Program-made: the position numbers and the translations under genes | In this document: positions 1 through 39,244 of the stretch, in pieces | Position numbering within the stretch: the first letter of the stretch is position 1 | How the letters are laid out: each line of letters opens with the position of its first letter | Notes under the pieces: model-generated | What the model was told of the DNA's origin: nothing | The model's input: only the letters and a program-made list of their open reading frames with translations | Database searches by the model: none | DNA from: Bacteroidales bacterium | GTDB lineage: Bacteria; Bacteroidota; Bacteroidia; Bacteroidales; VadinHA17 | Length of the DNA stretch: 39,244 nt | NCBI GenBank assembly: GCA_022865305.1 | Contig: JALHSP010000131.1 | Coordinates: forward strand, 1-39,244 | Direction of reading: 5' to 3'

Positions 1-849
1 AAACTCTCTTTGAGCACTTTCGATGGTTACCTGTGCCAGTTCGTGGAGTTTTGCATTGCCCGTCAGTCCGGTGATGAAGTCAACATTAGGTTGGATCCAT
101 GTCCAATCCATAAAATCCTGCGATGCAAAATGGCTGTCGCCACGTACTATAATCTTTGTATCAGGCCATTGCACACGAAGGTATGATACCAGTTTTTGTA
201 ATAGCCTGGCAATATTGGCTTGTTTATTCCGGCGGCCAGGTTTTAAAATGGTGGTTATCAGCTTTCCCGATAATCCTTCATAAATATGTAATGGCATGTA
301 GCAATACTCGTTGTAATAGTTGTTGAATAATGCCAGTTCTTGTTGCCCATAAGTATCATTGTTGGTATCATCACAATCTAAAATAATGACAGAAGGTGCT
401 TTTGAGTATGAATTTATAAAGATGTCTACCAAACACTCGCCCAAACGAAACAGATCGGTCATTGTAACTGTGTTTTCCAGTCGACTCATTGTAGGCTGAG
501 ATGCTAAATCATTCTCGCTTTGAGGTAATCGCCCTGCACATAGTTTAAATATCATATCCTCACGTAGATCATTGCAGTCGTTACAATCCTCATAACCGGC
601 TGCTATTTGAAAAACTCGCTGTGTCAATAGTTCTTTAATTGAATGATCAATATAACGTTGGTCCCTTTCATCATGTATGCAGTTACTTGCTGAGGATAAG
701 AGATTTAGCTGACTGTCAAGCTCACGAAGAAGTAATAATCCACCATCACTACTAATGCGATCGCCACTAAAACTAAAATCAATATTCTTACCTCGTATTG
801 GAAAAAGGTTAAGTTCTGGTGTGGTAATTTCAGGTTTTTTGTCTATCAT
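1..849 (-). CDS. IS1380-family transposase, 3' part cut by window edge
   Basis: A DDE transposase that moves its own insertion sequence. Reading the minus strand from the ATG at 847-849 gives 283 uninterrupted residues that run off position 1. Family hallmarks seen: an LDCDDT segment near residues 157-162 (first catalytic Asp), GQQELALFNNYY just after it, and RGDSHF near residues 236-241 (second catalytic Asp). The third acidic residue would lie beyond the window; IS1380 transposases are usually 400 or more residues long. No frameshift or stop is visible, so the element may be intact outside the window. No passenger gene is visible between the start codon and the next gene at 977. Confidence 0.9.
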   Translation of the reverse strand, partial: MIDKKPEITTPELNLFPIRGKNIDFSFSGDRISSDGGLLLLRELDSQLNLLSSASNCIHDERDQRYIDHSIKELLTQRVFQIAAGYEDCNDCNDLREDMIFKLCAGRLPQSENDLASQPTMSRLENTVTMTDLFRLGECLVDIFINSYSKAPSVIILDCDDTNNDTYGQQELALFNNYYNEYCYMPLHIYEGLSGKLITTILKPGRRNKQANIARLLQKLVSYLRVQWPDTKIIVRGDSHFASQDFMDWTWIQPNVDFITGLTGNAKLHELAQVTIESAQREF

Positions 850-923
850 TGTAGATGGGGGTGTATTTGTTGTAAGCACTTCAAATATAACCAATTAGGT
901 TGTAAATGAAGAACAAAAACCCC

Positions 924-943
924 TTTTTTATGAATAATTCAGG
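924..943. repeat. Candidate outer end of the IS1380 element
   Basis: Read on the minus strand this AT-rich stretch begins CCTGAATTATTC. IS1380-family ends usually start with CC, and the stretch lies about 75-95 bp upstream of the transposase start, a plausible place for the terminal inverted repeat. The matching end is outside the window, so the boundary is inferred only. Confidence 0.3.
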
Positions 944-976
944 CTAAATCAATTTTAAACATTAAAACTTAAAAAA

Positions 977-1312
977 ATGGCAAAATTTGAAGTCTATCAG
1001 AGTGGCAAAAAAAATGAATTCCGCTTTCGTCTGACAGCCGATAACGGACAGACTATTCTCAGCAGTGAAGGTTACGCTACAAAAGCAGCATGCTTAAATG
1101 GTATTGCATCAGTAAAGAAAAATGCAAAAGATCCTAAGAGAGTATCCAAAACAAAGACTCCTGGTAAGATGTTCCGTTTTGCAGTTATCGCCGGCAACAA
1201 TGAGATAATTGGAATTAGCCAGAATTACACCACCGAGAGTGGCCGCGATAACGAAATTGATTCTGTAAAAAGAAATGCAACTAAAGTCGAAATTAAAGAG
1301 GTCAAAAAATAA
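977..1312 (+). CDS. YegP-like DUF1508 tandem-repeat protein
   Basis: A small soluble protein of 111 residues built from two DUF1508 (YegP) repeats, roughly residues 1-58 and 60-108. The first has the typical pattern FEVYQSGKKNEFRFRLTADNG followed by ILSSEGY and a K-x-x-C-x-x-G-I-x-S-V-K segment. The second has KMFRFAVIAGNNEIIGISQ and IDSVKRNA. The length fits the two-repeat form common in Bacteroidota. The cellular role of the family is not established; stress association has been proposed. It sits alone, between an insertion sequence and a broken gene. Confidence 0.85.
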   Translation: MAKFEVYQSGKKNEFRFRLTADNGQTILSSEGYATKAACLNGIASVKKNAKDPKRVSKTKTPGKMFRFAVIAGNNEIIGISQNYTTESGRDNEIDSVKRNATKVEIKEVKK

Positions 1313-1346
1313 GTGCCTGTTAATTAAGCTTTTATGACATCAATTC

Positions 1347-1367
1347 AGCCATGCTCTGCGTGGCTGC
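1347..1367 (+). terminator. Strong hairpin after the DUF1508 gene
   Basis: CAGCCATGC and GCGTGGCTG pair over a three-base loop with one T-G wobble. It lies about 35 bp after the DUF1508 stop and before the next gene. There is no clean T-run behind it, only GGTTTTAG, so it may be a weak terminator or a structural RNA element. Confidence 0.4.
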
Positions 1368-1408
1368 ATTGGTTTTAGATGGACTGTTAATTTAAAAATC
1401 AAGTTATT

Positions 1409-2136
1409 ATGAAAAGAAAACTAACATCTGTAGCCGTCTTGTTTTCAATATTCAGTATCCTGGCATACAGTCAGGTGACCGAAAGTGAAAAAAATCTCCG
1501 GACACAGACATCTGACACCACACAGGGCTGGAAAAAGGAGGCATGTTTGCTGCCAATCTTGCTCAGACATCTCTTACAAACTGGGCGGCAGGGGGACAGA
1601 ATTCCGTAGCAATTAATTGCATTTTCAGCGTTTTTGCTAATATGAAACAAGGTAAATCCGTATGGGATAATTCTCTGGACCTTGGCTATGGCGTTTTAAA
1701 ACAGGGGAAGAAGGGTGAGGATGCCAATTTCAGCGCGTTCGTTGCACCGCTGACTGCAAAATTTACATTCGTCACTGATAAAGATCTTGATGTGACAAAA
1801 TTTGGTATCGAATCAGGTAAAACGACCAGGAGCGAGATAGGGGGATACATAAGAGCCATCTTTACAAAGAATGATTTTAAGAGTGAGCTTATGAAGAATA
1901 TCTCATTTACAACAAAGATCGACCTCTTCTCAAACTATGCTGAAAATCCCCAGAATATTGATGTTAGCTGGGAAACACTTATTTCCATGAAGGTTAATAA
2001 GTATATCACCATCAACTTCAATACGCATCTGCTTTACGATGATAATATTAAAATACTGGTAGCTGAAAATGAATCTGTCGGATCGCTGGTACAGTTTAAA
2101 GAAATATTCGGAGTCGGATTATCATATAAATTTTAA
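1409..2136 (+). pseudogene. DUF3078 outer-membrane protein, frameshifted and internally deleted
   Basis: Remains of a DUF3078 protein, a Bacteroidota family with a signal peptide and a predicted beta-barrel-like body of unknown role. The first frame (1409 to about 1540) gives a signal peptide and TTQGWKK. The family motif GGMFAANLAQTSLTNWAAGG then continues in the -1 frame from about 1540, so one base appears lost next to the A-run at 1532-1536. The reading continues to a proper family C-terminus, VQFKEIFGVGLSYKF, at 2136. Relative to the family as I remember it, a segment of roughly 50 residues between DLGYGVLKQG and NFSAFVAPLTAK (joint near 1711-1730) is missing. The frameshift is seen directly; the size of the internal loss is from memory. 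A frameshift caused by sequencing error cannot be excluded, but the deletion would still break the barrel. Confidence 0.75.
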
Positions 2137-2193
2137 TTATTCCACCTTCGCCTGAGCTTAGGTGGACAAAGTAATAACTTAAAACGTGACATT

Positions 2194-2568
2194 ATGAAAA
2201 TTTTAGATGAATTCAAAGCCTTTGCAATGAAAGGTAATGTTGTCGATATGGCGGTTGGTATCATTATTGGTGCCGCCTTCGGCAAGATCGTGTCATCTGT
2301 TGTAAGCGACATCATCATGCCTCCGATAGGATTGCTGCTTGGTGGTGTCAACTTCACGGATCTTAAGCTTGTCATGAAAGCTGCAACTGACACAGTTCCC
2401 GCAGTAACCTGGAATTATGGCAATTTCATCCAGGTGACATTTGATTTCTTAATTGTAGCTTTTGCTGTTTTCCTTTTAATCAAAGCAATTAATGCCGCCA
2501 AAAAGAAAGAAGCAGCAGCACCACCTCCTCCTCCTCCTCCTGCTCCTACAAAGACCAAACCCTTCTGA
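2194..2568 (+). CDS. mscL: Large-conductance mechanosensitive channel MscL, C-terminal helix frameshifted
   Basis: MscL is a homopentameric inner-membrane channel that opens under membrane tension to release solutes on hypo-osmotic shock. The 124 residues show the conserved N-terminal amphipathic helix [22 protein letters not shown]1 with [17 protein letters not shown], the [14 protein letters not shown] loop, and TM2 around residues 75-97 ([20 protein letters not shown]). A polyproline run encoded by CCT repeats follows, and then the stop at 2566. The usual C-terminal helix is still encoded in the -1 frame just after this, reading [12 protein letters not shown] then stop at 2559-2597, so one base seems to have been lost near 2550-2560. 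The pore-forming part is intact. MscL lacking this cytoplasmic bundle can still gate in other species, so function is likely retained. Confidence 0.93.
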
Positions 2569-2630
2569 CAGAGATCCGGGATCTGTTGAAAAAATAGCGA
2601 ATTCATAACAGGAAATGCATTGACTGTAGC

Positions 2631-2759
2631 AGGGTGTTTCAAATGGTTTGATTTACCTCCCACCCCCCAGGGGGGGGATTCTTAATTATCTGTAGATCAA
2701 AAAGTCCCCTCTGGGGGATTTAGGGGTGAAAATAAAAAAGAAGGCTTTTGAGACACCCT
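2631..2759. repeat. Short palindromic MITE/REP-like element, copy A
   Basis: About 129 bp bounded by imperfect inverted repeats: AGGGTGTTTCAAA on the left (2631-2643) and TTTTGAGACACCCT on the right (2746-2759). Inside are C-runs facing G-runs (CCACCCCCCAGGGGGGG near 2660-2677, and CCCCTCTGGGGG near 2706-2717). It carries no gene. Related ends and a similar C-rich/G-rich core occur at 30356-30478 and 36095-36161. Confidence 0.6.
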
Positions 2760-2856
2760 CAATATTTCGATATATCTCATATTTCTGATCCTATTATTCC
2801 AATACCAGTAACATGAAATACAGCATAATATTTTTTTCAAAAAAACTCCAAAAAAA

Positions 2857-2889
2857 TTTGCTAGTTAATGTTATTTATTTCTAACTTTG
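2857..2889 (+). promoter_or_regulatory. Bacteroidota-type promoter for the membrane protein/XRE pair
   Basis: TTTG at 2857-2860 and TAACTTTG at 2882-2889 match the Bacteroidota -33 (TTTG) and -7 (TAnnTTTG) consensus with 21 bp between them. The start codon of the next gene follows at 2921. Confidence 0.6.
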
Positions 2890-2897
2890 TGTTAGAA
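2879..2897. promoter_or_regulatory. Inverted repeat overlapping the -7 box, candidate XRE operator
   Basis: TTCTAAC and GTTAGAA form perfect 7-bp arms around a 5-bp centre, directly over the -7 box of the membrane protein/XRE operon. This is the expected place and shape for a dimeric repressor site, so autoregulation by the downstream XRE protein is inferred. Confidence 0.5.
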
Positions 2898-2920
2898 TTA
2901 TTTAACTAATACTTATTAAA

Positions 2921-3319
2921 ATGAAAAGAGCAGTTATTGTGTTTATTCTTGCAGCCCTGGTGCTTATCTCGGTTGGTGTCTGGTTTTTCAGCAGTTCAGC
3001 AAAAGTAACCACTGTTGATATATTATCATTTGGAATAATTATCCTGGTAGTTGCGTTTGCAGTTTTTATCGGTTTCAAGAGATTAAGCAGTGCAAAAAGA
3101 GGAGAACCGGCAGAAGATGAATTGTCAAAAAAAGTGATGCGGAAAACATCTTCCCTGTCATATTACATTTCACTCTATCTGTGGCTGGTCATCATGTACT
3201 TTTCCGACAAGCTTAAATTTGAAACCCACACTATTATAGGAGCAGGGATACTGGGTATGGCTGTTATTTTTGCTATCTGCTGGCTAATCATCAATTTTGG
3301 AGGCATCAGGAATGAATAA
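2921..3319 (+). CDS. Four-helix membrane protein paired with an XRE regulator
   Basis: An integral membrane protein of 132 residues with about four hydrophobic segments, near residues 4-25, 35-52, 78-94 and 105-127, and a charged cytoplasmic loop ([19 protein letters not shown]) in the middle. It resembles the small DUF2178-like proteins that often precede short helix-turn-helix regulators, but I recognise no catalytic motif. Its stop overlaps the next gene's start by eight bases (ATGAATAA), which implies translational coupling. The pair is probably one sensing or regulatory unit, but the signal is unknown. Confidence 0.75.
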
Positions 3320-3503
3320 CAGGATAAAGGAGTTCCGGGCAAGATACAATCTTACCCAGGAGGATCTGGCAAAGAAAGTGGATGTCAGGCGGGAGACAAT
3401 CGTTTTTCTGGAGAAGAACAAGTACAATCCTTCGTTGAAGCTTGCACACGATATTGCAACGGCATTTGATTCAAAGATTGAAGAAATATTCCTGTTTGAT
3501 TAA
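3312..3503 (+). CDS. Small XRE-family helix-turn-helix regulator
   Basis: A DNA-binding protein of 63 residues consisting almost entirely of one Cro/CI-type helix-turn-helix: [21 protein letters not shown], then [20 protein letters not shown]. It is of the YozG-like kind that has only the HTH domain. I chose the ATG at 3312 because the homologous fold starts at NNRIKEFR and the start overlaps the upstream stop; an ATG at 3297 would add five residues. It probably represses its own operon through the inverted repeat over the -7 box at 2879-2897. Confidence 0.85.
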
Positions 3504-3562
3504 AGGAGTTTTCCCTGAATAGTAATTTATTATAAATTCTTTAGCTAACCCGATTAGCTGGT

Positions 3563-3973
3563 TTACTTAATCAATACACTTTGCTTCAGTGCTTTCAAAG
3601 CTGACTGTTCTCCTTCATTAATAATTTCCTTTGCTTTGTAAAAATCGTATGTGCCGAATGATTCCTTTGAATATTTATCAGCAAATCGGGTTGATGTTTA
3701 TCCAGGGTCAGATTAGATATTCTCCGCATCATAATACCGATACTCCGGTTAGACAAATTGAAAATGCCTATTTCTTCATTTTGTCTTGTGGGGATTAGGT
3801 GATTCAGTTTACCCTGGATCAGTCTGATTTGTTCCAGATGCTTTCTGGCCGGACCCTGTTCCGGCTATTGAAGTAATTCTGAATCCATTCTGCTGCAAGA
3901 CCTTAATTGCCCCTATATGCGCACAACCGCGGGCTCCCCCGCTTGATAAGACCAGTGCTGCATTCTTTTTCAT
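3563..3973 (-). pseudogene. Patatin-like phospholipase, large internal deletion and frameshift
   Basis: Remnant of a RssA-type patatin lipid acyl hydrolase. From the ATG at 3971-3973 the minus strand reads MKKNAALVLSSGGARGCAHI and then GAIKVLQQNGFRITSIAGT, which contains the oxyanion motif GGARG. It then meets a stop. A second frame continues with RKHLEQIRLIQGKLNHLIP and later IGIFNLSNRSIGIMMRRISN, a typical patatin C-terminal half. A third frame supplies the end, ADKYSKESFGTYDFYKAKEI to ALKALKQ, stopping at 3563-3565. The nucleophile motif GxSxG (expected right after IAGT) and the catalytic Asp region are missing. Intact relatives are about 250 residues, so about half is lost. This fills the otherwise empty 3504-4078 stretch. 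Confidence 0.8.
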
Positions 3974-4043
3974 AATAGTGAATTTATTAAAATTAAATTT
4001 TGACTTATATTTTATAAAATAAACTTAATAAAAAATATTTTAA

Positions 4044-4057
4044 TTAGATAAATCTAA
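4044..4057. promoter_or_regulatory. MarR operator, copy 1 (autoregulatory)
   Basis: The palindrome TTAGATAAATCTAA ends 21 bp before the marR start codon and is followed by CTATATTTAC, a -7-like box. The same arms with a one-base-different centre, followed by the identical CTATATTTAC, recur at 5898-5911. The size and placement fit a MarR dimer site. Confidence 0.6.
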
Positions 4058-4078
4058 CTATATTTACAAAAAAATTAT

Positions 4079-4495
4079 ATGTCAAATCTTTCAGAAGCTA
4101 TCTCGTATCTTTCTGATCTGGTTGAAAAAGTACTGGAAGAAAGTATCAGTCAGTCTGATTTCAGCGATCTGACCCAACAGCAATTCCATTATCTTCAGGT
4201 TATCGTCCGGATGAAAAATCCTAATTTAACGGAGCTTGCAGGTGAGCTGGGCATCACCAAACCTACCGTTACAGTACTTGTTGACAAACTGGTTGAGAAA
4301 GGTTATGTCAGCAGGGTAAAATCCGACGAGGACAGGAGAACCATGCATCTTCATATAAATAAAAAGGGTGCCAGAATTAATGCCCTCCGTGAAGTTGCAT
4401 ATAATCGTATGGCAGAAAAAATCAAATCAGGTCTGAGTGAAACTGAAACTGCAATTTTTACAGAGTTACTTAAGAAATTAGTAAAACACTCCTGA
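4079..4495 (+). CDS. MarR-family transcriptional regulator
   Basis: A dimeric winged-helix repressor of 138 residues. It starts with a dimerisation helix (LSEAISYLSDLVEKVLEES). The HTH follows at about residues 45-75 (LTELAGELGITKPTVTVLVD), then the wing with the family signature around SRVKSDEDRRTMHLHINKKG (residues 80-100), and a C-terminal dimerisation helix. The length is normal for the family. A palindrome overlaps its promoter, so autorepression is likely. The ligand is unknown. The following PurM-like gene, 113 bp downstream, has no obvious operator of its own and may be read through from this promoter. The small ORF and ATPase near 6 kb share the operator motif. Confidence 0.92.
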   Translation: MSNLSEAISYLSDLVEKVLEESISQSDFSDLTQQQFHYLQVIVRMKNPNLTELAGELGITKPTVTVLVDKLVEKGYVSRVKSDEDRRTMHLHINKKGARINALREVAYNRMAEKIKSGLSETETAIFTELLKKLVKHS

Positions 4496-4611
4496 AAATA
4501 TTATCTTGAGGATGACGGATATACTCTGTTTAAGTATGATTAGGGAATAAGCTATTAAAAACATAAATTTGTTGATAATAAAAATAATTGATTTTAAAAA
4601 AAAGGAGGAAT

Positions 4612-5721
4612 ATGAATACGATAGAAAAAGCGTTGATGCACGGATTGTTTGTTCATTTGCATCACAATATCGACAAAGTAATTGACTTCAAGGGCTTTCA
4701 GGAATTAAATCGCCAGGTAGACAAGATCTGGCCGGGAGCTTTGGTGATAGGTCCTGAACAAAACGATGATGCTGCGGTCTTTCAGGTCCCGGGTATGAAA
4801 GGTTATGTGGTGGCTAAGATGGAAAGCCATTGTTCACCCTGTGTGCCCAGGCCTTATGACGCTGCCGCTACCGGCGCCGGAGGTGCGATGCGCGATGTGG
4901 TTGCTATGGGCGGCCAGCCGGTTTTTCTTCTGGATTTCATCGGGACCAGACCCCTTGACCAGGAAGTCATTGTCGGTCCCTGCGGCTTTAAGGGACATTG
5001 TGATTGCGGTAAGTGTAAAGTTATGACCAGTCAGGAAAGGCTGAACATAATGGTTAAAGGATTAAGGGATATGTGTGAGACTATGGAGGTGTTCATTGTT
5101 GGAGGAGGATTCTCCACCTCTTTTTCCGATATCGTGCCGGCAGTAGTGGTGTCTGTTATCGGCAAACTGGTCACTGAAAAGCCGCTTACCAAACCGGCAA
5201 AAAAAGCCGGGGACAAGATTATCATTATAGGCGTGACAGGGAATGACGGTAACGACACACTTTACAGGGCTGGCCTTGTAAAAGAGATGCGCCCGGCTAT
5301 TGCTTTGTTTAAAGAGGAAAAGACTGCACTGGAGGCAGCCATGGCTGCTTTCGGTACTGGTAAGATCAAAGCTTGTTCTGATTTAGGTGCTGCCGGTATC
5401 GGAGCCGCGATATGCGAATCAGCCAGGTATGGCGGCCTGGGAGCCAGAGTGGATCTTTCCAGGGTGCCGGTTTCAGTTAAGGAGATTATTCCGCAAGAGA
5501 TCTTGATTTGCGAGACTCAGGCCCGATATGTGGTTCATGTAGCACCGGAATCTGTTGATGAGGTATTGCAGGCCATAAAAACTAAAACCAATAATGTTGC
5601 TGTAATAGGAGAAATAACCTCTGATGATAAGGAAGTTTTTGAATACAACGGAGAGGTCGTCGCCACCATTCCCAATAAACCTTCAAAAGAAACGATTGAG
5701 GCTTTGAGAAGCGGTAAATAA
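4612..5721 (+). CDS. AIR synthase (PurM/PurL)-like protein with a cysteine cluster
   Basis: A single-unit protein of 369 residues from the PurM/PurL/ThiL/HypE superfamily, which binds ATP and phosphorylates or activates small substrates. Family features seen: GPEQNDDAAVF (metal/ATP-binding Asp pair near residues 50-54), a glycine-rich TGAGGAMRDVVAMG (about 87-100), and a C-terminal half with ACSDLGAAGIGAAICE and ILICETQARYVV, which resembles the ESQSR motif of PurL. Where PurL has ESHNHP, this protein has ESHCSPC (Cys74, Cys77), and a second cluster Cys124, His129, Cys130, Cys132, Cys135 follows. The start at 4612 is supported by a consensus AAGGAGG at 4602-4608. It is half the length of true PurL and is not next to purine genes, so it is probably a paralogue with another substrate. 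I do not know its reaction. Confidence 0.75.
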   Translation: MNTIEKALMHGLFVHLHHNIDKVIDFKGFQELNRQVDKIWPGALVIGPEQNDDAAVFQVPGMKGYVVAKMESHCSPCVPRPYDAAATGAGGAMRDVVAMGGQPVFLLDFIGTRPLDQEVIVGPCGFKGHCDCGKCKVMTSQERLNIMVKGLRDMCETMEVFIVGGGFSTSFSDIVPAVVVSVIGKLVTEKPLTKPAKKAGDKIIIIGVTGNDGNDTLYRAGLVKEMRPAIALFKEEKTALEAAMAAFGTGKIKACSDLGAAGIGAAICESARYGGLGARVDLSRVPVSVKEIIPQEILICETQARYVVHVAPESVDEVLQAIKTKTNNVAVIGEITSDDKEVFEYNGEVVATIPNKPSKETIEALRSGK

Positions 5722-5724
5722 GAA

Positions 5725-5994
5725 ATGATCTGAATTTTGTGGATAAAATTATTTATGACGATTACAATCCCTGCAGGAATACAAATTATATAGACGTTAA
5801 AATTTTAGATTCAAAGTAAGGAGTTTGCTTTTCAGGTTACGTTCAGCTCTGATATAGTTATAACAGATCATCTTCTTATCTCATTTATTTTTTATAATTA
5901 GATATATCTAACTATATTTACGGATAAATCATGCCAAAAATTCCAGGCCAGGCTTTCAAACATAAAAATGAACTCAATAAACGGAGGAGAAATT
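5725..5994. other. Intergenic stretch with no convincing gene before the MarR site
   Basis: AT-rich DNA between the PurM-like gene and the small ORF. The only clear signal is the MarR-type palindrome at 5898-5911. A GTG-initiated frame of about 26 codons near 5740-5819 has no recognisable similarity and no ribosome-binding site. Confidence 0.5.
5898..5911. promoter_or_regulatory. MarR operator, copy 2
   Basis: The palindrome TTAGATATATCTAA is followed by CTATATTTAC, giving a 15-base exact match (TCTAACTATATTTAC) with the site in front of marR. It lies 84 bp before the small ORF and 364 bp before the Ca2+ ATPase gene, so one or both are likely under the same regulator. Confidence 0.6.
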
Positions 5995-6132
5995 ATGACT
6001 ATACCTGAAAATATGAAAGCATCTTATCTTTTTGACGGGATAAATGGCAATATTCTGCCTGAAGAATCTCTTGAACACGAACTGGCATACAAGCTGGGTG
6101 AAAAAAGAGAGCATCCGTCTCCATGGAATTAA
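5995..6132 (+). CDS. Small ORF under the MarR-type operator, perhaps frameshifted
   Basis: A reading frame of 45 codons beginning MTIPENMKASYLFDGINGN and ending PSPWN. It has a strong GGAGGAG eight bases before the ATG. A second frame, offset by -1, overlaps its end (ATG at 6123, stop at 6216-6218) and reads MELKECANEIAEIDKRMQNL, which looks like a coding helix. A single lost base would therefore turn the two into one protein of about 74 residues. I recognise no family. An in-frame ATG at 5968 is possible, but the ribosome-binding site favours 5995. It could be a real small protein of the MarR regulon or a decayed gene. Confidence 0.4.
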   Translation: MTIPENMKASYLFDGINGNILPEESLEHELAYKLGEKREHPSPWN

Positions 6133-6232
6133 AAGAGTGTGCAAATGAGATTGCTGAAATCGATAAAAGGATGCAGAATTTATATAATATCTCAATAAAT
6201 TCGACAAAATTATTCTAGGTGATCCGATATTA

Positions 6233-6240
6233 TAAATTTG
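6233..6240 (+). promoter_or_regulatory. -7 box for the Ca2+ ATPase gene
   Basis: TAAATTTG matches the Bacteroidota TAnnTTTG -7 consensus exactly and lies 35 bp before the ATPase start. No clear TTTG -33 box is seen at the right spacing, so the promoter is only probable. Confidence 0.35.
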
Positions 6241-6274
6241 ATCCATCAATAACTACATTATTTCTTAATTTCTT

Positions 6275-8947
6275 ATGACACAATTTTATAACCAGAGTAT
6301 TAACGAAATACTATACCGGGTTAAAACCACTGAAACCACAGGTTTGTCAACAGGCGAGGCACACCAGAGACTTGAGAAATACGGATACAACCAGTTGAGC
6401 TCAAAGCGGAAAAAGAGCTTTTTTCAGATGTTCATTGCCCAGTTTAAAAGCTTTATGATCATAATTTTGCTTATCGCTGCTGCAATATCCGGGGTTGTAG
6501 GTGTTATGGAGGGGGAAGGATTGCTCGATACGTTTGTAATTCTTGGTATTCTGATACTGAATGCTTTTGTTGGAGCATTTCAGGAGAGGAAGGCGGAATC
6601 ATCTCTGGAAGCACTGAAAAACCTGGCAGCCCCTATAACAAAGGTTCTGCGTGATGGAGTCATAACAGAGATCCAGACCAGGGAACTGGTACCGGGTGAT
6701 ATTGTAATTCTTGAGACAGGAGCAGTTATTCCAGCAGATATCCGGCTGATCGAGGCGGTCAATCTGAAAATACAGGAATCATCACTGACGGGCGAGTCTG
6801 TTCCTGTGGATAAGCAGACCGCGCCATTACCAGGTGATGATATAGCGCTTGGAGATCGTATAAATATGGCCTTTTCGAGCGGTATGGTAACTTATGGACG
6901 TGGTCGCGGTGTTGTTATTACTACAGGTATGAAGACTGAAGTAGGGAAAATAGCAGATATGCTGCAACAGACCGTTGACACTGAAACACCTATGAGCCGG
7001 CGTCTCGCGCAGCTTGGTAAGGTGCTGGGTATTGCAGCATTAATCATCTGTGCAGTGATCTTCATAGTCGGAGTGCTTTACGGTAACTCTGTTTTAAGCA
7101 TGTTCATGACCGCTGTCAGTCTTGCCGTTGCTGCTATTCCTGAAGGGCTTCCTGCCGTTTCAACAGTTGTACTGGCAATCGGAGTTCAGCGTCTGGTAAA
7201 ACGAAATGCAATAATTCGTACTCTGCCATCAGTGGAAACGCTGGGCAGTGCAACGGTCATATGTTCTGACAAAACAGGAACACTTACCCAGAATAAAATG
7301 ACAGTTGTTGAGGCTTATGTAAATCATAAAAGAGACTTGATAAACAGGGCTGCTCCTGCCACTGTCCTTAATGCCGAGGAAAACAGGCTGCTTGCAATAT
7401 CTGTGTTATGTGCTGATGCTCAGGTCAGAACCAGTGAAGACGGTAAGTTTGAATTTACCGGCGATCCCACTGAAACGGCTTTGCTCGATTTTGGCATTCT
7501 GTACGGGATGTATAAGGATGTCGTTGAAAAAAAATTCCAGCGTATTGCCGAGATTCCGTTCGACTCTGAAAGAAAACGCATGACAACAGTCAACAGGATG
7601 TCGGAAAGGAGCACCCGTGTAAATGTTAAAGGGGGGCTTGATGAAGTTTTGAGCGTGTGTAATAAGATAATAATTCACGGAGAGGTAAGATCCATTACAT
7701 CAGATGATGTTGAACAAATCCGGGATGCTAATGAAACAATGGCAAATTCAGCATTGCGAGTACTGTCCATGGCATACAAAGATCTGTCTGAAGCACCACA
7801 TAATGTACATATAGGAGAACTGGAAAATGATCTCATTTTTATTGGTTTGCTTGGAATGATCGACCCGGCAAGGCCTGAGGTTGTTGATGCTGTTGCCAAA
7901 TGCAATACTGCAGGTATCCGACCTGTAATGATAACCGGTGACTATAAAAGCACGGCACTGGCTATTGCCCGCGAGATCGGGATCTACAGGGAAGGAGATG
8001 TTGCTATAACGGGGGCAGAACTCGAAAAACTCAGCGAGGAGGAATTCTGTGAAAATGTTGCAAGGTATTCAGTTTATGCAAGGGTAGCCCCTGAACATAA
8101 GGTGCGTATTGTGAAAGCATGGCAAAACCATGATGAAGTCGTGGCAATGACAGGCGACGGGGTAAATGATGCGCCGGCTCTTAAGCAGGCTGACATAGGC
8201 GCTGCAATGGGGATTGTGGGAACTGATGTGGCGAAGGGCGCTGCAGATATGGTCCTCACCGATGACAATTTTGCGACCATAGTGTCAGCTGTTGAAGAAG
8301 GAAGAAGGATTTACGATAATATCCTCAAAGCAATTCAGTTTCTTCTTTCAACCAATGTAGGTGAGATCTTCCTGCTATTGGTAGCGTCAGTCTTCAACCT
8401 TGGGGCTCCTCTCCTGCCTATCCATATACTCTGGGTAAACCTTGTGACAGATAGTCTCCCGGCACTGGCACTGAGTGTTGACCCTGCTGAAGAGGGCATT
8501 ATGAACAGGAAACCACGCAATTCGAAGAAAGGTTTCATGACCAGGGGAATGATATGGCGCGTATTATACCAGGGTATAATGATCGGTGCAATTCCTCTGG
8601 TTGCGTACCTTATCGGATTGCATGACGGGGGAGAGACTCTTGGTCAGACTATGGCATTCACCACTCTTGTTTTTGCCCAGCTGGTGCATGTGCGTAACCT
8701 GCATTCAAACACTAGGTCGTCCCTGGCAATAAGTCCGTTTAGAAATAAACCTTTGATTGGAGCTATACTTACCTCTGCCGGACTGGCGCTGCTGGTACTT
8801 CTCGTTGCTCCTGTGCGGGAAGCCTTCAGCTTTACAATAATGGACGGGAAACACTGGATTGCTGTCGCCTTAATGTCACTGATTCCGATTCTCGTTGTTG
8901 ATATCTTCAAACTGTTTAAGATAAACGGTACGAAAAACGATATATAA
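6275..8947 (+). CDS. P2-type cation-translocating ATPase (Ca2+ ATPase)
   Basis: An inner-membrane P-type ATPase of 890 residues that exports Ca2+ (possibly Mn2+) with ATP. All key motifs are present: an N-terminal cation-ATPase domain (LSTGEAHQRLEKYGYNQL), actuator TGES at residues 172-175, the ion-binding PEGLP in TM4 (VAAIPEGLPAVSTVVLAIG), CSDKTGTLT with the phosphorylated Asp332, and the hinge TGDGVNDAPALKQADIG starting at residue 626. The C-terminal cation ATPase domain begins near LWVNLVTDSLPALALSVDPA. The length and order match SERCA/PMR1-like bacterial calcium pumps. The TM4 PEGLP and the P2-type layout argue against a heavy-metal P1B pump. It has its own -7 box and lies downstream of a MarR operator. 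Confidence 0.93.
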   Translation: MTQFYNQSINEILYRVKTTETTGLSTGEAHQRLEKYGYNQLSSKRKKSFFQMFIAQFKSFMIIILLIAAAISGVVGVMEGEGLLDTFVILGILILNAFVGAFQERKAESSLEALKNLAAPITKVLRDGVITEIQTRELVPGDIVILETGAVIPADIRLIEAVNLKIQESSLTGESVPVDKQTAPLPGDDIALGDRINMAFSSGMVTYGRGRGVVITTGMKTEVGKIADMLQQTVDTETPMSRRLAQLGKVLGIAALIICAVIFIVGVLYGNSVLSMFMTAVSLAVAAIPEGLPAVSTVVLAIGVQRLVKRNAIIRTLPSVETLGSATVICSDKTGTLTQNKMTVVEAYVNHKRDLINRAAPATVLNAEENRLLAISVLCADAQVRTSEDGKFEFTGDPTETALLDFGILYGMYKDVVEKKFQRIAEIPFDSERKRMTTVNRMSERSTRVNVKGGLDEVLSVCNKIIIHGEVRSITSDDVEQIRDANETMANSALRVLSMAYKDLSEAPHNVHIGELENDLIFIGLLGMIDPARPEVVDAVAKCNTAGIRPVMITGDYKSTALAIAREIGIYREGDVAITGAELEKLSEEEFCENVARYSVYARVAPEHKVRIVKAWQNHDEVVAMTGDGVNDAPALKQADIGAAMGIVGTDVAKGAADMVLTDDNFATIVSAVEEGRRIYDNILKAIQFLLSTNVGEIFLLLVASVFNLGAPLLPIHILWVNLVTDSLPALALSVDPAEEGIMNRKPRNSKKGFMTRGMIWRVLYQGIMIGAIPLVAYLIGLHDGGETLGQTMAFTTLVFAQLVHVRNLHSNTRSSLAISPFRNKPLIGAILTSAGLALLVLLVAPVREAFSFTIMDGKHWIAVALMSLIPILVVDIFKLFKINGTKNDI

Positions 8948-9047
8948 AATAAGTTATTACTAATGATCTGGGGTTTTATTATTCTTAATTTACCACTAAA
9001 TTATAAGAGTTAATCCCGGCGCAGGTTAATAATTGGTTTAAGTAAGC

Positions 9048-9156
9048 GGCTCTGAAAGAGCCAAACCGGAGGTGGGGCAACTATACAACACTATAAGCTC
9101 TGAAGGAGCGTAACATAAAGCCCCTTCAGGGCTTAAAATACCGCCACATTCGTGGC
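9048..9156. repeat. Cluster of four mini-palindromes (REP-like)
   Basis: Four short hairpins follow one another: GGCTCTGAAAGAGCC (9048-9062), GCTCTGAAGGAGC (9097-9109), AGCCCCTTCAGGGCT (9119-9133) and GCCACATTCGTGGC (9143-9156). Three share a CTGAA/TTCAG-type loop, which suggests one family of units. The 63-codon minus-strand frame covering the cluster (about 9038-9229) is a product of the repeat, not a gene. It fills the 293-bp gap between the ATPase and the rhamnosidase genes. Confidence 0.6.
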
Positions 9157-9240
9157 TTATTTTAAAAAAAGATAGGTTTTTTGTATATTTAGCTCTGATC
9201 CGGATCACTAAAAATAAAATCGCATACAATAATTTTTAAA

Positions 9241-12027
9241 ATGAAAAGATTTCTGGTACTCGTTCAGATTATTTTATTTTTTCAATTCTGCAGCAGGGAC
9301 ATATCATCCGATTTTACGGCTGAACATCTTAAATGCAACAATCTCGAAAATCCTGCAGGGATTAATGAAGATCCGGTTTTCAGCTGGATTTCTGTATCAA
9401 ATATCAGAGGTGCCAGTCAGACAGCATACCAGATCATTCTTGACTCTGATGCAGGTACTCTGAAATCCGAAAAAGAATGTGCCTGGAATTCCGGGAAAAC
9501 CACGTCATCAGAATCCGCATGGATACCATGTTCCGGACCAGAACTTCAGACGGCAACAAAATATTTCTGGAAAGTAAGGATCTGGGATAATAATGATAAA
9601 CCATCGGAATGGAGTAAAACCGCGTTCTTTATTACCGGCTTATTTAAAGAAAAAGACTGGAGCGGGGCAAAGTGGATCGGATTTGAAGAGATCCCGGACT
9701 CAATGCTGCTGGTACCCGGAATACATAAAGGTATAAAGATTGAGGATGACCTTGCATCAAAAAGGTCAGTTGTTCCTTATTTCCGTAAAGAGGTTTCATT
9801 GAAGAAAAAGATCAAAGAAGCTTTTGTTTTTGTAAGCGGGCTTGGGCAGTATGAATTGTATATAAACGGAAACAAAATCGGTGATCGTTATCTTTCTCCT
9901 GGATGGACAGACTATGATAAGACATGTTACTATAACACATTTGATGTTACTAAAGAACTGAAACGCGGATCAAATGCAATCGGAGTTATTACCGGCAACG
10001 GTTTTTACAATATCAACAGGGAACGCTATTACAAACTTGTTATAACCTACGGGGCTCCGAAGCTGATCCTGAAGCTGCAAGTGCGATATACTGACGGTTC
10101 TGAGGTTGTTGTCACCACTGATCAGTCATGGAAGACAGCCCCATCGCCGGTCACCTTTGCCAGCATTTTCGGAGGAGAAGATTATGATGCAAGGCTTGAA
10201 CAACCGGGATGGAGCAGTCCTGGTTTTGACCACGGAAAATGGAAATTTGCATTACCGGTAAGGAAGCCGGAAGGCCGGCTAAAAGAAGAAGGCGACTACC
10301 CGGTAAAAGTTCTCCAGGCTTTTGATCCTGTTAGTATCTTCAATCCTGATACCGGCATTTATGTTTATGACTTCGGCCAGAATGCTTCAGGGATCATAAG
10401 CCTGAAAGTCATAGGCGAAAAAGGACAGGAAGTGCGCCTTAGTCCGGCTGAACTTATTGATAATGACTCTCTTATAACCCAGAAAGCTTCAGGTGCTCCT
10501 TATTATTTCTCTTATACATTGAACGGTAAAAACGAGGAGAAATGGACACCCAGGTTTACTTATTACGGATTCAGGTATGTACAGGTTCAGGGAGCCGTTC
10601 CTTCCGGCATGCCAAATCCGGCAAATCTCCCTGTTATTTCAGGTCTTCAGATGCTTCATACCCGAAATTCATCTCCAACTATCGGAAGCTTCAGATGTTC
10701 GAGCGAACATTTTAATTCAATTTACAATCTGATTGACTGGGCGATAAAAAGCAACCTCGCAAGTGTAGCCACCGATTGCCCACACCGTGAAAAGCTCGGA
10801 TGGCTTGAGCAGACACACCTGATGGGAAACTCAATAAAATATGTTTACGACATACATAACCTGTACAACAAAATGATTGATGATATGATCGAAGCTCAGC
10901 TCGAAAACGGCCTCGTCCCGAACATTGCACCTGAATATGTCGAGTTTGTCGGGGGATTTCGCGATTCACCCGAATGGAGCAGCGCCTGCATCATACTCCC
11001 ATGGGATCTTTACGAATGGTATGGAGATATTGAAGCTGTTAAAAAGGCATACCCGATGATGAAAAGATATATGGATTATCTTGGAATTCTGGCACCTGTA
11101 GGTATTCTAATTCACGGTCTGGGTGACTGGTACGACCTGGGACCGAAGTTCCCGGGAGTTGCTCAGCTCACCCGGAAATCTGTCACCGCAACATCGATAT
11201 ATTATTACGATGCTAAACTGCTCGCAAAAATGGCATCCCTGATCGGTGAAAACAGTGACGCCAATTATTATGAAGATCTTGCCGAACAGATAAGAATTGC
11301 ATTTAATAATGAATTCTTTGACCCTGAAACAAAAATCTATTCAACAGGCAGCCAGACAGCCTTTTCCATGCCATTGTTTTTCGGAATGGTTGATGATTCG
11401 TGTCATAGTGATGTTGTAGAAAACCTTGTAAAATCAATCAGGGAAAATAATAATGCTCTCACTGCCGGAGATGTCGGGTACCGCTATCTCATCAGAACAC
11501 TTGAGCAGGAAGGGCATTCACAACTCATCTTCGAGATGAACTCAAAAACCGATGTTCCTGGTTACGGATACCAGCTGTCGAAAGGGGCAACAGCACTCAC
11601 AGAATCATGGGCAGGTCTTGTCAATGTATCAAATAACCATATGATGCTGGGGCATCTGATGGAATGGTTTTACAGCGGCCTCGGGGGGATACGCCAGACA
11701 GAAGATTCCAAAGCTTATGAGGATATAATTATTGCACCTGAGATCGTGGGTGACATTACCTGGGTTGAAACTTCATATCAGACTATTCACGGAGAAATCA
11801 GAAGCTCGTGGAATATCTCAGATAATACCTTTACGCTAAAGGTCACAATCCCTGTAAACTGCAAGGCGACAATCAAAATACCTCAAGCCGATCCGGATAA
11901 GATAACTGAAAGCGGAATTCAATTGAAATCTTCAGACTACATAAAATTAATAGGCATGGCTGATGGTAAGACTCTATGTGGAGTTTCTTCGGGGGAATAT
12001 ATTTTTAAAACCAGCCTTAATAATTGA
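9241..12027 (+). CDS. GH78 alpha-L-rhamnosidase lipoprotein
   Basis: Releases terminal alpha-L-rhamnose from glycans, probably at the cell surface or in the periplasm. The protein has 928 residues with a lipoprotein signal (FQFCS, Cys17). Domains in order: an Ig-like N-terminal domain (about 25-130), a jelly-roll domain with VFVSGLGQYELYINGNKIGD (about 190-340), a concanavalin-like Rha domain (about 350-480), an (alpha/alpha)6 catalytic barrel (about 485-830) and a C-terminal beta-sandwich. The catalytic region has DCPHREKLGWLEQTH, giving Asp512 and Glu517, equivalent to the acidic pair of Bacillus RhaB. TESWAG carries Glu788, the likely base. The third acidic position of the classical GWxGD motif is Gln524, with Glu523 beside it. 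It is the first gene of a five-gene operon, with 6 bp to the next gene. Confidence 0.92.
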   Translation: MKRFLVLVQIILFFQFCSRDISSDFTAEHLKCNNLENPAGINEDPVFSWISVSNIRGASQTAYQIILDSDAGTLKSEKECAWNSGKTTSSESAWIPCSGPELQTATKYFWKVRIWDNNDKPSEWSKTAFFITGLFKEKDWSGAKWIGFEEIPDSMLLVPGIHKGIKIEDDLASKRSVVPYFRKEVSLKKKIKEAFVFVSGLGQYELYINGNKIGDRYLSPGWTDYDKTCYYNTFDVTKELKRGSNAIGVITGNGFYNINRERYYKLVITYGAPKLILKLQVRYTDGSEVVVTTDQSWKTAPSPVTFASIFGGEDYDARLEQPGWSSPGFDHGKWKFALPVRKPEGRLKEEGDYPVKVLQAFDPVSIFNPDTGIYVYDFGQNASGIISLKVIGEKGQEVRLSPAELIDNDSLITQKASGAPYYFSYTLNGKNEEKWTPRFTYYGFRYVQVQGAVPSGMPNPANLPVISGLQMLHTRNSSPTIGSFRCSSEHFNSIYNLIDWAIKSNLASVATDCPHREKLGWLEQTHLMGNSIKYVYDIHNLYNKMIDDMIEAQLENGLVPNIAPEYVEFVGGFRDSPEWSSACIILPWDLYEWYGDIEAVKKAYPMMKRYMDYLGILAPVGILIHGLGDWYDLGPKFPGVAQLTRKSVTATSIYYYDAKLLAKMASLIGENSDANYYEDLAEQIRIAFNNEFFDPETKIYSTGSQTAFSMPLFFGMVDDSCHSDVVENLVKSIRENNNALTAGDVGYRYLIRTLEQEGHSQLIFEMNSKTDVPGYGYQLSKGATALTESWAGLVNVSNNHMMLGHLMEWFYSGLGGIRQTEDSKAYEDIIIAPEIVGDITWVETSYQTIHGEIRSSWNISDNTFTLKVTIPVNCKATIKIPQADPDKITESGIQLKSSDYIKLIGMADGKTLCGVSSGEYIFKTSLNN

Positions 12028-12033
12028 CCTTTT

Positions 12034-14268
12034 ATGAAAATATTTAAAGACAGACAAATACTCATTTCCCTGTGTATTGTAATGACATTTGTTTCCTGCT
12101 CCACACAAAATACGACATTTCAGGGAGCAGACCGGAAACAGCATATTGATAAATCCTTTATCCAGGATTTTAGCATAAAATTCCGGATTGAATCCGGGGA
12201 TATCAAATTGATAAAGGTTGTTTCGGACAGAAACAATTACATCCAGATTCTGTCATCAAAAGGATTATTAAGACCGCGTGACGGACAATTCCTGTTTCCG
12301 GGTATTCTGGTTAAAGATTTTCAGGATCGCCAAACCTCTGATAAGAAGATCAGCGCTATAGGAACTTATATGGATCAGCTGGTATATCTTGACGATAAAG
12401 CTGTTCTAAGCAACGCCTGGGCAGGTACACTCTATTCACGTCATACTATGCCGGGTGCAAGAATTTTTGCTGGGGCAAAGGAATTTACCTTCTTACTTTC
12501 TGACGGGAAGAAGCTGATGCTTCTGAAAGATTCAGAGAATTTATGGGAAGGAAACATTCCCGGGGATGAAGTAAGGGACATAACTTATGATGAATCCAAT
12601 AATTCTTTCTGGATCCTGGGGAATCATTCAATCAGTGTTCTTTCTCCTGAAAAAAAGGAAATAAGAACAATTGAGAATAATGATAATCTAACTTGTATAG
12701 GAATAGTATCCGGAAAATTATTTGCAGGGACCAGAGACGGATACTTCGAGATAGATCTGAAAACCAATAAGAAACTTGAAGGGATTCATAAATCACTTCC
12801 ATCGACTGAAATAACCTGTATAACCGAAATTGACGGGAATCCTTGGTTTGGGACCACACAGGGAGCGTTTATGCTTCGCAACGACGGCAGGTTTAATTAT
12901 TATGCCTCTGAGCGCTGGCTGCCTTCTGACAATGTGATCGACATAGCCCGGGGACCGGATAATTCTGTTCTGATCCTCACCGAACAGGGTCTTGGACAGA
13001 TTTGTTTTAAAGAGATGACGCTTTATGATAAAGCATTGTTTTTTGAAAGACAGGTACGTGAACGTCATATCCGGACAGGTTTCAATGCGACCGTTGCTTC
13101 GATGAAGAATGGAGATGTGACATCGGGTAGTATGGCAGATTCTGACAATGATGGGTTGTGGACATCAATGTATCTGGCAGGGGAAACATTCCGCTATGCC
13201 GTAACCCGATCAGATGAGGCATTGCAAAACATCCGGGAGTCACTTGATGCCATGGAACGTTTATATACTATCAATCCGATACCGGGATTTCCTTCACGTT
13301 CATTCGAAAGGAGAGGGTATAAGTACGAAGACATCGCCTGGCGAAGGGCTGACGATGCGGAATGGGACTGGAAGTCAACTACCAGCAGTGATGAAGCTAT
13401 CGGACATATTTTTGCATTCGGAGCAATAGCTGAGCTGGTTGATAAGCCGGAGCTGCGTAATAAAGCAATTATGTTAATTGATACCCTTATGTCGCATATT
13501 ATTAAAAATAATTTTTACCTTATCGACTGGAACGGGGAACCGACCTTATGGGGAAGATGGAATCCTGATTATGTGAATGCCCGCCCTGTAATTGTAGGTG
13601 ACCGCAAACTCAATTCGTCAAATATTATCGCGATGCTGCAGACAGCTTATCATTTCACAGGTAAAGAAAAATATAAGGATGCTGCATTTTATCTTATGAA
13701 TGAACACGGTTACCTGAATAACCTGATGCGACCGATGAGCATTATCGGAAAAGCACCTGACGATTCCGATGATTTAAGCAAAGATCTTTCGGATAGCTGG
13801 AATCATTCTGATGATGAAATGTATTATTGTGGTTACTGGGGATTATACCGCTATACCTTTAATGATACTCTTAAAGCTATGTTCAAAGAAGCAATAATTG
13901 ATCATTGGAAAACCGAAAGGCCGGAGAAGGAAGGCCTCTGGAATATCATGACTGCAATTACCGGGGCCGAGGAAATTGATCTGGAAGAGGCAGTATGGTA
14001 TCTTCAGGAATTCCCTCTTGATCTTATAAACTGGACAGTAAAGAACAGTCAAAGAAAGGATATCAAATTTACCGAACCTAATTTCAGGAAACAAACAATT
14101 GAAGAAGTTCTGCCTCCCGATGAGCTCGGAATAAGCAGGCATAATTCCAACAGATTCGATCTCGATGAAAACGGAGGCGGCAGATCGGAATACAGCGCCG
14201 GAGATATCTGGCTGTTACCGTACTGGATCGGAAGGTACCTTGGTGTTATAAGTGAACCTGTAAACTAA
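12034..14268 (+). CDS. Lipoprotein with beta-propeller and helical-toroid domains, function unknown
   Basis: A lipoprotein of 744 residues (VSCST, Cys22). Residues about 50-345 look like a beta-propeller of the regulator-propeller type, with repeated W-F-G or G-T motifs (TCITEIDGNPWFGTTQGAF, VSGKLFAGTRDGYFEID). The rest (about 350-740) is mostly helical, with repeated aromatic-acidic segments such as SDNDGLWTSMYLAGETFRYA, SSDEAIGHIFAFGAIAELV and SDSWNHSDDEMYYCGYWGLY. These resemble an (alpha/alpha)6 toroid as used by several glycoside hydrolases and polysaccharide lyases. No known CAZy family can be named from the sequence alone. It lies between GH78 and GH2 with 6-bp spacings, so an enzymatic role on the same glycan is inferred. 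No membrane-spanning histidine kinase region follows the propeller, so it is not a hybrid sensor. Confidence 0.7.
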   Translation: MKIFKDRQILISLCIVMTFVSCSTQNTTFQGADRKQHIDKSFIQDFSIKFRIESGDIKLIKVVSDRNNYIQILSSKGLLRPRDGQFLFPGILVKDFQDRQTSDKKISAIGTYMDQLVYLDDKAVLSNAWAGTLYSRHTMPGARIFAGAKEFTFLLSDGKKLMLLKDSENLWEGNIPGDEVRDITYDESNNSFWILGNHSISVLSPEKKEIRTIENNDNLTCIGIVSGKLFAGTRDGYFEIDLKTNKKLEGIHKSLPSTEITCITEIDGNPWFGTTQGAFMLRNDGRFNYYASERWLPSDNVIDIARGPDNSVLILTEQGLGQICFKEMTLYDKALFFERQVRERHIRTGFNATVASMKNGDVTSGSMADSDNDGLWTSMYLAGETFRYAVTRSDEALQNIRESLDAMERLYTINPIPGFPSRSFERRGYKYEDIAWRRADDAEWDWKSTTSSDEAIGHIFAFGAIAELVDKPELRNKAIMLIDTLMSHIIKNNFYLIDWNGEPTLWGRWNPDYVNARPVIVGDRKLNSSNIIAMLQTAYHFTGKEKYKDAAFYLMNEHGYLNNLMRPMSIIGKAPDDSDDLSKDLSDSWNHSDDEMYYCGYWGLYRYTFNDTLKAMFKEAIIDHWKTERPEKEGLWNIMTAITGAEEIDLEEAVWYLQEFPLDLINWTVKNSQRKDIKFTEPNFRKQTIEEVLPPDELGISRHNSNRFDLDENGGGRSEYSAGDIWLLPYWIGRYLGVISEPVN

Positions 14269-14274
14269 TAGCTA

Positions 14275-16974
14275 ATGAAAAAGAAATTATTTCTCATTAA
14301 TTTTCAATTATTAACTGCTGCGATCCTGCTTCTGTTTGCAGGATGCAATAAACCGGATAAACCTGTTCTTTCAGTTTGTAAATCATTGACTGAAAACTGG
14401 AAAATGCAGGCATCCGACAGGTTGCAAGGCGTTGCAGAAGAACAGATTTCAATGAATAGTTTCAATGATGCTGATTGGTATAAAGCATCTGTCCCTGGCA
14501 CAGTGTTGGGAAGTTTAGCATCCTTTGGCGTCATTGAGGATCCCTATTTCGGGATAAACATGCAGAAGGTTGATCCCGGACAGTTCAAACAGCCATGGTG
14601 GTTTCGCTCAACAATCACTCTTACAGGTGATGATATGAAAAAAAATGTGTCCTTGCGGTTTAATGGAATTAACTACAGGGCTGACTTATGGGTAAACGGG
14701 GAAAAAATTGCCGGCAAGGATAGTTTTGCCGGAACATACAGGATGTTCACATTCAATATTGATAAATACAAACATGAAGGTGAAAATTCAATAGCTTTAA
14801 AAATATGGCAGCATGCTGATGGTGAGTATTCAATTGGTTTTGTCGATTGGAATCCTCTCCCGCGCGACAGAAACATGGGTATCTTCAGGGAGGTTTTTCT
14901 GGAAATTAATGAAGGAGTCAAAATCCGGAGCCCCTTTGTATATTCAAAACTAACCACAGGTCTGAAAAATGCTGCTGACCTTTTTATTCAGGCTGAAATA
15001 ATCAACAGCTCTGAAAAAAACGTAAAAGGAATTCTTCGGGTTGATTATGAATTAGGGAAGGTAGAGAAAAAAGTATATCTGAAACCAGATGAAACGTTAT
15101 CCTGCACCTTTGATCCGGGGGAATTCAGCCAGTTATCAGTAAAAGACGCAGACCTGTGGTGGCCTAACGGCATGGGCAATCCCAGGCTATATAATCTTAA
15201 GGCTGAATTTTTAACGGGCAATAAAATCATTGACAGGATAGAAAAAAAGTATGGTATCAGGCAAATAACCAGTTATTTAAATGAAGCCACAAACCGTGTT
15301 TTTGAAATAAACGGAAGATTTGTTTTAATTAAAGGAGGCGGCTGGACGGATGATGTTCTGCTTCAGGATACAAGAAAGTCTGTTGAAGCACAGCTGAGAT
15401 ATGTCCGCCATATGAATATGAACAGTATTCGTTGCGAAGGCTTCTGGGGAAAGGATGAAACCCTGTATGACCTCTGCGATGAATACGGGATCCTTGTGAT
15501 GATTGGATGGAACTGTCACTGGGAATGGGAGGAATATCTGCTTAAGCCTTGCGATGAGAAATATGGAGGCGCAGTAAGCGATGAAGACATAAGCCTGCTG
15601 GCCGATTCATGGAAAGACCAGATGCTCTGGTTGCGAAATCATCCCAGTATCTATGTGTGGATGCTAGGCAGCGATAAGCTTCCGGCACCTAAGCTGGAAC
15701 AGAAATATATTGAATTATTTAAGAAATATGATCCTTCGCGAACCTATTTAACTTCTGCCGGGGGTGCCGGGACGGAAACCAGTAATGTTGTGGCCGAAGT
15801 ACCTTTAGTCAGCGATATAAGCGGTCCGACTGGAATGAAAATGCTTGGACCTTACGCTTTTACTCCCCCTGTGTACTGGTTTACAGATACTCATCTGGGC
15901 GGTGCCTGGGGATTTAACACGGAAACATGTCCCGGGGAAAATATTCCACCTGTTGCTTCACTACGGAAAATGTTACCGGAGGAGAGCTTATGGCCGATCG
16001 ACAAAAAATACTGGGAGTATCATACAGGGAGGAACGAATTTACAACACTGGACCGGTTTCGCAATGCACTGTCCCGGCGATATGGAGAATCTTCGAATGT
16101 CGATGAGTTCGCTTTTAAATCCCAGGTCAGCAATTATGAAGTCATGCGCCCGATGTTCGAGGCATTCATTGCTCATAAACCTGTAAGTACAGGATTAATC
16201 CAGTGGAAGCTTAATTCTGCCTGGCCTGAGCTGATCTGGCAGTTATATGATACTTATCTTCAGCCGAATGGCTCTTTTTACGCAGTCAGAAAAGCCTGTA
16301 ATCCACTCGATGCCATTTACAGATACGGATATGATGACATTTATCTTGCAAATGAAGATTTACTTGATGCTGATAGTGTAACAGTGAATATCAGAGCCTT
16401 AGACATTAATTCAAAACAGATATTTGACGATCAATGGCAAGGCAGCATTGAATCAAATAAATCAATGTTTATCTTTAAACTACCTGAAATAAAAAACCTT
16501 ACTTCAGTCTGGTTCCTTGACCTGAGGGTGTATGATAAAAACAACAAAGAGGTTGATAACAGTATTTACTGGTTATCCCTTAAAAAAGATATCATGGATT
16601 ATGAAGCTGCCAAAAAGCTTCCATGGCCATATTATACTCCGACAAAACAATTTGCCGATTTTACCGCTCTTGATAAATTGCCGGCAATTAAATTGCAGTA
16701 CGATTACACCTTCAGTAAAGATGAAAAATACGGCAAGGTTAGTTTAAGGGTGAAAAATCCATCAGAGGCTATAGCATTCTTTATCTTTATTGATGTTATT
16801 GATACAGAAACCGGAAAACCGATTTTGCCTGTCTACTGGAATGACAATTATGTCACTCTTCTGCCGGGAGAAGAACGGATTTACGAGGCTGACTACTTCC
16901 TAACTGACTCACGTTGCACAAAACCGCTATTGGAAGTCCAGGCATGGAATGTGGATAAAGTATCTTTAAACTAA
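14275..16974 (+). CDS. GH2 exo-beta-glucosaminidase/mannosidase-like lipoprotein
   Basis: A retaining glycoside hydrolase of 899 residues with a lipobox (FAGCN, Cys24). Domains: sugar-binding jelly roll (about 40-220), Ig-like domain (about 230-335), TIM barrel (about 336-640) and C-terminal Ig-like domains. The acid/base motif is MLGSDKLP, with Asp467, instead of the usual NE of GH2 galactosidases. This Gly-Ser-Asp form is known from exo-beta-D-glucosaminidases (CsxA type) and endo-beta-mannosidases. The nucleophile is likely Glu550 in FNTETCPGENIPP. The substrate is therefore probably a beta-linked hexosamine or mannoside. The gene sits in the rhamnosidase operon, 6 bp after the toroid gene. 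Confidence 0.88.
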   Translation: MKKKLFLINFQLLTAAILLLFAGCNKPDKPVLSVCKSLTENWKMQASDRLQGVAEEQISMNSFNDADWYKASVPGTVLGSLASFGVIEDPYFGINMQKVDPGQFKQPWWFRSTITLTGDDMKKNVSLRFNGINYRADLWVNGEKIAGKDSFAGTYRMFTFNIDKYKHEGENSIALKIWQHADGEYSIGFVDWNPLPRDRNMGIFREVFLEINEGVKIRSPFVYSKLTTGLKNAADLFIQAEIINSSEKNVKGILRVDYELGKVEKKVYLKPDETLSCTFDPGEFSQLSVKDADLWWPNGMGNPRLYNLKAEFLTGNKIIDRIEKKYGIRQITSYLNEATNRVFEINGRFVLIKGGGWTDDVLLQDTRKSVEAQLRYVRHMNMNSIRCEGFWGKDETLYDLCDEYGILVMIGWNCHWEWEEYLLKPCDEKYGGAVSDEDISLLADSWKDQMLWLRNHPSIYVWMLGSDKLPAPKLEQKYIELFKKYDPSRTYLTSAGGAGTETSNVVAEVPLVSDISGPTGMKMLGPYAFTPPVYWFTDTHLGGAWGFNTETCPGENIPPVASLRKMLPEESLWPIDKKYWEYHTGRNEFTTLDRFRNALSRRYGESSNVDEFAFKSQVSNYEVMRPMFEAFIAHKPVSTGLIQWKLNSAWPELIWQLYDTYLQPNGSFYAVRKACNPLDAIYRYGYDDIYLANEDLLDADSVTVNIRALDINSKQIFDDQWQGSIESNKSMFIFKLPEIKNLTSVWFLDLRVYDKNNKEVDNSIYWLSLKKDIMDYEAAKKLPWPYYTPTKQFADFTALDKLPAIKLQYDYTFSKDEKYGKVSLRVKNPSEAIAFFIFIDVIDTETGKPILPVYWNDNYVTLLPGEERIYEADYFLTDSRCTKPLLEVQAWNVDKVSLN

Positions 16975-16986
16975 TAATCCGGATTT

Positions 16987-18279
16987 ATGGAAAAACTAGC
17001 ATTACTCGGTGGCAAACCTGTGAGGGATATCAGAGTCAATCCATGGCCCAAATGGCCTGTATGGGATCAGAATGAAGAAAAAGCATTAATTGAGACACTA
17101 AATAGCGGAATATGGTCGTACAATGGTCCCATGGAGACGGAGTTTAACAGGAGATTTGCCGAATTCACCGGTACAAAATATGCGATCTCTGCAGCAAATG
17201 GTACTGTAACACTTCAGATGGCATTGGAAGCATGCGCCATCGGAGTGGGTGATGAAGTGATACTACCCGGCCTGACATGGCAGGCGACAGCAGCTACAAT
17301 TATTGATGTAAATGCAACTCCGGTTCTTGTAGATGTTTGTGAAGATAACTGGTGCATTGACCCAAAAGCAATCGAAAATGCAATTACTCCAAGAACAAAA
17401 GCAATCATACCGGTCCATCTTTATGGATCTTTCTGCGATATGGATGAAATTTTAAAAATCGCATCAAAACATCATCTCTATATTATTGAAGATTGCGCGC
17501 ACAAGCATGGCGGGGAATGGAATGGTTTGAAGGCCGGTAGCATAGGGAATATCGGCAGTTTCAGTTTTCAATTGTCAAAGCTTTTGACAGCAGGAGAGGG
17601 AGGTGCTTTAACCACAAACGATTTTAAACTCGCAGAAAGGCTTGATGCTTTGAGAAATTGCGGGAGGCGACCCATCGAAATGAAAAAAGCCGTTGATAAA
17701 TACGTTGATAAAGGTGCCGGTGTCTATTCAGACCAGGGTAACTTTCTTCAGTCAGGCAACTACAGGATTACTGAATTTCAGGCTGCTCTGTTAATCGAAG
17801 GACTTAAAAGACTGCCTGAACAAAACCGGGTACGGGATGAAAATGGAATTTACATGAATTCTCTTTTGGCTGCAATTCCCGGTGTAACACCCATGAAAAG
17901 GGACAAAAGAGAAACCAGGGAAGCCTACTATAATTTCTCATTCAGATATAAGCAAAATGAGTTTAAAGGCCTGGCAGTAAGTAAATTCAGAGAAGCACTG
18001 ACTGCAGAATCAGGGATCCAGGTTTCACCAAGTTATGAACCTTTAAATAACTGTTCTTTGTATGTGCCTCTGACAAAACCCGCACGCCATAAGCTGAATG
18101 ATAAATACTGGAAGGGAATTGATCCGAAACGATTCAGGTTGCCTGTTTGTGACCGGATTTATCATGAAGAATCAATATGTATTCATCATAAAGTGCTGAT
18201 GGGTATCAAAGCTGATTTGGAACTGATCGCCGCAGCCATTTTTAAAATCTATGATAACGCGGAGTCGCTGCTGAAATAG
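16987..18279 (+). CDS. DegT/DnrJ/EryC1/StrS-family PLP-dependent aminotransferase
   Basis: A sugar aminotransferase-type enzyme of 430 residues (fold type I, PLP). Seen: an N-terminal WPVWDQNEEKALIETLNSG, the cofactor pocket ISAANGTVTLQMALEA, IIEDCAHKHGGEWNG with the Asp that binds the pyridine nitrogen, and the Schiff-base lysine in FQLSKLLTAGEGGALTTND (Lys198). The family makes or converts amino sugars on nucleotide-sugar or cyclitol substrates; some members act as dehydratases or in aminocyclitol pathways. Its place inside a catabolic operon is unusual and suggests that it handles an imported keto- or amino-sugar rather than building O-antigen. There is no signal peptide, so it acts in the cytoplasm. 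Confidence 0.9.
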   Translation: MEKLALLGGKPVRDIRVNPWPKWPVWDQNEEKALIETLNSGIWSYNGPMETEFNRRFAEFTGTKYAISAANGTVTLQMALEACAIGVGDEVILPGLTWQATAATIIDVNATPVLVDVCEDNWCIDPKAIENAITPRTKAIIPVHLYGSFCDMDEILKIASKHHLYIIEDCAHKHGGEWNGLKAGSIGNIGSFSFQLSKLLTAGEGGALTTNDFKLAERLDALRNCGRRPIEMKKAVDKYVDKGAGVYSDQGNFLQSGNYRITEFQAALLIEGLKRLPEQNRVRDENGIYMNSLLAAIPGVTPMKRDKRETREAYYNFSFRYKQNEFKGLAVSKFREALTAESGIQVSPSYEPLNNCSLYVPLTKPARHKLNDKYWKGIDPKRFRLPVCDRIYHEESICIHHKVLMGIKADLELIAAAIFKIYDNAESLLK

Positions 18280-18344
18280 GAAAATTGCTACAGTTAAATA
18301 AAGGAGCTGTCAAAACATTTTTAAGCTATTTAATAAATCAATCA

Positions 18345-20492
18345 ATGAAGAAAATTATCATTCTGCTTTCTGCTTACCTGAGATACGGTAACATTTGGAA
18401 ATCAGTTATTCTTTCCGCTGTTCTGTGTATTAATTTTAGTCTGGTCAATGCAGATCCCCCTCAAAAAAGAGCAGAAAAGTCAATATTCACTTCAGAACAT
18501 GTTTTTCCTCTTCAAAGCCAGCACGTTCACGGTAGTTCACTGGTGGAGCTGCCCAACGGAGATTTGCTCTGTTGCTGGTTCGAGGGTTCAGGTGAGCGGA
18601 CCGCTAATGATGTCGTGATAAAAGGTGCACGCCAGCATAAAGGAGAATCCGGATGGAGTACCCCTTTTATAATGGCAGACACCCAAAATAATCCTGATTG
18701 TAATCCGGTGCTGTTCATCGATAATAACAACCGGTTGCACCTTTCATGGATTGTTGTTGTCGCAAACCAGTGGGAAAGATCCATTTTAAAGACAAGAATA
18801 TCAACCGACTATCAAAACGAAGGAGCCCCAAAATGGCAATGGCAGGATATTGTACTGTTAAAACCGGGTGAAGAATTTGCAAAAACAATAGAGCAAAAGT
18901 TCAGGGAATTAAAAACTCCTGAGCCTGCCTGGGCTGCATACGCGCCCATTTATGAAAAAATGATCATCGAAGCAGCAAAAGATGCTTCCAAAAGAGAAGT
19001 CGGATGGATGACAAGAATTCATCCGTTAATACTTCCGTCAGGAAGAATACTGTTACCATTATATTCAGACGGATTTAATGTCTCCCTGACAGCTATATCA
19101 GATGATAACGGTGATACCTGGTCACCGAGTCTTCCAATAGTCGGACGTGGAAATGTTCAGCCTTCAATTTTGAGAAAAAAGGATGGTACTCTGGTAGCAT
19201 ATATGCGTGACAACGGAGATGCCCCGGGAAGAATAATTGAAAGCATTTCAAAAGATAACGGATATGAATGGAGCGTTACACATAAAACAGACCTCCCCAA
19301 TCCGGGATCAAGTGTTGAGGCTATTTCACTGAAAGATGGCAGGTGGCTGTTGGTTCATAATGACCGGGAAGAGGGAAGACACAGGCTGGCGGTAAGCCTT
19401 TCTGATGATGAAGGAAAAACATGGAAAGTGACAAAGTACCTGGAAAATGTACAAAAAGGTGAAGGCAGTTTTTCCTATCCTTCGGTTATCCAGGGAAAGG
19501 ACGGGTTGATTCATATTACCTATTCATATCATTTAAAAGATAAAAAGACAATAAAACATGTTTGTTTTCCTGCAAGCTGGGCAGAAGGAAAAGATATCAA
19601 AATCACAAATGCGGAAAAGCTTGGTTTTCCGGCCGGGAAGAAGGTTATACTTCTTCATATTGATGATGCAGGAATGTGTGATGAGGCTAATATCGCGACC
19701 CGGCATTATTTTGAGACCGGGGATTTACGATCGACTGCCGTAATGGTACCCTGTCCTTACGCTGAAGATCTGATTAAATGGGCAAAAAAACAAAAATCAC
19801 CAGACATTGGAATTCATCTTACATTGACCAGCGAGTGGAAAAACTATCGCTGGGGGCCGGTTGCTGATCCCGACAAAGTACCGGGGCTTATTGATCCGGA
19901 GGGAAAACTGTGGCATGACGTCCCGGATGTGGTTATGCATGCATCTGCAGAAGAGGTTGAAACAGAAGTCCGTGCACAGATTGACAAAGTACTGGCAATG
20001 GGATACACTCCTACTCATATCGATACCCATATGGGAACCCTGTACGGTTCTGCCGAATACGTGAAGGTTTTTCTGAAAATTGCAGCAGAATACAATATCC
20101 CTGCAAATGCAATTGACCTTTCCGATACTGTAATAGCAGAAAATTTCAGGAAAGAGGGTTATCCTGTTACAGGAGAGGTGGTTGAATTATTAAATCAATA
20201 CGCCTTGCCAAAGCTGGATAATTTCTCCAGTGTGCCAGACGGCAAATCGTACGAAGAAAAACGGGCAGGTTTCTTTGCGCTGGTAACCTCTTTAAATGCC
20301 GGATTAACAGAGATTATTTTTCATCCTTCGGTTGAAACAGATAACCTTAAAACAATCACAAATTCATGGCAGCAACGTGTCTGGGAAGCTCAATTATTTT
20401 CGGATCCCGCAGTCAGGAATTTTTTTGCCGATGAAGGTGTGGTTATAACGACATGGAAAGAGATTATGGAACGGCATAAAAAAAGGAATTAA
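18345..20492 (+). CDS. Fusion: BNR/sialidase-like domain plus YdjC/ChbG-type deacetylase
   Basis: A predicted secreted protein of 715 residues from the preferred start at 18345 (MKKIIILLS begins a signal peptide; an in-frame ATG at 18285 is less likely). The N-terminal half (about 40-415) is a six-bladed sialidase-like (BNR_2) fold with Asp-box-like repeats SDDNGDTWS, SKDNGYEWS and SDDEGKTWK. The C-terminal half (about 425-710) matches YdjC/ChbG, a metal-dependent N-acetyl-sugar deacetylase: HIDDAG (Asp440, Asp441), GIHLTLTSEW (His491), THIDTHMG (His558, His562) and IIFHPS near the end. A bifunctional exo-acting enzyme that removes a sugar and deacetylates a neighbouring amino sugar is inferred. 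Sialic acid itself is not proven as substrate, because many BNR_2 proteins act on other sugars. Confidence 0.82.
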   Translation: MKKIIILLSAYLRYGNIWKSVILSAVLCINFSLVNADPPQKRAEKSIFTSEHVFPLQSQHVHGSSLVELPNGDLLCCWFEGSGERTANDVVIKGARQHKGESGWSTPFIMADTQNNPDCNPVLFIDNNNRLHLSWIVVVANQWERSILKTRISTDYQNEGAPKWQWQDIVLLKPGEEFAKTIEQKFRELKTPEPAWAAYAPIYEKMIIEAAKDASKREVGWMTRIHPLILPSGRILLPLYSDGFNVSLTAISDDNGDTWSPSLPIVGRGNVQPSILRKKDGTLVAYMRDNGDAPGRIIESISKDNGYEWSVTHKTDLPNPGSSVEAISLKDGRWLLVHNDREEGRHRLAVSLSDDEGKTWKVTKYLENVQKGEGSFSYPSVIQGKDGLIHITYSYHLKDKKTIKHVCFPASWAEGKDIKITNAEKLGFPAGKKVILLHIDDAGMCDEANIATRHYFETGDLRSTAVMVPCPYAEDLIKWAKKQKSPDIGIHLTLTSEWKNYRWGPVADPDKVPGLIDPEGKLWHDVPDVVMHASAEEVETEVRAQIDKVLAMGYTPTHIDTHMGTLYGSAEYVKVFLKIAAEYNIPANAIDLSDTVIAENFRKEGYPVTGEVVELLNQYALPKLDNFSSVPDGKSYEEKRAGFFALVTSLNAGLTEIIFHPSVETDNLKTITNSWQQRVWEAQLFSDPAVRNFFADEGVVITTWKEIMERHKKRN

Positions 20493-20712
20493 AATCGATC
20501 ATGGGCGCCGGCCATTTCTCCATGAATATTAATTGAAATCATTGCAGGAAGCATTATTTGGAATTTTTAAATAGATTTATTACCTTGTAAGGTTTCTCCC
20601 GATTTTTCTGACCTAAAACTAGAGGCTCTATGGCACGAAAGTTACGGACTGACTTTCTATATCTTTTTAAAATTCATTATAATATCTAATTATTAACCTA
20701 ATAACTTAATTT
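20493..20712 (+). other. Gap before the PKD-SusC-SusD genes
   Basis: There are 220 bp between the enzyme operon and the PKD/SusCD genes. A weak hairpin GAAAGT/ACTTTC near 20638-20658 is followed by TATATCTTTTT and could end the upstream operon. No clear TAnnTTTG box is seen, so whether SusCD has its own promoter is open. Confidence 0.35.
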
Positions 20713-21648
20713 ATGAAAAAGTTGATCCACATCGTGTGCTTTGCATTAGCTGTCGGATCGACTCTTCTTACATCGTGTAATAAAGAGGAGCCGGATGGTC
20801 CGCCCAAAGCGGGTATATTCTACAGCGTTGCTGATAAGCAGGTGGCATTTACCGCGTTAACAAAACGTGTCGTCTCCTGGAGCTGGGATTTCGGGGATGG
20901 AGATACAAGCAGTGAGCAGAACCCGATACATGTCTATGAGAACGGTGGGTACTATACAGTCACTCTTACCGGAACTGATGCTGCTGGTACAACTGCTGAA
21001 GCAGAAGTTGATATAGCTGTTGCAGTGACTCCTTATGTATTGCTTACAGGGGGACCTACTGCTGTTAATGGGAAAAAATGGAAACTTACAGCAAATCATA
21101 CTGCAAAAGATAAGCTGGCAAATGCGGACGCTACTTTTACAATAGCAGCCGGGGCTCCGGCAACACTTCCGGCAGGTGCGTTTAGCTTGTACCTTAGTAT
21201 GGGAGAAGTGTATGAGGATGAATACACTTTTTATTTTGACGGCAGGTATTCTCACGATACTAAAGCTGACGGAGCTGCATTCAGTGGTATCCTTTATCAA
21301 TTTATGACTACCGGCGGTGCAGGAATTGTTAATGACGGAGGTGCAAGTTTCGGACTTTGCACCGGGTTATATACACCCCAGGCAGGAGCAACTTTCACTT
21401 ATGTCGAGAAGGAAGATTTCGCGGTTCAATCTGTTTATGGAACGGCAGGGATTTTAACCTATATCAATGTCAGCACTCTTGATTTTTCCGGAACAGAGTT
21501 TGTTGGATTTATGGATTATCAGCGGAAAGTAATTGTTCAGGAAATAACAGATAATTCCATGAGGCTCGTTATGTTTATGGCTGCCAGCCAAGATTATTAT
21601 TCCTACAATACGCACGCTCTGGTTCTCACTTTCGAAGTAGTCAGATAA
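20713..21648 (+). CDS. PKD-domain surface lipoprotein, likely glycan-binding
   Basis: A lipoprotein of 311 residues (LTSCNK, Cys22) with one PKD domain at about 32-105. Its hallmark is [20 protein letters not shown] followed by [15 protein letters not shown]. The remaining 200 residues are rich in beta strands, Gly and aromatic residues ([35 protein letters not shown]) and resemble the C-terminal part of surface glycan-binding or SusE/F-like proteins. There is no enzymatic motif. It lies directly before SusC (35 bp) and probably serves as the accessory surface glycan-binding protein of the transporter. Confidence 0.82.
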
Positions 21649-21683
21649 TATTGTTTTATTAGCAACTCTTACATATAAGGAAA

Positions 21684-24600
21684 ATGAAAAATAAATATCT
21701 GTATATGATTTTCATAAGGCACATGTTAACTACAACAGCAATTATTACTTTGCTTTGGGGTACTACATGGGCCGGTTCTGCATACCCAGGTAAAACAGAG
21801 TTTCCAGGTATATTAGCGGATCAGCAGGGTATAGTTGTTACGGGACTGGTAACTTCGCTTGTTGATAATACCGCTTTACCGGGCGTCAGTATCGTGGTCA
21901 GGGGAACTCAGAGAGGGACTCTTACAAATGCTTCCGGGGAATACAGCATTGAGGTCCCCGGGAATGATGCGATACTGGTTTTTTCTTTTATCGGTTTTAG
22001 AACAGAGGAGGTACCTGTTAATGGCAGGAGAGAAATCAATATCGCCTTAAGTGAATCTATTGAAGCGCTCGATGAGGTAGTTGTCACTGCACTGGGTATT
22101 ACAAGAAAGGAAAAATCACTTGGATATTCCGTAGGCAAAGTCAGCGGTGAAAATCTGACCAGGGTTGTCCAGGAAAATGCTATAAATTCACTCGCCGGTA
22201 AAGTCACTGGGGTCCAGATCAGCTCCACCGGGGGAACCGGCTCATCAGTCAGCATGATTATCAGGGGTGCAACTTCCTTAAGTAATGATAATCAGCCTTT
22301 ATTTGTTGTGGATGGAGTCCCGATCGTGAATACATTGAATAATATTTCCGGATTTGGCAGCGATAACCGTGTGGATTACGGAAATGCAATTTCTGACCTG
22401 AATTCTGACGATATTGAAAGCGTGTCTGTTTTAAAGGGCCCCAGTGCTGCGGCACTATATGGTTCCAGGGCAGGAAACGGCGTTGTACTTATTACCACAA
22501 AATCGGGGCAGAAAAACAGAGGGATGAAGGTGAATTTCAGCACCAATAATGTATTTGATATGCCTTACAAATATTTTCCGGTGCAGAAAAAATTTGCCAC
22601 CGGGTATTTTTCATTTACCCCCGAGGATTTCCCTCCCGGATATGTTTTTAAAGTCAATCCTGCTGAAGCTGTCGGGGCAGGTATTGAATTGGATAAAGAG
22701 TATTTTGCAGTTCAGTGGAACAGTCCGGTAGATGCAAACGGAGTTCAGGTCCCGACTGAGCTTGTAAGCCACCCTGACAATGTTGCAAACTTCGTACAAA
22801 CAGGAATTACATCCACAAACGAAATCTCTATTTCAAACAATACGGAGTTGTTGAATTACAGGATCGGAATATCGAATATGTCTAACAGGGGAATTATACC
22901 AAATTCTGACCTGTTCAGGAATAATCTGACAGCGGCAACTTCTGTTAAGGTACGGGATAATTTTACGGTCAGTTCCAACATTAATATCAGCATGTCATGG
23001 TCAAACAATCGTCCGGCAAGCAACAGGGGCACAAATCCTTTGCAATGGGCATATAATGTTCCGCAAAATACCGATATCCTTTATCTCAAAAATTACTGGG
23101 AAGAGGGACAGGAAGGCGTTCAGCAAATGACCCCTTATAACGGTCTCTACAATAACCCATATTTCCTGGCATACGAGGTGAATAACAGTTTTAACAGGGA
23201 CAGGGCTTTCGGTAACCTGAAAGCCGACTGGAAGATAACCAAGGATTTTAGCCTGATGGCAAGATATTCGCTTGACCAGTTTTCCGAAAAGCGTGAATCA
23301 AAAATTTCACCGAGCTATACAGGAGAACCTAATAATGGTGCTTATGGAATTCAGAATATTACCAGCTACGAACGTAATGTTGATGTTCTCGCAACATATT
23401 CAAAGCAGATGAGCAGTATCAGCTTATCTGTTTCTGCCGGGGCCAACGCCCTATATAAGAAAGGTACATCAATAGGTAATTCATCCATGTCGGGAGCAGG
23501 CCTTATTGTTCCTAACGTATATACGCTCAGCAACATAAAATCAGGATCTTTAAGCTATGGCAGCTATTGGTCCCAGAAGGCGATTTACAGTGTTTATGGA
23601 CTTATTAATCTTGGGTGGAAGGATATGATTTTCCTCGATATTACAGGACGAAACGACTGGTCGAGTACATTGCCAATAGAAAACAGATCCTATTTCTATC
23701 CGTCAGCCTCATTAAGCCTTCTAATTGATCAGATGATTAACATGGGTAAGGGTGTCGACCTGTTTAAGATCAGGGGAGGATGGGCTAAAGTCGGTAACGA
23801 TACAGACCCATATCAGCTCTACAATACCTATGGGAATGCCGGACAGTGGGGTGATGCAACCAGATTGTCCAAATCGGGTCAGATTCTGACTCCAAATTTA
23901 AAACCGGAAGAAGCTGTTTCAATGGAAGCCGGACTCGATTTGAGTCTGTTTAAAAGCAGGTTGCGATTTGAGGGAACCTATTATGTTGTTGAAAACCGCA
24001 ACCAGATAATAAGGAATATTCCTGTTGCCAGTTCGACAGGGTCTGATTATGTTAACATTAATGCAGGTTTGATCAGAAGCAAAGGCTGGGAATTTATGAT
24101 TGGAGGCACTGTTGTAAAAACCCCCTTATGGAACTGGGACATCAGTGCTAATTTCACACGCAACAGAACAAGGGTTATTGAAATTGCCGAGGGAATAGAG
24201 GTAATTAAGTTCTGGGAAGATGCCAAGGGAGGTGCCTGGTCGTATGTCGGGGATGAAATAGGTACAATTTATGATGCTGAGGTTCGCACAGTTACAGACG
24301 AAAGCTCTCCTTATTTTGGTTATCCCATACTTAGTGAAGATGAACTTGAATGGGATGACATTGAAATGAAAAATACCAAAAACAAAATCGGTAATTATAA
24401 TCCCAGGTTTATTATGGGGCTGCAGAGTTCGCTTTCATATAAGGCTTTTTCTTTGAATATGACAGTTGACTGGAGAAACGGCGGGCAGTTCATTTCCCAA
24501 ACCCAGCGATATATGGCTGAAGACGGTTCTTCACAGCTATGGCTTAATAACCTGATCAACCCCGGCGGGAGGACAGGGAAAGAGCTTCGTGACTGGCTTG

Positions 24601-25130
24601 TCGCAAATGAGGATAAATTTATTAAAAACGGATTTCATGTGATAGGTGGTCCTACAGCCGAATATGGCGGATTTGAAGAAAACTTCAGTGGGGTGTATGT
24701 AACAGACGGGGTATTCGTCCCCGGCGTATGGGCTGTTCCTGATGGCGAAGGAGGGGTAACATACGTTGAAAATCTGGGAGAAACCGGAACCGTAATTGTC
24801 CCTTATGCAGTGAGTTATCCATGGGGATTTGCCAAACCTTCAATGTTTGATGCCGACTTTATTAAGCTGAGAGAGATCTCATTAAGTTATAACGTACCCC
24901 GCAGCGTATTAAACCGGTTTAAATCAGTTGAGAATATTGCTGTATCACTTTACAGCCGGAATATCATTCTCTGGACTAAGGCAAAAGCCGGTATTGATCC
25001 TGAAAGGGCTTTCCAGGCAGAAAGTTCAACAGAGGGCACAAGAGGCACTCAATTCAAACAGGGAATTGAAAGATATAACCTGGAACCCTGGGTAATCCCG
25101 GTTGGTATCAAAATAGACATTACTTTTTAG
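21684..25130 (+). CDS. SusC-like TonB-dependent outer-membrane receptor
   Basis: An outer-membrane beta-barrel of 1148 residues that imports oligosaccharides using TonB energy, working with the SusD lid protein. In order: an extended signal peptide, a carboxypeptidase-regulatory-like domain (VTGLVTSLVDNTALPGVSIV, about 50-130), the TonB box region DEVVVTALGI (about 135-145), the plug domain (about 150-260, with SLAGKVTGVQISSTGG and PLFVVDGVPIVN), and a long barrel ending in the typical aromatic terminus VGIKIDITF. The motif LKGPSAAALYGSRAGNGVVL is diagnostic of the SusC/RagA group. It lies 35 bp after the PKD gene and 21 bp before susD. Confidence 0.97.
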   Translation: MKNKYLYMIFIRHMLTTTAIITLLWGTTWAGSAYPGKTEFPGILADQQGIVVTGLVTSLVDNTALPGVSIVVRGTQRGTLTNASGEYSIEVPGNDAILVFSFIGFRTEEVPVNGRREINIALSESIEALDEVVVTALGITRKEKSLGYSVGKVSGENLTRVVQENAINSLAGKVTGVQISSTGGTGSSVSMIIRGATSLSNDNQPLFVVDGVPIVNTLNNISGFGSDNRVDYGNAISDLNSDDIESVSVLKGPSAAALYGSRAGNGVVLITTKSGQKNRGMKVNFSTNNVFDMPYKYFPVQKKFATGYFSFTPEDFPPGYVFKVNPAEAVGAGIELDKEYFAVQWNSPVDANGVQVPTELVSHPDNVANFVQTGITSTNEISISNNTELLNYRIGISNMSNRGIIPNSDLFRNNLTAATSVKVRDNFTVSSNINISMSWSNNRPASNRGTNPLQWAYNVPQNTDILYLKNYWEEGQEGVQQMTPYNGLYNNPYFLAYEVNNSFNRDRAFGNLKADWKITKDFSLMARYSLDQFSEKRESKISPSYTGEPNNGAYGIQNITSYERNVDVLATYSKQMSSISLSVSAGANALYKKGTSIGNSSMSGAGLIVPNVYTLSNIKSGSLSYGSYWSQKAIYSVYGLINLGWKDMIFLDITGRNDWSSTLPIENRSYFYPSASLSLLIDQMINMGKGVDLFKIRGGWAKVGNDTDPYQLYNTYGNAGQWGDATRLSKSGQILTPNLKPEEAVSMEAGLDLSLFKSRLRFEGTYYVVENRNQIIRNIPVASSTGSDYVNINAGLIRSKGWEFMIGGTVVKTPLWNWDISANFTRNRTRVIEIAEGIEVIKFWEDAKGGAWSYVGDEIGTIYDAEVRTVTDESSPYFGYPILSEDELEWDDIEMKNTKNKIGNYNPRFIMGLQSSLSYKAFSLNMTVDWRNGGQFISQTQRYMAEDGSSQLWLNNLINPGGRTGKELRDWLVANEDKFIKNGFHVIGGPTAEYGGFEENFSGVYVTDGVFVPGVWAVPDGEGGVTYVENLGETGTVIVPYAVSYPWGFAKPSMFDADFIKLREISLSYNVPRSVLNRFKSVENIAVSLYSRNIILWTKAKAGIDPERAFQAESSTEGTRGTQFKQGIERYNLEPWVIPVGIKIDITF

Positions 25131-25151
25131 AAAATTTTAATACCTGAAATT

Positions 25152-26804
25152 ATGTGTACAATAAGAAATAAAATTTCAGCTGCTTTGGTTCTGTTTATGA
25201 TTTTCATCGTTTCATGTCAGAAACTGGAAGAACTGAATATTAATCCGAATGGCGTTGACCCGGCAAATGCACATCCATATCTCCTGATGAGCACTGTTTT
25301 AACATATACCGGGCAGAGTGTTGTCGGCCTGGGTTTCGGAGATATTGCCGGAGTTATGCAGCATACACAGAAAGACGGATGGTCGGGATCGCATAATTCT
25401 TATGACTGGTCAGACCAGAACTGGGGAGGTTATTACGGGATACTGAGGAATGCTGAGGAGATGCTGAAAAAATCCCAGGATATGGGACTTGAATTTTATG
25501 AAGGAGTAGCATTGATAATGAAAGCCTACAATTATGGTTTAATCACTGATTTGTGGGGTGATGCACCCTTTTCAGAAGCTCTTTTCGGAGAAACAGGCAA
25601 TTTAAAACCGGCTTATGATTCCCAGAAAGATATTTATACCGGGATTCTCGCTTATCTTGAAAATGCAAACACTTTGTTGTCGAAAAATCAAAACGAATAT
25701 GAGGGCATTAACTCTACACAGGATGTCCTGTATGACGGTTCAGTTGCAAAATGGCAAAAATTAGCCAATTCCCTTGCACTGAGATATTATATGAGAATCT
25801 CTGCAAAAGAATCTGCTGTTGCACAAGCAGGAATAGAGAAAATTGCAGGTAATCCGGACCAGTACCCGCTCATCCTTGATGCTGCCGAAGATGCAACTAT
25901 CTGTTATATCGGAAACAGTTCCTCTGATTCGTGGCCTTGCAATACAACTTTCGATCTTAGCGAAACCAACTGGAGAAGAATTAAAATGTGCTCAACCCTG
26001 GTTGAAAGGCTGCAGGCTCTTAATGATCCCCGGCTGGCGGTATGGGCAAATAAGATAGAAATTCCTATTGTTGTTGATCCGACAAAACCTGATGGTTACG
26101 ATGAGATAGTTGCAGGGGAACGTGTTATTGCGCAGAACGTAGCCAACAATTACGAATCAACCTTTGGCGTACCGCTTAACCTGGATCCGGAATATATTGG
26201 CCTCCCTCCTGCCTGGTCAATGGTCCCACAGGCATACAATCTGTGCCCTAACCTTGAGCAGGCCCCCCTTAATCCGCACGCGTCGCATCTGAATAATATC
26301 TATAAGAAAGCCTCCGGAGGACTTCTAAAATCCAGACTGATGACAGCTGCAGAAGTTAATTTCATCCTTGCAGAAGCAGCCCTTAAAGGCTGGACTACCG
26401 GGAATACTGCTGCCGGGCATTATAATGCAGGGGTAAAAGCTTCTCTTGAATCCTGGGGACTGGGTGATTCCTATGATACATATATTTCCCAAACAGGCGT
26501 TGAATACAATGGAACCTTGGATCAGATCATTGAACAAAAATGGATAGCCAGCTGGACTGCTGCTGCCGAATCCTGGTTCGATTACAGAAGAACCGGGCTC
26601 CCGGCTCTGACACCTGGTACTGTTGTTAAAAGGAATGCAATTCCTCTCAGGTTTTATTATGGCACAAACGAACTATTATATAATCCTGATAAAGTTGAGG
26701 ATGCAATTGCAGGTCTGGAAGCAACAACATTTTCATCAACTGACGGGAAAAACAGTCCATGGTCAAAAACCTGGCTTTTGCAGGGTACAGGTAAACCATG
26801 GTAG
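25152..26804 (+). CDS. SusD/RagB-like surface glycan-binding lipoprotein
   Basis: The outer-membrane lid and glycan-binding partner of SusC, 550 residues. Lipobox IVSCQK (Cys22) followed by LEELNINPNGVDPANAHP, a common SusD-like beginning. The helical TPR-like scaffold is visible in WGGYYGILRNAEEMLKKSQD and VALIMKAYNYGLITDLWGDA (substrate-channel region). The C-terminal part shows LMTAAEVNFILAEAALKGW and the EQKWIASWTAAAESWFDYRR motif characteristic of the SusD_2 (PF12771) group. It follows susC closely and ends before a clear terminator. Confidence 0.97.
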   Translation: MCTIRNKISAALVLFMIFIVSCQKLEELNINPNGVDPANAHPYLLMSTVLTYTGQSVVGLGFGDIAGVMQHTQKDGWSGSHNSYDWSDQNWGGYYGILRNAEEMLKKSQDMGLEFYEGVALIMKAYNYGLITDLWGDAPFSEALFGETGNLKPAYDSQKDIYTGILAYLENANTLLSKNQNEYEGINSTQDVLYDGSVAKWQKLANSLALRYYMRISAKESAVAQAGIEKIAGNPDQYPLILDAAEDATICYIGNSSSDSWPCNTTFDLSETNWRRIKMCSTLVERLQALNDPRLAVWANKIEIPIVVDPTKPDGYDEIVAGERVIAQNVANNYESTFGVPLNLDPEYIGLPPAWSMVPQAYNLCPNLEQAPLNPHASHLNNIYKKASGGLLKSRLMTAAEVNFILAEAALKGWTTGNTAAGHYNAGVKASLESWGLGDSYDTYISQTGVEYNGTLDQIIEQKWIASWTAAAESWFDYRRTGLPALTPGTVVKRNAIPLRFYYGTNELLYNPDKVEDAIAGLEATTFSSTDGKNSPWSKTWLLQGTGKPW

Positions 26805-26844
26805 TTAATAACTCAAAAAATATTCAGAACATTCCCTGAATTAT

Positions 26845-26884
26845 AAAAGCGGCCATCGTTTATTTTATTCGATGGCCTGCTTTT
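26845..26884 (+). terminator. Rho-independent terminator after susD
   Basis: AAAAGC-GGCCATCG pairs with CGATGGC-CT-GCTTTT over an 11-base AT-rich loop, giving a stem of about 13 pairs with a small bulge and a T-run at the 3' end. The A-run on the left makes it work in either direction. It closes the SusCD transcript 40 bp after the stop, so the following ceramidase-like gene should have its own promoter or depend on readthrough. Confidence 0.85.
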
Positions 26885-26913
26885 ATTTTAAAATTTCCAA
26901 ACAGTCACTGTAA

Positions 26914-28311
26914 ATGAAGAAATTCGGAATTATATCAGGGATCTTAATTATGTCTTTAATTATCCTTTTTTTCATTTTTACTGATCCGGTAAATAATACC
27001 TCTTATTTTGAAAGTGAATATTTTAAACAGAGTTGTGCCAGAATTGATAGCCTGAAAGAAAAGACATCAACAGTAAATGATTCTATAAAGGCTGGTTTTG
27101 CCAGGGTAAGCATTACACCGGTCCTGAATAATTCTGAAGATAATTACCTGGAAGGAAAATTCATTCAGTTACCTCTTGCTGGTTTTGGTGACCGAAAAGG
27201 CAAACCGGCCACAGGAGTTCACGACAGTATATTTGTCAAGGCTGTTGCACTTAGAGTTAACAGCCAAATCCTGGTTTTTGTGAGCGCTGATCTGTTGATT
27301 ATGCCGCCAAATATTACAGATTCACTGGTCAATCTGCTTTCCAGAAAAGGAATCCGACGGGAACAACTGGTTTTATCGGCAACTCACAGCCATTCAAGCC
27401 TGGGGGGATGGGGGCCAGGATTTATTGGAAAACAGTTTGCAGGCAATGAGAATAAAAATCTCGAGAAATGGCTTGTCCTCCAGATTTCCAGAGTTGTCAC
27501 TTCAGCAATAAGTGATTTAAAGCCAGCCCGGATAGGAACCGGAAGCTTTAATGCTGAAAGCTACACACGTAATCGTGTCATAGGCGAATCAGGTACAAAA
27601 AACAATGATTTCAGTTTTATTATTGTCGAGCAATCAGGACACAAGAAAGCAATAATAGGTTCATTTTCTGCGCATGCAACAACAATCGGATCAGACAACA
27701 TGGAAATCAGCGCTGATTATCCGGGTTACTGGGAACGGAAAATTGAAGATACTTCTGCAGATCTTGCTCTCTTCTTTGCCGGTTCCATTGGAAGTCAAAG
27801 CCCTGTCGGAAAGGGAGATAAATTCGATAAATCAAAATTTATCGGTGAAGCACTGGCTGACAGTGTGAACGTATACCTTCCGCATGTGGTTTTAAATGAT
27901 AAAATAACATTTTCCTTTATTTCATTAAAAATGCAATTACCTGATTACCATATCCGGTTAACGACAAAAATCAACCTCTCATCATTCTGGAGTACCAGAC
28001 TGATGCCACCGCCTGGGAATGTCTATCTTCAGGCAATCAGAATCAATAATGCGGTATGGATCACCACTCCCAGCGATTTCAGCGGCGAATATGCACTCCA
28101 GTTAAAAAATGCCCTTGCTGCAGAAGGATTTGATTCAAATGTTTCAAGTTTCAATGGCAGTTATGTCGGTTATATTGTTCCGGGCAGGTATTTTTATCTC
28201 GATGAATATGAGTCTAAAATGATGGGGTGGTTTGGACCTAATATGGGAGAATATACAATGGACCTGATCCGTCAGATTTCCGAAATCGTAACTGATTCTG
28301 ATAACTTATAA
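26914..28311 (+). CDS. Neutral/alkaline ceramidase-fold hydrolase
   Basis: An exported protein of 465 residues of the neutral/alkaline non-lysosomal ceramidase N-terminal family (PF04734), zinc amidases that split an N-acyl bond. A single N-terminal membrane anchor (about 5-23) precedes the domain start IKAGFARVSITPV. The zinc and active-site segments are visible: ATHSHSSLGGWGPG (about 167-180) and FSAHATTIGSDNMEISADYP (about 252-271), then AVWITTPSDFSGEYAL near 385. It lacks the C-terminal Ig-like domain of Pseudomonas and human ceramidases. Its true substrate may be another N-acylated compound. It is 13 bp upstream of the PHP gene, so they form a pair. Confidence 0.83.
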   Translation: MKKFGIISGILIMSLIILFFIFTDPVNNTSYFESEYFKQSCARIDSLKEKTSTVNDSIKAGFARVSITPVLNNSEDNYLEGKFIQLPLAGFGDRKGKPATGVHDSIFVKAVALRVNSQILVFVSADLLIMPPNITDSLVNLLSRKGIRREQLVLSATHSHSSLGGWGPGFIGKQFAGNENKNLEKWLVLQISRVVTSAISDLKPARIGTGSFNAESYTRNRVIGESGTKNNDFSFIIVEQSGHKKAIIGSFSAHATTIGSDNMEISADYPGYWERKIEDTSADLALFFAGSIGSQSPVGKGDKFDKSKFIGEALADSVNVYLPHVVLNDKITFSFISLKMQLPDYHIRLTTKINLSSFWSTRLMPPPGNVYLQAIRINNAVWITTPSDFSGEYALQLKNALAAEGFDSNVSSFNGSYVGYIVPGRYFYLDEYESKMMGWFGPNMGEYTMDLIRQISEIVTDSDNL

Positions 28312-28324
28312 AGAGCATTTCATA

Positions 28325-29626
28325 ATGTTTAAAAAGATACTTAAATATCTTCTCATTTCTATTTTGGGATTTATCCTGATCACACTTATAGTATTAAGTG
28401 CCCCGGCAATGTGGCATCGTTGGGTCATCTACCCGCGGCTTGAGAAGCAGGTGAATAAGTTTTCGAAGCTGTGGAAAGAACCCCCCGTTCTGGCTCAACT
28501 CAACACCTACAGGGGAGTCATGCATGTGCACAGCTACTGGTCACACGACAGTGAAGGAACATTATATGACATTATTCCGGCAGCAAAAAATGCCGGCATT
28601 GAATTTATATTCCTGACTGATCACCCCCGTGACAATATTGATACTTTTCCCCGCGGATATAAGGGATATTATGAAGGGATCCTGATTGAACCGGGCAGCG
28701 AGAAACAGGGATTTGATGCATGGCCACTCGATTCTGCGATAATAGATTGGAGTACTGATAAAGATACTTTAGTAAAAAAGATCGTTAATGCAGGAGGAAT
28801 AATATTTTATGCTCATACCGAAGAACCTCATAATTGGGCCAATCCATGGTATCAGGGAATGGAGATATACAATTTTCATACAGATACAAAAGATGAATCG
28901 CTGCTTCCGCAAATAATCAATTTTATCGTTAACGGGAAAAAATACCGTCACTGGGCTTACCGTGAAATGTTTGATGAACAGACCTCAATTCTGGCTCTCT
29001 GGGATTCATTAAATACCCAAAGAAAAATCGTGGGATTTTCGGCTGTCGATACGCATGAAAACCAGAACATCCGCGCAAGGTATATTGAAGATGGCAGGGT
29101 TGAATGGGTCGGACCTGATGCCAACATCATCGATACAATGCAGGTGAAATTCTGGAACAGATGGCTATTTCATTCACCGGATACAAACGGATGGATCTTT
29201 AAATGGATGATTGATACCTATAAGGAAGGGTTCAATCATATCACCAACTATGTATTTGCTGACACATTATCGGTGCCGTCACTGGCTTATCACCTTAAAA
29301 AAGGACATCTTTTTACTGCTTTTAAAAGTCTTGGCGATGCCACAGGTTTTATCTTATATTCACAAAATTCCGGAGATAGTATAAGCGGTATTACGGGTGA
29401 TTCTGTTAATATTGAACAAGTAAAGACACTTAGGGCAATATCACCCCTACCCGGCCAGTTCAGGCTGATACTGGATGGCAAAACAATAGATATTTCCCCT
29501 GATGAAAATTATGAATATTCCTGGTCAGGGCTCAAAGAAAAAGGCGCTTACCGGATTGAAATACATATTAAGCTGAAAAGAAAACTCATCCCCTGGATTT
29601 ATTCAAATCCGATTTATATATTTTAA
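28325..29626 (+). CDS. Membrane-anchored PHP-domain protein
   Basis: A protein of 433 residues with an N-terminal membrane anchor (about 7-29) and an exported PHP-family metallohydrolase domain. The metal-binding motifs are seen: MHVHSYWSHDSEG (His67, His69), LTDHPRDN (Asp99, His100), FYAHTEEPHNW (around 165) and SAVDTHENQN (Asp and His near 240). PHP enzymes are mostly phosphoesterases acting with two or three metals. A C-terminal beta-rich part (about 350-433) may be an Ig-like domain. It is coupled to the upstream ceramidase-like gene, which suggests removal of a phosphorylated head group from the same compound class. The stop overlaps the opposite-strand esterase remnant by three bases. 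Confidence 0.75.
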   Translation: MFKKILKYLLISILGFILITLIVLSAPAMWHRWVIYPRLEKQVNKFSKLWKEPPVLAQLNTYRGVMHVHSYWSHDSEGTLYDIIPAAKNAGIEFIFLTDHPRDNIDTFPRGYKGYYEGILIEPGSEKQGFDAWPLDSAIIDWSTDKDTLVKKIVNAGGIIFYAHTEEPHNWANPWYQGMEIYNFHTDTKDESLLPQIINFIVNGKKYRHWAYREMFDEQTSILALWDSLNTQRKIVGFSAVDTHENQNIRARYIEDGRVEWVGPDANIIDTMQVKFWNRWLFHSPDTNGWIFKWMIDTYKEGFNHITNYVFADTLSVPSLAYHLKKGHLFTAFKSLGDATGFILYSQNSGDSISGITGDSVNIEQVKTLRAISPLPGQFRLILDGKTIDISPDENYEYSWSGLKEKGAYRIEIHIKLKRKLIPWIYSNPIYIF

Positions 29627-30328
29627 TTCAGGTATTGTTCGAAAAATTCGGTCATCTTTAGCTGGCAAAAATCATTGACACGCTGGACAATATCCATTGT
29701 GGGAGGATCATCTTTATCAAGATAATGAACAGGTGAGGCTTCCAGAAAAAGTTCAGGTGCCTCTTCAAAGGTGTTGGCAAGAAACGAGGTTACCGAAGGA
29801 TGGTTCCTGGCATACTCCGTAGTAAAATCAACGGGACCATATATATCAACTACTGCTTTTACCCGGTTTCTGCTACCGGGCAAACCCGCTGAGTCGTTTT
29901 TTGCTTCATTTTTCTCCCAGCCATATGAAGCTAACAGGGCAAGATGTGCACCGGCAGAACCCCCTATGAGGGCAATTCTCGAAGCATCATAACCATAAGT
30001 TTCACCATTTTTTAAAAACCAGCAATGGTACGGGGCTATCAAGCTTTTTCGGCCTGTAAATATCCAGCTGTAACGATTTCCCGTCAATATTTTTATATTC
30101 AATATTTTTAATCTCCTCAATATTCTGAGGTATCTCAGGAGTCAGATTGACGAGTTTTTCCAGTCCAATCCAGACTGCAAGGTAAGCCGGAGCTACAAAA
30201 TGATACCCGACAGGAGGTTTACCAGGATTCAAAGCAGACCATATCCTTGGTGAGACAATCCACAGGATGCATATGATAACGATAATCAGCAATCCATAAA
30301 GAACTCGTTTTAAAATCCTTGATTTCAT
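29623..30328 (-). pseudogene. Alpha/beta-hydrolase esterase remnant with two internal deletions
   Basis: Remains of a secreted esterase (BD-FAE/HSL-like). The first frame from 30328 gives a membrane anchor, VGYHFVAPAYLAVWIGLEKL and LQLDIYRPKKLDSPVPLLVF, and ends at 30002. A second frame continues with LKNGETYGYDASRIALIGGS and AGAHLALLASYG (nucleophile motif GGSAG) to the end at 29623. The HGGxW oxyanion segment that should follow PLLVF is missing. The shared string TGGTTTTT (complement at 30014-30021) reads LVF in one frame and WFL in the other, as expected after a deletion between 8-bp repeats. A second, in-frame joint, DDPPTMDIVQRVNDFCQ, has lost the segment that normally carries the catalytic Asp and part of the His region. 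The gene cannot be functional. Confidence 0.82.
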
Positions 30329-30355
30329 AAATCACTACTTAAATTATTTACATCT

Positions 30356-30478
30356 GGGGTGTCTAAAAAGCCCACCACCTCCTCCCGCCTCTGGCGGGAT
30401 ACTCCTCCTCTGTAAAGGAGGGGTGTCATGCCCGAAGGGTCATGACGGGGTGGTTGATCCTACTTTTTCGACAGCCCC
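30356..30478. repeat. Short palindromic MITE/REP-like element, copy B
   Basis: A 123-bp element with inverted ends GGGGTGTCTAAAAAG (30356-30370) and CTTTTTCGACAGCCCC (30463-30478). Inside are CCCGCCTCTGGCGGG and a CATG-CCCGAAGGGT-CATG hairpin, with CCACCACCTCC facing GGGGTGGTT. It sits between the two minus-strand genes (ceramidase-like and esterase remnant) and could end transcription or be a mobile relic. Confidence 0.65.
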
Positions 30479-30492
30479 ATTACATTTAATTG

Positions 30493-32049
30493 CTAACGAT
30501 TCAATTCACCCAGCATCTCCTTCAGGTTTCTGTGCAATATTGGTGCAGTTTCTGGTCCCAGAGAATTCTCCTCGCCATAGGGAGAATCATCTCTTTCATA
30601 AGTATATGGAGCCTCCTCATCCCATTCGCTTTTAGGAATAATATATCCTATTTCATCGTTAGCCAGGCCAAAAATGAATTTGTATTTCCCGGGCATCATA
30701 TCCCTTACAGATGGCACTTCAACTGGGGCAACCGGAAAATCACCACCCGCAGGTGCTTCAACACCACCATTTATTATTTCCGGATAAATCTCCCCGGTAA
30801 CTGTCGCAAACGAAACCGTCCCAAATCTGAAAACTGAAAGCTCGGAACGCATTTTCATCCATCCGCAGGTTCCGCGATTGAAAAGTCCAAGCATTACTCC
30901 CAGTTTAAACATCTTGTTATTAATTGGCATTGAAAGAGTTCTCACTATCAGGTCAATCCCTGCAGTATCAATCTTTTCAACGGGATTTTCCATTGCATTC
31001 AAAGCCAGCAACGCCAGTTGTTTTCCCTGTGCCTCGGCCTTATTAAAAGTCGGCTCGCTAAATTCCTGCCCTGTGAATGGATCTTTTACTGCCAGGCTGG
31101 GGTGTGTTGTCATCAAACCCCCAACTGCACCGTTAACGTAGACAGCTATTCCTCCAATACCCGGTTTGATAAGGCTATCGCCGTTAAAAACTCCCTTTTC
31201 AACTCCTTCACGGACATAATGAGGAAAATCTGAGGTAATTATCAAATTCTTCCCCCAGAGGGTTTCCGGGTGATCGGCCCAGGATATCAAAGATCCGAGT
31301 ATACTGCCATCCTCTTTGTCAACAGCCTTTATTAATCTCAATCCGGGATCAAAAACTTCCGGGTCCCTGGTATCTTTAACCAGGGAAATTGCACCTGAAA
31401 GGTCTTCAGATATTTCCAGCTTGGCCGGACGTATATTTTTCACGGCAGTCACAACAGAATTTACAATCTGGCTTTTTACATATTCCAGATACTCCTTATT
31501 AAGGCCACTCTTAAAAGGAGATTTACCCCATAGACCTATCAGATCTGGACCTTCATGTGTATGTGTTGAAGCAACAATTGTATGGGTAACTCCAGCATCA
31601 CCCGGAATACGGCTTCTGACATCAATTACATCATCGCTCATAAATCCTATTGCATCGAGCACCACAATGGCCAGCCGTGTTTTACCGTCATCAATCACCA
31701 TGGTCCTTGCCCAGAGATCATCGTGCACTCCGTTGGCTGCTCTTCCGTTGCCGAAACCTGCGATCCAGACCGGATCAAAAATCCCGTTTCCGTTCCCATC
31801 CGTAAAGGTATCCCCCTCCTTAGGACTATATTCCGCATCCCCGTTTTTATCGGTCCACCGGTCGGGTACATCAGGGGTAACCGGGAAAGCGGCAAATCCG
31901 GTTTTTAATCCTGAAGATTCTATATTTATGATTTTAAGATCTGCAAGATAACCGGGATTTCGGTCCTTTAAATTTGAACGGAACCATAACAGTGCCAATA
32001 AAATCAACAGAATCAATAATGATCCAAATACCTTTAAAAATAATTTCAT
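30493..32049 (-). CDS. Second ceramidase-fold hydrolase with Ca-binding-like insertion
   Basis: A membrane-anchored exported protein of 518 residues from the preferred start at 32049 (MKLFLKVFGSLLILL begins the anchor; an upstream ATG at 32082 is possible). It belongs to the same neutral/alkaline ceramidase-like family as the gene at 26914 but is clearly divergent. Seen: GLKTGFAAFPVTPDVPD, then an Asp/Asn/Gly-rich insert TDKNGDAEYSPKEGDTF and TDGNGNGIFDPV that resembles EF-hand-type calcium loops, NGVHDDLWARTMVI, ASTHTHEGPDLIGLWG (zinc-binding His pair), and SWADHPETLWGKNLIITSDFP. Its target is unknown. It converges with the ceramidase/PHP pair. Confidence 0.83.
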   Translation of the reverse strand: MKLFLKVFGSLLILLILLALLWFRSNLKDRNPGYLADLKIINIESSGLKTGFAAFPVTPDVPDRWTDKNGDAEYSPKEGDTFTDGNGNGIFDPVWIAGFGNGRAANGVHDDLWARTMVIDDGKTRLAIVVLDAIGFMSDDVIDVRSRIPGDAGVTHTIVASTHTHEGPDLIGLWGKSPFKSGLNKEYLEYVKSQIVNSVVTAVKNIRPAKLEISEDLSGAISLVKDTRDPEVFDPGLRLIKAVDKEDGSILGSLISWADHPETLWGKNLIITSDFPHYVREGVEKGVFNGDSLIKPGIGGIAVYVNGAVGGLMTTHPSLAVKDPFTGQEFSEPTFNKAEAQGKQLALLALNAMENPVEKIDTAGIDLIVRTLSMPINNKMFKLGVMLGLFNRGTCGWMKMRSELSVFRFGTVSFATVTGEIYPEIINGGVEAPAGGDFPVAPVEVPSVRDMMPGKYKFIFGLANDEIGYIIPKSEWDEEAPYTYERDDSPYGEENSLGPETAPILHRNLKEMLGELNR

Positions 32050-32200
32050 AGACCTTTTTTTCTGATTTACACTATTTGTCAAAGTTGCTGATTTAAGCTA
32101 ATATTTCAAAGAGCAACACTTTAAACCTTTTAAATGATGAAATAATGTCTTATTACAATTATTTCTTATATATTTGACTATCAACATATTAAAAATCTAC

Positions 32201-32350
32201 ATGAATAATAAGGGTGTTGCTTTAATAATAATGCTTACGATTTCCGGGTACGTCAAATCTCAGCATACTCTAGACATTGAGGTAATATATTTTCTTTTCA
32301 AAGACGACATTAAACATATTGTTGTTCCGTCATCCATTCCCATTTTTTAA
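32201..32350 (+). pseudogene. N-terminal remnant, possibly of a DUF2141 protein
   Basis: A frame of 49 codons with a signal-peptide-like start (MNNKGVALIIMLTISGYVKS) followed by QHTLDIEV, which resembles the first strand of DUF2141 secreted proteins. The rest (IYFLFKDDIKHIVV) does not match the family, and the usual 140-residue length is not reached. It is probably a truncated gene, but it could be chance. The remaining DNA of the 32050-32380 gap shows only the palindrome at 32356-32374. Confidence 0.35.
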
Positions 32351-32355
32351 TACTT

Positions 32356-32374
32356 TTGTTATGTGACATAACAA
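32356..32374. promoter_or_regulatory. Perfect-arm 19-bp palindrome in front of the permease gene
   Basis: TTGTTATGT-G-ACATAACAA has nine-base arms around one base and ends six bases before the start codon. TACTTTTG at 32351-32358, a match to the TAnnTTTG -7 box, overlaps its left arm. The arrangement suggests a repressor operator at the transcription start, or an RNA hairpin covering the ribosome-binding region. Confidence 0.5.
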
Positions 32375-32380
32375 TTTGCC

Positions 32381-33484
32381 ATGAAACAGGTTTTAAAATA
32401 TACAGGTTACATTTTAGTTCTTCTGATCATCGGATTTCTGATCTGGCGTTTCTATTATATAATTTTCTGGTTGCTGATTGCAGCAGTGCTCTCATTTATC
32501 GGCCAGCCACTGGTACGGTTTTTTGATAAGATCCATATCAAAAAGTTAAGAATACCCCATTCTTTAAGTGCGCTGCTTTCTCTGTTAGTTATTGTGCTTG
32601 TGTTTATGGGATTAATAGCTGTTTTTGTCCCCCTCATCGTCAGCCAGGCAGAAACAATATCAAGGATCGATGTCAGCAGGTTGGCTCAAAACCTGGAGGG
32701 ACCGTTGCAATGGTTAGATGATAAAATGCATGTACTCGGAGCAATCCCTGAAGGACAAAACATACAGGATTTTCTTGTTTCCAAAGCTAAATCGCTTGTT
32801 AACCTTGGAAGTGTTGGCTCATTGATCGGTAATTTTATAAGCGTGGCGGGAAATATCTTTATCGGGTTGTTCTCAATACTTTTTATTGCTTTCTTCTTTT
32901 TAAAAGATGAAAACATGTTCGAGGAAAGTCTTCTTCTTTTCATTCCTTTGAAACATCATAGTGCAACTCATAAAGTGGTCGCTGATTCCAAAAATCTTCT
33001 CATCCGTTATTATATAGGGGTACTAGTGGAAGTAATTGGAGTAATGTCGCTTATTGCTTTAGGACTTTGGATATTTGGCATTGAAAATGCACTCCTTATC
33101 GGATTCTTTGGAGGGATCATGAATATAATTCCGTATCTGGGACCGATTATTGGTTCAATGATTGGAATAACATTGGGAATCACTTCTACACTCGCTACTG
33201 GTTCATATAACGAATTGCTGCCGGTATTATTAAAACTCGCTGGGGTTTTTATCGTCGTGAATTTCATTGATAATAATATCCTTGTCCCCTTCATTTATTC
33301 CAAAAGCGTTAAATCGCATCCCCTTGAGATCTTTCTCATAATAATAATCGGGGGAGGAATTGCAGGATTAGTCGGCATGTTGCTGGCTGTTCCTGCTTAT
33401 ACATTGCTCAGGGTGATAGCCAAAGAATTCTTTCAACAATTCAGAATAGTCAAAAAGCTTACAGACACAATCGATCAGGAGTAA
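32381..33484 (+). CDS. AI-2E-family (PF01594) transporter
   Basis: An inner-membrane permease-like protein of 367 residues with about eight hydrophobic segments. Family landmarks: an N-terminal pair of helices (YILVLLIIGFLIW, IIFWLLIAAVLSFI), the extracytoplasmic helical stretch around residues 95-145, FFFLKDENMF near 175, GFFGGIMNIIPYLGPIIGS at about 245-263 (the family signature, with IPYLGP), and the C-terminal VGMLLAVPAYTLLRVI. Members have been linked to AI-2 export (TqsA), Na+/H+ exchange or general efflux, so the substrate is uncertain. It is a single gene with a strong palindrome at its start. Confidence 0.9.
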   Translation: MKQVLKYTGYILVLLIIGFLIWRFYYIIFWLLIAAVLSFIGQPLVRFFDKIHIKKLRIPHSLSALLSLLVIVLVFMGLIAVFVPLIVSQAETISRIDVSRLAQNLEGPLQWLDDKMHVLGAIPEGQNIQDFLVSKAKSLVNLGSVGSLIGNFISVAGNIFIGLFSILFIAFFFLKDENMFEESLLLFIPLKHHSATHKVVADSKNLLIRYYIGVLVEVIGVMSLIALGLWIFGIENALLIGFFGGIMNIIPYLGPIIGSMIGITLGITSTLATGSYNELLPVLLKLAGVFIVVNFIDNNILVPFIYSKSVKSHPLEIFLIIIIGGGIAGLVGMLLAVPAYTLLRVIAKEFFQQFRIVKKLTDTIDQE

Positions 33485-33489
33485 TGTAA

Positions 33490-33510
33490 ATGCAGAGAGT
33501 CCCACTGCAT
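33490..33510 (+). terminator. Weak hairpin after the permease gene
   Basis: ATGCAG and CTGCAT pair over a nine-base loop five bases after the stop. No T-run follows, so it is only a possible terminator. Confidence 0.25.
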
Positions 33511-33613
33511 AATAAAAGAAAATTTAAATTTACTGTTCAAGATTTGTGGACAATTGAATTTTTTATACGTCTTTTACGAAAATTTTCTTTATTGCATCTA
33601 AGAAATACTATAT

Positions 33614-35098
33614 ATGGCTGAGAACAGGAGAGCAGTGATTATCGGTGCAGGCATTGGGGGAATTACAACAGCTGTATACCTTGCAAAAAACGGCTATACA
33701 GTTGAAATCTATGAAAAGAATTCTGCACCGGGTGGACGAAGCGGACAGATTATCCGCGAGGGACACCGTTTTGACCTTGGTGCAACAATGCTTCTTATGC
33801 CAGGCATTTATCGCCAGGTATTTGATTCGCTGGGTGTAGAACTTAAAGAGGGCAGAGATATTATAGCTCTTGAAGACCTTTACAAAATATATTTCGATGA
33901 CGAAACTAATATTGCTTTTACAACTGACACTGAGAGAATGAAAATGCAGCTCGAATCAATCGAGCCGGGCAGTTTCGAAAAATCGATGGAATATGTTTCT
34001 GAAGGATATGAGATATTTCAGATCGGCATTAAAAAGCTGATCGGACGTAACTTCTACAACCTGTTTCAGTTAGTGAACTTAAAGAATATCGGGCTTCTGA
34101 TTAAACTCAAAACTTATTTCTCGAACTGGTCTTATGCCAGGAAATTCTTTAAGCATCCTCATCTCCTGATGGCATACACTTTTCAGAATATTTATGTAGG
34201 TCAGAGTCCGATTACCTCACCTGCACTATTCTCAATGGTTCCGGCCGCTGAACTTACTGAAGGCTCCTTTTTCCCGAAAGGCGGAATGTTCGCAATAGTT
34301 GAAAAGCTTGCTCATACTGCAGAGTCATCGGGAGTAAAGTTCCATTTTAATAATCCTGTTTCTGAAATAAAAATCAGCGGGAAAAGGGCAGAATATGTTG
34401 TTTTGAGCGACGGTACAGAAGTAAAGGCAGATATCATTCTCGCAAATGCTGACCTGCCCTATGTATATCGCGAATTATTACCAGATAAAAGGATTTCAGC
34501 CCGTCTGGACCGTATGAAATACTCATGTTCTGCAATATGTTTTCACTGGGGACTCGATAAAGTCTATCCTCAGCTTGATCATCATAATGTTTTCCTGTCT
34601 GACGAATTACGGCAGGGGCTCAATCATATTTTTATTGATAAATCTGTAAGCGATCACCCCAGTTTTTATGTCCATGCACCTGCAAGAACTGATCCCATGG
34701 CAGCTCCGCCAAACCAGGATACATTGTCAGTTATTGTTCCCGCCGGACATGTTGATAAAACTAAAAATCAGGATTGGGACATGATTAAGAAACGGACACG
34801 TAAAGCTGTGACAGAACGGCTAAAACGGTTTGGGATAGAAGATATTGAAGAGCATATTAAATTTGAGATCTGCCATACTCCTGAAGACTGGGAAAGTTCA
34901 TGTAATATTTCAAGAGGTTCCGTTTTCGGGAGTCTTGCCCATAACATCTTCCAGATGGGTTATTTCCGACCGCATAACCGTCATGATCGCTACAATAACT
35001 TATATTTTGTGGGAGGCAGCACACACCCGGGGAATGGGATCCCGAATGTCCTGCTGTCGGCTAAACTTGTTGCTGAAAGGATCCTGTCTGGAAAATAA
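33614..35098 (+). CDS. crtI: Phytoene desaturase-type carotenoid oxidoreductase
   Basis: An FAD-dependent desaturase of 494 residues that introduces double bases-conjugating bonds into phytoene or a related C30/C40 polyene. An N-terminal dinucleotide-binding fold is visible (VIIGAGIGGITTAVYLAKNG then EIYEKN, residues 8-36), followed by PGGRSGQIIREGHRFDLGAT. It ends with the CrtI signature YFVGGSTHPGNGIPNVLLSA (about 464-483). The length is typical. The synthase gene follows after 33 bp, so the two form a carotenoid operon. A CrtN-like C30 enzyme or a later-step desaturase cannot be separated from CrtI by eye. Confidence 0.9.
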   Translation: MAENRRAVIIGAGIGGITTAVYLAKNGYTVEIYEKNSAPGGRSGQIIREGHRFDLGATMLLMPGIYRQVFDSLGVELKEGRDIIALEDLYKIYFDDETNIAFTTDTERMKMQLESIEPGSFEKSMEYVSEGYEIFQIGIKKLIGRNFYNLFQLVNLKNIGLLIKLKTYFSNWSYARKFFKHPHLLMAYTFQNIYVGQSPITSPALFSMVPAAELTEGSFFPKGGMFAIVEKLAHTAESSGVKFHFNNPVSEIKISGKRAEYVVLSDGTEVKADIILANADLPYVYRELLPDKRISARLDRMKYSCSAICFHWGLDKVYPQLDHHNVFLSDELRQGLNHIFIDKSVSDHPSFYVHAPARTDPMAAPPNQDTLSVIVPAGHVDKTKNQDWDMIKKRTRKAVTERLKRFGIEDIEEHIKFEICHTPEDWESSCNISRGSVFGSLAHNIFQMGYFRPHNRHDRYNNLYFVGGSTHPGNGIPNVLLSAKLVAERILSGK

Positions 35099-35131
35099 TG
35101 GAATTTTATTATAACTAATTGAAATTATTTA

Positions 35132-36073
35132 ATGGACTTACAAAAAGAAAAATTTCTTGAAATTTATAATTCAATAGATTTTCATCAGATAAAAGATCAT
35201 CCGAATATCCTGATAGCTGCCGCCTTTTGGGATCAGGAGAGATATTATGCAGCAAAGACATGCTATAAATTCATGAGAATGATTGATGATCTTATCGATA
35301 ATCACAAAGTCAGAAATAAAACAATTGCACCTGAAGAAAGAAAAGAATTTGCAGTAAATGTCAGTAACTGGCTGAAAATGACGATTAATTCTGAAGATTG
35401 CAATCCGCTTCAGAAAGAGCTTGTTGAAATTATTGAAAAATTCAGGATCCCCCATTGGCCTATTGAAGCATTTGCAAAATCAATGATCTTTGATATTAAC
35501 AACGATGGATTTCCTACTCTCGATGCTTTTCTTAATTATTCGCAGGGTGCCTCGGTTGCTCCGGCATCCATATTTGTTCATCTGAGCGGACTAACAAATC
35601 AGAACGGCACTTATAAAGAACCAGTGTTTGATGTCAGAGAAGCTGCAACACCCTGTGCTATATTTAGTTATCTTGTTCATATTATACGCGATTTTCAGAA
35701 AGACCAGCTGAATAATCTGAATTATTTTGCCGATGACCTGATAGCTAAACACGGTTTAAGCAGACCGGACCTCAAAAAAATTGCAAATGGATATCCGGTC
35801 AGTAAAAATTTCCGCGACCTGATAAAAGAATATCAATCCCTTGCAGATGAATACCGCCTGAAGACATATGATGTGATAAAAAGGATACGTCCATTTCTCG
35901 AACCACAATACCAGATCAGCCTTGATATAATATTTGATCTTTACCTTATGGTTTTTGAAAGGATTGATATGCAGAAAGGGAAGTATACTTCAGTGGAGCT
36001 CAATCCAACACCTGAAGAAACAAAGAAAAGGGTTTATGAAACTATAATGCACTTTAGACCTGTAACAACATAA
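35132..36073 (+). CDS. crtB: Squalene/phytoene synthase family protein
   Basis: A prenyl condensing enzyme of 313 residues that joins two prenyl diphosphates head to head to form phytoene (or a C30 analogue). Both Asp-rich metal sites are seen: MIDDLIDNH (Asp52, Asp53, Asp56) and HIIRDFQKDQ (Asp187, Asp191). Substrate-binding residues lie in ATPCAIFSYLVHIIRD. It follows crtI and supplies its substrate. No lycopene cyclase, hydroxylase or geranylgeranyl diphosphate synthase gene is next to it in this window. Confidence 0.9.
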   Translation: MDLQKEKFLEIYNSIDFHQIKDHPNILIAAAFWDQERYYAAKTCYKFMRMIDDLIDNHKVRNKTIAPEERKEFAVNVSNWLKMTINSEDCNPLQKELVEIIEKFRIPHWPIEAFAKSMIFDINNDGFPTLDAFLNYSQGASVAPASIFVHLSGLTNQNGTYKEPVFDVREAATPCAIFSYLVHIIRDFQKDQLNNLNYFADDLIAKHGLSRPDLKKIANGYPVSKNFRDLIKEYQSLADEYRLKTYDVIKRIRPFLEPQYQISLDIIFDLYLMVFERIDMQKGKYTSVELNPTPEETKKRVYETIMHFRPVTT

Positions 36074-36094
36074 ATATTTGACATAAGCTGATCG

Positions 36095-36161
36095 GAGATG
36101 TTTCAAAGTCAACCACCTCCCCCCCGACAAGTCGGGGGGGAGGTGGTTCGCTAAACATCTC
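36095..36161. repeat. Short palindromic MITE/REP-like element, copy C
   Basis: A 67-bp element with ends GAGATGTTT (36095-36103) and AAACATCTC (36153-36161). Its core is a perfect 18-bp inverted repeat with a two-base AA loop: the arms at 36111-36128 and 36131-36148 begin AACCACCT and carry seven C facing seven G. As RNA it would be an extremely stable hairpin right after crtB and may act as terminator. It is the most compact copy of the family at 2631-2759 and 30356-30478. Confidence 0.75.
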
Positions 36162-36189
36162 AATAGCTTTTATTAAAAAAATAAGAATT

Positions 36190-38634
36190 ATGAGGAAGTT
36201 ATTGTGTTTTAGTTTTTTATTTCTATCTGTTTTACTTTCCGGTGCGGAAACAGGAAAGGTCTTGCTCTTTTCATTTTTCAAAGGAAACGGAGAGGATGGT
36301 CTCCATTTAGCCTATAGCAGGGATGGATATAATTTTACCGTTCTGAATAACGATAAATCATTCCTTACTCCGGTTGTGGGAGTTTCAAAACTCATGCGCG
36401 ATCCATGTATAATAAGGACACCCGATGGTACTTTCCACATGGTATGGACAGCAGGATGGACTGAGAAAGGTATCGGATATGCATCCTCCAGAGATCTTAT
36501 TAACTGGTCGGAACAGAAATATTTTATGGTGATGGAAAAAGAACCTGCCGCACGGAATACCTGGGCTCCTGAAATAATTTATGACAGGAAAAATAAGCAA
36601 TTCCTTATAATCTGGGCTACCACAATTCCAGGGAGGTTCCCGGATACAGAAAAAGCCGGTGATACTGGTTATAATCACAGGATATATTCCGTTACTACAA
36701 AGGATTTTGAAACATTCTCAGGAACAAAACTATTTTATGACAAAGGTTTTAATGTTATTGATGCTACAATAATTGAAAACCGGAAGAACTATGTAATGTT
36801 CGTTAAGGATGAAACCAGGAATCCTCCTCAGAAAAATATCAGGATCACAACCTCCGGCAGCCTTTATGGCCCATTTTCGTCTCCTTCAGATCCGATTACC
36901 GGGAATTACTGGGCGGAAGGACCAACTTCAATAAAAATCAATGACACATGGTTTGTTTATTTTGATAAGTATACTGAGAAAAAAATGGGTGCAGTTATTT
37001 CAAAGGATCTGAAAACATGGGAAGATATTTCCGGGAAGGTGACTTTTCCTGAAGGTGTAAGACATGGAACCATTTTTGAAGTTGATGAAAATATCCTGAA
37101 ACCATTGTTACAGTACTCAAATGTTCAGCAGGGTCAGATAGAAGTAAAAGAGGATATTGAAAGTGTACATCCGTTTTATAATGTAAAAGATTATGGGGCA
37201 AAGGGCGACAGCACTTCAATTGAAACCGATGCAATCAACAAAGCAATTGATGCCGCTTCGGCTGCGGGCGGCGGAACTGTTTATTTCCCTGCAGGAAACT
37301 ATCTGAGCTTCTCAATACATTTGAAAAGCAACATTACTCTTTTTCTTGATAACGGAGCCTTCCTTATCGGAGCAGATCCTGCTTCAGGAAAGGGTGGTTA
37401 CGATGCCCCTGAACCTAATGCTTTTGACATGTACCAGGATTTTGGTCACAGTCACTGGCATAACAGCCTTATCTGGGGTGAAAACATTGAGAATATTGCA
37501 ATTACCGGACATGGATGGATCGTAGGGAACGAACTTACCAGGTCGGGAAGGGCAAATCCCGGTATTGGGAATAAAGCTATTGCCCTGAAGCTCTGCCGTA
37601 ATGTTATCCTTAAAGATATTACGATACTACGCGGCGGTCATTTCTGTCTTCTGGCGACCGGTGTCGACAACATGACTATTGAAAATGTAAAAATTGATAC
37701 CAACCGTGACGGCTTTGATATTGACTGTTGCAGGCATGTTCATATGTCAAATTGCAGCGTTAATTCTCCTTTCGATGATGCCATTGTTCTTAAAAGCTCA
37801 TTCGGCCTCGGCTTTGCAAGGGTAACTGAAGATGTAACTATTACCAACTGTTCTGTGAGCGGTTTTGATATCGGAACATTTCTTGACGGAACTTACCAGC
37901 GGAAGAATTATGACCGTGTACCAGATCGCGGGGTTGTTACCGGAAGAATTAAATTCGGTACGGAATCGAATGGCGGATTCAGGAATATCACCATCTCAAA
38001 CTGCACTTTCGAATTCTGCCGGGGTCTTGCTCTTGAGACTGTTGATGGCGGAATTCTTGAAGATATAAGTGTAACAAATGTTACAATGCGTGATGTGATG
38101 GGAGCTCCGTTTTTCCTGAGGCTGGGAGCCAGGATGAGAGGACCGGAAGGAACACCTGTAGGAAAAATGAGAAGAATTAACATAAGCAATATTGTGGTAT
38201 ACAGCGCCAATCCCGATTATGCTTCACTTATCCTTGGCATCCCCGGTTATGACATTGAGGATGTGAAACTCAATAATATCACTCTGCTTATAAAGGGAGG
38301 AGCTCCTAAAGAACAGGCTGAAATAGTAGTTCCTGAAAAGGAGAATTCTTATCCCGATCCGCAGGAATTCGGGAAGATCCCAACCTACGGATTTTTTATA
38401 CGGCATGTAAAGAATATTGAGATGACAAATATTGAAATGAAGCTGGAGAACGAAGATTTCCGTCCTCCTTTTATTCTGGAAGATGTAAAAGGAGCATCAT
38501 TTATTAATGTAAAAACTCCTCATATTGAGGGGGTACCTTCATTCATCCTGAAAAAGGTTTCCAATTTTAAAACGATACAATGCGGCCTTTTGCCGGATAA
38601 GAAAATTGATAAAGTCGAATCTTTAAAATTTTAA
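36190..38634 (+). CDS. GH43-GH28 fusion, secreted pectin-type glycosidase
   Basis: A bifunctional secreted protein of 814 residues with a signal peptide (residues 1-18). Residues about 22-315 form a five-bladed GH43-like propeller: MRDPCIIRTPDGTFHMVW with Asp71, WAPEIIYD, VIDATIIE with Asp191, and WAEGPTSI with Glu243 as likely acid. Residues about 328-810 form a GH28 right-handed beta-helix starting NVKDYGAKGDSTSIETDAIN. It contains NRDGFDIDC (Asp507), PFDDAIVLKS (Asp529, Asp530) and GRIKFGTES (Arg586, Lys588). The G-H-G motif usual in polygalacturonases is not visible; GFDIGT lies there instead. It probably removes arabinofuranose or galactose and then galacturonic acid from rhamnogalacturonan side regions. 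The acetylesterase gene follows after 3 bp. Confidence 0.9.
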   Translation: MRKLLCFSFLFLSVLLSGAETGKVLLFSFFKGNGEDGLHLAYSRDGYNFTVLNNDKSFLTPVVGVSKLMRDPCIIRTPDGTFHMVWTAGWTEKGIGYASSRDLINWSEQKYFMVMEKEPAARNTWAPEIIYDRKNKQFLIIWATTIPGRFPDTEKAGDTGYNHRIYSVTTKDFETFSGTKLFYDKGFNVIDATIIENRKNYVMFVKDETRNPPQKNIRITTSGSLYGPFSSPSDPITGNYWAEGPTSIKINDTWFVYFDKYTEKKMGAVISKDLKTWEDISGKVTFPEGVRHGTIFEVDENILKPLLQYSNVQQGQIEVKEDIESVHPFYNVKDYGAKGDSTSIETDAINKAIDAASAAGGGTVYFPAGNYLSFSIHLKSNITLFLDNGAFLIGADPASGKGGYDAPEPNAFDMYQDFGHSHWHNSLIWGENIENIAITGHGWIVGNELTRSGRANPGIGNKAIALKLCRNVILKDITILRGGHFCLLATGVDNMTIENVKIDTNRDGFDIDCCRHVHMSNCSVNSPFDDAIVLKSSFGLGFARVTEDVTITNCSVSGFDIGTFLDGTYQRKNYDRVPDRGVVTGRIKFGTESNGGFRNITISNCTFEFCRGLALETVDGGILEDISVTNVTMRDVMGAPFFLRLGARMRGPEGTPVGKMRRINISNIVVYSANPDYASLILGIPGYDIEDVKLNNITLLIKGGAPKEQAEIVVPEKENSYPDPQEFGKIPTYGFFIRHVKNIEMTNIEMKLENEDFRPPFILEDVKGASFINVKTPHIEGVPSFILKKVSNFKTIQCGLLPDKKIDKVESLKF

Positions 38635-38637
38635 GAA

Positions 38638-39075
38638 ATGATACGTTATACTGTTTTGTTATTTTCATTTTTCTTTTTAACAGCTGGAACAGTGGATGAA
38701 AAAAAATCAAAACCTGTAATCTACTTAATCGGTGACTCAACTGTGAAAAACGGAAGCGGAAAAGGTGCAACTCCGATAGTCTGTTCCCTTATCCCAAGGA
38801 ATATCTGGGAAAACGGTAAAGTGGCAAGGTCGTCAAATGATTATGCAAAATGGACTGAAGAATCGGCTGTAACTGCAAAGGCATTTTTTATTAATCTAAA
38901 TGAAATAATTGCTTTGAAATATGAGACTCTGGGAGAGGAAGCAGTGAAAACAAAACTATTCCTTACTGACCATACTCATACAACTGAAGCAGGAGCGATA
39001 CTTAATGCATCGGTAGTAGCAGAGGGAATAAAAGATCTGAAGCGCTGTAAATTAAGAAAGTACCTAAAAGAATAA
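38638..39075 (+). pseudogene. Rhamnogalacturonan acetylesterase (CE12-like), centre deleted
   Basis: Remnant of an SGNH-hydrolase acetylesterase that removes acetyl groups from rhamnogalacturonan. It keeps the signal peptide, block I VIYLIGDSTVKNGSGKG (Ser34 nucleophile) and the C-terminal TDHTHTTEAGA with the catalytic Asp and His. Between them it jumps in frame from NGSGKGA to GATPIVCSLIPRNIW, a segment that normally lies about 100 residues further on. The G of block II and N of block III, which form the oxyanion hole, are therefore missing. The string AAAGGTGC at the joint (38760-38767) encodes KGA in both parental positions, so a deletion between short repeats is likely. The 145 residues compare with about 250 in the family. 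The frame is open, so a stable product is possible but not an active esterase. Confidence 0.85.
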
Positions 39076-39202
39076 CTATCTTACTCGACCCCTTTTTTTA
39101 CTCTTTATCACTAGTGTCCGACTAAAATAATAAAATAAGGGGTACTCCCCAAAGGTTTCCCCCAGATGTTGTAATTTGGTTTTTGGAGAAAATAAATACA
39201 AC

Positions 39203-39244
39203 ATGAGTAAAGATACAGAAATAAAATTTGTCGGACAGCCGGTT
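39203..39244 (+). CDS. Start of an IS4-type transposase (partial)
   Basis: Fourteen codons, MSKDTEIKFVGQPV, run off the window edge. The pattern F-x-GQP just after the start matches the N-terminal DUF4372-type region of IS4-family DDE transposases common in Bacteroidota. The DNA before it (39115-39202) has no gene and could hold the element's left end. The identification rests on a very short sequence. Confidence 0.45.
   Translation, partial: MSKDTEIKFVGQPV

Follow-up and report, generated by a model that had tools for sequence, protein, structure and literature searches.

The 39,244-nt stretch of Bacteroidales DNA analyzed here (contig JALHSP010000131.1, referred to below as the window) carries, between two glycoside hydrolase genes, an ORF for a 744-aa protein that seems to combine an N-terminal β-propeller with a C-terminal helical toroid. 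The question raised by this locus is whether such proteins make up a new family of CAZymes and, if so, what kind of reaction they might catalyze and on which glycans.

Gene setting and the N-terminal propeller

The ORF starts with ATG and is separated by only 6 nt from each of its neighbors (the GH78 gene ends at position 12027 and the GH2 gene starts at position 14275), the same tight spacing that the earlier note had pointed out. The GH2 protein aligns over residues 55-893 of its 899 with the solved structure 2vzs (E 6.3e-139). The genes downstream of it form a same-strand run that encodes the DegT/DnrJ aminotransferase, BNR/YdjC, PKD-domain, SusC, SusD, and ceramidase-like proteins listed in Table 1, followed by a protein whose match to PHP lies under the cut-off. 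The BNR and YdjC domains, which share one ORF in the window, are encoded by separate genes of the same stretch in several relatives. A second protein with a neutral-ceramidase-like N-terminal domain, under the Pfam cut-off, is encoded at 30493-32082 (-); both ceramidase-like proteins of the window are shorter than the solved ceramidases, and their relatives recur near members of the propeller-toroid family. A plasmid search returned no match.

Table 1. Features of the propeller-toroid protein and of the neighboring genes in the window
Feature	Position	Strand	Basis
Propeller-toroid protein, 744 aa	12034..14268	+	No Pfam family at E 0.1
Signal peptide, lipobox-like FVSC (Cys22 at 12097-12099)	12034..12099	+	Sequence; motif judged by eye
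Reg_prop-type β-propeller, residues 38-335 (approximate limits)	12145..13038	+	Profile A3 and Reg_prop
Probable α/α toroid, proposed catalytic domain, residues 336-744	13039..14265	+	hhalign, second alignment, reversed decoys, stand-alone versions
D373	13150..13152	+	197/199 propeller-bearing toroids; Asp not aligned in either stand-alone toroid
D453 (TSSD453), proposed catalytic acid or base	13390..13392	+	201/201
D593 (SD593DEMY), proposed catalytic acid or base	13810..13812	+	201/201
Y730 of the C-terminal PYW..RY motif	14221..14223	+	201/201
GH78 α-L-rhamnosidase	9241..12027	+	Pfam Bac_rhamnosid6H, 2.3e-96
GH2, exo-β-D-glucosaminidase-like	14275..16974	+	2vzs match
DegT/DnrJ aminotransferase	16987..18279	+	Pfam and NCBIfam
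BNR sialidase-like domain fused to YdjC deacetylase-like domain, one ORF	18285..20492	+	Pfam and NCBIfam
PKD-domain protein	20713..21648	+	Pfam
SusC	21684..25130	+	NCBIfam
SusD	25152..26804	+	Pfam
Neutral-ceramidase-like N-terminal-domain protein	26914..28311	+	Domain match

The lipobox recognized in the earlier note can be discerned by eye in the window protein but does not appear to be conserved in the family: a loose regular expression fits 46 of the 107 Met-start family ORFs, the window protein included, a count that mis-called starts may have lowered.

By homology, the N-terminal half is a sensor-type β-propeller, in agreement with its propeller-like appearance in the earlier note. Profile A3, which comprises 55 family members, matched the solved propellers of HTCS sensors 4a2l (E 9.1e-35), 3v9f (2.1e-31), and 3ott (2.2e-26), as well as 3va6. 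With an E limit of 0.5, the Reg_prop domain (Pfam PF07494) was detected in 29 of the 55 members; the window protein alone reached only 0.14, and divergent family members gave values down to 1.5e-24. Unlike in the HTCS sensors, the propeller precedes a toroid in place of the Y_Y_Y, kinase, and regulator domains, and the Pfam search detected no kinase, receiver/regulator, or Y_Y_Y domain in the window protein. The only NCBIfam match of this protein is weak and confined to the propeller region; this match, to PorZ (E 9.6e-4), scores 17.7 bits where the cut-off is 260 and was taken as a generic propeller match. The profile finds a match somewhere in 40 of 41 related genomes, where the listed matches outside the family fall on the propeller part, many of them in ORFs of more than 1000 aa, and the propeller-only matches from the homologue search carry histidine-kinase domains.

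No GH or PL family could be assigned above the curated cut-offs, either in Pfam (the window protein and ten divergent relatives) or in NCBIfam (the window protein and one relative). A Pfam search with 55 members yielded only noise-level matches to GH127 (3 of 55, best E 0.032) and GH3_M (0.083). The weak matches to SidE_mART (3 of 55, best 3.6e-4) and Baculo_VP39 (2 of 55, best 0.0036) were taken as chance. The earlier note had likewise been unable to place the protein and had suggested an HMM search against CAZy families; the searches of Pfam and NCBIfam gave no convincing catalytic match. Judged against these two databases, the propeller-toroid protein is a candidate for a new CAZyme family.

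Fold and conserved residues of the helical half

Residues 336-744 were compared by profile-profile alignment (hhalign) with toroid families and with 44 controls, which were the families of neighboring genes and included SusD and GH92, itself a toroid. The reference sets, from which short or stop-containing loci, among others, were left out, used 16 of 20 loci for GH127, 19 of 20 for GH88, 18 of 20 for AGE, 10 of 16 each for PL10 and PL5, and 8 of 16 for the MGH1-like family. The best score was obtained against the α/α barrel of GlcNAc 2-epimerase (AGE, PF07221; 52.1, E 3.6e-6, 310 columns), followed by PL5 alginate lyase (PF05426; 48.1 over 206 columns), GH127 (PF07944; 38.5, above the controls, although its sequence-level Pfam matches are mere noise), PL10 (27.9), and GH88 (24.1, under the best control). 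The two highest-scoring controls reached 25.9 and 22.5, and known toroid pairs, compared under the same conditions, scored 46.5, 51.2, and 55.7. The MGH1-like family (15.6) and GH92 (17.5) stayed at background, so the test misses some toroids. In AGE alignments of lower rank, the register moves along the barrel, as expected from its internal symmetry.

The toroid also occurs without the propeller. The 406-aa product of L068:20805-22025 (-), which by eye has a signal-peptide-like start, covers profile positions 337-638 (E 9.9e-53) and has no match in Pfam or among solved structures; a second stand-alone toroid is encoded at L228:9530-10753 (-). In a second, overlapping alignment that included the stand-alone toroids, PL5 scored 46.0, AGE 41.9, GH127 29.9, GH88 26.3, and PL10 21.5, with the controls at or below 22.3 and reversed decoys at or below 20.1. 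AGE, PL5, and GH127 thus beat all controls in both alignments, as well as the reversed decoys; PL10 does so only in the first alignment and GH88 only in the second, and the MGH1-like family and GH92 are at background in both. Neither sequence nor profile searches with the toroid turned up a relative among solved structures, the best match (E 0.61) being a fragment of Abl interactor. Chou-Fasman helix propensity separated toroids poorly from propellers (helix-favored fraction of 0.64 in the C-terminal half, 0.53 in AGE, and 0.46 in BNR) and was given no weight. Residues 336-744 probably form an α/α toroid, an assignment well supported by these profile comparisons. The helical toroid proposed in the earlier note is a probable one, with AGE and PL5 above all 44 controls and two further toroid families at background.

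Residue conservation was assessed in 199 propeller-bearing and 2 stand-alone toroids (201 rows, 200 of them distinct, with 176 representatives at 90 percent identity). Arg422, Ser451, Asp453, Thr504, Asp593, and Tyr730 (R422, S451, D453, T504, D593, and Y730) are kept in every row, and W446, W506, and P511 each occur in both stand-alone toroids and in 198 of the 199 that bear a propeller. All 199 propeller-bearing toroids have R674 and D676, but the stand-alone ones do not share D676. No Glu residue of the toroid alignment reaches such conservation. The only near-invariant His, H345, is located at the very start of the helical half (186 of the 189 letters at this position, where 12 rows have a gap; stand-alone toroids included), whereas the other His residues vary (H458 is found in 183 of the 201 rows and H591 in 122). 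The acidic-aromatic segments that the earlier note had likened to an active site are present as conserved motifs with invariant acids, and they may form such a site. On visual inspection, a hydrophobic, helix-like stretch follows both D453 and D593; a crude helix prediction placed the two residues near segment ends, not helix starts, and was given no weight either way. An Asp-pair hydrolase relying on D453 and D593 would be the simplest reading of this conservation pattern, and the near-invariance of H345 leaves room for His-based or lyase chemistry.

Distribution and gene neighborhoods of the family

Of the 7999 sequences scored in the protein search, 2995 had E values of 0.001 or less, and some of these may match through the propeller alone. 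The best 120 of the 2995, nearly all named “hypothetical protein,” are 69 to 78 percent identical, except for the window protein itself and P0033 (46 percent); a second homologue search was evaluated over the best 120 of its 2621 matches. At least 563 stretches of the genome collection encode a relative, and the best 80 of these all bear Bacteroidota names. A toroid is carried by 7 of 395 sampled Bacteroidota genomes, a tally that may be low, as no more than two candidates were scored per genome (74 genomes had some match, most of them propeller-only). Among the 41 related genomes, the family is present in 8 of 25 from the same genus, in one case split over two contig ends, and in 1 of 16 others. 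The distribution of the family is therefore patchy. The window and the best 80 of the at least 563 confirmed loci were taken as a set of 81 stretches. At least two family ORFs, fragments included, are found in 45 of them, and 134 of their 137 family ORFs could be aligned, 98 being close to the window type and 36 falling into three groups with 24 to 30 percent identity to the window protein.

Because a single lineage, Dyadobacter, contributes several of the loci, the neighbor counts in the 81 stretches, which stand without a background rate, are not independent: SusC or SusD is encoded in 35 stretches and DUF3748, the most frequent partner besides these and the family itself, in 31, followed by metallophosphoesterases of three clusters (18), BNR (18), GH92 (13), YdjC (10), and a protein with a weak GH20b-like N-terminus (cluster 11; 10). 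Rarer neighbors include DUF5009 (6 stretches), GDPD, ROK, and ceramidase-like proteins (5 each), GH20 (4), the exo-glucosaminidase-like GH2 and DegT (3 each), and GH78 (2). Sugar- or phosphoester-related classes, counted without SusC/D, DUF3748, and cluster 11, are present in 47 stretches, and in 60 once SusC/D is added; the 34 stretches outside the 47 lack any of the counted classes, and 23 of the 81 stretches are shorter than 20 kb. Neighbor order is similar within same-strand runs with gaps of up to 300 nt. A further 14 of 21 stretches, the others overlapping or being in the set already, come from nine genomes, two of which seem to be represented before; in these 14, mostly the same partners were found by best BLAST match, some at only 22 to 30 percent identity; one member (L229) is surrounded by GDPD, phosphoesterase, DUF5009, GH20, ROK, BNR, YdjC, and SusC/D, and another locus (L228) has few such partners. 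DUF3748 (cluster 3) is exemplified by L021:8345-9736 (+). The cluster 11 protein, exemplified by L068:17738-20125 (-), is about 790 aa long; its N-terminus weakly resembles GH20b/GH67N, sequence searches found no solved relative, and it may be another glycosidase.

These neighbors support a glycan-degradation context, but the partnership with GH78 does not generalize, and its presence in just 2 of the 81 stretches disfavors rhamnogalacturonan, one of the substrates suggested in the earlier note, as the family substrate. The rhamnose link is local to the window and one relative, several loci share the amino-sugar link, and the phosphodiester link is recurrent. As the neighbor mix varies and 34 stretches lack the counted classes, no single substrate is fixed.

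Proposed function and alternative readings

With moderate confidence, we favor the view that these proteins are exported toroid hydrolases of amino-sugar-containing glycans that employ the propeller as a binding platform and an Asp pair in an inverting mechanism. The window protein would be an exported two-domain enzyme, probably lipid-anchored in the source species, produced from an operon that also encodes SusC and SusD. Its N-terminal HTCS-type propeller would hold the glycan, and the C-terminal toroid would hydrolyze a glycosidic bond, most likely with inversion and with D453 and D593 as the foremost candidates for the Asp pair. The most likely substrate would be an oligosaccharide that contains amino sugars and belongs to a larger glycoconjugate, in many cases a phosphorylated one, and the products could pass to the GH2 exo-glucosaminidase-like enzyme, the deacetylase, and the aminotransferase of the same operon. 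Toroid CAZymes with an added domain are a known kind; to our knowledge, a toroid joined to a sensor propeller has no precedent. If correct, this assignment would add a CAZyme family of unusual architecture, in which a signaling-type propeller is reused as an enzyme platform, and the fusions and neighbors narrow the search for its substrate and make the function testable.

The fusions bear on whether the module is catalytic at all. A GH20 domain is fused to it in 7 of the 82 proteins examined (P0239-P0243, P0276, and P0279) and in L042; these relatives share the propeller-toroid module, which is C-terminal to GH20, and differ from the window protein by the N-terminal β-hexosaminidase domain. 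Other partners are GDPD (P0022), a GH43-like domain (P0266), and BNR sialidase-like domains (P0281 and P0283, in which the propeller match is confined to its later part), and self-tandem fusions of the module also occur. The 1406-aa GH20-propeller-toroid fusion encoded at L042:5683-9903 (+) adjoins a self-tandem copy. Among the long relatives examined, the partners joined to the module, other than further copies of it, are predicted sugar or phosphodiester hydrolases. These fusions and the operons count in favor of the enzyme reading but would also fit a non-catalytic partner, that is, an exported glycan-binding protein whose propeller and toroid present oligosaccharides to partner enzymes or to SusC/SusD. 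The sensor type of the propeller speaks for this alternative, and the direct fusions to GH20, GDPD, GH43-like, and BNR domains could mark an accessory module. Such a role appears unlikely, as the invariance of the acidic residues in all 201 toroids and the existence of toroids free of the propeller would be more typical of catalysis.

A toroid-fold polysaccharide lyase or epimerase, with chemistry nearer that of PL5 or AGE, is a rather improbable alternative to hydrolysis, even though these two families gave the best profile matches and Y730, R422, and (nearly so) H345 are invariant, stand-alone toroids included. With PL5, the toroid shares a helix-pair motif and the C-terminal L-PY motif, but the NNH stretch of PL5, part of its catalytic motif (NNH...Y), falls on no invariant site of the toroid alignment. 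The catalytic residues of AGE are His residues in the barrel, whereas the family has no invariant His in the AGE-aligned part (residues after ∼360), where H458 is the best conserved one and which H345 precedes. The window protein further differs from AGE in having an export signal and no Pfam AGE match, and an exported epimerase would be unusual.

Membership in a recently created CAZy family that is absent from Pfam and NCBIfam is conceivable, given that the creation of new GH families continues (PMC12102758), but it seems rather doubtful in view of the lack of a convincing catalytic match in these databases and of any description of a propeller-toroid protein among the literature matches listed.

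Within the favored reading, that of a toroid hydrolase, a specialization of the family for phosphodiester-linked lipid or inositol glycans (GPI-anchor-like or glycosyl-inositol-phospholipid), with the propeller docking the phosphoglycan over the barrel, must be considered very unlikely. The same low likelihood applies jointly to the accompanying suggestions that the locus would also remove phosphate or glycerophosphate (by metallophosphoesterases and GDPD) and α-mannose (by GH92) and would strip β-HexNAc (by GH20), sialic-acid-like caps (by BNR), and N-acyl groups (by YdjC and ceramidase-like proteins).

Elsewhere in the window, the ORF at 36190-38634 (+) combines GH43-like and GH28/pectate-lyase-like matches.
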